NCBI GenBank assembly: GCA_018263115.1
Contig: JADFDC010000002.1
Coordinates: 1 to 64,000 of the forward strand
Source of the DNA: Thiobacillus sp.
GTDB taxonomy: Bacteria > Pseudomonadota > Gammaproteobacteria > Burkholderiales > Thiobacillaceae
Reading direction: 5' to 3'
DNA: 64,000 nt
Positions 1 to 64,000 of this stretch are shown piece after piece. Below the pieces are notes generated by a model. The model made no database searches. It was not told the DNA's origin and saw only the letters and a list, made by a program, of their open reading frames with translations. Each line of letters opens with the position of its first letter. The first letter of the stretch is position 1. A program made the position numbers and the translations under genes.

Positions 1-755
1 GTGAAGCCAGCGACTGGGTGGTGCGTGACAGCGAACGCTGGCATGGCTTCGGCAACCTTGCCGAAGGCTTCAACATGCTCGATCCGATCAAGGCCACCGT
101 GATTACCCCGGGGCTGGATGTCGATGGCGACTTTGCGGAATCCGGTATTCCCGCGGCCATCGTTACCAAATACCTGGCCGAGCACGGCATCATTGTCGAG
201 AAGACCGGGCTGTATTCGTTCTTCATCATGTTCACCATCGGCATCACCAAGGGTCGCTGGAACACCATGGTCACCGAACTGCAGCAGTTCAAGGACGACT
301 ATGACAAGAACCAGCCGCTGTGGCGGGTGCTGCCAGAGTTTGTAGCCAAATATCCCCGCTATGAGCGGATCGGGCTAAAGGATTTATGCGAGCAGATCCA
401 TGGTATCTACAAGATTCATGATATCGCTCGCCTGACCACGGAAATGTACCTGTCCGAAATGGAACCGGCCATGAAGCCGTCTGACGCATTCGCCAGGATG
501 GCACATCGCGAAATCGACCGGGTGGTCATCGATGAGCTTGAAGGCCGGGTAACCAGCGTGCTGCTGACACCTTATCCGCCCGGTATCCCCTTGCTGATTC
601 CCGGCGAGCGTTTTAACCGGACCATCGTGCGCTATTTGCAGTTTGCCCGGGAATTCAACGAGAAATTCCCCGGTTTCGAGACCGATATCCACGGCTTGGT
701 CAAAGAACAGCTCAATGGCGAGGTGCGCTATTATGTGGACTGTGTAAGGCATTGA
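1..755 (+). CDS. Orn/Lys/Arg decarboxylase, C-terminal part (cut by window start)
   Basis: The reading frame is open to the left edge of the window, so only the last ~250 residues are visible. The piece matches the C-terminal half of the PLP-dependent fold-III-unrelated (fold I) Orn/Lys/Arg decarboxylases: a WHGFG stretch near the start, the LDPIKATVITPG segment, and the highly conserved TPYPPGIPLLIPGER motif in the C-terminal domain. These cytosolic enzymes decarboxylate ornithine, lysine or arginine to give putrescine, cadaverine or agmatine, for polyamine supply or acid resistance. The active-site lysine lies upstream of the window, and the substrate cannot be told from this part. The next gene begins 201 bp downstream, and no clear terminator was found between them. 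Confidence 0.93.
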   Translation, partial: EASDWVVRDSERWHGFGNLAEGFNMLDPIKATVITPGLDVDGDFAESGIPAAIVTKYLAEHGIIVEKTGLYSFFIMFTIGITKGRWNTMVTELQQFKDDYDKNQPLWRVLPEFVAKYPRYERIGLKDLCEQIHGIYKIHDIARLTTEMYLSEMEPAMKPSDAFARMAHREIDRVVIDELEGRVTSVLLTPYPPGIPLLIPGERFNRTIVRYLQFAREFNEKFPGFETDIHGLVKEQLNGEVRYYVDCVRH

Positions 756-956
756 TTTGTAATCATAAAAATTATTTTCCGGTCATAATTGCTACCGGGA
801 GGTCCGGGCACATTCTTCAGGTCTTAATACGGGCCAACAATAGCCGTTAGTAGGGTGATAGCCCCTAGAGTACGGTATGTCCGCATACGTAATAATCGTT
901 AGCCGCCTGTTTGCTTTTAGCTACCCGGAAAACCAGGGTGCAGCCTGAGCGCAACC

Positions 957-3900
957 ATGACAGACAGGCCTGACGTCCCCGTTTTTTCGACCCAAGATCG
1001 CGACCAGTTGATTGCCGCGAGTCTTGAGTGGCTTGCGCTTCCCATCAATCAGATGTTCGCCAGCCTCAAGGGGGGCAGGATAGCTGAAGCGCGGCAAGAC
1101 GCACCAAACCCGCGTGATCTGGGCGTTTTATACAATGCCAGTCCCATCATCAATCAGCCTGCGCCACAGGAAACCCGGCAGGCAGATGACGAAATTACCG
1201 AGAAGGCACCCGCATATCTTCTGGAAACGCTGGCCAGAAAGGTCAATGCCTATCTGATGGGCGAAGAAGGCCAGTACCGGCTGACCCTGATCGACCAGCA
1301 GGACTATGACATCCTGGTCACCGAACTGGGGCGTTACAAGGCCGAAATAGACGCGCATGACACGGTTCTCGGCTTCCTGGAGGCGCATCTGGGACACCTG
1401 TACGGGCGCAAGCTTACCCGCGAAAGCAATCCCTACTACCTGCACAATCTGGCGTTCTTCATCCTGGAAGGACTCAGCGATCTGGAAATATCGCGCGGAA
1501 TCCGCCGTGGGTTGTTGCGGGATTTTCTTGATCAGGTTGTCCCGGACATGCAGTCCAATCTGTGGGGGCTTGCCAACCGCCTGGAACCCATAGCCAAGCA
1601 AACCCGTCTGGGTTCCGCTGCTCAACCCGTATCAAGGCATTCACCCGGTTCACATTACCGGGGAGAGACACCTGCTGGCCAACAGGCTAACTACCAGGGT
1701 GGCTATCAAGGCCAGATACCAGTGGGTGGCAGTAATGATTTCCCTGCTCTGGCACAGGTGGCAGCGGAAAAGCTTGAGAATGCGCCTCATCGACTACTCG
1801 AACAGTTGCTGGGGGCACTGGAATCCTTTGACCGTTATGCCTCAACCGCTTCAGCGGGTTCCATTGCCACGCCGCAAACCTTGGCGCGCTGGGCCAGCTC
1901 GGCGCCGGTTCAGGCGGAAGATGTGACCTTGCAAGGCGTTCGCGCAGCAGGATTGGTGCAGCATTTGCCGGGTGCCGATGCTTCTCAGGCGGGCGTGTTG
2001 AACGCACTTTCCCCCGTCATCATGAAGACGGTGGCTGAAAACTCCGCCTTGCTTGATGATCCTCATCATCCGTTAAGAACCCTGCTGAATCGCGCATCGG
2101 AGATCGTCGCCGCGGGGCCTGCGCCCAAGGAAACCGAGCAGCTTAGACAGTGGGCAGAATCCGCCGGGCGCGGGCTTCTGCAACAACCTGGTGATACTCA
2201 GCGCTGGCTGGCCGAACTGGACAAGCTGGGTGCCGGTGCGCTGATCAGACGCCAGGAACGCGTGCTCGAATTGCAACTGGAGATGGAAGGCTGGCACCGG
2301 ATGTTGCGGGCACGCCAGCGCTCCGATGAAACGTTGGCCCGTGCCTTGAACGGCAAGAATCTGCCGCGCGAGGCGGCAGCTTTCTGTGATGGTTCCTGGC
2401 GGCACGTGCTGGCCATGATCGCGTTGCGACATAACCCTGGCACGCAGGTCTGGCAGGACGCGCAAAATGCCGTCACAGAGTTTACCCAGCTTCCCTTGGC
2501 GGAAGAACGCCTGCTACAGGTCAGGCAGGTTGTGTCGAGGGAGATGCACAACTTCTTCAGCATACCCGAGCCAGATCTGGCCGAGCCGCCCTGGTTGAAT
2601 CAACTGTCACATCCCTTGCTGGCCCAATCGAGCATGTCGTGGATGAACCAGACAAAACCGGCAGGCATTCCAAACGCCCAGACAGGCGACGCAGTGAATC
2701 TTGAACTGGGGGCATGGGTACGTTTCGCGGACAGAACCGAATGGCCATATCCGCTCCAGCTGGTTTGGAGCAGCCTGCCATACGGCTGGTTTGGGTTTGT
2801 GGATGCAGCCGGACACCGAAGCTTCCGGATGGAAAAGTCGGAGCTCCTTGGTCACCTGGAACGGGACCGGGTGGAGCAGTTTGGACAGAGCACGTTTGAC
2901 AAGTTACCCGCCTTGATGGACCTGAACATTGAATCCTGGACGTATGAAGATCAACTGCTCTCCACCCTGCGGGACCAGGACACGGGTTTCCTGAATCGCA
3001 GAGGATTGATCCAGTCATTGAGCGCGAGCGCGGCGCTTTCCAGCGAAGAGCGTTGGCAGGCGACGGTTATCGATTTTCCAAATCTGGCGGGCCGTTATGC
3101 CCACAGCCAGCAGGCGGGAGACGCGGTCATGGCAGGTGTTTCAAAAATGTTGAGAACGTTTGGCCGGCCGGGTTTGATGATTGCACGGATCGCCGATACG
3201 CGCTTTGTGCTGGCTTCCCCCGAGCCAGGAGAGGGACTTGCGCAGGAAGTGCAGTTGCTGGCAAACCAGTCTCCGGAGAAATCAGGCGAGATGCGATTCG
3301 CCGTCGGCTGCTGTCCGGAAGCGCCAGCGGGTGAAGAGATACTGCGGTTTGCAGAACAGGCATGTGCCGCTGCATGGGAGGAAGGATCCCAGCAGGTACG
3401 GGTGAACTCCTATCTGCTGGCGCAAAGTGAGGACTGGATGCGTGCGGTGACGCGTGTCATGGGGGAAAACCGCCTGGTGCCGTTTGTGCAACCCATGCGT
3501 TCCTTGCGCAAGGACTTGCCAGGCCATGGAGAAGTATTGCTCAGGCTGAAGTCGGACGATGGGAAATTTGTTTCTCCCGCGATCTTTCTCCGCGAGGCGG
3601 AAAGACAGAAACTGGTTGCCCAGGTTGATCATTGGGTGTTGCGAGAAGTATGCAACTGGCTGGTGCATCATGAACTTCCAGAAGGCGTTGAATCGTTGTC
3701 AGTCAATTTGTCAGGCCAAACGCTATCCGATCCGGATTCGTTGCAGGAAATTCAGGACATTATTGATAACAGCGGGGTGCAGCCGGAGAAATTGATTTTT
3801 GAAGTGACCGAAACCATGGCGGTGCTCGACCCGGAACAGACCCGTCAGTTTCTGAGCCGGATTCGTGAGCGCGGTTGCCGCACTGCCCTCGATGATTTCG

Positions 3901-4220
3901 GCACGGGTTACGCCAACTACAGCTACCTTCGCCAGATGCCCTTCGATTACCTGAAGATAGATGGCAGTTTTATCAGGGAGTTGCTGAAAAACGAATCCGA
4001 CCAGGCACTGGTCAAATCCATGTGCGACGTAGCGCGCGGTTTGGGCATTTCCAGCATCGCGGAATTTGTTCATGACGAAGCCATGTTCCCCTTGTTGACC
4101 GATCTGGGCGTGGATTATGCTCAAGGTTACGCAGTAAGCGAGCCCATGCTGCTTGCGAACCTCTTTGAAGAAGCCAAGAACGGCCCGACTTTACAAAAGC
4201 TTGCTTTATCAAGCACTTGA
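957..4220 (+). CDS. DUF1631 - degenerate GGDEF - EAL protein, probable c-di-GMP phosphodiesterase
   Basis: This is a 1087-residue cytosolic protein with no clear membrane segments. Residues ~1-600 resemble the DUF1631 family, ending in a small beta-rich segment around 585-650 (LGAWVRFADR...) like the PilZ-type barrel that closes that family. A GGDEF-like region (~670-815) has lost its signature: IADTRF stands where GGDEF should be, so it should not make c-di-GMP. The EAL domain (~825-1070) reads EVLLRL at the EAL position but keeps the other catalytic landmarks: SVNLSG, EVTE, the DDFGTGYANYSYL block, LKIDGSFI, AEFV and QGYAVSEP. Phosphodiesterase activity is therefore likely, though not certain. 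The start is the ATG after a short untranslated stretch. The c-di-GMP-type pilus ATPase at 46135-47832 is a possible downstream target, but this is only inference. Confidence 0.88.
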   Translation: MTDRPDVPVFSTQDRDQLIAASLEWLALPINQMFASLKGGRIAEARQDAPNPRDLGVLYNASPIINQPAPQETRQADDEITEKAPAYLLETLARKVNAYLMGEEGQYRLTLIDQQDYDILVTELGRYKAEIDAHDTVLGFLEAHLGHLYGRKLTRESNPYYLHNLAFFILEGLSDLEISRGIRRGLLRDFLDQVVPDMQSNLWGLANRLEPIAKQTRLGSAAQPVSRHSPGSHYRGETPAGQQANYQGGYQGQIPVGGSNDFPALAQVAAEKLENAPHRLLEQLLGALESFDRYASTASAGSIATPQTLARWASSAPVQAEDVTLQGVRAAGLVQHLPGADASQAGVLNALSPVIMKTVAENSALLDDPHHPLRTLLNRASEIVAAGPAPKETEQLRQWAESAGRGLLQQPGDTQRWLAELDKLGAGALIRRQERVLELQLEMEGWHRMLRARQRSDETLARALNGKNLPREAAAFCDGSWRHVLAMIALRHNPGTQVWQDAQNAVTEFTQLPLAEERLLQVRQVVSREMHNFFSIPEPDLAEPPWLNQLSHPLLAQSSMSWMNQTKPAGIPNAQTGDAVNLELGAWVRFADRTEWPYPLQLVWSSLPYGWFGFVDAAGHRSFRMEKSELLGHLERDRVEQFGQSTFDKLPALMDLNIESWTYEDQLLSTLRDQDTGFLNRRGLIQSLSASAALSSEERWQATVIDFPNLAGRYAHSQQAGDAVMAGVSKMLRTFGRPGLMIARIADTRFVLASPEPGEGLAQEVQLLANQSPEKSGEMRFAVGCCPEAPAGEEILRFAEQACAAAWEEGSQQVRVNSYLLAQSEDWMRAVTRVMGENRLVPFVQPMRSLRKDLPGHGEVLLRLKSDDGKFVSPAIFLREAERQKLVAQVDHWVLREVCNWLVHHELPEGVESLSVNLSGQTLSDPDSLQEIQDIIDNSGVQPEKLIFEVTETMAVLDPEQTRQFLSRIRERGCRTALDDFGTGYANYSYLRQMPFDYLKIDGSFIRELLKNESDQALVKSMCDVARGLGISSIAEFVHDEAMFPLLTDLGVDYAQGYAVSEPMLLANLFEEAKNGPTLQKLALSST

Positions 4221-4242
4221 TATTAGAATTCTACGTTTCCTT

Positions 4243-4269
4243 GCTCCACCGCATCGCGCCGCGGGGGGC
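4243..4269 (+). promoter_or_regulatory. Candidate structured leader of the rpsF operon (S6:S18-type autoregulation)
   Basis: Between the preceding stop and rpsF, a GC-rich stretch can fold with GCTCC (4243-4247) pairing to GGGGC (4265-4269) around an internal ACCG and CGC-ATC-GCG hairpin. Many bacteria have an mRNA motif here that binds the S6:S18 complex through a CCG-containing bulge and feeds back on the operon. The fold was drawn by hand and not scored, so the call is tentative. Confidence 0.25.
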
Positions 4270-4289
4270 TTTATCCAGAAGGGGGTTCA

Positions 4290-4673
4290 ATGCGCCATTA
4301 CGAAATCGTCTTTATCGTGCATCCCGATCAGAGCGAGCAGGTTCCCGCCATGATCGAGCGTTATCGCACCAACATTACCTCGCGCTCCGGCCAGATTCAC
4401 CGGCTTGAAGACTGGGGCCGTCGTCAGCTGGCCTACCCGATTGCCAAAATGCACAAAGCACATTATGTGCTGATGAACATTGAATGCGATCAGGAAACCC
4501 TGGCTGAACTCGAACACGGCTTCAAATTCAACGATGCCGTGTTGCGCCATCTGATTATCAGCAAGGATGAATCCGTGACTGTTCCTTCACCGATGATGAA
4601 GGAAGAAAAGGCGCGTTCCGTGCTGGATGGTGAAGCCAAGGCCAGGCCTGAAGCCGAAGCTGCCGCCGACTGA
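4290..4673 (+). CDS. rpsF: 30S ribosomal protein S6
   Basis: The 127-residue product opens [17 protein letters not shown], the typical S6 beginning, and carries the conserved [14 protein letters not shown] block. The C-terminal tail is rich in Ala, Glu and Lys, as is common for proteobacterial S6. S6 binds 16S rRNA in the platform of the small subunit together with S18, which is encoded two genes downstream. A good ribosome-binding site (AGAAGGGGG) precedes the ATG. The gene heads the standard rpsF-priB-rpsR-rplI operon. Confidence 0.98.
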
Positions 4674-4688
4674 TCCGGATTGCCCTGA

Positions 4689-4982
4689 TTGAACGGAGAA
4701 TCAGACAACACGCTGATTCTTGCTGGAGAAATAGTCAGCCTGGAGTCCACCCGAATCAGCCCCGCAGGTGTTCCCATTGCCAAGGCACTCATCCGGCATG
4801 AGTCATGGCAAGCCGGTCAGAAAATGCAATGTGAAATGGTTGTAGCGGCGCAGGCCGAAATGGCCACAAGGCTAGGCAAATTCAAGCCAGGCATGCGGAT
4901 CAAGGTAAGCGGGCCGTTATCCAGGGCCAGTCAGAACAACCGTAATTTATTGATGTGGATTGAACATTTAACCGAGGAGTAA
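4689..4982 (+). CDS. priB: Primosomal replication protein N (PriB)
   Basis: A 97-residue single-stranded DNA-binding OB-fold protein ([21 protein letters not shown] ... [15 protein letters not shown]). PriB works with PriA and DnaT to reload DnaB helicase at stalled forks. It sits between rpsF and rpsR, its usual place in beta- and gammaproteobacteria. The only start codon that fits the family is TTG at 4689, 15 bp after the rpsF stop. The weak start may keep PriB output below that of the flanking ribosomal proteins. Confidence 0.93.
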
Positions 4983-4987
4983 GCAAC

Positions 4988-5275
4988 ATGCCCCGCCCGA
5001 TTGGAAAGAAAGCAACCGGAAAAGATGGTAAGCCCCGCCGCGACAGCGGCAACCGCGCGCTGTTCAAGCGCCGTAAGTTCTGCCGCTTCACCGCTGACGG
5101 CGTGAAGGAAGTGGATTACAAGGATGTGGAAGTGCTGAAGGAATTCATCACCGAAAACGGCAAGATCATTCCTGCACGCATTACCGGCACCAAGACCCAT
5201 TTCCAGCGTCAGCTGTCTGCCGCGATCAAGCGTGCCCGCTTCCTCGCGCTGCTGCCCTACACCGATTTGCACTAA
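4988..5275 (+). CDS. rpsR: 30S ribosomal protein S18
   Basis: The 95-residue product contains the S18 core: [11 protein letters not shown], the [27 protein letters not shown] block, and [20 protein letters not shown]. It is about 20 residues longer than the ~75-residue enterobacterial protein because of a basic N-terminal extension ([20 protein letters not shown]), a form seen in betaproteobacteria. The gene starts 5 bp after the priB stop with an AGGAG ribosome-binding site inside the end of priB, so translation is probably coupled. Confidence 0.98.
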
Positions 5276-5285
5276 GGAGACCGCC

Positions 5286-5735
5286 ATGCAAGTGATTCTG
5301 ATGGAAAAAGTCGTCAACCTGGGCAATCTGGGTGACGTGGTCAAGGTCAAGGACGGTTATGCGCGGAATTTCCTGATTCCTGGAGGCCATGCCAAGCGTG
5401 CGACGGAGACCAATATCGCCGAGTTTGAAACCCGCCGAGCCGAGCTGGAAAAGGAGCAGGCCGCGCGATTCGCCGCTGCCCAGGCGCGTGCCGAAAAACT
5501 GGAAGGCCTGATGATCCAGATTACCCAGAAAGCCGGGGTGGATGGCCGTCTGTTTGGTTCCGTGGGCAATGCCGATATCGCCGAGGCGCTGAAAACGCAA
5601 GGCCATGAGGTTGCCAAGGCTGAAGTGCGTTTGCCTGAAGGCCCGTTCAAGATGATCGGCGACTATCCCGTGGTACTGTCCCTGCACACGGATGTGCTGG
5701 CGAACATCACCGTTTCGGTATTGGGCGAACACTGA
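5286..5735 (+). CDS. rplI: 50S ribosomal protein L9
   Basis: A 149-residue protein starting [32 protein letters not shown] at its canonical length. The N-terminal domain binds 23S rRNA, a long connecting helix ([24 protein letters not shown]) follows, and the C-terminal domain contains [18 protein letters not shown]. The frame stays open upstream to 5232, but the AAGGAG site at 5274-5280 clearly selects the ATG at 5286. It ends the rpsF operon and is followed by a strong intrinsic terminator. Confidence 0.98.
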
Positions 5736-5756
5736 TCGCCTCGCAACGTTTACTTG

Positions 5757-5785
5757 AAAAGGCCACTTCACGGTGGCCTTTTTTA
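5757..5785 (+). terminator. Rho-independent terminator after rplI
   Basis: The GGCCAC / GTGGCC stem (5761-5766 with 5773-5778), extended by flanking A-T pairs, is followed by six T residues. It closes the rpsF-priB-rpsR-rplI operon. Confidence 0.9.
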
Positions 5786-5816
5786 ATTCCTGATCTTTGC
5801 ACCGTCTGTACACGGG

Positions 5817-5837
5817 TTTTCCACAAACTTATCCCTG
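5817..5837 (+). promoter_or_regulatory. DnaA-box-like pair upstream of dnaB
   Basis: TTTTCCACA (5817-5825) differs from the TTATCCACA consensus by one base. A second, poorer copy, TTATCCCTG, lies at 5829-5837. They sit 34-54 bp upstream of the dnaB start codon, where DnaA binding could modulate expression. Two short matches can occur by chance. Confidence 0.35.
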
Positions 5838-5870
5838 TGAATGAAAATTTCACCGGAGTAGAATCCACTC

Positions 5871-7274
5871 ATGGCCGCCGTCCATCCCTTTAGCAATTCC
5901 GCCAGTGCCGCGGAAAATACGCTTGCCGCACTGAAGCTGCCACCGCATTCACTGGAGGCGGAACAGGCTGTTCTGGGCGGGTTGTTGCTGGAAAACGGCG
6001 CATGGGACCGCATTGCCGATCTGGTGAGCGGGTCCGACTTCTATCGCCAGGATCACCGGCAAATCCTCAAGGCCATTGCTAGGCTGATCGGGGACAGCAA
6101 GCCCGCTGATGTAGTGACCGTGGCTGAGATGCTGCAATCCATGGGCGAACTCGAATCCGTCGGTGGCCTGCCCTATATTGTTTCACTGGCCAGTAATACG
6201 CCCTCAGCGGCCAACATCAGGCGCTATGCTGAAATCGTTCGCGAACGCGCGGTGTTGCGCAAGCTGGTGGAAACCGCCACCACAATCGCCGATTCCGCCT
6301 ATGCGCCATCCGGACGCAGTGCCGGGCAATTGCTTGACGAAGCAGAAGCCAAAATTTTCGAGATTGCCGAATCCGGCAGCCGCAGCAACCAGGGGTTTCA
6401 GGAAATTCAGCCCCTGCTGCGGCAGGCGGTGGAGCGTATCGATGAACTCTATCATCGGGACAATCCCAGCGATGTGACCGGCATCCCGACTGGTTATTCG
6501 GATCTCGATCGCATGACATCCGGCCTGCAGCCTGGCGATCTTGTCATCGTTGCCGGCCGCCCGTCCATGGGCAAGACGGCGTTTTCGCTCAACATCGCTG
6601 AGCACGTGGCGCTGGATGCCGGATTGCCCGTGGCGGTGTTTTCCATGGAAATGGGCGCGCAGCAGCTGGTGATGCGGATGATCGGATCAGTCGGCCGGCT
6701 GGATCAACACAAGCTGCGCATCGGTCAGCTCAAGGACGACGACTGGCAGCGCCTGACCTACGCGCTGGGCAAGTTGAACGATGCGCCGTTTTACATCGAC
6801 GAAACCCCCGCGCTCAATGCGCTTGAGGTCCGAGCCCGCGCCCGGCGTCTCATGCGCCAATGCGGTGGCAAGATGGGACTGATCGTGATCGATTATCTCC
6901 AGCTCATGTCTTCCGCCAGCCAGGGCGAGAACCGCGCAACGGAAATTTCCGAAATTTCCCGGTCACTGAAAGCCTTGGCCAAGGAGCTTCAATGTCCGGT
7001 GGTTGCCTTGTCCCAGCTTAACCGTTCACTCGAGCAGCGGCCCAACAAGCGGCCGGTAATGTCCGACCTGCGCGAATCCGGTGCCATCGAACAGGATGCC
7101 GATGTCATTCTGTTCATCTATCGGGACGAAGTCTACAACCCTGACAGCCAGGACAAGGGCAAGGCTGAAATCATCATTGGCAAACAGCGCAATGGACCCA
7201 TAGGCATGGTGCCGCTGGCCTTCCTCGGCGAACATACCCGCTTCGAAAATCTGGCACTGCCGGGAAGTTATTAA
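5871..7274 (+). CDS. dnaB: Replicative DNA helicase DnaB
   Basis: A 467-residue RecA-fold hexameric helicase that unwinds DNA at the replication fork and recruits primase. The N-terminal domain includes PPHSLEAEQAVLGGLLLEN. The C-terminal motor has Walker A GRPSMGKT (229-236), the H1a-type SMEM segment, the Walker B region MGLIVIDYLQLM, and the LSQLNRSLEQRPNKRP and SDLRESGAIEQDADV blocks. No intein is present. The alr gene starts within the stop codon (TAATG overlap), so the two form an operon. Confidence 0.98.
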   Translation: MAAVHPFSNSASAAENTLAALKLPPHSLEAEQAVLGGLLLENGAWDRIADLVSGSDFYRQDHRQILKAIARLIGDSKPADVVTVAEMLQSMGELESVGGLPYIVSLASNTPSAANIRRYAEIVRERAVLRKLVETATTIADSAYAPSGRSAGQLLDEAEAKIFEIAESGSRSNQGFQEIQPLLRQAVERIDELYHRDNPSDVTGIPTGYSDLDRMTSGLQPGDLVIVAGRPSMGKTAFSLNIAEHVALDAGLPVAVFSMEMGAQQLVMRMIGSVGRLDQHKLRIGQLKDDDWQRLTYALGKLNDAPFYIDETPALNALEVRARARRLMRQCGGKMGLIVIDYLQLMSSASQGENRATEISEISRSLKALAKELQCPVVALSQLNRSLEQRPNKRPVMSDLRESGAIEQDADVILFIYRDEVYNPDSQDKGKAEIIIGKQRNGPIGMVPLAFLGEHTRFENLALPGSY

Positions 7275-8332
7275 TGCGCCCGCTGGTCGCGCGAATATCG
7301 CTCGACGCGCTGGCGCATAATCTGCGCGTGGCACGCAGGCATGCGGGCCAGTCAAAAATTCTTTCAGTCATCAAAGCCAATGCCTATGGCCACGGCCTTA
7401 CCAGGGCGGTACGCGCGCTGGGGCAAACCGATGGCTTTGCCGTCTTGACGGTTGAAGAAGCGGCAAACCTAAGACAAATGGGCGTTGAAAAACCCATCCT
7501 GCTGCTTGAGGGACCCTTCCAGGCTGGAGAGATGGCGACTATCGCGGATCTGGATTTGATGCCAGTGCTGCATAACCCTCAACAACTCAATTGGCTGCCG
7601 CTGTCGCACAAGCCCTTGAGCGTTTTCCTCAAGTTCAACAGCGGCATGAACCGGCTCGGTTTTTCGTTGGCGGATTTTGACGGGATAATCGAGCAGATAA
7701 AGTCCTACGCGAATATTGATCAAATCACGCTCATGACCCACTTCGCGACCGCGGATGAGGAACTGGGCATAGATTGGCAATGGGAACGTTTTCTTGGCAA
7801 GGCTAAACTAACCGGCTTACCGGTCAGCGCCGCCAATTCCGCCGCATTCCTGCATTATCCCGAAACCAGAGGGGAGTGGTCGAGGCTCGGCATCATGCTG
7901 TATGGTGCTTCCCCTTTTGCTGACATGACTGCGGCCGAATTGGAGTTGCGGCCGGTCATGACGCTTCAGTCGGAGATAATTGCCATGCAGCATCTGAAAG
8001 CAGGTGAAGGTGCCGGATATGGCGTGACTTTCATGGCTTGCGAGGTTACCCGAGTGGGCATTGTTGCCTGCGGCTATGCTGATGGATACCCTCGTCATGC
8101 GCCAACGGGCACACCGGTGATGGTCAATGGAAAACGCACCCGCACGCTGGGGCGAGTATCCATGGACATGCTGGCAGTCGACATTACCAATTTGCCCGAT
8201 GCGAACATGGGCAGTCCTGTCACGCTTTGGGGAGAAGGTTTGCCAATTGAAGAAGTCGCCAGGCATGCGGGCACGATCAGTTATGAATTGATGTGCGCAC
8301 TGGCGCCGCGCGTAGCGGTCGTCGAGGAATAA
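7274..8332 (+). CDS. alr: Alanine racemase
   Basis: A 352-residue PLP enzyme converting L- to D-alanine for peptidoglycan. The cofactor lysine is K34 in SVIKANAYGHG. The second catalytic base, a tyrosine, lies in GAGYGVTF, and RVSMDMLAVDITN and YELMCALAPRV are also conserved. The length is normal for the family. The ATG overlaps the dnaB stop by one base, the usual betaproteobacterial dnaB-alr pairing. A strong bidirectional terminator follows directly. Confidence 0.97.
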   Translation: MRPLVARISLDALAHNLRVARRHAGQSKILSVIKANAYGHGLTRAVRALGQTDGFAVLTVEEAANLRQMGVEKPILLLEGPFQAGEMATIADLDLMPVLHNPQQLNWLPLSHKPLSVFLKFNSGMNRLGFSLADFDGIIEQIKSYANIDQITLMTHFATADEELGIDWQWERFLGKAKLTGLPVSAANSAAFLHYPETRGEWSRLGIMLYGASPFADMTAAELELRPVMTLQSEIIAMQHLKAGEGAGYGVTFMACEVTRVGIVACGYADGYPRHAPTGTPVMVNGKRTRTLGRVSMDMLAVDITNLPDANMGSPVTLWGEGLPIEEVARHAGTISYELMCALAPRVAVVEE

Positions 8333-8367
8333 AAAAACGGCGGAGATTTCTCCGCCGTTTGTTTTTT
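8331..8367. terminator. Bidirectional terminator between alr and the CsgG-like gene
   Basis: A perfect 12-bp stem (AAACGGCGGAGA at 8335-8346 with TCTCCGCCGTTT at 8349-8360) is flanked by an A-run on the left and a T-run on the right. It can therefore end transcription of the two convergent genes. Confidence 0.92.
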
Positions 8368-8379
8368 CATGCCGCCTGA

Positions 8380-9420
8380 TTATTTCCTGACCAGGATTTT
8401 CTCTACCCAGCCCTCGCCGTCGTTGCCCTGTACCGAGATGAAGCCATTTTTTTCCTCGCCGGTGAAGATGACTTCTTCCCCTTTGGCCAGACTGGCGACA
8501 ACCTTGGAAGTTTTGCTTGGTTGGCTATAAATCTTCAGGCCGCCGATTTTTCCCGTCAGCGCATCGCCCTTGTCGAAGGCCATGCCTGCCTGGGTCGGCT
8601 GGCCGGATGCGCCCTTCAGATTGATGTCCTGACGTGCCAGCTGCGGGTTGTTGCGGATGGACTTTACGATGTTGTTCCAGTTATCCAGATAGCTGGCCGC
8701 GATGACTTTGCCCTCTGGTGTGCTGGTGTAAGCACCCAGGCCGCCGACCGCACCGCCGCCACCCAGTATGCCGCCGATGCCCCAGTCGGTTTTTTCGGCA
8801 TTGCCGGTTGCCGATGCGATTTGCAGCGACGTGCGTGAATCCGAAAGGATCATGGTCGTTTGCGCCGATTTGAACTTGAGGCCTGCTGCGACCAATCCCG
8901 CTGCTGCGCCAAGCACGCCACCAAAGCCGCCGAGCAGGCCGCCGACCCCGCCGGAATCCTTGCTGGAAAATACCGCATCCGGCGTCAGCACGTAATCGGC
9001 GGTGACCATCTGGCCCTTGCCCATGTTCGATCCTTTGCGCAGCTCGCCGGACTCGGCCAGTTGCCGTTCCTGCATGAGGTTGCCCATGGCGCGGCCGCGC
9101 TCAACCAGAACGAAGCAGTTCGATTGCTGAACCATCATGCGGATCAGGCCGGTGGGAGATTGCAGACCATATTGCAGCAAGTGGGAAATCACGGCGTCCT
9201 GCGGCTCGACCACGGCCAGGGTGCCATAGGGCTTGTCGCATTTTTCGAGTTCCTTGGCTTCGCCTTGCGCGCCATCAGGGCCGGCCGAGCCGGTGGCCTG
9301 GCCTTCTTCCTTCTTGTCGCCGCCCAGCTTGAAATCGAACAGGCCGGCATGCGCGGGCATGATCAAGACCTGGGTCATGAACATGCTGGTAATTATGGCT
9401 GTGGTGAGTTTTTTCTTCAT
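8380..9420 (-). CDS. CsgG-family secreted protein with C-terminal SH3-like domain
   Basis: A 346-residue protein with a Sec signal peptide (MKKKLTTAIITSMFMTQVLIM, cleavage likely after AHA at 25). The middle (~60-270) resembles CsgG/HfaB-type assembly proteins: the LLQYGLQSPTGL region, the VLVERGRAMGNLMQERQL block and a Gly-rich GGLLGGFGGVLG stretch. It lacks the N-terminal lipid-anchor cysteine typical of curli CsgG. The last ~60 residues (GGLKIYSQPSKTSKVVASL ... GEGWVEKILV) look like a bacterial SH3 domain, which often binds peptidoglycan. The start at 9420 is set by a GGGAGAA ribosome-binding site; the frame continues upstream to 9591 without a matching signal. No curli-type partners are nearby, so its role is unknown. 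Confidence 0.8.
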   Translation of the reverse strand: MKKKLTTAIITSMFMTQVLIMPAHAGLFDFKLGGDKKEEGQATGSAGPDGAQGEAKELEKCDKPYGTLAVVEPQDAVISHLLQYGLQSPTGLIRMMVQQSNCFVLVERGRAMGNLMQERQLAESGELRKGSNMGKGQMVTADYVLTPDAVFSSKDSGGVGGLLGGFGGVLGAAAGLVAAGLKFKSAQTTMILSDSRTSLQIASATGNAEKTDWGIGGILGGGGAVGGLGAYTSTPEGKVIAASYLDNWNNIVKSIRNNPQLARQDINLKGASGQPTQAGMAFDKGDALTGKIGGLKIYSQPSKTSKVVASLAKGEEVIFTGEEKNGFISVQGNDGEGWVEKILVRK

Positions 9421-9478
9421 CGTGTTTCTCCCTTTGGATGCATTGCCTGGATCGGTAAGACGGGAAAAGTGTAATCCA

Positions 9479-9799
9479 TTAACCGTTGGCTGTGGAGGGT
9501 CGGATGCAAACAGCAGCTTCAAGTGTCTCTCCGCGAAAACATTCCAGCTTTCTCGGTGTTTCCAGGAACATTTCCACGTCGAATTCATCAACCGCCTGAT
9601 TGAGCAGACGCTCGAAGCGATCCGGATCGGTGACCTGTTCGTAGATTTCCATCCACAATCCCGGATCGTCGCGTTTTTTCAATAACCTGCCGCTTACGCC
9701 GCTGCGGCAGGCAAGGCGGGCTTGCATGGTTCGAACCGCCTGCTCGGCATCAAACTCATTTTTTTCGCTTACCCGATAGTAGATGTAGTAGTAATTCAA
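9479..9799 (-). CDS. DUF4936 family protein
   Basis: A 106-residue soluble protein (MNYYYIYYRVSEKNEFDAEQ ... DPGLWMEIYEQVTDPDRFE) resembling the DUF4936 family, which is found mainly in betaproteobacteria and is of unknown function. Its start codon overlaps the ygfZ stop by 4 bp (ATGA), so it is translated after ygfZ from the same message. That conserved pairing is the only clue to its job. Confidence 0.75.
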   Translation of the reverse strand: MNYYYIYYRVSEKNEFDAEQAVRTMQARLACRSGVSGRLLKKRDDPGLWMEIYEQVTDPDRFERLLNQAVDEFDVEMFLETPRKLECFRGETLEAAVCIRPSTANG

Positions 9800-10830
9800 G
9801 GGAGGGGATAGGGTTGGCGTTTGAGGCTCAAAACCGGGCCACCCGCAGACTTCCAGTGGATGGGCTGATTGGCCGATATGCTGTCGATTTGCGCCACCGC
9901 CAGCAGGTCAAACCCGCCTTCTGGCGCCGGTGCGGCATTGACGACCATGCCTGATGCCTGGCCTTCCATGTCTGGCGTATAGAGCGCGTCACCCGCTGTT
10001 GGCGTCTCGTTGCCCTCCATATGCGCCAGGTACATGCGGCGTTTGAGCTTGCCCAGGTACTGTGTGCGGGCAACGATTTCCTGGCCAGGGTAGCAGCCCT
10101 TTTGAAAACTGACGCCGCCCAATACTTCCCAATTGATCATCTGCGGCACGAACTCTTCCTGCGTGGCAGCGGTAATCATCGGAATGCCATTGGAAAGCCG
10201 CAGCCAGTCCCAGGTGCTTGTGCCGACCGGCCTGGCGTGATGCGACAGTGCTTCCCAAATGGCTGGCGCACGGGCGGGTGGCAGCATGAGCACAAGCTTG
10301 TCTTCGCCGATGCGCACAGTCTGGCCGTGCGCATCGGCTGCGGTTTTCATGGGGCTGTCTGGCAGGAGCAAGCCCGCTTCACTCAGGGCAGTCTGGGCGC
10401 CGGGGCCGGCCAGAACCAGCCGCACGTTCTCGTCCGTTGCATCGCGGGCAGCAACCTTGGAGCGAAGCACGAACATCTTCAAACGCTTTAAAACGGTCTC
10501 GCGGATGTCGCCGGACAGTTGCAGGCAGGTATCGGTGCCGTTTCTCCATATGAGGAAATTCGCCAGCATTCTGCCCTTGGCCGAGCAGTATCCATTCCAG
10601 GCCGCGCTTTCGGCATGTAGACCGCGCACATCGTTGGTGAACTGGTTTTGCAGAAACTCGGCCGTGTCCTCGCCGGAGAATGCCAGCAGGCCCAATTGCG
10701 ACAAGTCGGCCATGACCGTGCCGGTTTGCGCGGTGGCAAGTTCTTCAGTGGGATTGCCGAAATCGCGTACCTGCCCGCCTTCTATCCGCGCGCCCTGACG
10801 GGTTAAAAAGTCTTGCCAGTCTGGAATCAT
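9796..10830 (-). CDS. ygfZ: Folate-binding Fe-S cluster maintenance protein YgfZ
   Basis: A 344-residue aminomethyltransferase-like protein with the diagnostic KGCYPGQEIVART motif, whose cysteine is essential in E. coli YgfZ. It uses a folate to help build or repair [4Fe-4S] enzymes such as MiaB. The frame, length and flanking blocks (LLAFSGEDTAEFLQNQFTND, NWEVLGGVSFQKGCYPG) fit the family over its whole length. It is divergent from ygfX with only 39 bp between the starts. Confidence 0.93.
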   Translation of the reverse strand: MIPDWQDFLTRQGARIEGGQVRDFGNPTEELATAQTGTVMADLSQLGLLAFSGEDTAEFLQNQFTNDVRGLHAESAAWNGYCSAKGRMLANFLIWRNGTDTCLQLSGDIRETVLKRLKMFVLRSKVAARDATDENVRLVLAGPGAQTALSEAGLLLPDSPMKTAADAHGQTVRIGEDKLVLMLPPARAPAIWEALSHHARPVGTSTWDWLRLSNGIPMITAATQEEFVPQMINWEVLGGVSFQKGCYPGQEIVARTQYLGKLKRRMYLAHMEGNETPTAGDALYTPDMEGQASGMVVNAAPAPEGGFDLLAVAQIDSISANQPIHWKSAGGPVLSLKRQPYPLP

Positions 10831-10869
10831 GGTGGTGCAATCAGAGTCATTCGATTGCGCAAATTCTAC

Positions 10870-11286
10870 ATGTTTATACCGCTTGAGTTAGCCATAAGGC
10901 CTTCGCGGGTTTATGCGGGGATTTTGCTGTTGGCGTGCAGCCTGGCAGTGTCAGGAATCTGGCTCGCGGCGGTGCCGGCCTGGGGTAAGGTGATGATGGC
11001 ACTCGGCCTGATTCTGGCCTTGTTTTATTGCTGGCGAAAAGACTTGTCAGATATACAAGGTCTGCGCATTGTGCAATCAGGGCAAATCGAGATTCTTCTG
11101 TCTGGTTGGCAACCCGCTGTGATCACAGGTCAACCGGTTGTATTGCCCTGGCTGGTCAGCCTGGTTGTTGTGCCGGAAGCCGGCAGGGCACGCAGGTTGA
11201 TGATCTGGCCGGATGCGGTGGATCCGGCGTCCGCGAGAAAACTACGGGTCTGGCTAAAATGGGGGTTTCAGCCCGAACACGCTTGA
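10870..11286 (+). CDS. YgfX family membrane protein
   Basis: A 138-residue protein starting MFIPLELAIRPSRVYAGILL, the YgfX pattern of a short cytosolic N-terminus and a two-helix membrane hairpin (~12-55: GILLLACSLAVSGIWLAAV and MMALGLILALFYCW). A soluble domain follows. In E. coli, YgfX (CptA) is encoded with SdhE and has been linked to toxin-like effects on cell shape and to flavoprotein assembly. Here it lies between ygfZ and nadB, which encodes a flavoenzyme. The longer frame from 10813 would overlap the divergent ygfZ start, so the ATG at 10870 is preferred. Confidence 0.75.
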   Translation: MFIPLELAIRPSRVYAGILLLACSLAVSGIWLAAVPAWGKVMMALGLILALFYCWRKDLSDIQGLRIVQSGQIEILLSGWQPAVITGQPVVLPWLVSLVVVPEAGRARRLMIWPDAVDPASARKLRVWLKWGFQPEHA

Positions 11287-11299
11287 TTCACTGGGCAGC

Positions 11300-12922
11300 T
11301 CATATCTCGGGCATCAATACTTCACATACGCCAGGGCAAACCAGTCCCGGTCTCGGGTTCAGGATCGTGTTGCCAACAACGGGCAACGTCTCCGGAAAAT
11401 CGCGGCTGAAGTGGAGGCCGCGGCTTTCGTGACGAAGCATGGCGGAGCGGACGATGAGGTCTGCGGTCATGACCAGGTTGCGCAACTCGATCAGGTCGTG
11501 GCTTACGCGGAAATTGCGGTAGAACTCGTCGATTTCATCCTGCAGCAGCTTGATGCGGTGCGCGGCGCGCGCAAGGCGCTTGCTGGTGCGGACGATGCCA
11601 ACATAGTCCCACATGAAGCGACGGAGCTCAGCCCAGTTGTGCGCAATGACGATTTCTTCGTCGGCGTCGGTGACACGCGACTCGTCCCACTCCGGAATGG
11701 TTTGTGAAACCGATGGCGCATTTTCCAGAATATGACGGGCGGCGGCGCGGCCGAATACCAGACATTCGAGCAGCGAATTGGAGGCCAGCCGGTTGGCGCC
11801 ATGCAGGCCGGTAAAAGCGACCTCTCCTACCGCGTAGAGATTGCATAAATCGGTACAGCCAAACATGTCCGTAACGATGCCGCCGCAGGTATAGTGCGCG
11901 GCTGGAACGACAGGAATCGGCTCGTGTGTCATGTCGATGCCCCATTCCGACAGTTGCCGGAAAATGTTGGGGAAATGCTCGATGATGAATTTGGTCGGTT
12001 TGTGCGAAATGTCGAGATAGACACAGTCCAGGCCGCGTTTTTTCATTTCGTAGTCGATGGCGCGGGCGACGATATCGCGAGGCGCGAGTTCGGCGCGAGG
12101 GTCGTGAGCCGGCATGAAGCGTGTGCCATCCGGCAGCTTGAGCTGCCCCCCTTCTCCCCGGACTGCCTCGGTGATCAGGAAAGATTTTGCCTGCGGCAGA
12201 TACAGACAGGTCGGGTGAAACTGGATGAATTCCATGTTGCCGACACGGCAGCCCGCGCGCCAGGCCATGGCAATGCCATCGCCGGTCGCCGTGTCCGGGT
12301 TGGTGGTGTACAAATAAACCTTGCCCGCGCCGCCTGTGGCCAACACCGTATAGCCAGCCGAAAAGGTTTCTACCTTGCCGGTTTCGTTGTTGAGGGCATA
12401 AACGCCATAAACCCGTCTCTCATCTTCTCCGGTGTGCCGGCCAGTAATAAGATCCACGGTCAGATGATTTTCCAGTAGCGTGATGTTGGGGTGACTGCGA
12501 ATTCGGTCCGCCAGCGAAGTTTGCACGGCGCGTCCGGTTGCGTCCGCCGCGTGCACGATGCGGCGTTCGCTGTGACCGCCTTCGCGGGTCAGGTGATAAC
12601 CTGTACCCGAGGATTCGTCTCCCGTAAAGGCAACCCCCTGACTGACCAGCCAGTTGACCATTTCCCGTGCCTGGGTGACCACGAATCGGGTGACCGATTC
12701 GTTGCACAACCCGGCACCCGCCACCAGGGTATCCAGGATATGGGATTCTTCCGAATCGTGATTGTCGAGAACGGCGGCTATTCCCCCTTGGGCCCAGGCG
12801 CTGGCGCCATCCATCAGTTCGCGCTTGGTCAGGATGGTGACGTGTTTGTGCGGCGCCAGATGCAGCGCGGTGGTCAGGGCAGCCAGGCCGCTGCCGATAA
12901 TGAGGACTTCGGAGTTATGCAT
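11300..12922 (-). CDS. nadB: L-aspartate oxidase
   Basis: A 540-residue FAD enzyme oxidising L-aspartate to iminoaspartate, the first step of NAD synthesis. Signatures include the dinucleotide-binding [16 protein letters not shown] (from residue 8), [49 protein letters not shown] and the [21 protein letters not shown] block. NadB belongs to the SdhA/FrdA superfamily; the HYTCGGI motif and the absence of sdh partners favour NadB. It converges on ygfX with 13 bp between the stop codons and is divergent from rpoE. Confidence 0.96.
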
Positions 12923-12980
12923 GCTATAGCAATGATACCCAGCAAATTACCCCAAAAAGCTGATAACCCTCTATTCAGAC

Positions 12981-13008
12981 TGAACTTTTTTTACAGATGC
13001 GGGTCGGA
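12981..13008 (+). promoter_or_regulatory. Sigma-E-type promoter of the rpoE operon
   Basis: TGAACTT (12981-12987) matches the -35 core GGAACTT with one change. Exactly 16 bp later comes TCGGA (13004-13008), close to the TCTGA/TCTAA -10 element. This is the spacing of autoregulated E. coli-type sigma-E promoters. It leaves a leader of about 55 nt before rpoE and predicts positive feedback on the operon. Confidence 0.7.
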
Positions 13009-13070
13009 ATGCCGGAGTGCGCTCGCTTATACTAACCGGACAAATATAAGGCATGCTGCAAGGGAGTACA

Positions 13071-13667
13071 GTGGAACGCGAAATTGACCAGGAACTGGTC
13101 GAACGCGCTCAGAAGGGTGACAAACGCGCATTCGAGCTGCTGGTGCTCAAATACCAGCGCAAGCTGGCGCGTTTGTTGTCGCGTATGGTGCGTGATCAGG
13201 CAGAGATCGAGGACATCACTCAAGAGTCCTTTATCAAAGCCTATCGGGCACTGCCGCAATTTCGTGGCGAGAGCGCGTTTTATACCTGGCTTTACCGCAT
13301 TGCGGTAAATACAGCCAAAAATTATCTGGTGGCACGGGGGCGTCGCGCGCCGACGACGACGGTTTATGACAGCGAGGATGCTGAAAACTTTGATGGTAGC
13401 GAACTCTTGCATGACATCTCCACTCCCGATGCGGAGTTGCAGACCAAGCAAATTGCCCAAGCGGTGAACGAAGCGGTGGATTCATTGCCAGAGGAGTTGA
13501 GGACGGCAATTACCCTGCGGGAAATTGAGGGTCTGTCCTATGAAGAAATATCGCAGATGATGGATTGTCCAATTGGTACTGTGCGTTCCCGGATTTTCAG
13601 GGCACGCGAAGCGATTGCGGAAAAAATACGCCCCATGCTGGGCACAAGTAAAGACAAGAGGTGGTAA
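13071..13667 (+). CDS. rpoE: ECF RNA polymerase sigma factor RpoE (sigma-E/AlgU)
   Basis: A 198-residue sigma factor directing the envelope-stress response. Region 2 reads LVERAQKGDKRAFELLVLKYQRKLARLLSR... with EDITQESFIKAYRALPQFRGES and FYTWLYRIAVNTAKN. Region 4 has LPEELRTAITLREIEGLSYEEISQMMDCPIGTVRSRIFRAREAI. The GTG at 13071 follows an AGGGAG site and gives the family's usual start (EREIDQELVERAQKGD); an ATG at 13053 would add six residues. Anti-sigma and regulator genes follow immediately. Confidence 0.97.
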   Translation: MEREIDQELVERAQKGDKRAFELLVLKYQRKLARLLSRMVRDQAEIEDITQESFIKAYRALPQFRGESAFYTWLYRIAVNTAKNYLVARGRRAPTTTVYDSEDAENFDGSELLHDISTPDAELQTKQIAQAVNEAVDSLPEELRTAITLREIEGLSYEEISQMMDCPIGTVRSRIFRAREAIAEKIRPMLGTSKDKRW

Positions 13668-13669
13668 CC

Positions 13670-14182
13670 ATGCAAACCCAGAACAAATACATCCAAATCG
13701 AAAATGAAGAAACCGACTGGTTGTCCGATCTGCTGGATGGCGAGGTACCAGCTCGAGATCGCGCAGAGGCAATTGGTCAACTCTGCCGTGACGAACAGGC
13801 TCGGGAACGCTGGGCGCTTTACCATGGCATAGGCGACGCGATGCGTGGCGCGCCGATGCTGTCCGCGCACTTCAATGGCAGTTTGCAGGCACGGCTTGCC
13901 GCCGAACCAACAGTTCTGGCGCCAAGATTGCGCCGTTATGGGCCGCCCGCCATCATGGCGCTTGCGGCTTCTGTTGCGGTTATTTCGGTGGTCGCGCTGA
14001 TGCCCGGACTAACCGGCAGTCAAACCGGTGGTTTGCAGTTGGCGGCAGCCTCCAGGCCTGTTATCCAGCAGGTCGAGGAGCAAATGGCACCGTATTTGGT
14101 GGCACATCAGGAGTTTGCGCCGGTTGCGGTCGCCTCGCCATATCAGCGCGCCGTGATGACTCTGGATAAACCTTCCAAATGA
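13670..14182 (+). CDS. rseA: Anti-sigma-E factor RseA
   Basis: A 170-residue single-pass inner-membrane protein. The cytosolic N-terminus carries the RseA pattern (TDWLSDLLDGEVPARDRAEAI ... RERWALYHGIGDAMRGAP) that sequesters RpoE. A transmembrane helix at ~93-112 (MALAASVAVISVVALMPGL) and a periplasmic tail follow. Regulated cleavage of RseA frees sigma-E. The ATG at 13670 has an AGAGG site 8 bp upstream; a GTG at 13661 would overlap the end of rpoE. Confidence 0.9.
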   Translation: MQTQNKYIQIENEETDWLSDLLDGEVPARDRAEAIGQLCRDEQARERWALYHGIGDAMRGAPMLSAHFNGSLQARLAAEPTVLAPRLRRYGPPAIMALAASVAVISVVALMPGLTGSQTGGLQLAAASRPVIQQVEEQMAPYLVAHQEFAPVAVASPYQRAVMTLDKPSK

Positions 14183-15129
14183 GAATTCCGCTTTCCTTGT
14201 TGTCTTCCCTGTTTGTGTCGCTGGTACTCAGCGCACATCATGCTCATGCGGCTGATGCGCTTGATATGCTGGAAAAAGCCAACGAAGCGGCAAGCAGACT
14301 TAATTACACGGGTACATACTTTTATCACCATGGTGAGCATACCGAGGTACTTCGGGTATCCCATCGGGTCGACAAGCGTGGAGAGATGCACAAGATAGAA
14401 GTGCTGGATGGTCCGCACCGTGAATTTCTACGTATTAATGACGAAGTTTATTGCCACATGGCGGACGGGAAAACCGTCCGCATCGACAAGAATGCTGTGC
14501 AGCGTTTTTTCCCGGCTGTAGTGCCTGATGATACGGTCAATCTGGCTCGCTATTACATTCCCAAGCTAGGCGGAACGGATAAGGTCGCTGGACGGGAGTG
14601 CCAGGTGATTATTCTTGAACCGCGAGACCAGTTCCGCTATACCCACATGCTCTGGCTGGACCGCCAGACCATGCTTCCCCTTAAGACACGCACGGTCGAC
14701 AATCATGGCGCACCGGTTTCGATGTTTGTTTTTTCTGAAATTGAAATTGGCAGTAAACCTGACAAAGCAATTTTTGATGTTCGCATGGCAGGCAAGCGGA
14801 TACAGGCGGCCAGCCTTTCTTCCAACATACAGAACTCGGGGGGGTGGAGCGTTAGCCCACCGCCGGGGTATTCAAGCGTTTTGGAGGCGATGCGTCCGAT
14901 GCCTGGCAAGAAATCGCCTGTGCTGCACCGGGTATATTCCGATGGAATGAGTAATTTGTCCGTATTCATCGAGCCCATCGTGGAAGGTGAGTCATCCCTT
15001 GAAGGGCTTTCGACCGAGAATGCAATCAACATTTATTCTAGGCGCATGGCTGGACACAAGGTGACGTCAATGGGCGAAGTGCCGGCGGCTGCGTTGCTGG
15101 AAACCGCAAACTCGGTCCAGAAGAAGTAA
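14179..15129 (+). CDS. rseB: Sigma-E regulatory protein RseB/MucB
   Basis: A 316-residue periplasmic protein with a signal peptide (cleavage after AHA, ~24). The N-terminal domain (DALDMLEKANEAASRLNYTGTYFYHHGEHTEVLRVSH) has the RseB/MucB lipoprotein-sensor fold, and a smaller C-terminal domain (~205-316) binds RseA. In E. coli and Pseudomonas it shields RseA from the protease DegS/AlgW until LPS or mislocalised lipoproteins displace it. It overlaps rseA by 4 bp (ATGA). Confidence 0.93.
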   Translation: MRIPLSLLSSLFVSLVLSAHHAHAADALDMLEKANEAASRLNYTGTYFYHHGEHTEVLRVSHRVDKRGEMHKIEVLDGPHREFLRINDEVYCHMADGKTVRIDKNAVQRFFPAVVPDDTVNLARYYIPKLGGTDKVAGRECQVIILEPRDQFRYTHMLWLDRQTMLPLKTRTVDNHGAPVSMFVFSEIEIGSKPDKAIFDVRMAGKRIQAASLSSNIQNSGGWSVSPPPGYSSVLEAMRPMPGKKSPVLHRVYSDGMSNLSVFIEPIVEGESSLEGLSTENAINIYSRRMAGHKVTSMGEVPAAALLETANSVQKK

Positions 15130-15141
15130 TGTGTGCCACAT

Positions 15142-15585
15142 ATGCTTGAACAGAACGCGATTGTGCTAAAGACCGAGGGCAACCAAGCCTGGGTGGAAGC
15201 GCGTGAATCAGGCGCCTGTGGCAGTTGCGGTTCCGGGGGGTGTTCCACCCGCAGGCTGGCCGAAATTTTTGGGCGGCGCGAGCGGGCGTTTGCCGTGGAC
15301 AATGTACTGAAAGCGACTCAGGGGGATCAGGTAATCATAGGCATTCCCGCTGGCGCCTTGTGGAAATCCGCCTTCCGGCTTTATGGATTGCCACTGTTGA
15401 TGATGATTGCGGGCGCATTGGCAGGCCAGCATATGGGCGGTGATCTGGGCGCGGTTGCTCTGGCAGTGTTGGGGCTGCTGTTTGCCAATTGGGCACAGAA
15501 ATTCTGGCGGGCATCGCGTGCGTGGCAGCCTGTGATGCTGCGCCATAGCGGCGGTCAAGCCGGTTTTATCGTTAAATCCTGTTGA
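15142..15585 (+). CDS. rseC: RseC/MucC family positive regulator of sigma-E
   Basis: A 147-residue inner-membrane protein with the cysteine-rich N-terminal motif GACGSCGSGGCSTRRL and two membrane helices (ALWKSAFRLYGLPLLMMIAG; LGAVALAVLGLLFANWAQ). RseC modulates sigma-E and has been tied to Fe-S or redox functions (SoxR reduction) in E. coli. The frame extends to a GTG at 15133, but the ATG at 15142 gives the family's standard MLE... start. It begins 12 bp after the rseB stop. Confidence 0.88.
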   Translation: MLEQNAIVLKTEGNQAWVEARESGACGSCGSGGCSTRRLAEIFGRRERAFAVDNVLKATQGDQVIIGIPAGALWKSAFRLYGLPLLMMIAGALAGQHMGGDLGAVALAVLGLLFANWAQKFWRASRAWQPVMLRHSGGQAGFIVKSC

Positions 15586-15596
15586 AGAGGCTAGTC

Positions 15597-17000
15597 ATGA
15601 AACATACTTTTCTAAGCGGCATATTCGGTGCGGCGATGCTGATGATTGCCACGGTTCAGGCAGCAGTGCTGGATGTGGCTGACCTGGTCGAAAAAAATGG
15701 CCCGTCCGTCGTCAACATCAGCACAACCAAAATCGTGCAGCACTCCCAGGGCATGCCTTTCCCGATGCCTGACGAGGATGAGATGATGGATTTCTTTCGC
15801 AAATTCTTTCCACCGGGCGGATCTCAGCGGGAAGGCCCGCCGCGTGAAATTCCTTCGCGCGGTAACGGCTCCGGATTTATCGTCAGCAATGATGGTTACA
15901 TCCTGACCAATGCGCATGTGGTGCAGGGTGTGGACGAGGTAACGGTCAAGCTCACGGACAAACGCAAATTCACCGCGAAAGTAATTGGTTACGATACGAG
16001 GACGGATGTTGCGGTGATCAAGATCAATGCCGCCAATCTTCCCGCGGTCACGATTGGAAATCCCGACAAACTTCGCGTAGGCGAGGCCGTAATTGCCATC
16101 GGATCACCGTTTGGCTTTGAAAACAGCGTGACCTCGGGCATCGTCTCGGGCAAAGGCCGTTCGCTGCCGTCAGAGAATTATGTGCCCTTCATTCAGACAG
16201 ATGTAGCGGTCAATCCGGGTAATTCCGGTGGCCCGCTGTTCAATCTGCGCGGCGAAGTGGTGGGTGTCAATTCGCAAATCTACAGCCGCAGCGGCGGCTA
16301 TCAAGGCGTTTCCTTCGCCATTCCCATTGATGTCGCCATGGAGGTCGCCAATCAGCTCAAAACCAGCGGCAAGGTAGCGCGCGGCTGGCTGGGCGTAGTG
16401 ATACAGGAAGTGACTTCCGAACTGGCGGAATCCTTTGGACTGGATCGCGCGCGCGGTGCGCTGGTGGCGGAAATTCAGGAAGACAGCCCGGCCGCCAAGG
16501 GCGGGATACAGGTCTCCGATGTACTGCTTAAATTTGACAACAAGGCAGTCGAAAATTCAGGCGATCTCCCGCGCCTGGTCGCCAACGTCAAGCCGGGCAG
16601 CAAGGTGCCGGTCCAGGTATGGCGAAAGGGAGCTAACCGGGAACTTTTCATCAATGTGGGCGAGTTTCCCGATGAAGGCAAGACGGCCTTTGGCCCCAAA
16701 ACCCAAAAATCCTTTTCGCGTGGTGGACTCGTTCTGGCTGAACTCTCAAAGGAACAACGCCAGGAGATAAAGGTGAACGGCGGTCTGCTGGTGGAAGAAT
16801 CCAAGGGCGATGCGGTGAGAGCGGGCATCCGGGTGGGTGATGTCATTCTTGCAGTCAACAACACGGAAGTCAGCACGGTCGAGCAGTTCCGCAAACTGAT
16901 TGCAGCGGTTCCCGTAGGCAAAAGCGCCGCCATCCTGGTGCGCCGTGGCGACAATTCGCTCTACATTCCGTTGAAGATTTCCAACGGCAGCAGTGAGTGA
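15597..17000 (+). CDS. mucD: DegP/MucD-type periplasmic serine protease
   Basis: A 467-residue HtrA-family protease-chaperone. It has a signal peptide (to ~22), a trypsin-like domain with the triad H107 (LTNAHVV), D137 (TRTDVAVIKI) and S210 (NPGNSGGPL), then two PDZ domains (~270-360 and ~375-460; RGWLGVVIQEV, GGLLVEES, GIRVGDVILAVNN). It degrades misfolded envelope proteins and ends the sigma-E operon, as in Pseudomonas algU-mucABCD. The true start is the ATG at 15597 with a GAAGAGG site; the TTG at 15582 is unlikely. Confidence 0.95.
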   Translation: MKHTFLSGIFGAAMLMIATVQAAVLDVADLVEKNGPSVVNISTTKIVQHSQGMPFPMPDEDEMMDFFRKFFPPGGSQREGPPREIPSRGNGSGFIVSNDGYILTNAHVVQGVDEVTVKLTDKRKFTAKVIGYDTRTDVAVIKINAANLPAVTIGNPDKLRVGEAVIAIGSPFGFENSVTSGIVSGKGRSLPSENYVPFIQTDVAVNPGNSGGPLFNLRGEVVGVNSQIYSRSGGYQGVSFAIPIDVAMEVANQLKTSGKVARGWLGVVIQEVTSELAESFGLDRARGALVAEIQEDSPAAKGGIQVSDVLLKFDNKAVENSGDLPRLVANVKPGSKVPVQVWRKGANRELFINVGEFPDEGKTAFGPKTQKSFSRGGLVLAELSKEQRQEIKVNGGLLVEESKGDAVRAGIRVGDVILAVNNTEVSTVEQFRKLIAAVPVGKSAAILVRRGDNSLYIPLKISNGSSE

Positions 17001-17256
17001 TCCTTTGCCCGCTTTGACCCTGTTGGGCCGGAGCGGGTGTCATTTGTGCGAGGATATGCGGGCAATCCTGAATATTTGGGTTGCCCGTTTCGCTTTTACG
17101 GTTCACGAGATCGATATTACGGGTAATCCTGAACTGGAAACCAAGTATGGCTGGGACATCCCGGTTTTGCTGGTGGGAGAAAGGGAAATCTGCCGTCATT
17201 ATCTGGATGAATCAGCGTTGCAAGCTTGGCTTTCTGAAAAGGGAAATTTCCTTTAA
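16993..17256 (+). CDS. Glutaredoxin-like (DUF836) protein
   Basis: An 87-residue thioredoxin-fold protein with the redox motif C-x-x-C in [11 protein letters not shown] near the N-terminus and the cis-Pro region [10 protein letters not shown]. This is the short glutaredoxin-like family found between mucD and lepA in many betaproteobacteria; its partner is unknown. The GTG start lies 8 bp inside the end of the protease gene, so expression is probably coupled to the sigma-E operon. Confidence 0.85.
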
Positions 17257-17282
17257 AATTCAAATTGTTGATTTATTCTTCC

Positions 17283-17301
17283 GGGCACGCTGGCCGTGCC
17301 C
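17283..17301 (+). terminator. Strong hairpin just upstream of lepA
   Basis: GGGCACG (17283-17289) and CGTGCCC (17295-17301) form a perfect 7-bp GC-rich stem with a 5-nt loop, followed by TTCTT. It ends 8 bp before the lepA GTG. It may partly terminate transcription from the sigma-E operon, or act in the lepA leader. The T-tract is weak, so its function is uncertain. Confidence 0.5.
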
Positions 17302-17309
17302 TTCTTGCT

Positions 17310-19106
17310 GTGCAAAACAACATCCGCAATTTTTCCATCATCGCCCACATTGATCACGGCAAGTCCACGCTGGCTGATCGCATTATTCATTTGTGCGGCG
17401 GCCTGTCGGACCGTGAAATGGAAGCGCAGGTGCTGGACTCGATGGATCTGGAAAAGGAGCGTGGGATTACCATCAAGGCACAGACCGCCGCGCTGGAGTA
17501 CAAGGCCAGGGATGGTCAAACCTATTACTTGAACTTGATTGACACCCCCGGCCATGTGGATTTCTCCTACGAAGTCAGCCGCTCGTTGTCGGCGTGTGAG
17601 GGCGCGCTACTGGTTGTGGATGCCTCCCAGGGGGTCGAAGCGCAGACCGTCGCAAACTGCTATACGGCGATTGATCTGGGCGTCGAAGTGGTGCCGGTGT
17701 TGAACAAGATTGATCTGCCTTCGGCTGATCCCGACCGGGTCAGCGAGGAGATCGAGGACATCGTCGGTATCGACGCGACCGATGCGGTGAGAGCTTCTGC
17801 CAAGACTGGCATCGGCATTACCGAGATTCTGGAGGACGTGGTTAAGAAAATACCGCCACCGCGCGGCAAGGAAGATGCGCCGCTGAAAGCGCTGGTCATC
17901 GACTCCTGGTTTGATAATTACGTAGGTGTCGTCATGCTGGTGCGGGTGGTGGATGGCATGCTCAAGCCCAAGGACAGGATTCGTCTAATGGCGACCGGCG
18001 CGCAGTACCTGACCGAGCAGGTTGGCGTCTTTACCCCCCATTCCAAACAGCGCGAGTCGCTGTCGGCGGGACAGGTGGGCTTCATCATCGCCGGCATCAA
18101 GGAGCTGAAAGCCGCGCAAGTCGGCGATACCGTCACCCTTGCGGACAACCCCGCCAGCGAAGCGTTGCCCGGGTTCAAGAAAATCCAGTCGCAGGTTTTC
18201 GCCGGCCTGTATCCGGTGGAATCGCATGACTTCGAAGCGCTGCGCGATGCGCTGGAAAAATTGCAGTTGAATGATGCCGCCCTGCAGTTCGAACCGGAAG
18301 TTTCGCAGGCGCTGGGTTTCGGGTTCCGTTGCGGATTTCTGGGCCTGTTGCACATGGACATCGTGCAGGAACGGCTTGAGCGGGAATTTGACCAGAACCT
18401 CATCACTACCGCGCCAACCGTGGTGTATCAGGTGCAGTTGCGCGACGGGACCATGGTCGAGGTGGAGAACCCTTCCAAGCTGCCTGAGTTGTCGAAGATC
18501 GAGGCCATATTTGAGCCCATCATTACCGCGACCATTTTCGTGCCTGAAGAATATCTGGGCAACGTGATGACGCTGTGCAACCAGAAGCGTGGCGTGCAGG
18601 TGGACATGAAATACGTTGGCCGTCAGGTCATGCTCAGGTACGAACTGCCGATGAACGAAGTCGTGATGGATTTCTTCGACAGGCTCAAGTCCACCTCGCG
18701 CGGCTACGCTTCGCTGGATTACGAATTCAAGGAGTTTCGCGCCGCCGATCTGGTCAAGCTGGACATCCTCGTCAATGGCGATAAAGTGGATGCCTTGTCG
18801 CTCATCGTTCACCGCTCGAATTCCGTGTACCGGGGGCGCGAACTGGCCGCCAAGATGAGAGAGCTGATTCCGCGCCAGATGTTCGATGTGGCCGTACAGG
18901 CGGCCATTGGCGCGCAGATCATAGCGCGTGAAAACGTCAAGGCCTTGCGCAAGAACGTGCTGGCCAAATGCTACGGCGGCGATATCACCCGCAAGAAGAA
19001 GCTGCTGGAAAAACAGAAGGAAGGCAAAAAACGCATGAAGCAGGTCGGTAATGTGGAAATTCCGCAGGAGGCATTTCTTGCCATCCTGCAGGTGGGAGAA
19101 AAATAA
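17310..19106 (+). CDS. lepA: Elongation factor 4 (LepA)
   Basis: A 598-residue translational GTPase that acts on ribosomes and 30S biogenesis. G motifs are [10 protein letters not shown] (G1), RGITIK (G2), DTPGHVDF (G3) and [10 protein letters not shown] (G4). The LepA-specific C-terminal domain is present ([39 protein letters not shown]). The GTG at 17310 gives the family N-terminus [17 protein letters not shown] and near-identical length to E. coli LepA; the frame from 17265 adds unrelated residues. No good ribosome-binding site precedes it, and a hairpin lies directly upstream. Confidence 0.97.
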
Positions 19107-19979
19107 ATGGATGCATTGGCCATTGCGCTGATCGCGGGGCTTGTCGTCGGCGTCGTGCTGGTTTTCAAGGGCGTCATCGGGTTGCCGCTGCTTTTGCTGG
19201 TTGCCACGCTGGTGACAGGCACCATCTGGCTGTGGGACAAACTTGTTCTGTCGAAGAAGCGCCCGAAGGATGAAGAGCGTACTTCAGGGGTCGAATATTC
19301 GGTAAGCCTGTTTCCGGTGATTCTGCTGGTGTTCTTGCTGCGCTCCTTTCTGGTCGAACCTTTCCGCATTCCTTCAGGCTCGATGATGCCGACTCTGCTG
19401 GCGGGCGATTTCATTCTGGTCAACAAATACACTTATGGCATCCGTCTGCCGGTCATCGACAAGAAAGCCATCGAGATCAACGATCCCAAACGCGGCGATG
19501 TCATGGTATTCCATTTTCCCGAGGACCCTTCAACCGACTACATCAAGCGCGTTGTTGGCCTGCCAGGCGATATGGTCGAATACAGGGACAAGCGCCTGGT
19601 CATCAATGGCCGGCCGCTGTCTTACCGTGAAAACGGCACGTTCAGTTTCGAGGCAGGCGGACTCAATTACGTGACCGGCATCGTCTATCGTGAAAAGCTG
19701 GGAGAAAATGAGCATGAAACCATGGTCATTCCCGGTATCCCAGGCTTCATGAAAGAGCAGTTGAAGTCCTTTCCCAGCCAGGGTAACTGTACTTACAATG
19801 ACGAAGGGTTTGCCTGCCGGGTGCCTGAAGGGCATTATTTCATGATGGGCGACAACCGCGATGGCAGTAATGACAGCCGCTACTGGGGATTCGTACCCGA
19901 TGGCAATATCGTGGGCAAGGCTTTTTTCATCTGGATGAATTTTGGCGATTACAAGCGCATAGGCACCACAATCCACTAA
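19107..19979 (+). CDS. lepB: Signal peptidase I
   Basis: A 290-residue inner-membrane Ser/Lys protease that removes Sec and Tat signal peptides. Two N-terminal membrane segments (~3-42 and ~66-80) precede the catalytic domain with S92 (PSGSMMPTL) and K147 (DYIKRVVGLPGD). The GDNRDGSNDSRYWGFVP signature lies near the C-terminus. The gene begins immediately after the lepA stop, the classic lepA-lepB pairing. Confidence 0.97.
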   Translation: MDALAIALIAGLVVGVVLVFKGVIGLPLLLLVATLVTGTIWLWDKLVLSKKRPKDEERTSGVEYSVSLFPVILLVFLLRSFLVEPFRIPSGSMMPTLLAGDFILVNKYTYGIRLPVIDKKAIEINDPKRGDVMVFHFPEDPSTDYIKRVVGLPGDMVEYRDKRLVINGRPLSYRENGTFSFEAGGLNYVTGIVYREKLGENEHETMVIPGIPGFMKEQLKSFPSQGNCTYNDEGFACRVPEGHYFMMGDNRDGSNDSRYWGFVPDGNIVGKAFFIWMNFGDYKRIGTTIH

Positions 19980-19989
19980 GGAGATGAGC

Positions 19990-20385
19990 ATGATCAACCG
20001 TCATCATCAAAAAGGACTGACTCTTATAAGCCTGCTGTTCTGGGGCGTCATTATCATTTTCATGGCACTGTTGGCGATGAAGCTGATTCCGGCCTACACG
20101 GAATTCTTCACCATTCAGAAAATACTCAGCGATATTGGCAATGATCCCAATATAAAAAGCATGAGCAATGGTGAAATTCGCGACAAGTTCAACAAGCGTG
20201 CGATGGTGGACAACATTTCCACCGTCAAGGCATCGGATCTTGACATCGGCCGGGATGGCGGACAGACAGTTGTCTCGGTGGAATATCCTTTCCAGACGAC
20301 GCTCGTAGGCAACATCAGCCTGCTGGTTGATTTCTCCGCCAGTTCGGACGGTGGCGGCGGTCGCAGCTCCAAGACAATTGAGTAG
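19990..20385 (+). CDS. DUF4845 membrane protein
   Basis: A 131-residue protein with one N-terminal membrane helix ([23 protein letters not shown]) and a small extracytoplasmic domain, as in the DUF4845 family of beta- and gammaproteobacteria. These genes lie between lepB and rnc, and their function is unknown. The N-terminus resembles a degenerate type IV prepilin leader ([10 protein letters not shown]) without the Glu5 position. The ATG at 19990 is favoured over 19984 because AAGGAG sits at 19978-19983. Confidence 0.85.
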
Positions 20386-21061
20386 GCAAGACCTGGCCCG
20401 GCTGATCGCCAGACTGGGCCATGAATTCAAGCAGGAGAGCCTGCTCCGGCAGGCGCTTACCCACCGCAGTTACAACTCCCAGCACAACGAGCGCCTGGAA
20501 TTCCTCGGCGACTCGGTACTGAACTGCGTGATTGCCCGCGCCCTTTACGACATCTTTCCCCAATTGCCAGAAGGCACGCTTTCCCGCATGCGGGCCAATC
20601 TGGTCCGTCAGGAAACGCTGGCGGATATCGCCGTCAGCCTGAAGCTGGGAGATTACCTGCTGCTGGGCGAAGGCGAACTCAAAAGCGGCGGCTTCCGCCG
20701 GCCATCCATTCTGGCGGATGCACTGGAGTCAATTTTTGGCGCGGTGTTTCTCGATGCGGGATTTGATGTCGCGCGCTCGGTTGTGCTGGGTTTGTTTGAC
20801 TCCGTCATTGCCAATATCGATCCCAAGGCGTCGGGCAAGGACGCCAAAACCCAATTGCAGGAATGGCTGCAGGGTCAGCGCCATCCTCTGCCAGAATATC
20901 AACTGGTTGGCACGCGCGGCGAAGCGCATGACCAGATTTTTGTCATTTCATGCAATGTCCCCGCCCTGGGCATAAAAACCCAGGGACAGGGTAGAAGCCG
21001 TCGCGCGGCCGAGCAGGAAGCCGCGATGGCGGTTCTTAAGCAGGCGGGTGCAGTGGAGTGA
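20378..21061 (+). CDS. rnc: Ribonuclease III
   Basis: A 227-residue double-strand-specific endoribonuclease that processes rRNA and some mRNAs. The catalytic signature [13 protein letters not shown] (~37-49) and later [16 protein letters not shown] acidic residues are present, followed by a C-terminal dsRNA-binding domain ([19 protein letters not shown] ... [12 protein letters not shown]). The start is TTG at 20378, overlapping the DUF4845 stop by 8 bp and giving a length like the E. coli enzyme. The longer frame from 20327 would overlap that gene much more. Confidence 0.96.
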
Positions 21062-21957
21062 GCGAAGCGCAGGGTTATTCGCGCCGATCTGGTTTTATCG
21101 CCATCGTGGGCAGGCCCAATGTGGGCAAGTCCACGTTACTGAATAAACTGGTGGGACAGAAAATCAGCATCACCTCGCGCAAGGCGCAAACCACGCGTCA
21201 CCGGGTGACGGGCGTTCGCACCGAACCTGCCGTGCAGTTCGTCTTTGTCGATACGCCCGGCTTTCAGACACGGCATGGCGGCCGACTCAATGCCGCACTG
21301 AACCGCAGTGTCAGGCAGACCTTGTCGGATGTGGATGCGGTGCTGATGGTGGTCGAGGCGGGAAAATTCAATTTGGGAGACAAACAGGTTGTCAACCTCC
21401 TGCCTGAAGACCGGCCTGTGCTGCTGGTGGTCAACAAGCAGGACGAGGTCAAGGATCGAGCTGCGATGCTCGAATATTTGCAGAAAGTTTCAGAATCACG
21501 GCCCTTTGCTGAAATCGTGCCGGTTTCCGCCAAACACGGCATTGGCCTGGACGAGTTGCTGAAAACGCTGGCCCGATACCTGCCGGAGGGCGAGTTTCTT
21601 TATGGCGAAGACGATGTCACCGACCAGACTGAAAGAATGCTGGCAGCCGAATTGATCCGTGAAAAGCTCTTCCGCCTTTGCGGCGAGGAAATTCCCTACG
21701 CCACCGCCGTCGTCATCGACAAGTTCGAGGAAGAAGGTAGCCTGCGGCGCATTTTCGCCACCATACTGGTTGACCGGGACAGCCAGAAAGCCATCGTCAT
21801 CGGCAAGGGGGGGGAAAGGCTCAAGGCCATTTCCACCCAGGCGCGACTGGACATGGAAAAGCTGTTCGACGGCAAGGTCTATCTTGAAGTCTGGGTCAAG
21901 GTCAAAGGCGGCTGGTCGGACGATGTCAGGGTGCTGAAGTCACTCGGCATTGAGTAA
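21058..21957 (+). CDS. era: GTPase Era
   Basis: A 299-residue GTPase needed for 16S rRNA maturation and 30S assembly. The G1 motif GRPNVGKS (18-25), G3 DTPGF and G4 NKQDEVKD are present. The C-terminal KH domain ([19 protein letters not shown]) binds the 3' end of 16S rRNA. The GTG start overlaps the rnc stop by 4 bp, the conserved rnc-era-recO order. Confidence 0.97.
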
Positions 21958-21978
21958 TGCAGAAGTGGAAAACCTTGA

Positions 21979-22040
21979 ACCACAAAGTTCACCAAGGCCA
22001 CAAAGTAATTATCCTTCGTGTTCTTTGTGTCCTTTGTGGT
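21979..22040. repeat. Imperfect palindromic intergenic repeat (ACCACAAAG type)
   Basis: ACCACAAAG (21979-21987) is mirrored by CTTTGTGGT (22032-22040). The inner arms are also built from CACAAAG-like units and their complements. It fills the otherwise empty era-recO gap and could form a hairpin in mRNA. Repeats of this CCACAAAG/CCACAGAG style are common between genes in many environmental bacteria; the copy number in this genome is unknown. Confidence 0.7.
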
Positions 22041-22063
22041 ATCGCTTCATTTTAGGCTGAACC

Positions 22064-22789
22064 ATGGCCCAGGCCCGCACTGACAACGAACCCGGCTTTG
22101 TTCTCCACACCTGGCCGTTTCGCGAAACTTCGCTCATCGTCGAAGTGTTCACCCGCCATCATGGCCGAATGGCATTGATTGCTCGCGGCGCGCGTCGTCC
22201 GCGCTCGGCATTGCGCGGGCATGTGCAGCCATTTACGCCCCTGCTTCTTTCCTGGTTTGGCAAAAGCGAAGTGCGCACCCTGCACGGCGCGGAATGGCAG
22301 GGCGGTGTCGAACCCTTGAACGGTCTGCCGCTCATGTGCGGCTTTTATCTCAACGAACTGCTGCTCAAGCTGCTGGCGCGCGATGATCCGCATGAAGCGC
22401 TGTTCGATTATTACCGCGCCACACTTGTAGAACTGGCCCAGCCCAACGGCAATGACCTGGAACGCGTTTTGCGCCGCTTCGAAAAGCACCTGTTGTCCGA
22501 AATCGGCTACGCCGCTACGTTTCACGAAGAAGCGGAAACCGCCCGCCCAGTTCGCGATGACACCCGGTATGTGTTTGTGCCGGAACGCGGCCCGTATGCC
22601 GATGAGGATTCAGGCGTCAGCGGCATTCCGGTTTCCGGCCAGACCCTGCTTGATCTCGATCAGGACAGGCTTGATTCCCCTATTACGCGCACCGAGGCCA
22701 AGCTGCTCATGCGCGCGCTGATCAACCACCACCTCGGCGGCAAGCCGCTTTATACTCGGCAAATGTTGAAAGAACTGACTGAAAAATGA
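22064..22789 (+). CDS. recO: DNA repair protein RecO
   Basis: A 241-residue protein of the RecFOR pathway, which loads RecA on SSB-coated gaps. The N-terminal OB fold is recognisable ([37 protein letters not shown]), followed by an alpha-helical domain ([38 protein letters not shown]). It lacks the zinc cysteines seen in some RecO proteins. It lies between era and pdxJ and overlaps pdxJ by 4 bp. Confidence 0.93.
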
Positions 22790-23520
22790 TCTATCTTGGC
22801 GTCAATATCGACCACATCGCCACGCTCCGGCAGGCGCGCAAGACCCGCTATCCCGGTGTCGTGGAAGCTGCCCTGGCTGCTGAAACGGCAGGCGCGGACA
22901 GCATCACCCTGCACCTTCGAGAAGACCGCCGCCACATCCAGGATGAAGACGTCGACATCCTGCGCCGCGTGCTCAAGACCAAGATGAACCTGGAAATGGC
23001 GGTGACCGAGGAAATGATCGGCATCGCCGAACGCATCAAACCGCAGGATGTGTGTCTTGTTCCGGAGAAGCGCGAGGAACTCACCACCGAAGGCGGCCTC
23101 GATGTGGCCGGGCAAATCGACAAGATTCGCAGCGCCTGCACCCGTCTAAAAAAAGCCGGCATCCGCGTGTCGCTCTTCATTGATGCCGACACCAAACAGC
23201 TCGAAGCCGCGCGCGAATGCGGCGCACCGGTAGTCGAAATCCACACCGGCCACTATGCCGACCTCGAAGAGCCCGCTGCCAAGATTCAGGAACTCGACCG
23301 CATCCGCAAGGCGGTTTCCTACGGCCTGGGACTGGGGCTGACCGTCAACGCCGGACACGGCCTCACCTACCACAACGTCCAGCCCATCGCCGCCATATCC
23401 GGCGTGCACGAACTCAACATCGGCCATGCGATTGTTGCGCAGGCGATTTTTGTGGGATGGGAGAAGGCGGTGTCGGAGATGAAGCGGTTGATGGTGGAAG
23501 CGGCGGGGTGCAGGATGTAG
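22786..23520 (+). CDS. pdxJ: Pyridoxine 5'-phosphate synthase
   Basis: A 244-residue TIM-barrel enzyme that condenses 3-amino-1-hydroxyacetone phosphate with deoxyxylulose phosphate in vitamin B6 synthesis. Family blocks include [64 protein letters not shown] and [15 protein letters not shown]. It overlaps recO by an ATGA junction. acpS, which often follows in proteobacteria, is not present downstream. Confidence 0.97.
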
Positions 23521-23647
23521 CAAATTACTTCTGGAGCATTTCCCCCAATGTTGAATCCTGGAAGGCACCCCAAGTGGCCTGCGTACTATATGTAGGAAGA
23601 AGTACTAAGTACTATGTTGTCTAATTAAAGGTTAGGAAAAAACAACC

Positions 23648-24172
23648 ATGCGTCGTCAATTAGCAATCGTAACTTTTGCCGCCCTACTTAGCGGATGTGC
23701 TACTGCACTAGAATCCGTATACGTCCCGGCAGACTCTTCAGGCTGGAAATTAGGCTACGGTTCGGACCGCCGAGGCCAAACCATCGCTGAATATGTCCCG
23801 AGTAACGAGTCGATAAACAACTGGACAAAGTTGTTAACAATTCAATTTCTAGAAGGCGAAAATCGCTCACCTTCCGTCGTGATGGAAGACCTTAAGTCAA
23901 GAATGCAGTCGCGTTGCCCAGGCTCATACTGGAGCGTAATAAGCCAAGATTCTGTCAGCATTCTTTATGAATGGAACATCAAAGGATGTTCGACTAACCC
24001 AGACCAGCATGAAATAGCACGTTTACTCAAAGGCAATGATGGGGAACATCGAATTGCATATACAGAGAAAACTAGTGCAATGAACCATGCCACCCGTGAA
24101 AAATGGATAGCCTCATTCAAAGAGGCATATGTTGAAAAAAGCGGCAAGAAAGTTGTACTGACTGGTCGGTGA
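23648..24172 (+). CDS. Putative lipoprotein of unknown function
   Basis: A 174-residue product with a type II signal peptide (MRRQLAIVTFAALLSGC; lipobox LLSGC, Cys17). The mature part is mixed alpha/beta with cysteines in QSRCPGS and IKGCSTN that might pair. I do not recognise a family. The gene is visibly AT-richer than the surrounding genes and sits between pdxJ and a block of nested palindromic repeats. Both suggest later acquisition. It has a weak ribosome-binding site (AGGAAA) and no obvious operon partner. Confidence 0.7.
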   Translation: MRRQLAIVTFAALLSGCATALESVYVPADSSGWKLGYGSDRRGQTIAEYVPSNESINNWTKLLTIQFLEGENRSPSVVMEDLKSRMQSRCPGSYWSVISQDSVSILYEWNIKGCSTNPDQHEIARLLKGNDGEHRIAYTEKTSAMNHATREKWIASFKEAYVEKSGKKVVLTGR

Positions 24173-24229
24173 GATAGGTGACAAAAAAGTCTGTGGGGGG
24201 TATCCCGAATTGGCTGTTTGAGGGTATTT
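24173..24229. other. Short unassigned spacer leading into the repeat block
   Basis: This begins the gene-free stretch 24173-24861. It holds no recognisable gene, promoter or hairpin; everything after 24230 belongs to the palindromic repeats described separately. Confidence 0.6.
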
Positions 24230-24806
24230 GGCCGGGGGTTGCCCGGCGGCAAGTGACTTTCTTTGCTCCGCCAAAGAAAGTTACCAAAGAAAGTCGGCCC
24301 CGCTGTGCTGCTCCTTCGGAGTAAACCTCGGTCGAGGACTTGAATTGGGCGGCTGCGGAACTCGCCCTGCGGGCTCAGACAGTCCTCGCCGAAGGCCCCC
24401 AATTCAGATTTTCGGACGAGGCCGCCCAGAGGGGGAGTCAAAACCCAAATCCCCCGGCGCTTCGCGCCACCCCCTTTATCAAGGGGGTAACAAAGCAAGC
24501 CCCCCCTTGATAAAGGGGGGTTGGGGGGATTTGCCTTTGGTTTTTGCTTTTGACTCTCCCCGTCTATGCCGCCGCAGCCTGGAGCTTTCGGGGCGGAACA
24601 ACGCGGCGCAGCCTGTCTGGCCCTGCTCACTTCTGCAAACAAATAAGGCGGGGCGAGTGCAAGATTAATTGGCGCTTCGCGCGTGCCGCCCGCCCGGAAG
24701 CTTCAGGCTAAGGGCAGCCGAAGGCCGGCATGGTTGGGTCATCTTTCTTTGGTTCCTTTCTTTGACGAAGCAAAGAAAGGAACTTGCCGCCGGGCAACCC
24801 CGGCCA
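24230..24806. repeat. ~577-bp element with ~60-bp terminal inverted repeats
   Basis: The left arm (24230-24293, beginning GCCGGGGGTTGCCCGGCGG and ending in CCAAAGAAAG) is mirrored by the right arm (24743-24806, ending GCCGGGCAACCCCGGCC), with only scattered mismatches. Each arm itself contains a small TTTCTTTG/CAAAGAAA palindrome. Between them lie a second inverted repeat (24431-24561) and GC-rich sequence with no credible gene. It resembles abundant non-coding intergenic repeats seen in beta- and gammaproteobacteria. Open frames that cross it (24228-24668 plus, 23965-24642 minus) are low-complexity artefacts of the repeat. There is no transposase. Confidence 0.85.
24431..24561. repeat. Inner nested inverted repeat with CCCCCTTTATCAAGGGGG-type core
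   Basis: GGGGGAGTCAAAA (24431-24443) pairs with TTTTGACTCTCCCC (24548-24561), and AAATCCCCC pairs with GGGGGGATTT. At the centre, CCCCCTTTATCAAGGGGG and CCCCCCTTGATAAAGGGGGG each form short palindromes and pair with each other. The result is a palindrome inside the larger 24230-24806 palindrome. Confidence 0.8.
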
Positions 24807-24811
24807 TGAGC

Positions 24812-24872
24812 AGGTTGAGTGGGTGTTGAAATCCGGTGCAATGCACTGCGTTTATTGCACCCTACTCAACCT
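24812..24872. repeat. Palindromic GGTGCAAT...ATTGCACC repeat at the 3' end of greB
   Basis: The outer arms AGGTTGAGT (24812-24820) and ACTCAACCT (24864-24872) enclose inner arms GGTGCAA (24835-24841) and TTGCACC (24855-24861). The right arm overlaps the greB stop codon. The inner unit resembles the widespread GTAGGGTGCAATAAGCG-style intergenic repeat. On the minus strand it could act as a transcript-end hairpin for greB, but there is no T-run. Confidence 0.7.
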
Positions 24873-25422
24873 CCTCATACCTTACTTCCACTATCTCCAG
24901 CTCCCGCTTCCCCGCTGGCGTCATCAGACTGACGGTGTCGCCTTCACGCGCTTTCAGTAACGCCCGGGCCATGGGTGACACCCAGGAGATGCGGTTTTTG
25001 GAGGGCTCGGCCTCGTCGATGCCGACGATGGTGTAGGTGGCTTCCGCGCCCAGATCATCTTCCACGGTGACGGTGGCGCCGAAAAAAACCTGGTCGGTTT
25101 CTTCCCGCGCGGCGGGGTCGACGACTTCGGCGTTGTCCAGCCGTTTGGTGATGTAGCGGATGCGGCGGTCGATTTCACGCAGGCGTTTCTTGCCGTAGAT
25201 GTAGTCGCCGTTTTCCGAGCGGTCTCCGTTGCTGGCGGCCCAGGCGATGATTTCCACCAGCTTGGGACGTTCGGATTTCCAGAGCTGTTCGAACTCGGCT
25301 TTCATGCGCGCATGTCCGCCGGGGGTCATGTAGTTCTTGACCCCGGCGGGCAGGGTGTTGGCACCCTCATCCTCGTCGTCATCCGGAACACTGTCGCTTT
25401 CCCTGGTGAAGGCCTTGCTCAT
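24862..25422 (-). CDS. greB: Transcription elongation factor GreB
   Basis: A 186-residue Gre factor that stimulates RNA polymerase to cleave backtracked transcripts. The N-terminal coiled coil is seen in YMTPGGHARMKAEFEQLWKSERPKLVEIIAWAA and SENGDYIYGKKRLREIDRRIRYITKRL, with the acidic tip loop DRSEN. The FKBP-like C-terminus contains NRISWVSPMARALLKAREGDTVSLMTPAG. KKRLREIDRRIRYI and the YIYGK form favour GreB over GreA. The frame continues upstream to 25677 but overlaps the DUF2905 gene there; the ATG at 25422 gives the proper MSKAFTRE start. A DE-rich insert precedes the coiled coil. Confidence 0.93.
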   Translation of the reverse strand: MSKAFTRESDSVPDDDEDEGANTLPAGVKNYMTPGGHARMKAEFEQLWKSERPKLVEIIAWAASNGDRSENGDYIYGKKRLREIDRRIRYITKRLDNAEVVDPAAREETDQVFFGATVTVEDDLGAEATYTIVGIDEAEPSKNRISWVSPMARALLKAREGDTVSLMTPAGKRELEIVEVRYEEVE

Positions 25423-25619
25423 TACCAGAAGAATCCAAACAGCAAACTGGCGGCCAGGGACAGGATCAGGCTGCTGGTGAAGGGAAAATAATACTGTCTG
25501 CCCTGTCTGTTGAATGTCGTATCGCCTGGAAGCCGGCCCAGGCCAAGCCGCGACAGCACGGGCCACAACAAGCCAGTGACGAGCAGGAAAAGAACCAGGG
25601 TAATGAGATACTTGAGCAT
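25422..25619 (-). CDS. DUF2905 small membrane protein
   Basis: A 65-residue two-helix membrane protein (YLITLVLFLLVTGLLWPVLS; SLILSLAASLLFGFFW) with the LGLGRLPGDTTFNRQGRQYYFPF connector that defines DUF2905. Its function is unknown. Its stop codon shares a base with the greB start (TAATG), so it is the leading gene of a greB pair and may couple greB translation. Confidence 0.9.
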   Translation of the reverse strand: MLKYLITLVLFLLVTGLLWPVLSRLGLGRLPGDTTFNRQGRQYYFPFTSSLILSLAASLLFGFFW

Positions 25620-25644
25620 GACGACATTCTATAAAATTTAACCC

Positions 25645-26406
25645 ATGGCTGAACGACAAAACACAATTCCCCCGCAATTCGAGCGCACGCAGATTTTGTT
25701 GGGCGATGCGGGGCTGGCCTGCCTGGCGTCAAAACATGTTGTTGTCGCCGGGTTGGGCGGCGTGGGTTCCTACTGCGCCGAAGCGCTCGCGCGGGCGGGC
25801 ATCGGCCGATTGACCATCATCGATCACGACGTGGTGGCGGCATCCAACATCAACCGTCAATTACCCGCATTACTTTCCACGGTTGATCAACCAAAGGTTG
25901 AGCTCATGGCGGCGCGCATCCGCGACATCAACCCGGAATGCGATTTGTGCGTGATGCGCGAATTCATCGTGCCGGAAAGCGTGTCGAGCCAGATTCCGGC
26001 GGATGCGGATTACGTCATCGACTGCATCGACTCGCTCAACTGCAAGACGGCGCTGGTAGAACATTGTGTAAAGAGCGGTATTCCCGTGGCGTCCAGCATG
26101 GGTGCGGGCAACCGGCTCGACCCTTCGCGAATCAAACTGGCCGATCTCTCGAAAACGCATGGATGTCCGCTCGCGGCGATGATGCGCAAGCGTCTGAAAC
26201 GGCGCGGGATAACCAAGGGCGTGCTGACGGTGTTCACCGATGAACCGCCGAAGCCGCCGCGTCCACCCGAGCCAGTCTCGGGGCGCGGCAGGCCACGCGC
26301 GGTAAACGGCACCATCAGTTACATGCCGCCATTGTTCGGGTTGATGCTTGCGGGCGAAGTGATTTGCCGATTGCTTGCCAAGGAGAAGGCGCAGCCTACT
26401 GCGTAG
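25645..26406 (+). CDS. tcdA: tRNA threonylcarbamoyladenosine dehydratase (TcdA/CsdL)
   Basis: A 253-residue E1-like enzyme that uses ATP to cyclise t6A to ct6A in tRNAs reading ANN codons. The Rossmann motif VVVAGLGGVGSYCAEALARAGI (~32-53), the adenylation region NINRQLPAL, DYVIDCIDSLNCK and the conserved ASSMGAGNRLDPSRI block match TcdA. The lack of a ubiquitin-like partner argues against MoeB or ThiF. It converges on the small lipoprotein gene at 26396, with an 11-bp overlap. Confidence 0.93.
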   Translation: MAERQNTIPPQFERTQILLGDAGLACLASKHVVVAGLGGVGSYCAEALARAGIGRLTIIDHDVVAASNINRQLPALLSTVDQPKVELMAARIRDINPECDLCVMREFIVPESVSSQIPADADYVIDCIDSLNCKTALVEHCVKSGIPVASSMGAGNRLDPSRIKLADLSKTHGCPLAAMMRKRLKRRGITKGVLTVFTDEPPKPPRPPEPVSGRGRPRAVNGTISYMPPLFGLMLAGEVICRLLAKEKAQPTA

Positions 26407-26641
26407 CCTGTTCCATCTGCTTGCGCCGAGCTTCCTCGTCCTGCTGCATTTGCCCTTCGAGACCTTTGGCTTTTTCCAGCGCATTGATCTGGGTGTCAAA
26501 GGGCGTCGCTCGAGGTTCCTCGGTTTTGGGGGCGGGTACCTCCGCTGGGCCATCGCAGCCGGTAACGAGCAGGCATGCGCCGATCAGCAGCGCGGAAAAA
26601 ATCTTTATGTCAGTCCTCCAGTAATCCGGTTGGCAGGCCAT
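26396..26641 (-). CDS. Small putative lipoprotein
   Basis: Up to 81 residues with a lipobox (FSALLIGACLLVTGC) followed by a Pro/Glu-rich and charged helical tail (INALEKAKGLEGQMQQDEEARRKQMEQ). From the first ATG (26641) the signal sequence would carry an odd 13-residue polar extension and the gene would overlap its upstream neighbour by 32 bp. A strong GGAGG lies just before the natural signal peptide start, but the codon there is ATA (encoding the I of DIKIFSALL). The real start is therefore unclear. The tail suggests a small coiled-coil envelope protein of unknown function. Confidence 0.65.
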   Translation of the reverse strand: MACQPDYWRTDIKIFSALLIGACLLVTGCDGPAEVPAPKTEEPRATPFDTQINALEKAKGLEGQMQQDEEARRKQMEQATQ

Positions 26642-27155
26642 CTATGCTAACGCTGTTTTTCTCACGCCAGTAATCCAGCAGTCCAATCGTTCCTTTCTTT
26701 TCCGCCCAGCGCGCCAGCGTGTCGCGCTCGCCACGGTAGTCCATCAGCGGAACGGCGTAGCCGCAGGAAGTCTGCACGGATTCGATGCGCATCAGGATGA
26801 TTTGCCGCTCTCCGGGCAGATCGGGAAAAGCAGGCCGCCATTTTGACCAGTCCGCATCCTGGCGTCGGGTCACGTCGCCCTTGCCATACAGACGAAGAAT
26901 CAGCGGATCGCCTTCAAAGCTGCAAAACATGAGGGTGAAGCGGCCATTTTCACGCAGGTGCGCCGCGGTTTCGTTGCCGCTGCCGGTCAGGTCAAGATAG
27001 CCCGCGGTTTTCTCATCCAGCACGCGGAAACTGTCCATGCCCTTGGGCGAGAGGTTGATGCGGCCGGAGGCAGGCGCCGTGGCCGTAAAGAAAACAGGCT
27101 GGCGCGCGATGAATGACAGATGACTCTCGTTGAGTTCGGGATAGAAGCGCGCCAT
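26610..27155 (-). CDS. Pyridoxamine 5'-phosphate oxidase-like flavin-binding protein
   Basis: A 181-residue split-barrel protein (LSFIARQPVFFTATAPASGRINLSPKGMDSFRVLDEKTAGYLDLTGSGNETAAHL) of the PPOX class. Members bind FMN, F420 or haem and mostly have no assigned reaction. It is not PdxH: the usual PdxH C-terminal motif is missing. It lies directly downstream of the LON-domain gene with no gap, so they share a transcript. Confidence 0.82.
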   Translation of the reverse strand: MARFYPELNESHLSFIARQPVFFTATAPASGRINLSPKGMDSFRVLDEKTAGYLDLTGSGNETAAHLRENGRFTLMFCSFEGDPLILRLYGKGDVTRRQDADWSKWRPAFPDLPGERQIILMRIESVQTSCGYAVPLMDYRGERDTLARWAEKKGTIGLLDYWREKNSVSIDGLPTGLLED

Positions 27156-27740
27156 TTATTGCGCCTGCTTTCTCAGGAACTGATCCAGGATACGCAGCCG
27201 CGTTAGGGGATCATTCATTTCAAGCAGATCCTGTTTGATGCTGAGCTTGAAGGGCAGTTTTTCTGACAAACGATAGCCAACCCATACGGCATCTTTAAAA
27301 TGAGAGTCCTTAACAGGGGCAGGACTGTCCGCCAGAATATGCTTCAGAACTTCCGGACACAGACGCAGTTCCTCGGGAATGGTACAAGATTCTTCGATGC
27401 TTATTGGCTGCATTGAGGCTATCAGCACGCCGTCTTGCGGCATCCAGTTACGGGCCGCGTAGCGTTGCAAACCCTCAACCAGGATATGAAAGATGCCCGG
27501 CTGTGGCATATCCCATTCCACGATACGGACTTCCGTGCCAACTTCAAAGGGAATGGCGAGCTCGCCAACTTCGCTGCCTTCACGGATGGCGCAAAGTCCG
27601 AAGGTCGAGTTGTCGGCGAGACAGTTTTTGATCAGATCAAGATATCGCTGTTCGAATATTTTCAGTGGCAGGCACCCGCCCGGAAACAGGACAGTTGAAA
27701 GCGGAAACAGCGGCAGGGTGCGATGTTGTGAAGAAAACAT
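27156..27740 (-). CDS. LON substrate-binding domain protein
   Basis: A 194-residue protein opening LPLFPLSTVLFPGGCLPLKIFEQRYLDLIKNCL, the N-terminal domain of Lon without ATPase or protease parts. Similar stand-alone proteins are common in proteobacteria; some may act as adaptors, but no substrate is known. The adjoining PPOX-type gene begins at the next base after its stop. Confidence 0.88.
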   Translation of the reverse strand: MFSSQHRTLPLFPLSTVLFPGGCLPLKIFEQRYLDLIKNCLADNSTFGLCAIREGSEVGELAIPFEVGTEVRIVEWDMPQPGIFHILVEGLQRYAARNWMPQDGVLIASMQPISIEESCTIPEELRLCPEVLKHILADSPAPVKDSHFKDAVWVGYRLSEKLPFKLSIKQDLLEMNDPLTRLRILDQFLRKQAQ

Positions 27741-27755
27741 GCCACCGCGTTCCGG

Positions 27756-28367
27756 TTACCTTGTTTCTCCCCAGCGAGGCATGAGTTCATGCGAAATGCC
27801 CAGCTGGTCGAGAATACGCGCAACGATGAAATCGACGATATCTTCGATTCGTTGCGGGTGATGATAAAAACCGGGATTGGCGGCCAGGATGGTGACATTA
27901 AGCCGCGCCAGCTTGAGCATGTTTTCAAGATGCAGGGCGGAAAATGGCGTTTCTCGTGGCACCAGAACGAGCTTGCGGTTTTCCTTGATCATGACGTCCG
28001 CCGCGCGCTCAATCAGATTATCGGACAGTCCCTGGGCGATGGCAGCAAGCGTGCCCATCGAGCACGGACAAACAACCATCGCGTCGCCCGCACCCGTGCC
28101 GGAGGCCATCGGTGCAAACCAGTCTTCCCGGCTGAACACGCGGAGCTTTCCACGCCCGTATGGATAGCGATCATGCAGCCAATTTTCGAGGTGGGCGGCG
28201 CGGCTGGGAAGGGTGATATTCAGTTCCTGCGCGGCAACGACATGCGCGGCCTGGGTGGTAAGCAGTTGAACACGCGTGTTGGTGTTCAGCAGGCATTCCA
28301 GCAGGCGCAGGCCATATGCCATACCCGATGCGCCACTGAGCGCGAGCGTGATGGTTTTTTCAGACAT
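27756..28367 (-). CDS. ubiX: Flavin prenyltransferase UbiX
   Basis: A 203-residue flavoprotein that attaches dimethylallyl phosphate to FMN, making the prenyl-FMN cofactor of UbiD decarboxylase in ubiquinone synthesis. The family signature is clear: ALSGASGMAYGLRLLECL at the start, MVVCPCSMGTLAAIAQGLSDNLIERAADV, and LVPRETPFSALHLENMLKL. The ATG at 28367 gives the standard N-terminus and overlaps the end of the preceding gene by 8 bp; the frame upstream of it lies inside that gene. Confidence 0.95.
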   Translation of the reverse strand: MSEKTITLALSGASGMAYGLRLLECLLNTNTRVQLLTTQAAHVVAAQELNITLPSRAAHLENWLHDRYPYGRGKLRVFSREDWFAPMASGTGAGDAMVVCPCSMGTLAAIAQGLSDNLIERAADVMIKENRKLVLVPRETPFSALHLENMLKLARLNVTILAANPGFYHHPQRIEDIVDFIVARILDQLGISHELMPRWGETR

Positions 28368-28914
28368 GGACCGATTGTGCGCCCAAGTCCGGCTTCGCGG
28401 CAATCAAGCGCGCGACAATAAATCCATTGGCCGCGCCAAATACCAGTGCAGCGAGGGCGAAGAATGGCAACAGCGCAAGAATGCCGGCGGAAGGCAACAG
28501 CCAGACCCAGGCGAGCAGAAGCTGTCCGCCGATATGTGAAAAAGCGGCAAGGATGGAAAGCGAGACGGGGCCGAACAGTTTTTCCGGCAAGTACTGAATG
28601 ATGGAAAGAATAAGCAGACTGGCAGCGGTGCCCGAAGCTGCCAGCCAGAAACCAGGCGAAAGAAAGCCGCCAAGCAGCAGGCTGCCTGCCAGCAGGCGGA
28701 TGACCGAAACCCAGGCCGCTGTTTTAAAACCGTTCTGCAAGAGCACCAGCAGGATAACGATGTTGGCAAGGCCGGGCTTGATGCCGGGTATCGGGCTGGG
28801 CAGGGCAGCTTCGGCCAGGGTCAGTCCGATGGCAATGGCGGCAAGTCCCGCGATGCGGCGGTCTTCATCAGTAACCGGCAAAATGACTTCGCGCATCTGT
28901 GAATAATGGCGCAT
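28360..28914 (-). CDS. Gx transporter family (heptaprenyl diphosphate synthase component I-like) membrane protein
   Basis: A 184-residue protein with five or six membrane helices. It matches the Gx/HepS-I-like family: GLAAIAIGLTLAEAALPSPIPGIKPGLANIVILLVLLQNGFKTA, then LLAGSLLLGGFLSPGFWLAASG. Although historically called heptaprenyl diphosphate synthase component I, this family looks like the membrane part of an ECF-type transporter, and its substrate is unknown. Its start overlaps the NusG-domain-II gene by a TGATG junction and its end overlaps ubiX. The ATG at 28914 is chosen because the upstream frame lies entirely in the neighbouring gene. Confidence 0.85.
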   Translation of the reverse strand: MRHYSQMREVILPVTDEDRRIAGLAAIAIGLTLAEAALPSPIPGIKPGLANIVILLVLLQNGFKTAAWVSVIRLLAGSLLLGGFLSPGFWLAASGTAASLLILSIIQYLPEKLFGPVSLSILAAFSHIGGQLLLAWVWLLPSAGILALLPFFALAALVFGAANGFIVARLIAAKPDLGAQSVHV

Positions 28915-29300
28915 CAGTAGTTGAGCGTATCTATTCCGGCGGATTGCCCCGGAATTTCCAGCGTGACCTGGTTGGCAAGGCATAATAGGGCATCGCCCGC
29001 CCGGCTGATCCAGCCCTGTTTCACGCAGATTTGCCGGAGCCCGGGATCACCGACGACGCGCGCCTTGCCGGTGACGATTTCAATTACGCTGCTTCCCCTT
29101 GTGCCGGCAATGCTTAATGTGCGCGGCGTGTGCAGGGGCAACTCTGCCACGATCTGGCCCTTTGCGCGGATAACCACGGTATGCCCGGCGGAATCTTGCG
29201 GCTTGAGCAGGAAGAGCGAAGAAACAAGAAGGCACCCCAGCAGGAAAATGACGTAGTCGCCTGGTTTCAGGAGTCCCGTGATAGATCTTGTGTCGAGCAT
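28914..29300 (-). CDS. NusG domain II-containing membrane-anchored protein
   Basis: A 128-residue protein with one N-terminal membrane helix (GDYVIFLLGCLLVSSLFLL) and a beta-rich domain (VVIRAKGQIVAELPLHTPRTLSIAG ... VGDPGLRQICVKQGWISRAGDALLCLANQVTLEIPG). This is the NusG-domain-II family that travels with Gx transporters; it is unrelated to transcription factor NusG in function. The cysteine pair in QICVKQ and LLCLAN is conserved in related proteins. It lies 1 bp from rapZ and overlaps the Gx gene. Confidence 0.85.
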   Translation of the reverse strand: MLDTRSITGLLKPGDYVIFLLGCLLVSSLFLLKPQDSAGHTVVIRAKGQIVAELPLHTPRTLSIAGTRGSSVIEIVTGKARVVGDPGLRQICVKQGWISRAGDALLCLANQVTLEIPGQSAGIDTLNY

Positions 29301-29301
29301 G

Positions 29302-30138
29302 TCAAACCAGTTCCCGGTGCCGGATCAGCACCTGCTCGCGGTCGCGGAAGGCCGCGCCGAGCGATTCGACGAAATAAACGGATCGATGCTGTCCGCCGGT
29401 GCAGCCGATGGCCACGGTGAGATAGGCACGATGGTCGCGAATGAAGCATGGCAGCCAGTTTTCCACAAAGGCGCGGATATCGGCGAGCATGGCCATGGCA
29501 TTGGGGCTGGCTTCAATATAAGTTTTGACCGGATCGTCCTTGCCGGTCAGCGGCCGCAGATCGGGCACGTAATGCGGATTGGGAAGACAGCGCACATCGA
29601 ATACCAGATCAGCGTCCAGTGGAATACCGTGCTTGAAGCCAAAAGACTGGAATAACAGGGTAATGCGGGAACGATCGACCGAGATCAGATCCTTGATCCA
29701 GAGCCGCAACGCGCTGGGTGATAAATCACTGGTATCGATACGGTGCGCGCTTTCAACGACTTCGCCAAGTTTCTCGCGTTCAAGCTGAATCGCCTCGGAG
29801 AGTGAAACCGTATCCGAGGAAAGCGGATGTCGCCTGCGGGTTTCGGAAAAGCGCTTTACCAGCGTCAGGGTTTTCGCTTCGAGGAAAATGACCTTGACGT
29901 CATAGCCATCCGATTTGAGTTTCTCCAGTACATCTGGAAAGGCGGAGAAATCTTCCCCGCTTCGCGCATCGACCGCAATGCCGATTTTTTCCTGGCCTGA
30001 TGAACACAAGTGCCGCACAACTTCGTCAACCAGGGTAAGCGGAAGATTGTCGATGCAGTAGTAGCCGGCATCTTCCAGTACGGCAACGGCAATACTCTTG
30101 CCAGAACCGGACAGACCCGATACCAGCACGACCTGCAT
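29302..30138 (-). CDS. rapZ: RNase adapter protein RapZ
   Basis: A 278-residue P-loop protein with Walker A GLSGSGKS (8-15). The C-terminal domain contains the conserved [17 protein letters not shown] and [13 protein letters not shown] blocks. In E. coli, RapZ binds glucosamine-6-phosphate and small RNA GlmZ to steer RNase E. Many betaproteobacteria keep it beside hprK, as here (1-bp overlap), so its partner may differ. The length is normal. Confidence 0.95.
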
Positions 30139-31085
30139 CAGCTTTCCTTGCCCATCAAGCTTTGCTGCCGCGCCATGAGCTCGGCAGCCGGGTTGATTCC
30201 GCGGCTTTTCAGGATGTAATTGCGCACAGCCACTTCCAGCAGGACAGCCAGGTTGCGCCCGGCGGCAACAGGTATTCTGACAGTGGGAATGTCCACACCG
30301 AGAATGCTGGTTCTGGATGCTTCCATGTCCAGACGGCTGATCGGGTCGATGCTGTCGCTGGGCTTGATCAGTTCCACGATCAGTTTCAGGTTCTTTTTAA
30401 GTTTGACAGCTGTTTCACCAAACAGTGAGCGTATGTTCAGAATGCCCAGTCCACGAACTTCCAGAAAATCGCGCAGCAGCTCCGGGCAGGAACCCTCAAG
30501 TGTGTCGGGCGCCACATGGCGAAGTTCCACCGCATCATCGGCGATCAACCGGTGGCCGCGAGCGATCAGTTCCAGCGCAAGTTCGCTTTTTCCTACCGCG
30601 GCCTGTCCCTGTATCAGGATGCCCACACCGGTCACTTCCAGAAAAACACCGTGAACAACGGTGGATTCCGCGAGGTTCTGAGTCAGATAATGTCCGAGAT
30701 GCAAGACGACATCCGGGCTTGAGCGGCTTGAGGCAAGCAAGGGCGTGTTGGTCCGGATGGCGGTATCGACCAGCAGTTCAGGCGGTGTTTCACCATCTGC
30801 GAAAATGACGGCGGCCAGGTCAGGCGTAAAAAGGTGGTCCATCTTTTCCTGCAAGGAACCAGAGCTCAATTTCCGCAAGTAATCCATTTCCGGATTGCCA
30901 ACCACCTGAATGCGGTTTGGGTGAATCAGATTCAAGTGACCAACCGGTGCCTGGGTCGATTTGTGCAGGGATTCAGAATTCAACTCTCGGGCATTGCCAT
31001 CACGCCCCGCGAGCCAGCTTAGATTGAGCGATTCAGCATTGTCCTGGAACAGCTTGCCTATGGAAACAACGCTTACGGTTTCCAT
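30138..31085 (-). CDS. hprK: HPr kinase/phosphorylase
   Basis: A 315-residue enzyme that phosphorylates or dephosphorylates the serine of HPr or its paralogue NPr. The N-terminal domain is variable. The catalytic domain has H145 in [13 protein letters not shown], Walker A GQAAVGKS (160-167), [12 protein letters not shown], and the HPrK signature [22 protein letters not shown]. The neighbouring ptsN, rapZ and rpoN place it in a nitrogen-PTS regulatory cluster. No ptsH or ptsI was found in this window. Confidence 0.96.
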
Positions 31086-31531
31086 GTGGTCAGCAATTTA
31101 TGCAATTCAATCGGCGAAGGGGCCGCCAGAAGCTGCTCGCGTGTGGCGGCATCGCCAAAAAGCTGAGCCAGTTCGCCCAGGATTTGCAAATGGCGTTCGT
31201 TGGCGTCTTGCGGCACCAGCAGGATGAAACAGAGGCTGACAGGCTGGTTGTCCGGGGCATCAAATTCAAGCCCGGGTTTCAGCCGGTAAAAAGCACCTGT
31301 TGCCTCCTTAAGGCTTTTGATCCGGCCATGCGGAATGGCGACACCAAAACCCAGCGCGGTGGAACCAAGGCGCTCACGTTCAAACAGGTTGTCAAAAACT
31401 TCCTGGTGTTTCAGGCCTTTCAGGTTTTCGAACAACTGGGCGGCATGCTCAAACAGTTTTTTCTTGCTGGAAAAAGCCTGATTAAAGACGGTGCTTTCAG
31501 GGCTGATAAGGGGTGCGATCAAATTCATCAT
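31073..31531 (-). CDS. ptsN: Nitrogen-PTS IIA protein (PtsN)
   Basis: A ~152-residue EIIA-Ntr protein, a phospho-relay regulator affecting potassium transport and nitrogen/carbon balance. The phosphorylation site is the histidine in GFGVAIPHGRIK (residue ~68). Family blocks are LGSTALGFGVAIPHGRI and FILLVPQDANERHLQILGELAQLF. Its end overlaps hprK by 13 bp. The start could be the GTG at 31546 or the ATG at 31531 or 31528; none has a clear ribosome-binding site. Confidence 0.93.
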   Translation of the reverse strand: MMNLIAPLISPESTVFNQAFSSKKKLFEHAAQLFENLKGLKHQEVFDNLFERERLGSTALGFGVAIPHGRIKSLKEATGAFYRLKPGLEFDAPDNQPVSLCFILLVPQDANERHLQILGELAQLFGDAATREQLLAAPSPIELHKLLTTWKP

Positions 31532-31685
31532 TGTTATTTTCGACACCGACCAGATTACATGTTCAGTTTGCGTGACGGAATTTCATGATAGGCGGATACC
31601 ATTCAATTTAGCGTGCGCTGGAATCAAACCCCCGTCCTCGAAAATGTATTCAGACCAGGATGAAAAAAGCTTTATTCTGCGCAAC

Positions 31686-31711
31686 ATCAGGGCCGGGAAT
31701 GCGGCCCTGAT
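31686..31711 (-). other. 9-bp GC-rich hairpin between hpf and ptsN
   Basis: ATCAGGGCC (31686-31694) and GGCCCTGAT (31703-31711) form a perfect stem with an 8-nt loop, 7 bp after the hpf stop. It lacks a T-run on the minus strand, so it is more likely an mRNA-stabilising or attenuating hairpin than a full terminator. Confidence 0.6.
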
Positions 31712-31718
31712 GGACAAA

Positions 31719-32048
31719 TTATACGTCAGTCGACTGGTGTTTCACCCCGCCGGCTTCAGGATGGTGATCGGCATTCTTTTCCTTGTGTTTGACGATCTGT
31801 CTGTCCAGCTTGTCCGTCATCAGATCGATGGCGGCGTACATGTTGCCATCTTCGGCGTGGGCATGAAAATCCTTGCCCCGTACATGCAGCTTGACCTCGA
31901 CCTTGTGGATCAATTTTTCCACTTGCATGATTACCGACGCATCAATGACATGGTCAAAATGCCGTTTGATTCGTGCCAGCTTGCCCGCTACATATTCGCG
32001 AATGGGTGGGGTGATTTCGAGATGATGGCCGGAAATGTTGAGATTCAT
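31719..32048 (-). CDS. hpf: Ribosome hibernation promoting factor (HPF/YhbH)
   Basis: A 109-residue S30AE protein (MNLNISGHHLEITPPIREYVAGKLARIKRHFD ... AAIDLMTDKLDRQIVKHKEK). It binds the small ribosomal subunit and promotes 100S dimer formation or inactivation in stationary phase. It is the short form. It sits directly downstream of rpoN, its classic position. A strong GGAGG site precedes the ATG, and an intrinsic terminator separates it from rpoN, so it may have its own promoter or rely on read-through. Confidence 0.96.
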   Translation of the reverse strand: MNLNISGHHLEITPPIREYVAGKLARIKRHFDHVIDASVIMQVEKLIHKVEVKLHVRGKDFHAHAEDGNMYAAIDLMTDKLDRQIVKHKEKNADHHPEAGGVKHQSTDV

Positions 32049-32084
32049 AAAAAAGCCTCCAGAAGTTACAGAGTAAAAAAATCC

Positions 32085-32111
32085 CGCCCTCTAATGCCAG
32101 ACAGGCGGGAC
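32085..32111 (-). terminator. Intrinsic terminator between rpoN and hpf
   Basis: On the minus strand, TCCCGCC and GGCGGGA (32104-32110 and 32092-32098 in plus coordinates) form a 7-bp stem, extended by flanking pairs. It is followed by seven T residues (plus-strand A-run 32085-32091). It should cap most rpoN transcripts before hpf. Confidence 0.85.
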
Positions 32112-32196
32112 AGTTTATTTGGATAGTTTGAAAAGGAACTCCACACTCTCAAATTAGGGGAGAACCGTCGGTTTTTCAAGTCAAACAAGCTTGGTT

Positions 32197-33618
32197 TTAT
32201 AGAGATTTACGCAAATTGGCGGGCGGAATTTGCAGGGATTCGCGATATTTAGCGACCGTTCGACGTGCCACAACTATCCCTTGTTGGCCCAGCACTTCAG
32301 CAATCTGGCCGTCGGAAAGGGGTTTTTTCAGATTTTCGGCGCCGACTAACTGTTTGATCAGGGCTCGGATAGCGGTTGAGGAGCAGGCCCCACCTGTTTC
32401 GGTGGCGACATGGCTACCGAAAAAGTATTTCAGTTCATAAAGACCACGTGGGGTCATCATGTATTTTTGCGTGGTAACCCTGGAAATGGTGGATTCATGC
32501 AAACCCACGGCATCGGCAATTTCCCTGAGCACCAGGGGACGCATGGCAACTTCGCCATGCTCGAAGAAATTTCGCTGGCGGTCAACAATGGCTTGGGAAA
32601 CACGCAGGATCGTGTCAAAACGCTGCTGTACGTTTTTAATCAGCCATTTGGCTTCCTGCAATTGTGTGGACAGTTGGCCGCCTGACTCGCGATGGCGGGA
32701 GAGAATGTCGGCATACACCCGATTGATGCGCAGCTTGGGCATGGCATCCGGATTTAAGCTGGCCAGCCAGAAGCCCTTGATTTTCCTGATGTAAACATCC
32801 GGTACCACATAATGGATATCGCCCGCGCCATAATTTGCGCCCGGCTTGGGATTGAGATTCAGAATAAGCTGACGAGCTGCGCGTAATTCTGCATCATCGA
32901 TATGTAATGCCTTTTTGAGCTTGCCAATATCTCTTGCTGCTAGCAAGCTCAGGTGTTCTCCCACGATTTTCATGGCGATATCGCGGGATTCGGTGGTTTC
33001 GGGAAGTGCTTTCAACTGCAGCATCAGGCATTCGCTCAAATTGCGTGCGCCAACACCAGTAGGGTCCAGATTCTGCAAGTGTCTTAACGCGATTTCGAGT
33101 TCTTCGAACTCAATTTCCAGTTCCGGGGCCAGGCTGGCGGAAATTTCTTCAAGGGATTGCTCCAAATAGCCATCTTCATCAAGCGCATCAATCAGCATGG
33201 TGACCAGGGCCTGATCGCGCCTTGTCAGGGGTACCAGGGAAATTTGCGAGGTCAGGTGTTCGCGCAGGGTAGTGGAAGCGGCGGCCATCTGAGGCCCCGA
33301 ATCATCTTCGTCATCTCCGCCACGGGCGCTGTAATCGTTCCAGTCCATTTCATCCAGACTGGTCTGCCGGTCATCCGGGCTGCTTTCGGGCTGAGATTCG
33401 GTGGTGGTTTCAGTGGGGCTCTCGCTGGCGGATGGCTGGGGGGCGTGCGTTTCTTCTTCGCTTTCCCCTTCGCGTTCCAGCAGTGGATTTTCCTGGAGAA
33501 TCTGCTCGAGTTCCTGGTTCAGTTCAAGCGTGGACAACTGCAGCAGGCGAATGGATTGCTGCAGTTGAGGAGTAAGCGCTAGATGCTGGGAAAGCTTGAG
33601 CTGGAGGTTGTGCTTCAT
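32197..33618 (-). CDS. rpoN: RNA polymerase sigma-54 factor
   Basis: A 473-residue sigma-54. The N-terminal activator-interacting region is Gln/Leu-rich ([33 protein letters not shown]). An acidic linker follows (~45-115), then the core-binding and -12 recognition domains. The C-terminal RpoN box is [13 protein letters not shown], which reads the -24 element. It is the only sigma-54 in the window and the obvious partner of the activator at 52052-53482 and the -24/-12 sites at 39782 and 53567. It follows lptB in the standard order. Confidence 0.97.
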
Positions 33619-33659
33619 ACTGACTACTATCGGACAAAAATCGTGCCAGCTTTAGACTA

Positions 33660-34382
33660 CTACAGTTTGAAGTTTTCCCCCAGATAAACCTTGCGTACGG
33701 TGTCATTGTGAATGATGTCGTCGGGGTTTCCAGAAGCTAACACACGACCCTCGTTGATGATGTATGCGCGATCACAAATTCCCAAAGTTTCGCGGACGTT
33801 GTGGTCGGTAATGAGCACGCCAATATGGCGTTCCTTGAGAAATCGGATAAGTTTCTGGATGTCCAGTACGGCTAGCGGATCCACGCCGGCGAATGGTTCG
33901 TCCAGCAGGATGAAGCGCGGATTCATGGCCAGCGCCCGTGCGATTTCAACACGCCGGCGTTCGCCACCGGAAAGGCTCATGGCGGAAGCGTCACGCAAGT
34001 GGCCGACATGCAAATCTTCAAGAAGGTTATTGAGATGTTCTTCCAGATCGGATTCCCGGTATCCCTTCAGTTCAAGCACGGCCCGCACATTGTCGGCAAC
34101 CGACAGCTTACGGAAAATTGAAGGTTCCTGCGGCAAATAAGACAAGCCCAGTCGGGCACGCTTGTGGATGGGGAGGTGGGTCAGCGGATGCTCATCGAGT
34201 TGAATGGTACCGTCATCGGCAGCGACCAACCCGACAATCATGTAAAAACAGGTGGTTTTTCCCGCGCCATTCGGACCAAGCAGGCCGACAACCTCGCCGC
34301 TGCCCACTTCAAGCGATACGTCGTGGACAACGGTACGGTTCTTGTAGCTTTTGCGGAGATGTTCGGCAACAAGCTTTGTCAT
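33660..34382 (-). CDS. lptB: LPS export ABC transporter ATP-binding protein LptB
   Basis: A 240-residue cytosolic ATPase powering LPS extraction from the inner membrane with LptF, LptG and LptC. Walker A GPNGAGKT (~36-43), Q-loop [11 protein letters not shown] signature [15 protein letters not shown] and Walker [13 protein letters not shown] are all present. Its start overlaps the lptA stop by 4 bp. lptF and lptG are not in the window. Confidence 0.97.
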
Positions 34383-34939
34383 TGTTTAACAGGTTTGTTC
34401 TTGTTTTCCTGGGGAGATTTGTCCCCATCGTTTTTTGGCTTGGGACGGATGACAACGCGAACCCGGCTGCCTGGCCCCTGGACGTTCTGCTGGCCTGCCA
34501 CCTTGTAGAACTCGGTCTTGGCGTCGTAGGTAATCAGGCTGCCCCGGATTTCATCGTCCCCCTTGCGCAGGCGCGCTTCGCCGGACAGGCTGAGCAGGCT
34601 TTGCAGGTTATCAAATTCAACCTGGTTGGCATATCCCTCGATGTACTCATCAACGCCGTCGCGCTTCTGCCGGAAGCTTACGGGCCGGCCACTGGCGGAT
34701 ACGCTCTGCAGACCATCTCCGTTTTGTCGGGCTTCGATACGGTCGGCACGCATCATCAGCGTGCCCTGAATGAGCACCACGTTACCCTGGAAAACACTGA
34801 GCTTTTTGATGTCATCCAGTGTGACGTTGTCCGCTTCCAGGTGGACGGGTTTGTCCCTGTCTGCTTTTTCAGCAAGGACGGGCAAGGGCAATGCTGTGGC
34901 CAGCATCATTATGAGGAGGGATCTAAGCGCGGGGTGCAT
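34379..34939 (-). CDS. lptA: LPS transport periplasmic protein LptA
   Basis: A 186-residue periplasmic beta-jellyroll protein that bridges LptC and LptD for LPS transit. The signal peptide ends near PVLA (~23). Family repeats include [29 protein letters not shown] and [32 protein letters not shown]. The tail is Lys/Asn-rich. It overlaps lptC by 17 bp and lptB by 4 bp. Confidence 0.93.
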
Positions 34940-35498
34940 TTTGGAACTGGGCCTTGACGCGGCCCTTCAGTTTGAGAATTCGGGTTTTGCCGGACAGTTG
35001 CATGCCCATCGCGGACACTTGCAGACCGGGCGCGGTAATGGTGACGGGGTGCTGGGAAATGATCTGCTCCTGATCAGGCAAAACCTTAAGTGACTGGCTT
35101 TTCACGGAAAGCGCGCCACGTCCGGCGGATGCCGTGCGGCGCAGGCTGACGTCGTCGGTAAAAACGACTTCCTCCCCCTTTGCGCTGACGCTGGCGCGGC
35201 GTGAACTTACGATCATTTCTCCCTGCTTGGCGTGAAGATGGGTGAACTGGGGCTGTTCAAGCAGGGTCTGGTCATTGGCCGGGAAATGGCTCAGTTTGCT
35301 GGCGGTCAGCCGGTAGCGCGGAATGCCGGCTTCATCGGTGCTGGAAGCCTTGAAATTTTCGATGATGGAATCAGGTGCATGCCCGTTTTTTTTGCGCGGG
35401 CTGCCGGCTTCCTGAATGCTCTGCTCCAGCCAGAAACTCAAAGCGGCCAGCAAAGCCAGGATGGCGAGAGGCAGCCAGAATGCGTTGCGGTCAATCAT
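34923..35498 (-). CDS. lptC: LPS export system protein LptC
   Basis: A 191-residue bitopic inner-membrane protein with an N-terminal helix (FWLPLAILALLAALSFWL) and a periplasmic jellyroll (YRLTASKLSHFPANDQTLLEQPQFTHLH ... KVLPDQEQIISQHPVTITAPGLQVSAMGMQ). It passes LPS from LptBFG to LptA. The gene lies between kdsC (4-bp overlap) and lptA, the conserved order. Confidence 0.93.
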   Translation of the reverse strand: MIDRNAFWLPLAILALLAALSFWLEQSIQEAGSPRKKNGHAPDSIIENFKASSTDEAGIPRYRLTASKLSHFPANDQTLLEQPQFTHLHAKQGEMIVSSRRASVSAKGEEVVFTDDVSLRRTASAGRGALSVKSQSLKVLPDQEQIISQHPVTITAPGLQVSAMGMQLSGKTRILKLKGRVKAQFQNAPRA

Positions 35499-36022
35499 GC
35501 GAGATAAATAGCCATTTGCGAGTCAAATGTCCCCTGTGCGCGCATGATGAATTCGCAGGCTTCTCGGACGGCTCCCCGGCCGCCCTCCCGCCGGGTAAGG
35601 TAGTGGGAATGCGCCTTGACCAAGTCGGGTGCGGCGGGAACGGTGATTGCCAGTCCCGAACGCCGCATCACGGGCAGATCCACGACGTCGTCGCCCATAT
35701 AGGCTGTTTGTGCTTCGCTGAGGTTCAGGTCTTGCAGCAGTTGTCGATACACCGTGAGTTTGTCGTGAGCGCCTTGATGCAAATGCGTAATCCCCAGATT
35801 GCGCGCGCGGTGGATAACAAGCTGTGATGTCCTGCCGGTGATGATTGCCAGTTCTACGCCGGTGCTCTTGAGCATTTTCAGGCCGTGGCCATCAAGTGAA
35901 TTGAAGGCCTTGATCTCATGACCGTCATCGGTCAGGTAAAGCGATCCATCGGTCATGATGCCATCGACGTCAAATGCGACCAGCTTGATGGCTCGGGCGC
36001 GTTCAATCGCATCCTGGGTCAT
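35495..36022 (-). CDS. kdsC: 3-deoxy-D-manno-octulosonate 8-phosphate phosphatase
   Basis: A 175-residue HAD-family phosphatase that makes free Kdo for LPS. The nucleophile and acid-base motif is FDVDGIMTDG (~17-26), with the flap GHEIKAFNSLDGHGLKML, the motif-II segment AIITGRTS and motif III YMGDDVVDLPVM. Its start shares one base with the kdsD stop, so the two successive Kdo-pathway steps are co-translated. Confidence 0.96.
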   Translation of the reverse strand: MTQDAIERARAIKLVAFDVDGIMTDGSLYLTDDGHEIKAFNSLDGHGLKMLKSTGVELAIITGRTSQLVIHRARNLGITHLHQGAHDKLTVYRQLLQDLNLSEAQTAYMGDDVVDLPVMRRSGLAITVPAAPDLVKAHSHYLTRREGGRGAVREACEFIMRAQGTFDSQMAIYLA

Positions 36023-37023
36023 TACACCACCCCCGCTTTCAGAAGATCGTGCATGTTGAGCGCGCCGACAAGTTTGCCATCTGTGTTTATCACCAGAAGT
36101 CCGTTTACTTTCAGGCTTTGCATTTTTTCAACTGCTTCCACGGCAAGCTGATCAGGGCCTATGGTTTTGGGGTTCCGTCCCATCAGGTCGGCTATACGCG
36201 CGATATGGATGTCAATGGATTTCTCCAGTGCCCGGCGAAGATCTCCGTCAGTAAAAATGCCGGCCACGTGGCCGGATTCATCAACGATGGCGGTCATGCC
36301 CAATCCTTTCCGGGTCATTTCAAGCAGGGCTTCTTTCAACGACGCGGAATGGTTGACAATTGGCAAGGCATCGCTGGTATGCATGATATCGCGCACGTGA
36401 ACCAGCAACCTTCTGCCCAGGCTGCCACCAGGATGGGTGCGGGCAAAGTCTTCCGGCGTAAAGCCGCGCATGTCCAGTAGCGTAACGGCGAGCGCATCCC
36501 CCAGCGCGAGCGCGGCAGTTGTGCTGGCCGTTGGCGCCAGGTTGAGCGGACAGGCTTCCTTGTCGACTGCGGCATTGAGATGCACGTCGGACTCGCGTCC
36601 CAGCGTCGAGGAAGGGTTGCCGCTCATGCCGACAAGTTTGGCGCCACGACGTTTTATCAGCGGCAGGATGGCTGTGATCTCGGCGCTTTCACCGGAGTTG
36701 GACAGCGCAATCACGACATCATCGTGCGCGATCATACCGAGGTCGCCATGACTGGCTTCGCCAGGGTGGACGAAAAAGGCAGGTGTGCCGGTGCTGGCGA
36801 GCGTCGCGGCAATCTTGCCTGCAATGTGTCCGGATTTCCCCATGCCTGTGACCACAACCCGGCCCTTGCAGGCCATGATGAGCTGAACGGCTCGATGAAA
36901 TTGTTCGTCGAGCCGATCCGCGAGGGCTTGCACGGCCTCTGCTTCGATGTGCAGGACGCTCCGGGCAAGCGATAACGAACGGGAAATGTCGGTTTGGTTC
37001 ACGGTTTGTTTCATTGTTTTCAT
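36022..37023 (-). CDS. kdsD: D-arabinose 5-phosphate isomerase
   Basis: A 333-residue enzyme making arabinose 5-phosphate, the first step to Kdo. It has an N-terminal SIS domain (VVVTGMGKSGHIAGKIAATLASTGTPAFFVHPGEASHGDLGMI; SNSGESAEI) and two CBS domains (~205-333; MTAIVDESGHVAGIFTDGDLRRAL, GLLVINTDGKLVGALNMHDLL). It is the head of the kdsD-kdsC-lptC-lptA-lptB-rpoN run and is divergent from the Kef-type gene, with only 32 bp between the starts. An alternative ATG lies 9 bp downstream. Confidence 0.96.
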   Translation of the reverse strand: MKTMKQTVNQTDISRSLSLARSVLHIEAEAVQALADRLDEQFHRAVQLIMACKGRVVVTGMGKSGHIAGKIAATLASTGTPAFFVHPGEASHGDLGMIAHDDVVIALSNSGESAEITAILPLIKRRGAKLVGMSGNPSSTLGRESDVHLNAAVDKEACPLNLAPTASTTAALALGDALAVTLLDMRGFTPEDFARTHPGGSLGRRLLVHVRDIMHTSDALPIVNHSASLKEALLEMTRKGLGMTAIVDESGHVAGIFTDGDLRRALEKSIDIHIARIADLMGRNPKTIGPDQLAVEAVEKMQSLKVNGLLVINTDGKLVGALNMHDLLKAGVV

Positions 37024-37055
37024 AAGTATACTAGGGAAAACGTTCCTATCTGCCT

Positions 37056-39026
37056 ATGCATAACACACTCGAATTTGTCCTGATCATGCTGGCAGCAGCC
37101 GTTCTGGTGACCATCCTGGCGCGGGCATTCAAATTGCCGACCATGTTGGGGTACCTGCTCACCGGCATAACCATCGGCCCCTACGCGCTGGGCTGGATTC
37201 CGGACACGCCGCAAACCCGGTATCTGGCCGAATTTGGCGTCGTCTTCCTGATGTTCTCCGTAGGGCTGGAATTCAGTCTGCCGCGCATGCTGGCGATGCG
37301 TGCAACCGTATTTGGTTTCGGCGGCGCACAAGTAGCCGTAACGCTGTTTGCAACCCTTGGCCTCGCATGGCTGATGGGCATGGATATTCCGGCAGGGGTG
37401 GCCCTGGGAGGTGCCCTGGCCATGTCCTCGACAGCCATTGTCTCAAAGCTGCTTTCCGAACGGGTTGAGTTGCAGTCACCGCATGGAAAGCTGGCGATGG
37501 GCGCGCTGCTGTTTCAGGATCTTGCGGTGGTTCCGCTGCTGATTGTGATCCCGGCGCTGGCCATGCCGGCCGGTTCGCTTGCGCAGACCATGCTGTGGGC
37601 CTTGCTGAAGGCGGCGCTGGTATTGTCGGTGCTGTTGTATTTCGGGCAGAAGCTGATGCGGCCATGGTTCCATCGCGTGGCGGGCGCCAAATCGCCCGAA
37701 CTGTTCACGCTCAACCTGCTGTTCATAACACTGGGCCTGGCCTTCCTGACCGAGCAAGCTGGTTTGTCGCTGGCGCTGGGAGCTTTTCTGGCGGGCATGC
37801 TTGTATCCGAAACCGAATACCGCTATCAGGTTGAAGACGACATCAAGCCCTTCCGCGATGTGCTGCTGGGATTGTTTTTTATCACGGTGGGCATGCGACT
37901 CGATTTGAGCGTGGTTTGGCAGCAGATTCTTCAGGTTCTGATCATGCTGGGTGTCATTGTCGCGGGCAAGGCGTTGGCGATCTGGGCGCTTTGCCGGGGA
38001 TTCAGACATGGGCAAACCACCTCCATCCGCACGGCGCTAGCGTTGGCGCAAGGGGGGGAATTCGGCTTGGTATTGCTTGCCCTGGCGGCTGATCAGAGTT
38101 TGATGAGCGTGGAAACTGCTCAGCCAGTGCTTGCGGCGTTGGTGATTTCAATGTTGATCGCGCCCTTGTTGATCCATCGCATGGAATGGATTACCGGCAA
38201 ACTGGCCGGAAGCGAATGGGCTAATCGTGCCAAGGAAGTGCATGACATCGCGCTCAAGACATTCGGCAAAAGTGGCCATGTCATTCTTTGCGGCTATGGA
38301 CGAAGCGGCCAAAGTCTGGCACGTTTTCTGGAGACGGAAAGCATACCGTTCGTGGCGCTGGATTTCGATCCAGAACGTGTCAAGGCTGCCGCCGCCGCTG
38401 GCGAGAGTGTGGTGTTTGGCGATCCCGCGAAACGCGAGGTATTGATCGCGGCAGGCATTTCGCGCGCCCGGGCGATGGTCATCACGTTTTCGGATTTGAA
38501 TGCAGCCATGTCCATTCTCCGGCATGTACAGGACATCAAACCTGAATTGCCCGTAGTTGTGCGCACCATAGACGACAGTCATATCGACCAGTTGAAGGAT
38601 GCCGGCGCGACAGAAGTCGTGTCGGAAGTCATGGAGGGGTCGCTCATGCTGGCTTCCCATGCGCTGATGCTGTTGGGCATCCCGCTTTCGCAGGTCTTGA
38701 AGCGCATCCGGTCCGTGCGCGAATCACGCTACGCGTTGATGCGCGGATTCTTCCGCGGCGCGACGGATACGGATGAAGACCTTGATGAGGAAGCGCAGCC
38801 TCGGCTGTTTTCGGTGTTAATGACTGCTCAATCCGCAGCGACCGGCAAAAAGCTTGACGATCTGCATCTCGATTCGCTGTCGGTGGAGGTGATTGCGGTC
38901 AGGCGGCGCGGCATCCGAGGGGTTAATCCCGGTCCGCAAACTGTGATTGAAGAAGGTGATGTGCTGGTGCTGCGCGGAATAGCGGAGAATCTGGCTGCAG
39001 CCGAAATCAGTCTGCTTCAGGGATGA
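37056..39026 (+). CDS. Kef-type cation:proton antiporter (CPA2 family)
   Basis: A 656-residue membrane protein. The first ~385 residues form ~12 helices of the CPA2 exchanger fold (LPTMLGYLLTGITIGPYALG, FGVVFLMFSVGLEFSL, GLSLALGAFLAGMLVSETEYR). A RCK/TrkA-N domain with a nucleotide-binding motif (VILCGYGRSGQSLARFLE, ~410-535) and a TrkA-C domain (~570-656) follow. It probably exchanges K+ or Na+ for H+ under redox or pH control. This architecture with TrkA-C resembles betaproteobacterial KefB/KefC-like proteins rather than true KefC with its KefF partner. Confidence 0.92.
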   Translation: MHNTLEFVLIMLAAAVLVTILARAFKLPTMLGYLLTGITIGPYALGWIPDTPQTRYLAEFGVVFLMFSVGLEFSLPRMLAMRATVFGFGGAQVAVTLFATLGLAWLMGMDIPAGVALGGALAMSSTAIVSKLLSERVELQSPHGKLAMGALLFQDLAVVPLLIVIPALAMPAGSLAQTMLWALLKAALVLSVLLYFGQKLMRPWFHRVAGAKSPELFTLNLLFITLGLAFLTEQAGLSLALGAFLAGMLVSETEYRYQVEDDIKPFRDVLLGLFFITVGMRLDLSVVWQQILQVLIMLGVIVAGKALAIWALCRGFRHGQTTSIRTALALAQGGEFGLVLLALAADQSLMSVETAQPVLAALVISMLIAPLLIHRMEWITGKLAGSEWANRAKEVHDIALKTFGKSGHVILCGYGRSGQSLARFLETESIPFVALDFDPERVKAAAAAGESVVFGDPAKREVLIAAGISRARAMVITFSDLNAAMSILRHVQDIKPELPVVVRTIDDSHIDQLKDAGATEVVSEVMEGSLMLASHALMLLGIPLSQVLKRIRSVRESRYALMRGFFRGATDTDEDLDEEAQPRLFSVLMTAQSAATGKKLDDLHLDSLSVEVIAVRRRGIRGVNPGPQTVIEEGDVLVLRGIAENLAAAEISLLQG

Positions 39027-39055
39027 AAAAAGCGGCCTCATAGGCCGCTTTTTTC
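39026..39055. terminator. Bidirectional terminator between kef-type gene and prepilin gene
   Basis: AAAAAAGCGGCC and GGCCGCTTTTTT form a near-perfect stem with a TCATA loop; the A-run and T-run serve each strand. It separates the convergent genes ending at 39026 and 39077. Confidence 0.92.
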
Positions 39056-39076
39056 ATGGTTTGACTGGTTTGGCAA

Positions 39077-39745
39077 TCAGAACAGGATGGCTGCTCCGCA
39101 ATTAGCTTCTCCAGAGCCTGCGAGCCAGGCGCCAGTGGTAGCATCGTAGCAGTTAGCGGCGGTAGGTGCGGTACCGCCCGCAGCATACGCTGAAAAACGC
39201 AGGGTGCCCCGTTCCGCACCATCGCCACCGTCAACTTTTCGATCCAGTTCCGCCAGCACTTCTACCGGAATCTGGGGCCCGGTTTTCAGGTTGTGCCGAT
39301 TCGTGGCTGTCCCTGATTCGACGGCATAAACGTTGTCGTAAATCATCTGCATGCGCGCATTCCAGGGGTTGGTCGGAGTAGTGGTGTTGGATTCAGTAGC
39401 ATTGTAAGTGAACGTGCCGTTAATGAATCCTGCATGCGAAAGGTGATCCCAGACCGCGATTGATTCCAGACCGGACTCAATTTGGCCGTCCCCATCACCC
39501 ACGGTAGTGGAAGCCACATTCGGGATTTGTGTACCAGCCAGATTAAAATCGCCCGGCAGTGCACGATAACGATCCTGAAAACCGAAATAGGCTGCTTTGA
39601 CGCCGTCAATCTGATTCGCCAGATTTCTTACGCGCGCACTGGTGATCAGCTCCTGGCCTTTAAGGATGCCACCCAGCAAAAGACCGATAATGACCAATAC
39701 GATGGCAATCTCGATCAAGGTAAAACCGCGTTGATTGTGCTTCAT
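39077..39745 (-). CDS. Type IV prepilin-like protein (probable major or accessory pilin)
   Basis: A 222-residue prepilin. The leader is MKHNQRG followed by FTLIEIAIVLVIIGLLLGGILKG, so PilD-type cleavage after Gly7 and Glu5 of the mature protein are intact. The long N-terminal helix continues through ELITSARVRNLANQIDGVKAAYFGFQDRY, a pattern common in MSHA-type and environmental pilins. The C-terminal region has one cysteine pair (ANCYDATT, EANCGAA) likely to close a D-loop. A strong AAGGAG precedes the ATG, and a perfect sigma-54 site lies 36 bp upstream. It is transcribed separately from the assembly operon, which fits a highly expressed subunit. Confidence 0.9.
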   Translation of the reverse strand: MKHNQRGFTLIEIAIVLVIIGLLLGGILKGQELITSARVRNLANQIDGVKAAYFGFQDRYRALPGDFNLAGTQIPNVASTTVGDGDGQIESGLESIAVWDHLSHAGFINGTFTYNATESNTTTPTNPWNARMQMIYDNVYAVESGTATNRHNLKTGPQIPVEVLAELDRKVDGGDGAERGTLRFSAYAAGGTAPTAANCYDATTGAWLAGSGEANCGAAILF

Positions 39746-39781
39746 TTAGCACTCCTTGTAGTTGGGACCCAAGTTTAAATG

Positions 39782-39797
39782 TGCAAAATACATGCCA
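39782..39797 (-). promoter_or_regulatory. Sigma-54 (-24/-12) promoter of the prepilin gene
   Basis: On the minus strand the sequence reads TGGCATGTATTTTGCA, which fits the TGGCAYRN4TTGCW consensus at every defined position with the exact 10-bp GG-to-GC spacing. Transcription should start near 39771, about 26 nt before the ATG. An enhancer-binding regulator is required; the gene at 52052-53482 is the natural candidate. Confidence 0.85.
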
Positions 39798-39976
39798 AAA
39801 TTTTCCCATATCAAAACAAGCCATAACCATGGATTGACAAGGCAAGTACTAGGGAATTAGGAGAGGGTTCTTGGAAATCGTGACGAATAATCAACAGGGA
39901 TGCCGGGATTTTGTCATTCTTCACATCAAGTTTTATGCAAGGGTGCCGACACTGAATAAGTCCTCAGTTTCATGAC

Positions 39977-41713
39977 TTGGCAAAAATTTTGAATACCACC
40001 ATCGGCCGCTACGCGGCGTTTCTGACTTCCATTTCGCATACTCGCTGGTTGGCGTTCATGCTGCTTAGTCTGCATGTGGCGGTGGCATTCGAAACCGGCG
40101 AGGAGTGGGTCAGAGCCTTTCTGATGGCTCACTATGGTTTTTTTCTGTTGTGGCAACCGCTGCTGCAAGGACAGCAGAAACTGGAAACACGCCTGGCGGT
40201 TCCAGTTCTTGGGATGGCAGCCCTGCTGATTTTGGTACCGAGCGGGTGGATGATTGCACTGTGGGTGGCGGTATTGGCGGGGTTGACTGGCGCAGTTGCG
40301 GCGGGAATGCCTGGCAGGGGGCAGCGCTGGATTTATCTTCTGGCGCTGACTTACCTGCTGACCTTGCTTTTGTTATGGATCATGCCAAGGGTGTTGGCGG
40401 ATCAGAGTCTGCCAGCATTGCTGCGTCAGCTTGTTCAATGGGGACTGCCGGTTCTGCCCGCGCTGATTCTCATCTCACGCGGCAGGATGCCTGCTGCCAT
40501 GGCCAACGCGATGGACTTTTTCTACGGATTGATGGTATTCCTGATGGTGGTGGTTCTGGCGCTGGGCACGTTTGCCGTTGTCGCGGTAACAAAATCAGGC
40601 TATGCCATTTCACTGGCGCAGACCCTGACTGGCATGGCTGTGCTATTGATTGTAATGAGTTGGCTATGGAATCCGCGCGCGGGATTTTCCGGGTTGGGCG
40701 GAGTCATGTCGCGCTATTTGCTGTCCGTGGGTCTGCCGTTCGAGGAATGGGCGCGCGGGTTGGCGACGCGTGCCGAGCGCGAGCGGGACCCGGAAACGTT
40801 TGTGCGCGATGCATTGGCGGATACTTCGTCGTTGGCCTGGATCAGCGGCGGAACCTGGACGACGGCACGAGGGAGAGGGGAGTACGGCAAGCGATCAGCG
40901 CATGTTTCCAACCATGCTTTTCACGGGCTTGCCCTGGAGTGGTTTTCGGAACGGCCGCTTACGCCTGCGCTATCACTGCATGTCAGGCTGTTGTCTCAAT
41001 TGCTGGGCTATTTTTATGCCAGCAAGGTTCGAGAACAGACGCTGCGGGATCAGGCCTACACCCAGGCGATTCATGAAACCGGCGCCCGGCTGACGCACGA
41101 TGTCAAAAATATCCTTCAATCCATGAAAACCCTGATGACCGCGGCAGAAACCAGCGGCCCGGAAGATGCGGAGCGGCTTCAGGCCTTGCTGGTGCGGCAA
41201 ATTCCGCAACTCGCGCAACGTTTGCAGAATACCGTCGACAAGCTCAAACAGCCGCATGAGGTGGACAGTAATTTGATCAATGCTGAAACCTGGTGGAGAG
41301 ATTTGCAGGCGCGTTACGCGCATGACCGGGTTCAGTTCGCTACGCTTGAGGAGGGATGTGATGGAAAGTTGCCTCAGGATCTGTTCGACAGCGTGGCGGA
41401 TAATCTTCTGACAAACGCCTTACGCAAGCGCAAGGCGGATGGTCAGCCGGTTGCTGTTAAAGCAGAGTTATCCTGTAAGGAGGGATTTGTGTTCTCGGTG
41501 GAGGATGATGGTGATCCCGCCCCGGATCATGTGGCGCGAAATCTTTTTCTGGGGCCAGTCAACTCGGAAATGGGCTTGGGGGTGGGGCTTTATCAGGCTG
41601 CCCGACAAGCCTCCATGTTAGGTTTTGAGTTGAGAATGGTCGAGAATCGTTCCGGGAATGTCTTGATAAGATTGATGCCTAAAGACAGCCTCCTGCCGGA
41701 CAGACACGAGTAG
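39977..41713 (+). CDS. PrsK-like membrane sensor histidine kinase
   Basis: A 578-residue kinase. The first ~225 residues contain seven or eight membrane helices with little loop sequence, followed by a cytosolic linker. The H-box is TGARLTHDVKNILQSMKTL with His374 in an HDxKN context, the form seen in PrsK-type kinases of PEP-CTERM/EPS systems. The ATPase N-box is DNLLTNALRK and the G-box MGLGVGLYQAARQA. The start is TTG at 39977 or nearby. It converges on the pilus operon and overlaps the end of the Cys-rich prepilin gene by 35 bp. Its partner is probably the sigma-54 activator at the other end of the operon. The signal sensed is unknown. Confidence 0.82.
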   Translation: MAKILNTTIGRYAAFLTSISHTRWLAFMLLSLHVAVAFETGEEWVRAFLMAHYGFFLLWQPLLQGQQKLETRLAVPVLGMAALLILVPSGWMIALWVAVLAGLTGAVAAGMPGRGQRWIYLLALTYLLTLLLLWIMPRVLADQSLPALLRQLVQWGLPVLPALILISRGRMPAAMANAMDFFYGLMVFLMVVVLALGTFAVVAVTKSGYAISLAQTLTGMAVLLIVMSWLWNPRAGFSGLGGVMSRYLLSVGLPFEEWARGLATRAERERDPETFVRDALADTSSLAWISGGTWTTARGRGEYGKRSAHVSNHAFHGLALEWFSERPLTPALSLHVRLLSQLLGYFYASKVREQTLRDQAYTQAIHETGARLTHDVKNILQSMKTLMTAAETSGPEDAERLQALLVRQIPQLAQRLQNTVDKLKQPHEVDSNLINAETWWRDLQARYAHDRVQFATLEEGCDGKLPQDLFDSVADNLLTNALRKRKADGQPVAVKAELSCKEGFVFSVEDDGDPAPDHVARNLFLGPVNSEMGLGVGLYQAARQASMLGFELRMVENRSGNVLIRLMPKDSLLPDRHE

Positions 41714-42503
41714 TAAGCAGCGTAGTTGGAATCCAGATCAGCATGTCATCAAACTCCTTGACGAGTTCGGATGAGCTGTTGTCCGCGGGTTTGTAGGGTA
41801 TGCGACTGACGAATTTCTGGTCCGCATCGGAAAGTGCGTTTTCCAGCTCATCCGTGCCGGCTGGCGTTGTCAAGGTCGTTCCATTTGCGCTGAGCGCGGC
41901 GTAACCATTGGGGCCATGGGATAACACTACAACAGGAACATCCCTGGCAATATTGCCGCTGCTGCAACCGCCGCTTGAGGTATCACAGACCTGGTTTGGT
42001 CCAATGCTTCCGCTTGTGAATCCTAAAGATCGGTTGGCGTAAGTTGTGCTGACACTGTATTGGAGTCTGTTGCCCCATGCGTCCTGTGATGCCGCACCCA
42101 GCGTAACCCACGGAAGGTTTCCTTGAGCTTGGGTGCAAGTTTCACCTGTTCGATTTTCCAGACCGTCTCCATCTGTATCGGGACAAGGCAAATAATGACG
42201 CAGTATTGCGTTAGGCCATGATCCTGATGCAACGAGTGGATTTGCGCAGTAAGTGTTACAACTTGTGGTATCGCAAGAGTGTGTGGGACTGCAACTGCTT
42301 CCAGAACAACTTATGGAGCATACGTGGTTGACTGCATACCCCAGAATTGCATCTCGCGCTTCTTCAAGTGTCCGTTTTGTTTCAATTGTTCTTCGGGATT
42401 CGATTTGCGCGGTTAGAGGAACCAGCAAGCCACCCGCCAGAACAGTAAGGATAACCAGAACGATGGCCAGTTCGATCAGGGTAAAGCCGCGCTGAGTATT
42501 CAT
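41679..42503 (-). CDS. Cysteine-rich type IV prepilin-like protein
   Basis: A 274-residue prepilin: short leader MNTQRG, then FTLIELAIVLVILTVLAGGLLVPL with Glu5 retained. It has 12 cysteines, six of them within 25 residues (~62-86, pattern C-3-C-4-C-5-C-4-C-3-C). A conserved LPCPDTDGDGLENRTGETC segment of the kind seen in large MSHA-type prepilins follows. The size suggests a minor or tip subunit rather than the filament backbone. It is the last gene of the operon, overlapping the MshK-like gene by 4 bp. Confidence 0.88.
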   Translation of the reverse strand: MNTQRGFTLIELAIVLVILTVLAGGLLVPLTAQIESRRTIETKRTLEEARDAILGYAVNHVCSISCSGSSCSPTHSCDTTSCNTYCANPLVASGSWPNAILRHYLPCPDTDGDGLENRTGETCTQAQGNLPWVTLGAASQDAWGNRLQYSVSTTYANRSLGFTSGSIGPNQVCDTSSGGCSSGNIARDVPVVVLSHGPNGYAALSANGTTLTTPAGTDELENALSDADQKFVSRIPYKPADNSSSELVKEFDDMLIWIPTTLLTTRVCPAGGCL

Positions 42504-42859
42504 GGCATTTCCTTGGCTTCTGATCGACGGATGCCATGCGCTTCATAAACGCGGCCCTGGTCAAGCGTCTGGCCAGGCTTGAGCGTTTTGCCTCTTGCAT
42601 TGAACTCAAAGGATTCGCCTGCCTGCGGTTTGCCATTGATCCAGCGGGTGGAATGGCCGTCACTCCGGATAACGACCCCATCATAGGTCACTGGTTTTGG
42701 GGGAGAGCTGTCGGTCTGAACTGATTGAGTTCGATTTTGCAGCCTGGCTTTTTCCAGGCCGGCCCGCTGCTCAGAGGTGTAGAACAGCCGGCCAAGATCG
42801 GCAAGGCTTGCTGGCGGCGCCAGCAGCGAAAACAGAATCAGACCGAGCGCGGCTTTCAT
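42500..42859 (-). CDS. MshK-like periplasmic pilus assembly protein
   Basis: A 119-residue protein with a signal peptide (MKAALGLILFSLLAPPASLA). It has a C-terminal beta domain (TYDGVVIRSDGHSTRWINGKPQ ... LKPGQTLDQGRVYE) resembling MshK and PilP/GspC-type proteins that link the inner-membrane platform to the secretin. It is short for PilP and has no lipobox. It overlaps the MshJ-like gene by 4 bp upstream and the prepilin by 4 bp downstream. Confidence 0.72.
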   Translation of the reverse strand: MKAALGLILFSLLAPPASLADLGRLFYTSEQRAGLEKARLQNRTQSVQTDSSPPKPVTYDGVVIRSDGHSTRWINGKPQAGESFEFNARGKTLKPGQTLDQGRVYEAHGIRRSEAKEMP

Positions 42860-43437
42860 GCCCCCCCCACTTTTCTGGCGCTATACCATAGCAGTTCACA
42901 TTCCGCTTCCAGACCCGGCTGGTTGAGCATTTCGGGTTGGGGATTGCCGGTGCGGCTGAGCGTGCATGATTTTGTTCTGAACAGGCCTATGCCGCTGGAA
43001 GCCAGCTTGTCCAGAAAAAGGGTCAGGTCGTTTTCAGTTAATAGCGGCATGCGCAGCTTCATCAGGGTTTGTTCCATCTCAGCGGAGTCAGATGAAGGGC
43101 TGGCAGGTTCAAAAGTGTATTGAACGCCATACAGGCGTGTGGACTCGTTAGATTTCTGGACGGCTTCCAGCCACGCCAGGCGGTCGCCACCGGCTGCCAC
43201 ACCCTTTTGCTCAAGGCGTTTGTAGGCAGAAAGATGGGACAGGATCAGATTTTTTTCCGCGCCCGACCGCATTAACTTGGATTGAGCGGCCCCTCGTGCC
43301 AGCTCGAGGTTCTCCTTCTGATTCCTTGTCGTTTCGGCATGTTTGCCGGTTGTAATCCAGACCCAGGCGGAGAGGGCCAGCGCGATCAGGAAGAACGCAA
43401 GCATTGGCAGCAAGGTGCGCAGGCTGGCAGTTTTCAT
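42856..43437 (-). CDS. MshJ/PilO-like pilus assembly protein
   Basis: A 193-residue bitopic protein: a membrane helix at ~8-29 (TLLPMLAFFLIALALSAWVWI), a coiled coil (~33-75, LELARGAAQSKLMRSGAEKNLILSHLSAYKRLEQ) and a small ferredoxin-like periplasmic domain. This is the PilO/GspM/MshJ layout. It would pair with the PilN-like part of the preceding protein. Sequence conservation in this family is low, so the call rests on layout and position (4-bp overlaps on both sides). Confidence 0.72.
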   Translation of the reverse strand: MKTASLRTLLPMLAFFLIALALSAWVWITTGKHAETTRNQKENLELARGAAQSKLMRSGAEKNLILSHLSAYKRLEQKGVAAGGDRLAWLEAVQKSNESTRLYGVQYTFEPASPSSDSAEMEQTLMKLRMPLLTENDLTLFLDKLASSGIGLFRTKSCTLSRTGNPQPEMLNQPGLEAECELLWYSARKVGGA

Positions 43438-44936
43438 GGCTGGGCACTCCGAAGCGTAAGTCCCATGGAAAAGCGGGCTTCCGCAAGTTGAGCATTTTGC
43501 AGGGTTGTACCCGAGAGCGTTGAGCTGGAGGCGGTGTTGACTGGCTCGCTGCGTAATACAACTTCACTTGCGCCAGACTGTGCGCGCAAGTCTTGCATGA
43601 AGTGGTTGATTTTGTCCTTGGCGTCACGGTAATTACCATTAAACGGCCATATGCGTGCGTCGAGCACAAGCGACTCTGCGGGGGAGGTAGTACCACCGGT
43701 GCTCAAACCACTGCTGTCCCAGGAAAGCTTGTCGAGCAAGATGTCGGGGTGGCGGTCAAGAACGTTCGACAGCACTTCATAGGCACGTCGCGGCGTATGA
43801 TTTGCCGCCTCGATCCGGCCGGCGGTTTCAACCAGCCGCGAGAGAGACTCGGCGGATAAAGGCACGTTTGGCAATTGTTTCAAGGTTTCCCGGTACAGCG
43901 TCTCACTCTGTCGGATGGAAGCCTCAATCTGCTGCATCTGCGAGGTGTTCGCGCGTACCTGAAGCCAGTTCCATCCTGCCATGGCGGCACCTGATACCAA
44001 TGCCGCGCTGCCTGCTGCGAATAATCCCCATTTGATCTGATGCAACCGGAATGACTTTGAAAGGGTGGCTGGCGCAAGATTTTCAAAATGCGGCTCCAGT
44101 GCTGCCAGATATACAACTTCAGGTGCGTTGACCATCAGTGCCGCGGGTATGCCCAGCCTGCGGCCAATTTCGTCCGCATCAAGCAGGCGGGTTTCGAACT
44201 GAGGGTCCGCGCCGAGTGAAGCTTGCGCGGACTGCAGCGTTCTGGACAGATCCAGAAGTGCAACTGTCAAACGCGCTTCGCGTGGAAAGATTCGCTGGCT
44301 TGAAAGATAAAGCTGAGTCTTGGATACCTCGTCCGCGATATTCAAGTTGGCGTTGCCCGCGTTGTCTGTACGGGTGAGCCGGGAAAAACGCAAGCGACCC
44401 TGCTGAAAATAGGAAAGCCTCAGCCCCGCAGATTGCCGGGAGGCGAGTAATACATGCGGGGCGGAAATCTTGAGCCGCTTAAGCACATTCTCGGCGGCAA
44501 GAGACATCAATGTCATGCCGGCAAACGGAATATTCTGCCTGCGGATTTCGGCGACCCAGGGTTGCAGCCATTCGCTGTCTGTCAGGGAAACCATCAGATA
44601 GCGGTCATCACGCCGGCCTTCACTGGCGCGTCCCTGTTGTATGGCGGCTGAATAGGGCGCGTTGCGGAAGATTTGCCGCAGCTTGCGCACCAGCAGTTCC
44701 TGGCGAGCGCGGCCAAGCACATGCGGAAGGGTTTCGAGACGGTAATCCTCGTCCACTGAGTCCACGATCAGCGTGACAGGAAGGCGACTGTGCTGCGCCA
44801 GCAGACTGGAAAAACGCTGGAGGCCTTCTTCAGTTGCAGGAACTTCAGCCAGCCAGTCCAGACTGCGCCAGCCCGCCAGCAGGACAAGTCCGCCACGCGG
44901 GCTGAGATAGACGAGGAGACGTTGACCCAGATTCAT
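43434..44936 (-). CDS. MshI-like protein (PilM-like plus PilN-like fusion)
   Basis: A 500-residue protein. The first ~300 residues are cytosolic and look like the actin-fold PilM/GspL-cyto domain (LLVYLSPRGGLVLLAGWRSLDW, PVTLIVDSVDEDYRLETLP). A single membrane helix at ~308-327 (WGLFAAGSAALVSGAAMAGW) leads into a coiled coil and a PilN-like periplasmic domain. Such fusions are typical of MshI rather than separate PilM and PilN. It bridges the ATPase/platform in the cytosol to the periplasmic MshJ/MshK-like proteins encoded next. Confidence 0.75.
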   Translation of the reverse strand: MNLGQRLLVYLSPRGGLVLLAGWRSLDWLAEVPATEEGLQRFSSLLAQHSRLPVTLIVDSVDEDYRLETLPHVLGRARQELLVRKLRQIFRNAPYSAAIQQGRASEGRRDDRYLMVSLTDSEWLQPWVAEIRRQNIPFAGMTLMSLAAENVLKRLKISAPHVLLASRQSAGLRLSYFQQGRLRFSRLTRTDNAGNANLNIADEVSKTQLYLSSQRIFPREARLTVALLDLSRTLQSAQASLGADPQFETRLLDADEIGRRLGIPAALMVNAPEVVYLAALEPHFENLAPATLSKSFRLHQIKWGLFAAGSAALVSGAAMAGWNWLQVRANTSQMQQIEASIRQSETLYRETLKQLPNVPLSAESLSRLVETAGRIEAANHTPRRAYEVLSNVLDRHPDILLDKLSWDSSGLSTGGTTSPAESLVLDARIWPFNGNYRDAKDKINHFMQDLRAQSGASEVVLRSEPVNTASSSTLSGTTLQNAQLAEARFSMGLTLRSAQP

Positions 44937-46135
44937 AGCGGAAGGTTGAACGCCATGTCATAAACCGGCAACAGCACGGTAATCATGAAGAATCCAAGCA
45001 GGATCGCCACAAACAGTATCAGGGCAGGTCCCAGTATCTTCAAACCGCGTTCAATGGAATCTGCGACTTCACGATTGTAAAAGTAGGTCACGTTGTCCAG
45101 CGCACGATCCAGCGCGCCAGTATTTTCGCCCACGCGCAGCATGCGGATCACCAGCGGCGGGAAAATGCCCAGGTTGGCGAAGGAGTCGGTCAGCCCGCGG
45201 CCTTCGGAAATCTGCTGGCCAGCCTGGCGGATACCTGCTGCGACAACACGGTTTCCGACGATGGCTTCGCTGGTCCGCAGCGACTCCAGGACGGTCACGC
45301 CAGAACGATACAAGAGAGAAAGATAGTGGGCGAATCTGGCCAGTATGACTTTCTTCAGAATGGCGCCAAGTATTGGCAGATTCAGCAACAAGCGATCACG
45401 CCACAACTGGCCTGCGGTGGTGCGCCTGGTCCAGACTATCAGAGCGGTCAGCAGGGTGGTAATCAGGAGCAGTAGCCACAAGCCGTTTTCGTTGAGCCAG
45501 TGGGCGGTTGCAAACATGGCCAGGGTGGAAGGCGGCGGCTGGATGTTGGCGGTTTTTAGAAATGGTTCGAAGCGTGGCACCATGTAACCCATCAGCACAC
45601 CCACGGCGATCAGCACAAATATCATGACAAAGGCTGGGTAGATCATCAGTCGCTGGGTTTGCGAGGCAGCTTCGTCCTGCCACTTGAGCGTGGTGGCCAG
45701 GTTTTCGAATACAACGTCGAGCCTGCCGGTTTGTTCGCCCGCTTTCACGACGCTGATGAACACGCTGTCGAATACGGAGGGATGCGCGGCGAGCGCTTGT
45801 GACAACACTTTGCCACCTTCCAGGTCTTCCAGCAGGGCGGACAGGATGTCACGGAAACTGTGCTTGTCCATGGTGTCGCGCAGATCGCGCAGGCCTTCCA
45901 GCAGCGGGATTCCAGCACGGGTAATCTGTTCGAGGTGAAAGCAGAAGGTAATGAGGTCGCGCCGGGTTATGCGCTCGCCGCCAGGCAGGGTTTCACGCCC
46001 CGTTTGACGCAGCGTGATGAGGTCCAGCCCCATGCGTTTCAGACGCAGTTCCAGATCTACTTCGTTGAGTGCAGCTAGCCAGCCACGGTTGGTGCGGCCG
46101 GTCTGGTCCATGGCGCGGTATTGGTAAAACGGCAT
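44933..46135 (-). CDS. mshG: MshG/PilC/GspF-family inner-membrane platform protein
   Basis: A 400-residue polytopic protein with the duplicated T2SSF domain: PFYQYRAMDQTGRTNRGWL start, LLEDLEGGKVLSQALAAHPSVFDSVFISVVKAGEQTGRLDVVFENLA, and a second copy ending LRVGENTGALDRALDNVTYFYNREV. Three or four membrane helices follow the usual pattern. It is the rotor/platform that couples the MshE ATPase to subunit assembly. It shares one base with the ATPase stop and overlaps the MshI-like start by 4 bp. Confidence 0.93.
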   Translation of the reverse strand: MPFYQYRAMDQTGRTNRGWLAALNEVDLELRLKRMGLDLITLRQTGRETLPGGERITRRDLITFCFHLEQITRAGIPLLEGLRDLRDTMDKHSFRDILSALLEDLEGGKVLSQALAAHPSVFDSVFISVVKAGEQTGRLDVVFENLATTLKWQDEAASQTQRLMIYPAFVMIFVLIAVGVLMGYMVPRFEPFLKTANIQPPPSTLAMFATAHWLNENGLWLLLLITTLLTALIVWTRRTTAGQLWRDRLLLNLPILGAILKKVILARFAHYLSLLYRSGVTVLESLRTSEAIVGNRVVAAGIRQAGQQISEGRGLTDSFANLGIFPPLVIRMLRVGENTGALDRALDNVTYFYNREVADSIERGLKILGPALILFVAILLGFFMITVLLPVYDMAFNLPL

Positions 46136-47832
46136 CAGACGCGTCCTGTCAGGTCAACGACACGGGAAACTTCGGCGAGGGAAGTCAGGCCTTCCAGAAC
46201 GCGGCGAATGCCGTCTTCCGCGAGCGGATGGTAGCCGCGTTCCTGCGCTGCCTGCCGCATTGCCTGCATGGGTGCGCCCGAGGCGATGAGCTCGTCCATG
46301 TTCGTATCCAGCCGCAGTACTTCGATCAGCGCCATACGGCCACGATAGCCCTTGCCATCACAATGCTCGCATCCAGTTGGCTGGTAGATCACAGGTTTGC
46401 CTGCTGCTTCCCAACCAAGCAGGTGGGCTTCATTTTCGTCGGGGGTATAAGGCGACTTGCAGTGCGGGCACAGCTTGCGTATCAGCCGCTGCGCCACCAC
46501 GCCAATGATGTTGCCAGCCATGATTCCGGGCGGGATGCCGATATCCAGCAGGCGCGGGAACACGCCCAGCGCGGAGTTGGTGTGCAGCGTGGTGAACACC
46601 TGATGGCCGGTCATGGCGGCACGAAAAGCCATTTCCGCCGTTTCCCTGTCGCGGACTTCGCCGACCAGAATGATGTCGGGATCCTGCCGCATGATGGAGC
46701 GGATGCCGTTGGCAAAATCCAGCTTTACGGTTTCATTGACCGAGGTTTGCCTCATGAGGGTGACCGGATATTCCACCGGATCTTCCAGGGTCATGATGTT
46801 GATGGTCTCGTTGTTCAGGTGTGAGAGCATCGAATACAGCGTGGTGGTCTTGCCTGACCCCGTCGGCCCGGTGATGATGAGGATGCCTTCAGGCCGTGCC
46901 ATCATGAGTTGCAACTGCCTGAGCGCATCCGGCGTGAAGCCCATGCTTTCCATCGGCATGATGGATTTCTCGCGGTCCAGAATGCGCAGAACGATATTTT
47001 CGCCATGAATGCCAGGCTGGGACGACACGCGGAAATCAATCGGCCGGCCATTTAACGTCAGCGACATGCGGCCATCCTGCGGTGCGCGGGTTTCCGCGAT
47101 ATTCATGCCGCACATGACCTTGAGCCGCACGGCGATACCCGGCCAGTAGGTTTTGTGCAGGCTGCGAACCTGTTCGAGCACGCCGTCGATGCGATAGCGA
47201 ATGCGCAGGAAGGCATGCTCTGGCTCGAAATGGATATCTGAGGAGCGGCGCTTGACCGCATCCACCAGCAGCGCACCGACCAGCCTGACGACAGGTTGGG
47301 TGTATTCTTCGACTTCGTGGGTAAAGCTTTGGTAATCGACTTCGCCGGTTTCGATTTCGCGCAGGATACCGTCCAGGGATAAGTCAAATCCGTAGAATAG
47401 GTCGATGTATTCAAGCAGCTGGGCTTCGCCTGCCAGCAGCGCGTCAATTTCCATCTGGCTGCCCAGACCGGCCTTGAGCTGGTCGAGCGCCACCACGTTG
47501 AACATGTCGGTCGTAGCCACCGTCAGCACATCACGTTCCTCGTCGTAGGCAATGGGCAGAAGGTGGTGGCGGCGGGCGAAATCTTCGGGTACCAGTTTCA
47601 AGGCATCGGGATCGGCGACGACCTGCGCGAGGTCGATCGCCTGGCTGCCCAGCGCATGAGCAAGCTGATCACGAAGCACTGCTTCAGTGATGAACCCAAG
47701 CGCCACAAGCTGGCGGCCGATTGGAAGACCGGTGGCTTTCTGCTCCTTGAGTGCGATGCGCAGCTGGTCAACCGTGATCAATCCCTGGGTGGCCAGGGAT
47801 TCGCCCATGCGGAGTTTTTTGCGCCTTTCCAT
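46135..47832 (-). CDS. mshE: MshE-type pilus extension ATPase with MshEN domain
   Basis: A 565-residue GspE/PilB-family ATPase. The N-terminus (8-60) has the tandem MshEN motif known to bind c-di-GMP in Vibrio MshE: RMGESLATQGLITVDQLRIA then PIGRQLVALGFITEAVLRDQL. The motor has Walker A GPTGSGKT (322-329), the Asp box, Walker B DPDIILVGEVRD (385-395), the His box and the zinc tetracysteine CPHC...CEHC (455, 458, 488, 491). All catalytic residues are in place, so filament extension may be tuned by c-di-GMP. There is no PilT-like retraction ATPase in the window. Confidence 0.95.
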   Translation of the reverse strand: MERRKKLRMGESLATQGLITVDQLRIALKEQKATGLPIGRQLVALGFITEAVLRDQLAHALGSQAIDLAQVVADPDALKLVPEDFARRHHLLPIAYDEERDVLTVATTDMFNVVALDQLKAGLGSQMEIDALLAGEAQLLEYIDLFYGFDLSLDGILREIETGEVDYQSFTHEVEEYTQPVVRLVGALLVDAVKRRSSDIHFEPEHAFLRIRYRIDGVLEQVRSLHKTYWPGIAVRLKVMCGMNIAETRAPQDGRMSLTLNGRPIDFRVSSQPGIHGENIVLRILDREKSIMPMESMGFTPDALRQLQLMMARPEGILIITGPTGSGKTTTLYSMLSHLNNETINIMTLEDPVEYPVTLMRQTSVNETVKLDFANGIRSIMRQDPDIILVGEVRDRETAEMAFRAAMTGHQVFTTLHTNSALGVFPRLLDIGIPPGIMAGNIIGVVAQRLIRKLCPHCKSPYTPDENEAHLLGWEAAGKPVIYQPTGCEHCDGKGYRGRMALIEVLRLDTNMDELIASGAPMQAMRQAAQERGYHPLAEDGIRRVLEGLTSLAEVSRVVDLTGRV

Positions 47833-47841
47833 TCTGAGCGA

Positions 47842-48948
47842 CTACTTTTTCAGTTGGCTGATGCGCTTTTCAGCCTGGGTACGATTGAACCGCGTGGTCG
47901 GGCCAGCCAGCTTGAGCGCTGATTCGTAATAACGGATAGCAGCATCGGTCTGCTTTAGATGATCCAGGCTCACCGCCAGATTGAACGCGTAGTCAGCATT
48001 GCCGGGTTCAAGCTGGTGTGCATCAAAGTAAGCCTGCTCGGCATCCGACCAGCGTTTTTGATCGGCATACAAATTGCCCAGCGCGTAATACAGAAATCCG
48101 CTGGACTCGCGTGCGATCATGTTTTTGATACGGGATTCAGCCGCCACGGAATCCGTGGTGCCAAGAGTGTCGATCAGCGCGGCCTGGGCGATGGCATTGC
48201 GCGGAGAGATATCCAGCACGGCCTGATACAGCCGAATGGCTTCGGCGGATTGCCCCCTGGCTTGTGCAATGCCCGCCAGTCCAAGCAGGGCATCTGTATC
48301 AGGGCTGGCGCTGGTTCGCTGTTGATAGAGAGCCTGGGCTTCATCCAGCCTGCCAGCCTGGAATGCGGCATAGGCCTCTTCAAGCAGGTTGGAGCGTAGA
48401 GAAGGTGTTGGTATCAGAACCGAGCTTGAGGTACTCGGCTGCATTGTCGACGTAGAGGGCTGCCGCGCCGGAAGGCGGGCTGGTTTCATCTTGGCCGTTT
48501 GCGGTGTGGGCGGATTAGTAAGCACCGCTTCAGATTGTTCGCCGGAGTTTTCCTCGCGCACGGTTACCGGGGCGACCTCTGGCGGCGTGGTGGGTTGCGG
48601 TTGTGCGAGGCTGGGCGGCGGAATGATGGCAGGCGCAGCGGCTGTCCAGCTTTGGGGCTGGGTCATCCTGTAAAAATAGAAGCCATAGGCTGCCGCGATG
48701 AACACCGCAAGCAGGGCAGTTGTGGGCACCAGTCCAAGCGGCCAACGCCACTCGCGAATTTTGCCAGGATGAGCTATTTCTTCATCCTGGCCGGGAGGCT
48801 CCACCCATTCACGCCTGGGTTTCGACAGCGTGCTTGCCAGCGGTTCAAGCTCGAGTTCGTCCATGCCGTCTTCATTTACATTGACAGCTTTGGAATGACT
48901 GGCGTGGGACTGCTCTGCCTGCCTGAGGGCTTTGAGTAACAGGCTCAT
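47842..48948 (-). CDS. MshN-like TPR protein
   Basis: A 368-residue bitopic protein. The N-terminal MSLLLKALRQAEQ motif is shared by MshN and GspB-like proteins. A membrane helix lies at ~69-92 and a Pro/Thr-rich periplasmic spacer follows (~95-180). TPR repeats cover ~190-360 (YAAFQAGRLDEAQALYQQ, LYQAVLDISPRNAIAQAAL, NLAVSLDHLKQTDAAIRYYESALKL). It probably scaffolds the periplasmic part of the machine, near the secretin encoded just upstream (4-bp overlap). Confidence 0.78.
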   Translation of the reverse strand: MSLLLKALRQAEQSHASHSKAVNVNEDGMDELELEPLASTLSKPRREWVEPPGQDEEIAHPGKIREWRWPLGLVPTTALLAVFIAAAYGFYFYRMTQPQSWTAAAPAIIPPPSLAQPQPTTPPEVAPVTVREENSGEQSEAVLTNPPTPQTAKMKPARLPARQPSTSTMQPSTSSSVLIPTPSLRSNLLEEAYAAFQAGRLDEAQALYQQRTSASPDTDALLGLAGIAQARGQSAEAIRLYQAVLDISPRNAIAQAALIDTLGTTDSVAAESRIKNMIARESSGFLYYALGNLYADQKRWSDAEQAYFDAHQLEPGNADYAFNLAVSLDHLKQTDAAIRYYESALKLAGPTTRFNRTQAEKRISQLKK

Positions 48949-50705
48949 GGGGTGCTGCTGGTCCTCGCGGGCAGCAATCGCTGAAAGCGGCGCATTTCGT
49001 CATCCTGCAATGAGCCATCGGTGACAATGATGGGCCTCAGGAAAATCACCAGTTCGGTTTGGCTGTTCAGTCGTTCATGCTGACCGAAAATGGCGCCGAT
49101 TCCTTCCGGTCGGGACAGTCCGGGCAGTCCGTCGCGTGCGCCGCTGATGTCGTCCTGAATCAGGCCACCAAGAATGACCGTTTGACCGCTACGAACCTGA
49201 AGAAGCGATTCCATTTCACGTACCTGGATAACGGGCACCTTGTTGGGGATGGATACAGGGATGTCGGGATTGGGGTCGATTACATCGCCGACCTTGCGGG
49301 TGATGGTTGGGCGGACATTCAATGTGACCTGACCATTCTCACTCACTTGAGGCGTCAGGCTCATTACCAGGCCAATTGGGACGGTCTGAGCGGTGGTGGT
49401 GAATGACTTCGTGATGCCAGCATTGGCAGCGGTGGTGGTATCGGCCTTGACGTTGAAGTAAACAAGATTGTCGACCACCTTAAGTAAAGCAGTTTGATTG
49501 TTTAGCGCCATTAGCCTTGGACTGGAGAGCACCTTGGTTGAACCATAGGACTCAAGCAGATCGATTGTGGCCTTGAAATCCCACTTGTCATTGTTGGTGT
49601 AGGCGATGGAGAAGAACGGCGACAGGGAATTGGCCAGGTTTGTTTGTGCGGTAGGTGCGGTGGTAACGGACCAGCCGGTTGACAAGCCACTTGCGAGACT
49701 GGACCAATTAATGCCCGCCTTGTATTGATCCTTCAGGCGAATTTCTACAATCGTCGCCTCGATCATTACCTGGCGTTGCGATGCACTGGAAACCTTGTCG
49801 AGATATTCCTGTACCAGTTGGTGCTGCCGCTCGTTGGCAAAAACGGAAACCGTGCCGGCCACAGCATTGACAATGACTTCGCGCTCGCTATCACCGGGCT
49901 GCGGTGCAGCACTTTGCGATATGGCCGAACGAATAAGTTCCTGGTTTTTGGACAAGCTGTTCCTTGCGTTGTCATTGTCCCGGACATCAACCTGAATCCG
50001 ATTGGCTTCTGCTATTGCGGCACGTTCTTCAGACTTTTTCTGCTCTGCCTTGGTGGCGTAAAGTATGTTGACGATGTTGTCCTTCAGCACTACCCAGTAA
50101 TCATTATTGGACGTTGTGGTGACGTTGGTGTTGGAGTTATTGCCAGCAGTTGCGGAGCTCCCGCCAGATGTGACTGCGCCAGATCCGGTTGCGGAAATTT
50201 GCGATGCCACACCGATAGTGGAAGTTGTGTTGCGCGACAGATTGACGTAATTGACCTTGTAGGTTTTGAGGAAAGGCGTATCCGGCAGGATGCTGATGGT
50301 TTTGCCTTCCATCACATAACGCAAATTTGCCTGCCGTGCGATGCGATCAAGGATCGCAGGCAAAGGCTCGTTGACCGCGTTAAGCGAAACACGTCCGGTA
50401 ATGCCGGGGTGGATGTCGATGTTGAATTTGGTGTCGCGCGCGATTGAAAAAAGCAGGTCTTTCACGGCAACGTCGTTGACGACAACGGTATAGGTGGGAA
50501 CCGCCGGTGCGGGACGAGGTGGCGGCGTATAAGGGGCGGACTTGACCGGTGCTGGCGGCGGTGCGGTCTCGACTTTTGCCGGTTCCGCTTCACGCTGGAT
50601 GTGCCCGGGAGAAGTATCAAAAGCCTTTGGCGGTACGCAGCCGGACAGCAAGGGGACAAGACCAGTCCCGAAAATCAGGAATGCCAGGGCGGGGTGAAGA
50701 GTCAT
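48945..50705 (-). CDS. mshL: MshL-like outer-membrane secretin
   Basis: A 586-residue lipoprotein secretin with a lipobox at LLSGC (Cys23). An STN/N0 domain (~75-150; VAVKDLLFSIARDTKFNIDIHPGITGRVSLN) and an N1-like domain (EREVIVNAVAGTVSVFANERQHQLVQEYLDKV) lead to the secretin core, with the signature VPVIQVREMESLLQVRSGQTVILGGLIQDD. A Ser/Thr/Gly-rich low-complexity insert lies at ~165-195. It is the outer-membrane exit pore. No separate pilotin gene is seen; lipidation may do that job. Confidence 0.93.
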   Translation of the reverse strand: MTLHPALAFLIFGTGLVPLLSGCVPPKAFDTSPGHIQREAEPAKVETAPPPAPVKSAPYTPPPRPAPAVPTYTVVVNDVAVKDLLFSIARDTKFNIDIHPGITGRVSLNAVNEPLPAILDRIARQANLRYVMEGKTISILPDTPFLKTYKVNYVNLSRNTTSTIGVASQISATGSGAVTSGGSSATAGNNSNTNVTTTSNNDYWVVLKDNIVNILYATKAEQKKSEERAAIAEANRIQVDVRDNDNARNSLSKNQELIRSAISQSAAPQPGDSEREVIVNAVAGTVSVFANERQHQLVQEYLDKVSSASQRQVMIEATIVEIRLKDQYKAGINWSSLASGLSTGWSVTTAPTAQTNLANSLSPFFSIAYTNNDKWDFKATIDLLESYGSTKVLSSPRLMALNNQTALLKVVDNLVYFNVKADTTTAANAGITKSFTTTAQTVPIGLVMSLTPQVSENGQVTLNVRPTITRKVGDVIDPNPDIPVSIPNKVPVIQVREMESLLQVRSGQTVILGGLIQDDISGARDGLPGLSRPEGIGAIFGQHERLNSQTELVIFLRPIIVTDGSLQDDEMRRFQRLLPARTSSTP

Positions 50706-52039
50706 GTGCGGTTTTCCTCTTGCGGGAGGGTGGCGCGAATTTTTCCCGCCGTTCGTAAAAATACTTCAGGGGTGCGCAGTTCGGGCGGCAGGCCGGATAG
50801 CGCGATCAAGGCGGTCTGCCGGTCCTGAAATTCACCCGCGACCACTACCCAGGCTAAACCATTCTTTGTGCGTGCATTAAAGCCGCGAAGCGGCTGCGGA
50901 AACTGGTCTTGCTTGCCTTCAAGCAGGACAAAGGCTTCCTCGGCATTTTTGGCTGTCAGCACCTGAATGACGAAGGTGCTGGCAGGTGCACTTCTTATCC
51001 AGTTGGCGCTATCCGGAATCGAAGCATCAGTCATCGTTGACTCGACGGGTGTGGCGGCAACGGGCTGAACAGGCAGGGTGATTTTGGCAGCGGGAGGTGA
51101 CGTGAGCAGAGCTGGCGTAGCCTGCACTCCCAGTGCAAACCAGCTTAGATAGGCCAGCAACGTCAATCCAGCGGTAACGCCTGCCATGGCCCAGCCCCAT
51201 CGACGCAGCTTGATGGGGGGTAACCTTGCTGATTGCATTTCAGCGTCTTTTGCGGCCGCCTTGACATGCGCAACGCTAAGGTTGTGTGTTTCATCGCCAT
51301 ACGCGGCCAGCAAGGATTTGTCGGCCAGAATGTTGATGCGCCGCGACAGCCCACCGGAAAATCGGGCGATGGTTTTTACCACGGCATTGGAAAAAAGATC
51401 GGGGCCACGGTAGCCGGCCACCTGAAGACGGCTTCTCAAATAATTGCGGGTGTCGCTTTCGGAAAGCGGTGGCAATGTCAGGTTCAGGGTAATGCGGTCC
51501 TTGAACTGGCGAATCCGTGGGTCAGCCAGGGTCTGGTCCAGTTCGGGCTGGCCAAACAACACGATTTGCAGCAGCTTGTCCGAGGCCGTTTCAAGATTGG
51601 TCAGCAGACGCATGAACTCCAGGCTCTCAAGCGTCATGCCTTGCGCTTCCTCGACAAAGGCTACGACACGGCGGCCGCTGCCGTGACGGGAAAGCAGGGC
51701 ATTATTGAGTTGATCCAGCAGAATCTGGCGATTGCCTGCGGTCGTTCCGTTGACACCCAGATCAGACAGTATCGTGACGAGAATTTCATCGGGCTGCAAA
51801 GTGGGATTGCCCAGATAAACCGTGTCGATATTATCCGGCAGTTGCTGCTGCAGCATGCGGCAGAGCATGGTCTTGCCGCTGCCAACTTCGCCAACGACCT
51901 TGATCAATCCCTCGCCATGGGTGATCGCATACACCAGCGTGGCAAGCAAATCCCCGCGTTGCCCGCCTTCAAACCAGTAGTCGGTGTTGGGCGTGATGCG
52001 GAAAGGGGGATCGGTCAGGCCGAAATATTCAAGATACAA
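50702..52039 (-). CDS. MshM/ExeA-like AAA ATPase with C-terminal SPOR domain
   Basis: A 445-residue protein. The N-terminal ATPase is ExeA/MshM-like: MYLEYFGLTDPPFRITPNTDYWF, Walker A GEVGSGKT (50-57), Walker B-like VVAFVEEAQGM. A membrane helix at ~281-303 separates it from a periplasmic part that ends in a SPOR-like peptidoglycan-binding domain (~355-430; FVIQVLTAKNAEEAFVLLEG, WVVVAGEFQDRQTALIAL). ExeA-type proteins remodel or bind the wall so the secretin can assemble. It is the second gene of the operon, 12 bp after the regulator. Confidence 0.82.
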   Translation of the reverse strand: MYLEYFGLTDPPFRITPNTDYWFEGGQRGDLLATLVYAITHGEGLIKVVGEVGSGKTMLCRMLQQQLPDNIDTVYLGNPTLQPDEILVTILSDLGVNGTTAGNRQILLDQLNNALLSRHGSGRRVVAFVEEAQGMTLESLEFMRLLTNLETASDKLLQIVLFGQPELDQTLADPRIRQFKDRITLNLTLPPLSESDTRNYLRSRLQVAGYRGPDLFSNAVVKTIARFSGGLSRRINILADKSLLAAYGDETHNLSVAHVKAAAKDAEMQSARLPPIKLRRWGWAMAGVTAGLTLLAYLSWFALGVQATPALLTSPPAAKITLPVQPVAATPVESTMTDASIPDSANWIRSAPASTFVIQVLTAKNAEEAFVLLEGKQDQFPQPLRGFNARTKNGLAWVVVAGEFQDRQTALIALSGLPPELRTPEVFLRTAGKIRATLPQEENRT

Positions 52040-52051
52040 CGCGGCGGCCCA

Positions 52052-53482
52052 TTATTCATTGCTGTACGTCTGCATGCGGCTGTACAGCGTGGTGCGGTTG
52101 ATGCCGAGTAGCTTTGCCGCTTGCGAGAGATTGCCGTGCGTCATGTTGAGCGCGGCTTCGACATAGGCCTTTTCCCATTGCCGCAGGGTCTGGTCCAGGT
52201 TGAAATTGGCCAGGGTCTGCAATTGCTTGCGCGCGGTTTCGATCAGCGCCTTGGCATCGTTGGGCAGCGGAATTTCCTGTGGGTAGGCAGTATCGGTATC
52301 CAGCTCGGCCTCTAGTTGCTCGGCATTGACTTTCATGCCGGGATATTTGGTGGTCAGCCGGATGACGATATTGCGCAGCTCACGCACGTTGCCCGGGAAG
52401 TGATAGTCCTCCCACAGTTGCGTCGCATGGGTGTCAAGTTCGAAAGGCGTGCTGCGCGCTTCGCGGGCATAGAAATCGCGGAAGTGATCCAGCAGCTTGA
52501 GTTTGTCCGGCCCCATCTCGCGCAATGACGGCACGGCAATGCTGAAAACCGATAGGCGATGATAAAGATCCGCACGGAAGCGGCTGGCCTTGATTTCGGC
52601 CCGCAGGTCCCGGTTGGTGGCGGCGACTACCCGCGCGTTGGACTTGCGCGACTGGGTTTCGCCCACCCTCTGGAATTCGCCGTTTTCCAGTACACGCAGC
52701 AGCTTGGCCTGCAGTTCAAGCGGTAGCTCGCCGATTTCGTCCAGGAATAAGGTTCCGCCTTCAGCTTCCTCGAAATAGCCTGCGCGCGCCGTGGTTGCGC
52801 CGGTAAAGGCACCCTTGGCATAACCGAAAAGCGTAGGTTCAACCAGTGTGGGTGAAATGGCGGCGCAGTTCAGCGCCAGATAAGGTTTGCTGGAACGGGG
52901 CGAAAGCTGGTGCAGGCTGGAGGCGACTTTTTCCTTGCCGCTGCCCGATTCGCCTTCGATCAGCACCGGGAAAGGCGCGCTGGCATATTGCTGAATCTGC
53001 TGGCGCAGCTTGTCCATGCTGGGGCTGATGCCGACAATGCCGGAATCCTTGGCGGGCGCGGGAACCTTTTCGGCGGAACGCTCCGCATCCTGAATCATCA
53101 GGGCATTGAACAGCAGGGATTTGAGCCTGTCGGGTTCGCAAGGCTTGGCGACAAAATCGATGGCGCCCAGCGCGCGAGCGTGGCGGGCATTGGCTTCGTC
53201 GCTCTGGCCTGAGAGCACAATGATCTTGATGGTGGGCGAGATACCCAGCAAGTCCGATATCAGGGCGAAACCTTCGTCAGGCTTGTGCGGCTGGGGTGGC
53301 AGCCCCAGGTCGACGAGCGCCAGTTGCGGCGGGTTGCTAAGCTGGGTCAGCAGACTTTTAACCTGTGCCCGGGACTCCGCCGCGACGACCTCGAAGTCCT
53401 TGCTGAGAACAAAGCTCAACGTATCCGAAATCAGCGGATCGTCGTCGACGATTAATAGAACGGGTTTATCCGGTTTGGCCAC
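52052..53482 (-). CDS. PrsR-like sigma-54-dependent response regulator
   Basis: A 476-residue NtrC-family regulator. The receiver domain (~6-130) has the phospho-acceptor D58 ([10 protein letters not shown]) and acidic pocket DDD at 13-15. The AAA+ domain has Walker A GESGSGKE (177-184), the sigma-54-contacting GAFTGA loop (224-229), Walker [11 protein letters not shown] (242-251) and [12 protein letters not shown] Fis-type helix-turn-helix closes the protein ([21 protein letters not shown]). It resembles PrsR of the PEP-CTERM/EPS systems but here heads a pilus operon. The GTG start has a GGAG site. A likely partner is the PrsK-like kinase at 39977-41713. Confidence 0.9.
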
Positions 53483-53545
53483 GCTCGCTCCTTATTGTTT
53501 GGTTCTTATTTTTTCGGGTAAATTGCCCTTCGACTTTAGGATTAT

Positions 53546-53563
53546 TTGTCGATTTTTCGACAA
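53546..53563. promoter_or_regulatory. Perfect palindrome TTGTCGA-4-TCGACAA at the regulator promoter
   Basis: Two exact 7-bp arms (53546-53552 and 53557-53563) flank a TTTT spacer. The dyad lies over the predicted start of the sigma-54-like promoter at 53567-53582. It may be an operator, for example for autoregulation by the adjacent activator, or an mRNA hairpin. No protein assignment can be made from sequence alone. Confidence 0.5.
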
Positions 53564-53566
53564 TTT

Positions 53567-53582
53567 TGCCAGACTAATGCCA
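53567..53582 (-). promoter_or_regulatory. Near-consensus sigma-54 promoter of the regulator/pilus operon
   Basis: On the minus strand the site reads TGGCATTAGTCTGGCA. The essential GG and GC doublets are present with the right 10-bp spacing, and TGGCAT is exact. The -12 half is TGGC rather than TTGC, and position 7 is T rather than a purine. It lies about 85 bp upstream of the regulator GTG. Confidence 0.5.
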
Positions 53583-53651
53583 GAATGCCCAAGACTTTGG
53601 GGTCAGCCTGCCATTGGCGGATAAACGGATTGTCTGATAAGCCAAAAAAAC

Positions 53652-54290
53652 ATGTTTGAAATGCTTGAAATCCGCCCGGATGAGCCCCCTCGCGCGCTGA
53701 TGGTCTGGCTGCATGGTTTGGGGGCGGATGGCTATGATCTGGAACCCGTTGCCCAAATGCTGGAAATTGCCGGGATTCATCATGTGCTGCCTCATGCACC
53801 TGTCCGGCCGGTAAGTTTGAATGGTGGCTTGGCGATGCGTGCATGGTACGACATCGCTTCGCCAGACCTGCAATGGCGCGAGGATGTTGCAGGTATGCAG
53901 GCCTCGGCCCATGCCGTGAAATCCATGATCGAAAACCTGCGCGCGGAGAACGATTTGCCTGTCTTGCTTGCGGGGTTTTCGCAAGGGGCGGTGATCAGCC
54001 TGGCGACGGCAGCTTTGGGCGTGGATTTATTGGGGGTGGCCGTACTTTCGGGCTATTTGCCCGCTTATCTTTCAGATGTGCCCGAACCGCTTCCCAGCGT
54101 TCCAGTCTTCATGGCGCACGGCAGGCAGGATACGGTCATCCCGTTTGACCTGGCCAAGGCGGGGTCGGACATGCTGATCAAGTCGGGCTGTTCGCTTGAC
54201 TGGCATGAATACGACATGCCGCATGCCATTTGCGCGGATGAAATCAATGCACTGCGAAAGAACGTAACACGCATGCTGGCAACAGCCTGA
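53652..54290 (+). CDS. Phospholipase/carboxylesterase family alpha/beta hydrolase
   Basis: A 212-residue serine hydrolase of the carboxylesterase/thioesterase (LysoPL-like) family. The oxyanion region is WLHGLGADGYDL, the nucleophile is in GFSQGAV (G-F-S-Q-G), the acid is the Asp in HGRQDTVIP, and the base is the His in YDMPHAICADEI. There is no signal peptide, so it acts in the cytosol on short acyl esters of unknown identity. It is divergent from the pilus regulator and converges on the next gene. Confidence 0.92.
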   Translation: MFEMLEIRPDEPPRALMVWLHGLGADGYDLEPVAQMLEIAGIHHVLPHAPVRPVSLNGGLAMRAWYDIASPDLQWREDVAGMQASAHAVKSMIENLRAENDLPVLLAGFSQGAVISLATAALGVDLLGVAVLSGYLPAYLSDVPEPLPSVPVFMAHGRQDTVIPFDLAKAGSDMLIKSGCSLDWHEYDMPHAICADEINALRKNVTRMLATA

Positions 54291-54297
54291 TCGGAAT

Positions 54298-55983
54298 CTA
54301 GTTCAGCGGACAGAAGCTGACACGAATCCAGCCCTCGCCACGTTCACCCATTTCTTCCAGCTGGATCAGGCGTTTTCCGTTCAAGTGGGTATATTCAAAG
54401 ATGCGCTTGTGCGCATATTCGGCTGGATCCAGGATTAAAGTAGTGCTGTTTTCGCCAGGCAGAATCAGCGCGGCGATCGGAAGTTCGGTACCGGCAGTGT
54501 CGATGCCATTGACTTCGTAGACAGCCATTTTCTTCCCGTAAAGCATGACAAGAACGGGTGACTCGGGAAGGGTCTCAATGCCGACCGAGCTTTGGTAGTC
54601 GCCAAACCGCGACAAGCGGCGAACGATGCCAACTGACCAGGTTTCCGCCTTGTCGGGCTTGACGCCAACCAGCGCGCCTACCCGTAGCCAGTCCTTGTCA
54701 TGAGTTTCGATGGTTGTGCCATAGCCGCACTCGCTTTCGTCCTCCATGATCCAGCGTTCAGTATCAGGCAACAAACTTGAAGGGCGGGCCGCATGGTTCG
54801 TCCGTTCACGCGTGCGGTCGGTGACGAAGCCATAGACATGTATGTCCGCAGCCTCTTCATAGATTACGTTGTCGGTGTATATGTTGTTTCCCTGTTCACC
54901 GCCGCATTCCTTGATGTGCGCGATCAGGGGAGTCAGCCCATGAATGATTTCCACTACTTTCTTGACGGATTGACGTGGTTTGCGGCGCTGTTCGCGATGA
55001 TTGAGCGGCGCCCACTGGCGTTCAAGCTGTTCGATCAAATCCAGGCTTTCGGAGACGCGAGCGTCCTCGGTCAAGCCCACCCTGGCCGGCGGATCGCCTT
55101 CTTTCAAGCTGGCACGGATGGTTTTAAGCCGGGCCAGCAACTCCATGGTGGACCAGTAACGCGTCGTGATTTCCGGTCCCTTGTTGCGGATACGTCTTGG
55201 GCCGCGATCGTCGGATGTGTCCACGGCAAACACATGCTGTCCTTCGTTCAGTGTTTTGCTTAGCGAGAGCTTCTCGCGCCATCCCTCCAGCCAACGGTCA
55301 ATCAGGTCGATCTGGCGGGGGTACAGGGAACCGGAGTTGGACTGATCCAGCATCAGGGCGTGAAGATATTCGTGTTCGCACGTGCTTTCCGCCGTGTCAT
55401 GCGGATATGCCAGCAAGGATTTTTTCTGGAAGCCTTCGGTTTCAGCAAACACATAAAGATTGTGCAGCCTCAGCCACACTTTTTCGCTCGGTTGCTGATA
55501 GCGGATGAAGCGCCACTTGATCAGTTGTCTGAAGCCGCGTATGGCGCGCAGGCTGACCAGCGGCATGAATTGTTCCAGCTTCGATTTTGCCGGGCTGCGG
55601 GTGAATCCAAGGGTGAAGCTGTGATACGCCCGCACCACTTCCCAGTTCAGGTTGTAAATGGCATGCCAAAGCTGGCTTTCTATCGTGCGGGCCATCCTCG
55701 GGTTGCGCAAATATTGGTAAACCAGTGTGGTTTGAAGGTCTTGAGCCTTTTCATCCAGCAGCATGAGGATGCTCAGGCGGTCGCTGGAAAGCTCACTGAT
55801 GCTTTCGTTGAAGCGCTTGATTTCGGTCAGCAATTCCTGATGCGCCTTGACCGCGTCGCCCACCGGCAGGTTCTGCACCCAGCGGGTAACGGATTTGATG
55901 CTGGACAGAGGGTCATCCTGATTGACGCGCGCACCCAGCAACTTCGATACGCTGGAGGAAAGTGCTTCGCTTAATTTGCCCAT
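54298..55983 (-). CDS. Conserved protein of unknown function (561 residues)
   Basis: A soluble protein without signal peptide or membrane helices. The N-terminal ~300 residues are predicted helical (LMLLDEKAQDLQTTLVYQYLRNPRMARTIESQLWHAIYNLNWEVVRAYHSF, LHALMLDQSNSGSLYPRQIDLID). A C-terminal beta-rich part (~410-500; YGTTIETHDKDWLRVGALVGVKPD, WSVGIVRRLSRFG) is reminiscent of PilZ-like barrels, including the tail of DUF1631 proteins. A clear RxxxR c-di-GMP motif is not seen. I recall similar proteins beside alaS in betaproteobacteria but know no function. It is transcribed on the same strand as alaS but lies downstream of it, with a 67-bp gap. Confidence 0.8.
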   Translation of the reverse strand: MGKLSEALSSSVSKLLGARVNQDDPLSSIKSVTRWVQNLPVGDAVKAHQELLTEIKRFNESISELSSDRLSILMLLDEKAQDLQTTLVYQYLRNPRMARTIESQLWHAIYNLNWEVVRAYHSFTLGFTRSPAKSKLEQFMPLVSLRAIRGFRQLIKWRFIRYQQPSEKVWLRLHNLYVFAETEGFQKKSLLAYPHDTAESTCEHEYLHALMLDQSNSGSLYPRQIDLIDRWLEGWREKLSLSKTLNEGQHVFAVDTSDDRGPRRIRNKGPEITTRYWSTMELLARLKTIRASLKEGDPPARVGLTEDARVSESLDLIEQLERQWAPLNHREQRRKPRQSVKKVVEIIHGLTPLIAHIKECGGEQGNNIYTDNVIYEEAADIHVYGFVTDRTRERTNHAARPSSLLPDTERWIMEDESECGYGTTIETHDKDWLRVGALVGVKPDKAETWSVGIVRRLSRFGDYQSSVGIETLPESPVLVMLYGKKMAVYEVNGIDTAGTELPIAALILPGENSTTLILDPAEYAHKRIFEYTHLNGKRLIQLEEMGERGEGWIRVSFCPLN

Positions 55984-56050
55984 GATCCTGGAGATTCTGC
56001 CCTGAAATATGAATTTCTGTTGTTAATTACTGCAAACACCGTGCCCAGCG

Positions 56051-58663
<2,613 letters not shown>

Positions 58664-58705
58664 GATGGCGCGAAAGATTTGAATCGCGCCATTTTAACCC
58701 GAGTC

Positions 58706-59365
58706 TCAGCGTTTCACGTCTGCCGAAACCGCCAGAAAACCGCCCCAGGCCAGCCGGTTGGACAGGATGAACTCCAGTGCCCGGGCCAGACTTGAACTCG
58801 ATGGCAGAAAAATGGCCGTGCGCATCCGCGCATTGTTTACAGGCAATTGGGCCAGCACGTTGCGAACTTCATCCGTTGTATGCCAATGCGCGCCGCGGTA
58901 GGCGCCGCTGCCGCCTGTCTGGACCTTTTCCCGCCACAACAGGCTATGGCGGTTGAGCAGGCCCAGAACCATGCGGCGTCGCGCGACCCGCGCCATTTCG
59001 CGCAGGGCCTGCGGCCAGTTATCCACGAAACACAGGGCGGTGACCGACACCACGTTGTCAAAGCTGGCATCCGCGAAAGGAAGCCTGCGCGCATCGCCCT
59101 CGATCCAGTCGATCTGGGGCGCGCGCCGGCGGGCATGGTGTTGATTGGCATAGTTGAGCCACTCCGCATTGGGGTCGAGGCCGGTTACTTTCAGCGTATT
59201 CGCGCCGGCAAAACGGCGGGTAAACCAGCCCGTTCCGCAGCCCACGTCGAGCAGGGTCTCACCTGGACTGGGCGCGAGCAATTCATTCAGCAGGGCAAAT
59301 TCCGTCTCGCCGATCCAGCGCCCGCGCGGCGTGTTGTACCATGCGTCGTAGTTTTCGGGTTTCAT
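58706..59365 (-). CDS. Class I SAM-dependent methyltransferase
   Basis: A 219-residue methyltransferase (UbiE/type 11-like). Motif I is LLDVGCGTGWFTRRFAG, the acidic residue for the ribose is in TGLDPNAEWL, and EGDARRLPFADASFDNVVSV follows. The N-terminal YDAWYNTPRGRWIGETE pattern is typical of a family of small-molecule methyltransferases with unknown substrates. It overlaps the cysteine desulfurase gene by 4 bp, so a role linked to sulfur or arsenic chemistry is conceivable but unproven. Confidence 0.88.
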   Translation of the reverse strand: MKPENYDAWYNTPRGRWIGETEFALLNELLAPSPGETLLDVGCGTGWFTRRFAGANTLKVTGLDPNAEWLNYANQHHARRRAPQIDWIEGDARRLPFADASFDNVVSVTALCFVDNWPQALREMARVARRRMVLGLLNRHSLLWREKVQTGGSGAYRGAHWHTTDEVRNVLAQLPVNNARMRTAIFLPSSSSLARALEFILSNRLAWGGFLAVSADVKR

Positions 59366-60480
59366 GCCGCCAAAGATTTCCAGGCGGCGATCAAGGCATC
59401 AGCCGCCACATCGATCTCGGCGGATGTGGTGAAGCGGCCCAGAGACAGGCGCACAGCGCCCGCTGCCCGTTCGGGTGTAAAGCCCATCGCTGCCAGCACC
59501 CCGGAGACGGCATGACTACCGGCGTGGCAGGCCGAACCAGTGGAGGCGGCCACTTCCGGCGCAGCGGCCAGCAGGCACCAGCCCTCGATGGCGGGGAAGG
59601 AGAGGTTGAGCGTGTTGGGCAGGCGTTCTTCGGCATGGCCGTTCAGTAACAGGCCCGGAATCGCGGCGGCGAGGCGCTGGTGCAGATCGTCGCGCTGCGC
59701 ACTCAGGCGCGCGGCTTCGCCGTCGAGTTCCAGCCAGGCGAAACGCGCGGCCTCGCCCAGTGCGACGATGTGCGGCACGTTCTCGGTGCCAGGCCGCAGG
59801 CCGTGTTCGTGCCCAGCGCCGTACTGGATGGATTGAATGGGGGTGCCTGAGCGCACATACAGCGCGCCGACACCCTTGGGCGCATAGACCTTGTGGCCGG
59901 CGATGGTAAGCAGGTCAGCGCCCAGTTCGTTCACATTGACGGGAATTTTGCCAACTGCCTGGGCTGCATCCACATGCATGAGCGCGCCGGCGGCATGAAC
60001 ACGATCAGCGATGGCGCGGATGGGCTGGAGGGTGCCCACTTCGTTGTTGGCCAGCATGACGGAGACCAGGGCTACGTCGTTGCCGATTCGCAGCGCATCG
60101 GCATCGATGCGCGCAGCGATATCAACCGGGATTTCCGCCACTACCCGGCCTTCTTTTTTCAGCTGCCGCATCGGCTGCGCCACCGAAGGGTGTTCGATGG
60201 CGGAATACAGCAGGTGGCCTGCGCACGACCTAGCGGTGCCGAGGATGGCCAGGTTGTTAGCCTCGGTGGCGCAACCGGTGAAGACGATTTCTTCCGGTTT
60301 TGCGCCGATCAGTGACGCGACCTCTTCCCGCGCCTGAGCCACGGCCTTTTTTGCCCTTTGACCGTAAACATGATCCGAGGACGGGTTGCCGAAGTGTTCG
60401 CGCAGCCAGGGCAGCATGGCTTCCGCCACACGCGGATCGATGGGCGTGGTAGCGTTGTAGTCGAGATAGATGGTGGGCAT
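59362..60480 (-). CDS. Cysteine desulfurase (NifS/IscS family)
   Basis: A 372-residue class V aminotransferase-fold PLP enzyme that pulls sulfur from cysteine as a persulfide. YLDYNATTPIDPRVAEAML opens the protein, the PLP lysine is K197 in IAGHKVYAPKGVGALYVR, and the sulfur-accepting cysteine is C318 in STGSACHAG. It is shorter than housekeeping IscS (~400) and has no iscU, iscA or hscBA neighbours. It lies within a DsrE/TauE/PDO cluster, so it may feed sulfur carriers rather than Fe-S assembly. Confidence 0.93.
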   Translation of the reverse strand: MPTIYLDYNATTPIDPRVAEAMLPWLREHFGNPSSDHVYGQRAKKAVAQAREEVASLIGAKPEEIVFTGCATEANNLAILGTARSCAGHLLYSAIEHPSVAQPMRQLKKEGRVVAEIPVDIAARIDADALRIGNDVALVSVMLANNEVGTLQPIRAIADRVHAAGALMHVDAAQAVGKIPVNVNELGADLLTIAGHKVYAPKGVGALYVRSGTPIQSIQYGAGHEHGLRPGTENVPHIVALGEAARFAWLELDGEAARLSAQRDDLHQRLAAAIPGLLLNGHAEERLPNTLNLSFPAIEGWCLLAAAPEVAASTGSACHAGSHAVSGVLAAMGFTPERAAGAVRLSLGRFTTSAEIDVAADALIAAWKSLAA

Positions 60481-60489
60481 GACTTGCCC

Positions 60490-60909
60490 TTAAAACGTCA
60501 GGTTCATGTCCGCCGGAATGACCACGTCCTTGTAGTAGCGCGTCGGGTCGGCGAGCTTCGCGCCGTCGATCAGGTCGCGCTCACTCATGCCGAACAGCGG
60601 CACGTTGAGCGGACAGGCCAGCACCTGGCCGCCCTCGCGGATGAACATGAAGAACAGATCTTCCACCAGCGGCAGGTCCAGTTCGTCCATGCGCTTCATG
60701 ACCGCTTCGCCCACTTCTGGCATGTCCGGCAGGCATTGCAATTTGCCCACCTTGTCCTTGTGAATGGCGTTGACGCCGCGCGAGCCGAAATACACCGTGA
60801 CTTTCGCGCCTTCCCTGAGCAGGGACAAGGCCGTCATCATGGCGTTGAACACCTGGCACAACTCGTCGTGAAAGCACATGATTGAAACCGATTTTCCTTT
60901 CGTTTCCAT
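60490..60909 (-). CDS. DsrE-family sulfur-carrier protein
   Basis: A 139-residue protein of the DsrE/F fold (SVSIMCFHDELCQVFNAMMTALSLLREGAKVTVYFG). The candidate sulfur-carrying cysteine is C99 in VLACPLNVPLFGMSERDLIDGAK. This lies where DsrE2-like proteins carry their active cysteine before a similar hydrophobic loop and DLIDG. Other cysteines are at 12, 18 and 59. Such proteins relay sulfane sulfur among rhodanese, TusA and oxidation enzymes. The start at 60909 has a GGAGAG site; the longer frame from 61002 lies in the next gene. Confidence 0.85.
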   Translation of the reverse strand: METKGKSVSIMCFHDELCQVFNAMMTALSLLREGAKVTVYFGSRGVNAIHKDKVGKLQCLPDMPEVGEAVMKRMDELDLPLVEDLFFMFIREGGQVLACPLNVPLFGMSERDLIDGAKLADPTRYYKDVVIPADMNLTF

Positions 60910-60922
60910 GGCAGCTCTCCTT

Positions 60923-61243
60923 TTATAACGAATTCCCCAATATGCGTTCCAACGGGGTTTCCAGTGCTTCACCCAGGCCCAACATGGCATCCGAAGGCAC
61001 ACCTTGCGCAGAGAGCGTTGCGAGGATGTCCAGGGGCATGATGATTGCGCCGTCCTCGGGTTGTATGGCGACGCCGTTCAGCCACAGGCTGGGGAATCCA
61101 TCACCGTGGGCGCCACGCTCTACACTGTACTCAGTCTCCACGCTTATCCGGAAATGCCGAGCCAGGGCATCGGCGTAAGCCGCATACAGATTGCAGCGGC
61201 CGCCGGGCGGTTGCTGGGAAATGACCTTTACCTTCAGTGTCAT
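60923..61243 (-). CDS. Small conserved protein of unknown function in the sulfur cluster
   Basis: A 106-residue soluble protein (MTLKVKVISQQPPGGRCNLYAAYADALARHF ... GFPSLWLNGVAIQPEDGAIIMPLDI). The alternating strand/helix pattern and the FPSLWLNG turn, like a cis-Pro loop before a strand, hint at a thioredoxin-like fold. It has only one cysteine, where a C-x-x-C would be expected. I do not recognise a named family. A strong GGAGG precedes the ATG at 61243; it lies 1 bp from the TauE gene and 13 bp before dsrE. Confidence 0.7.
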   Translation of the reverse strand: MTLKVKVISQQPPGGRCNLYAAYADALARHFRISVETEYSVERGAHGDGFPSLWLNGVAIQPEDGAIIMPLDILATLSAQGVPSDAMLGLGEALETPLERILGNSL

Positions 61244-61244
61244 G

Positions 61245-62048
61245 TCAACCTCCAATCACGCTTTTGAAAAGGATGTAAGTCGCCACTACCACCAGAAACC
61301 AGGCGAATGCCTTTTTCAGCGTATTCTGGGAAATCCGTGTGGCGAAATGGGCGCCGGCAAAGCTCCCGATCACCGTCACGACAGTGAAGCTTCCCATTAA
61401 TGCATAGTTGATGGGCACGCCGCCCATATAACCGGCAAATCCCGCGAAAGATTTCGCCGCGACGATGGCGAGCGAGGTGCCCACGGCGGTCCTCATGGGA
61501 ATGCCCGAGAGCAGCACCAGGGCCGGTACGATGAGGAAGCCGCCGCCCACGCCGACCAGGCCGGTCAATATCCCCACGCTGATGCCATGCAAGGCAATCT
61601 GGCCCATGCAGGGCGAGAAGAAGTTCTGGCAACCGCCGATGGCGGCCGTTCCGCCGCCGGTGTTGAGCACGCCGCCCGCGGCTGGCGCGGCCAGTCTGGC
61701 CGGTTTCAGCATGCGCCAGGCCGCAGCGTACATCACCAGGGCGAACAGACCGAGCTGGATCACCACGGGAGTCAGCAGGCCCAGGCGCGCGCCGGCAAAG
61801 GTGCCCGCCACCCCGAATAGGCCGAACACCAGGGCGACCCTTGTGTCGACCAGGCCACGGCGCCAGTTGTCCATGGCGGAGACGGTGGCGGTGACTGCCA
61901 CCACACCCAGGCTCATGGCAATGGCCGACTTGGGCTCCACATGCAGCAGGTACATCAGCGCCGGCAGGGCGATAATGGAACCGCCAGAGCCAAACAGTCC
62001 CAGCACCATGCCGGTGGCCAGGCCAGCGAAAATGGCGGATAAGGCCAT
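61245..62048 (-). CDS. TauE/SafE family sulfite/sulfur-anion exporter-like permease
   Basis: A 267-residue membrane protein with about eight helices and the duplicated TauE motif: GLATGMVLGLFGSGGSIIALPALMYLL and GILTGLVGVGGGFLIVPALVLLSGI. Members export sulfite, sulfoacetate or related anions. The AAGGAG site selects the ATG at 62048. It heads the minus-strand sulfur operon and is divergent from the ArsR-rhodanese regulator, a recurring pairing in sulfide-responsive loci. Confidence 0.92.
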   Translation of the reverse strand: MALSAIFAGLATGMVLGLFGSGGSIIALPALMYLLHVEPKSAIAMSLGVVAVTATVSAMDNWRRGLVDTRVALVFGLFGVAGTFAGARLGLLTPVVIQLGLFALVMYAAAWRMLKPARLAAPAAGGVLNTGGGTAAIGGCQNFFSPCMGQIALHGISVGILTGLVGVGGGFLIVPALVLLSGIPMRTAVGTSLAIVAAKSFAGFAGYMGGVPINYALMGSFTVVTVIGSFAGAHFATRISQNTLKKAFAWFLVVVATYILFKSVIGG

Positions 62049-62072
62049 GACGCTCTCCTTATGAGAAAAAAC

Positions 62073-62120
62073 TTGACGAAGCACTCGGGTTCTGTCTAAC
62101 ATTCAAACGTTCATTGGAGT
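62073..62120. promoter_or_regulatory. Divergent control region of the sulfur cluster
   Basis: The 77-bp gap between the TauE and ArsR-rhodanese genes holds a plausible plus-strand -35 TTGACG (62073-62078) and -10 TCTAAC (62095-62100), 16 bp apart. ATTCAAACGTTCATT follows over the likely start site, an imperfect dyad around AACGTT. It is the natural place for ArsR-family autoregulation of both directions; the elements are weak matches. Confidence 0.4.
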
Positions 62121-62125
62121 ATTAG

Positions 62126-62797
62126 ATGAAAAATTCAGGAAGGCAAGTAAAAGATGTGCTGTATGCCCAGGTTGCCCGCATCGGCAAAGCGGTTTGCAGC
62201 CCCAAGCGTCTTGAATTGATCGAGTTGCTCTGCCAGGGCGAGAAACCGGTAGAGCGGCTGGCAGCCGAGGCCGAAATTTCGCTCAAGCTGGCCAGTGCGC
62301 ACCTGAAAGAACTGCGGCTGGCGCATATGGTGGAAGCCCGCAAGGAGGGTAAAAACGTTTATTACCGGCTGACCAGCGAGGTGGTGGCGGATTTTTGGGT
62401 TGCCATCCGTTCGCTGGCTGAAGACCGATTACTGGAGCTTCGCGCTTCACTGGCCAAATTGTCAGAGCATGCCCACGAGCTCACACCCATGAGCCGCAAG
62501 GAACTGCTGGCGCGAGCAAAGAAAGGCGAGGTGACGGTTCTGGATGTGCGGCCCGAGACGGAATACCACACCGGCCATCTTCCCTATGCCCAGTCCATGC
62601 CACTGGATGAACTGAAAAAGCGCCTAGATGACCTGCCGCGCGACAAGCCAGTGGTTGCCTACTGCCGTGGCCCCTTCTGCCTGATGGCGGTGGAGGCCGT
62701 GGAGCTACTCAACAAAAAGGGATTCCAGGCGATCCGTCTTGAAGACGGTGTGGCCGAATGGCGCGCCAACGGCCTGCCTGTTGAAACCATCGTTTAA
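62126..62797 (+). CDS. ArsR-family regulator fused to a rhodanese domain
   Basis: A 223-residue fusion. The N-terminal winged helix (~10-95) reads AVCSPKRLELIELLCQGEKPVERLAAEAEISLKLASAHLKELRLAHMVEARKEGKNVYYRL, with cysteines at 24 and 36. A linker (~96-120) leads to a rhodanese domain (~125-220) with the active loop CRGPFC (C180, C185) after VVAYC. Such fusions are thought to sense sulfane sulfur or polysulfide via the rhodanese cysteine and derepress nearby genes. It is divergent from the TauE operon and followed 30 bp later by the persulfide dioxygenase-like gene. Confidence 0.93.
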   Translation: MKNSGRQVKDVLYAQVARIGKAVCSPKRLELIELLCQGEKPVERLAAEAEISLKLASAHLKELRLAHMVEARKEGKNVYYRLTSEVVADFWVAIRSLAEDRLLELRASLAKLSEHAHELTPMSRKELLARAKKGEVTVLDVRPETEYHTGHLPYAQSMPLDELKKRLDDLPRDKPVVAYCRGPFCLMAVEAVELLNKKGFQAIRLEDGVAEWRANGLPVETIV

Positions 62798-62827
62798 ATC
62801 CAAAGGCCTTAACCAAGGAGACTTGCC

Positions 62828-63562
62828 ATGTTCTTTCGTCAGCTTGCCACCCGTGAAGCCACGTTGTCCTACCTGTTCGGTTGCGGTTCCTGTCACGTTG
62901 CTGTCGCTGTCGATCCGGTGCTGGGCGATGAAGACTGGTTCATCAACGAAGCCGCAAGGCAGGATGTGAAAATTACCCATGTGATCGACACGCACGTTCA
63001 TGCCGATCATTATTCTGGCGGCCGGGAACTGGCCGATAAAACCGGGGCGAAATACTGCTTACATGAAGCCAATGCCGGGCGGGTGAAATTTGCCTTCGAG
63101 CCGCTCAAGGACGGACAGCGCATTGATGTGGGCAATGTCTATGTCGACGTGCTGCATACACCGGGCCACACGCCGGATTCGATCTGTCTGCTGGTGACAG
63201 ACAAGCGGCGCGCGGAAGTGCCCTGGTTTGTGTTGACCGGCGATACGCTATTTGTCGGGGCTGCGGGCCGTCCCGATCTGGCGGGCAAGGAAACCGAAAT
63301 GGCCGCCGTGCTGCATGACAGCATTCATGCCAAGTTGTTGAATCTTCCGCCCGAGGTGGAAATCTATGCTGGCCACGTTGCGGGCAGCGTGTGTGGCGCG
63401 GGTATATCCGGCAAGCCTGCTTCGACTGTCGGTTTCGAGAAGCGGTGGAATCCCATGCTGTCGCTGGATCGCAACGCATTCGTCGACGCGCTGACCCGGG
63501 AAATTCCGCCGCGGCCGGCGGAAATGGATCGCATGGTAAAAGCCAATCTGGGCGCGGCGTGA
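62828..63562 (+). CDS. Persulfide dioxygenase-like MBL-fold hydrolase (ETHE1/Blh type)
   Basis: A 244-residue metallo-beta-lactamase-fold enzyme. The metal motif is THVHADHYSGG (H56, H58, D60, H61), with further ligands in LHTPGHTPDS, TGDTLF and YAGHVAG. The C-terminal CGAGISGKPASTVGFEKRWNPML block is typical of bacterial persulfide dioxygenases, which oxidise glutathione persulfide to sulfite, rather than of glyoxalase II. Sulfite so formed could leave through the TauE-type permease. A GGAGA site precedes the ATG. Confidence 0.92.
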   Translation: MFFRQLATREATLSYLFGCGSCHVAVAVDPVLGDEDWFINEAARQDVKITHVIDTHVHADHYSGGRELADKTGAKYCLHEANAGRVKFAFEPLKDGQRIDVGNVYVDVLHTPGHTPDSICLLVTDKRRAEVPWFVLTGDTLFVGAAGRPDLAGKETEMAAVLHDSIHAKLLNLPPEVEIYAGHVAGSVCGAGISGKPASTVGFEKRWNPMLSLDRNAFVDALTREIPPRPAEMDRMVKANLGAA

Positions 63563-63582
63563 GCTGATTAGTTCGTATCAGC

Positions 63583-64000
63583 ATGAGCCATATTCTCAGT
63601 CACGAGGCGATGGAGTACCGCTACGGCATCCGCAACAACTTCGCCCAGTTTTCACATCAACTGGTGCAGGTATTTTTTGTTGGCCTGACCATCGGCATGT
63701 TCCGCACTGTGGTGCCAGCGCTGGCCGAAACCGAATTCGGCGTGGCCAAGGGCTCGTTCATGATGCTGATGGCGTTTGTTACTGCCTTCGGATTCGTCAA
63801 GGGCACACTCAATTTCGTTGCGGGCCGGATGTCGGAACGAGTCGGCCGCAAAAGAGTGCTGTTTTTAGGTTGGCTGGCGGCGGTGCCGATGCCGTTCATG
63901 ATTTTGTACGCGCCTTCGTGGAGCTGGATCGTGGCGGCCACGGTGCTGCTTGGAATAAACCAGGGACTCACTTGGTCGATGACTCAGACTTCCAAGCTCG
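63583..64000 (+). CDS. MFS transporter, N-terminal part (cut by window end)
   Basis: The frame from the ATG at 63583 (MSHILSHEAMEYRYGIRNNFAQ) is open to the right edge and encodes at least four membrane helices. The MFS motif between helices 2 and 3 reads GRMSERVGRKRVLFLG. It lies 20 bp after the persulfide dioxygenase gene and is probably co-transcribed. MFS proteins of this kind occur near sulfur-oxidation and heavy-metal genes, but the substrate is unknown. Confidence 0.85.
   Translation, partial: MSHILSHEAMEYRYGIRNNFAQFSHQLVQVFFVGLTIGMFRTVVPALAETEFGVAKGSFMMLMAFVTAFGFVKGTLNFVAGRMSERVGRKRVLFLGWLAAVPMPFMILYAPSWSWIVAATVLLGINQGLTWSMTQTSKL

Follow-up and report, generated by a model that had tools for sequence, protein, structure and literature searches.

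A prepilin gene in a Thiobacillus sp. genome is preceded by TGGCATGTATTTTGCA, and the locus raises the question of whether this element is a genuine sigma-54 promoter and, if so, which proteins act through it. We analyzed the surrounding 64,000 nucleotides (positions 1 to 64,000 of contig JADFDC010000002.1; hereafter the window) together with related loci, and the features considered are collected in Table 1. Overall, the sequence evidence makes it very likely that a sensor-regulator pair switches on the probable major pilin via this sigma-54 promoter, separately from the assembly machine.

Table 1. Coordinates of promoter elements, candidate regulatory sites and genes at the prepilin locus, in window positions.
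Feature	Position	Strand	Basis or remark
rpoN (sigma-54), full length	32197..33618	-	above curated cut-off; acts in trans
Intrinsic terminator AAAAAAGCGGCC TATGA GGCCGCTTTTTT	39026..39054	-	folding energy about -23 kcal/mol
Prepilin, 222 aa, class III signal RGFTLIE, two invariant C-terminal cysteines	39077..39745	-	N_methyl above cut-off
Predicted leader, 26 nt	39746..39771	-	start inferred from standard -12 geometry
Sigma-54 -24/-12 promoter TGGCATGTATTTTGCA	39782..39797	-	sequence match, conservation
IHF-like site, weak	39827..39839	-	between dyads and promoter, 2 mismatches
Dyad B GTTGATTATTCGTC, proposed activator site	39882..39895	-	center about -117 from predicted start
Dyad A TGACAAAATCCCGGCA, proposed activator site	39901..39916	-	20 bp upstream of dyad B, about -137
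Membrane histidine kinase, proposed sensor	39977..41713	+	divergent from prepilin; invariant His374 in THDxKN
Second prepilin, 274 aa, last gene of assembly operon	41679..42503	-	
119-aa assembly-operon protein, no family match	42500..42859	-	homologues in named loci
193-aa assembly-operon protein, no family match	42856..43437	-	homologues in named loci
500-aa assembly-operon protein, no family match above cut-off	43434..44936	-	homologues in named loci
GspF/PilC/MshG-type inner membrane protein	44933..46135	-	T2SSF
MshE/PilB-type ATPase, MshEN (c-di-GMP-binding type) domain	46135..47832	-	PF05157, NF053729 above cut-offs
TPR protein, MshN-like position	47842..48948	-	
MshL-like secretin	48945..50705	-	TIGR02519 247.7 bits, cut-off 250.2
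ExeA/MshM-like ATPase	50702..52039	-	AAA_22; XrtA-associated ATPase model below cut-off
NtrC-type response regulator, GAFTGA and Walker A/B, proposed sigma-54 activator	52052..53482	-	domain matches, motifs
Perfect dyad TTGTCGAAAAATCGACAA, proposed autoregulatory site	53546..53563	-	before regulator gene

A sequence-only reading of the window had placed TGGCATGTATTTTGCA on the minus strand at 39782-39797 with a full consensus fit, followed by a leader of ~26 nt to an AAGGAG site, and both points held. The element fits TGGCAYRN4TTGCW at all 12 defined positions; relative to the strict form TGGCACG, one T replaces C at a position where Y is tolerated. The GG at -25/-24 and the GC at -13/-12, 10 bp apart and in their TGGCAYR and TTGCW contexts, are all present. 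Transcription is predicted to start at 39771 (+/-2), 12 nt past the -12 C, giving a leader from 39771 to 39746 in which AAGGAG (39757-39752) lies 6 nt ahead of the prepilin ATG (39745). By itself, this match is not striking, since near-matches to the sigma-54 consensus (at most one mismatch) occur in the window at the level of shuffled sequence (4 observed, 3.76 expected). Genome-wide (2.35 Mb), eight exact matches were found versus none for a reversed control. One of the other seven precedes galE, as identified by family match, and others precede genes for a periplasmic-binding-type protein and an ANTAR-like regulator (translations judged by eye; without an NCBIfam match at 1e-30). Also judged by eye, one precedes a secreted-protein gene and one lies between an XrtA/PEP-CTERM-type glycosyltransferase gene and an asparagine synthase-like gene; two (L004 and L006) have no clear target gene.

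Relatives of the prepilin provided the decisive comparison. A search with the prepilin gave hits in 90 of the 117 family genomes (E up to 0.001), many via the N-terminus only, and upstream DNA was read at 30 loci (window included) and at 19 more; L019 and L038 have no upstream sequence, and L021 has a doubtful start codon. The close loci (n = 29, window included) are those of the genome's own genus, g4 and g11 with upstream sequence. A -24/-12 site fitting at least 10 of 12 positions is present in 28 of these 29 and a 9/12 site in the remaining one, always 34-41 nt before the prepilin ATG. When the 16-mer with the highest score in a fixed search interval is taken at each close locus, GG, TT and GC are each kept in 29/29, and two spacer positions outside the scoring carry A and T, respectively, each in 27/29. 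The loci are related, so the counts given here and below are not independent events, and the nulls ignore kinship. On these comparative grounds, TGGCATGTATTTTGCA is a genuine, conserved site that very probably serves as a sigma-54 promoter; conservation across loci settles that the site is real, and the earlier promoter assignment is backed by comparison.

In g5-g7 (18 loci), the best match within 400 nt is a variant such as AGGCCCGTTTATTGCA, fitting 9-11 of 12 positions and lying 12-217 nt before the chosen start, which constitutes weaker evidence. At L024, L026, L029 and L032-L037, 12-14 nt separate the end of the variant site from the ATG, which would leave a predicted leader of 2-4 nt; translation may be leaderless there, the start codon may be wrong, or another promoter may be used. 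At L022, L023, L027 and L028 a similar upstream ORF of 27-28 codons starts after the variant promoter and overlaps the prepilin ATG, and no such ORF was seen in the other 14 g5-g7 loci.

Outside the family, we scanned named genomes with the prepilin alignment and took the best 80 of 536 loci (hereafter the named loci), at least 6 of which are records of the window's own family; L060, L065, L074, L079, L080 and L086 are records of family genomes counted elsewhere. Among these best 80 of 536, a site of at least 10/12 lies within 120 nt in 46 of the 49 loci with a divergent kinase up to 4.5 kb away versus 4 of the 31 without a kinase nearby (L060, L065, L080 and L125), the latter group including contigs short of upstream sequence. 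Restricting the kinase-less loci to those with at least 3.5 kb upstream left 3 of 17 with the site (L065, L080 and L125). A Markov null derived from the named loci gave a 10/12 match within 120 nt in 1.4% of generated sequence. We also approached the association from the kinase, which has a match in 51 of the 369 genomes that make up the class sample (about one in seven, own genome included). From these 51 genomes we drew 20 loci, each from a different family. Eleven of the 20 stretches held a prepilin, and 8 of those 11 had the site. The other nine stretches (up to ~4.9 kb, two of them cut by contig ends) held no prepilin, which shows that the kinase is not always near one. A good promoter is missing in 3/49 kinase-adjacent named loci and in 3/11 kinase-anchored loci, one promoter-less locus (L126 = L242) being the same record in both sets. 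Two kinase-linked prepilin loci, L248 and L250, carry perfect dyads but lack a good -24/-12 site close to the translation start that was chosen; perhaps that start is wrongly assigned, or the promoter is more distant.

The gene behind the promoter has the features of a type IV prepilin: G(-1), F(+1), E(+5), an N-terminal helix and a pilin fold were all found. Its AlphaFold model (pLDDT 94.4, helix 9-59) gave one Foldseek match at E<0.001, a type IVb pilin, with type IV pilins next. Against solved chains, the best VIA-align Z was a middling 8.5 over 143 residues, and the top sixteen rows were type IV pilins or type II pseudopilins; the fold alignment used 39 of 81 available prepilins. A sequence profile of the prepilin matches PilE and one more pilin. 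Because a strong terminator, missed by our pattern scan, follows the gene, the prepilin is probably a one-gene unit apart from the assembly operon, in line with the earlier proposal that the promoter splits the two. The same proposal had called the prepilin an orphan, which is wrong: it belongs by synteny to an MSHA-like pilus locus and lies next to the divergent kinase. Sigma-54 control, the one-gene unit with its terminator and the invariant cysteines fit a role as the major subunit, and we infer that the 222-aa protein is probably the major pilin.

Sites of an activator type stand upstream of the promoter. The sequence-only reading had mentioned neither these tandem dyads, nor the kinase, nor the dyad before the regulator gene. 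The prepilin dyad emerged only by comparison with the region before the regulator gene, where TTGTCGAAAAATCGACAA is of the same kind (GTCG-N6-CGAC); perfect inverted repeats sought in each upstream region gave nothing consistent. The half-sites GTCG and CGAC, six bases apart, also occur upstream of relatives' prepilin genes, and the 29 close loci align gap-free over two dyads 20 bp apart with the consensus sequences TGACGGAAATCCGGCA and GTCGTATTTTCGTCA, the half-site columns being kept in 19 to 29 of 29. The two dyads of the window are imperfect, with 2 and 3 mismatches to GTCGN6CGAC (2 for dyad B); relative to the close-loci consensus, dyad B has 4/15 and dyad A 4/16 mismatches. Scored against a consensus derived from the same 29 related loci, dyad B has at most 3/15 mismatches in 25/29 (null 0.07%), and dyad A, at the fixed 20-bp offset, at most 5/16 in 29/29 (null 0.03%). 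With nulls of 5.6 to 9.8% across groups, a dyad with at most one mismatch was found in 15/29 close loci, 12/18 g5-g7 loci, 15/49 named loci with the kinase and 8/27 named loci without it. The kinase-less named loci too exceed the null, and four of their eight (L060, L065, L080 and L125) also carry the promoter. In g5-g7, prepilin and regulator lie on separate contigs, and 12/18 prepilins still keep such a dyad, along with the variant promoter.

Genome-wide counts depend on the pattern used. The fitted dyad pattern GTYGWWWWWTCGWC, made after both sites were seen, occurs at 3 places in the 2.35-Mb genome versus 1 in the reversed control, with 0.06 matches expected in the window from shuffles. 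One match lies 84 bp upstream of the promoter and one 65 bp before the regulator gene; the third (L260; G000 C54:88527-88540) lies on another contig, in a region to which a histidine kinase model matches. GTCGN6CGAC with at most one mismatch is not enriched in the window (20 observed, 28.7 expected), nor is TGTCGN6CGACA in the genome, where it occurs once, equal to the reversed control. An IHF-like site with at most one mismatch is present in 16/29 close loci (null 5.8%); that of the window has 2.

Exact GTCGN6CGAC precedes the regulator gene in 22 of 30 loci, window included. Among 20 further loci from other genera, one (g4) clearly shows the dyad and one has a single-mismatch match, and on these loci the idea that all relatives keep it was rejected. 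CTCTGGCACAAT is present in 29/30 regulator loci, that is, in all 29 of g11, the window alone lacking it, and in g11 the dyad position begins one base after it. CACAAT in CTCTGGCACAAT is similar to the -10 element of a sigma-70 promoter, which would put the transcription start under the dyad. An operator over the start region is a placement typical for repression, and because of this placement the regulator probably represses its own operon via the dyad. It is possible, though we doubt it, that the dyad instead activates the regulator operon or has no effect on it. A 10/12 sigma-54-like sequence, TGGCATTAGTCTGGCA, at 53567-53582 in the window would favor that reading, but no relative among the 30 regulator loci keeps a 10/12 match at this position, and the placement of the dyad directly after CTCTGGCACAAT points to repression. 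Apart from TGGCATTAGTCTGGCA, no sigma-54 control of the assembly operon was found. The repression arm could be limited to lineages that keep the dyad before the regulator (g1, g4 and g11 here).

The regulator itself, encoded by the first gene of the assembly operon, comprises receiver, sigma-54 interaction and Fis-type domains with the GAFTGA loop present. It was matched in 79/117 family genomes at E<=1e-100, with 85-88% identity in g11. Its score against TIGR02915 (PrsR) is 369.5 bits, below the cut-off of 502.6, and a tree groups the window regulator with its g11 relatives in a separate clade, whose nearest neighbor, across a long branch, is PrsR. The genome separately holds PrsK and PrsR above their cut-offs, NtrC above cut-off, and a further regulator, called PilR by adjacency only, whose neighbor is a kinase carrying a PilS membrane domain. 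For the window kinase, HATPase_c alone is above cut-off in Pfam, and an alignment that took in 30 of 46 relatives shows invariant His374 (THDxKN), N480, G533 and G535. No PilS membrane domain, PAS or HisKA is listed for it at E up to 5, and it is absent from the 21 TIGR02916 (PrsK) matches of the genome. L187 of the same genome is a kinase with a PilS-like six-helix membrane domain, PAS and HisKA; in profile comparisons of the window kinase with the genome's PrsK and PilS-type kinase, the kinase core only aligns. As judged from these assignments, kinase and regulator are neither PilSR nor PrsKR: separate PrsKR, NtrC and PilS-type systems in the genome imply that they are another NtrC-type pair.

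The presence of those other systems raises the alternative that the sigma-54 promoter is driven by PilR or PrsR instead of the window regulator. The genome encodes the PrsK-PrsR pair, NtrC and the regulator beside the PilS-type kinase, and elsewhere PilR is reported to control pilA (PMC6058289) and Npa to control pilE (PMC6528607). We consider this alternative improbable: a dyad like that of the prepilin stands before the gene of the window regulator, and promoter presence tracks the neighboring kinase among the best 80 of 536 named loci, as described above. The earlier suggestion of a tie to an activator 13 kb away is likewise backed by the similar dyad upstream of both genes. A tie through linkage to rpoN fared differently: because RpoN acts in trans, closeness to its gene is no evidence of regulation, and prepilin, antiporter and rpoN are grouped in other genomes too. 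We rejected this closeness as evidence, as it looks like shared backbone; of the best 80 of 536 named loci, 25 had an RpoN match in the stretch retrieved, and many of the others are short contigs.

At 12 of the best 80 of 536 named loci, regulator matches lie 2-5 kb beyond the prepilin or before it. These were considered as the cognate regulator and rejected, since 9 of the 10 with an ORF long enough for the tree fall in the group with the genome's own NtrC; the tenth (L127) has a very long branch, and L131 and L134 were left out.

The mechanism that we favor is activation of the pilin by the window pair: the sequences show elements that are conserved and occur together, and we infer that kinase and regulator act through them. 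The kinase would phosphorylate the NtrC-type regulator, which would bind both tandem dyads, at about -117 and -137 relative to the predicted start. The bound regulator would then loop over, IHF possibly helping, and drive RpoN polymerase to transcribe the pilin gene. At its own gene, the regulator would occupy the perfect dyad, which would overlie the start region of a sigma-70-like promoter, and would probably repress the operon. That an overlapping sigma-70 promoter (TTGATA-18-TATTTT, 39814-39785) transcribes the prepilin, with the sigma-54 match secondary, is very improbable. This one sigma-70-like match, at 9/12 positions, does overlap the sigma-54 site, but chance alone would supply ~0.9 of its kind in the stretch. 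Only 6/29 close loci (window included) carry any 9/12 match within 110 nt, one (L017) of the other five has it at nearly the same place, and the -24/-12 site stands at one place in all 29.

Two-component sigma-54 control of pilins is already known from PilSR: the PilS-PilR-RpoN system controls pilA in Pseudomonas. Related accounts describe control of pilA by PilR (PMC6058289), control of pilE in commensal Neisseria by Nps-Npa-RpoN-IHF with other pilus genes outside RpoN control (PMC6528607), and PEP-CTERM promoters that combine an activator motif with a -24/-12 site before single-gene units (PMC1569441, PMC9850573). The window system resembles PilSR-pilA and Nps-Npa-pilE in its membrane kinase, NtrC-type regulator, upstream sites and sigma-54 promoter on the pilin gene alone, and resembles Nps-Npa further in IHF (its site weak in the window) and in other pilus genes not under RpoN. 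Unlike both, its regulator lies in the assembly operon, its kinase is divergent from the prepilin and its machine is MSHA-like; unlike PilS, the kinase lacks the PilS membrane domain, PAS and HisKA, and a PilS-type kinase is found elsewhere in the genome. PrsK-PrsR offers a second parallel, the regulator being nearest PrsR in the tree (by a long branch) and an activator motif plus -24/-12 site preceding a one-gene unit; in contrast, the regulator is below the PrsR cut-off, the kinase is not matched and the target is a prepilin. The locus thus appears to work like PilSR-RpoN-pilA without passing as PilSR. Among the papers listed by searches of an open-access library, none described the kinase-regulator pair.

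Here, a different kinase family and a regulator not passing as PrsR or NtrC appear to do the job of PilSR for an MSHA-like pilus, and the cis elements (the paired upstream dyads, the promoter and the dyad ahead of the regulator gene) form a readable code that offers a testable handle on the pilus system. More tentatively, the arrangement might be a two-component pilus switch, in which the phosphorylated regulator would turn the pilin on and shut the sigma-70 operon of the machine and itself, so that production of the subunit and of the machine would alternate, and c-di-GMP would add a second level of control through the ATPase; we regard this extended scheme as rather unlikely.

At L061, L067, L093, L103 and L137, among 10 loci inspected, two extra genes stand between kinase and prepilin, one for an ABC-2 membrane permease-like protein by eye (about 250-290 aa) and one for a protein of ~240 aa; the window is without them.

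The assembly operon is likened to MSHA by a secretin closest to MshL, an MshEN ATPase, an MshG-type protein, a TPR protein and an ExeA-like ATPase, the last of which is named ExeA/MshM-like from its position; the gene order is presumably that of msh loci. Unlike MSHA, the prepilin is not recognized as MshA, the locus has its own two-component system and the MshL score is 247.7 versus a cut-off of 250.2. Neither Pfam (above cut-off) nor NCBIfam yielded a match for the proteins of 500, 193 and 119 aa, whose homologues keep this gene order in many named loci of beta- and gammaproteobacteria. The MshEN domain is above cut-off in the assembly ATPase, and pilus extension may also be gated by c-di-GMP via this enzyme.
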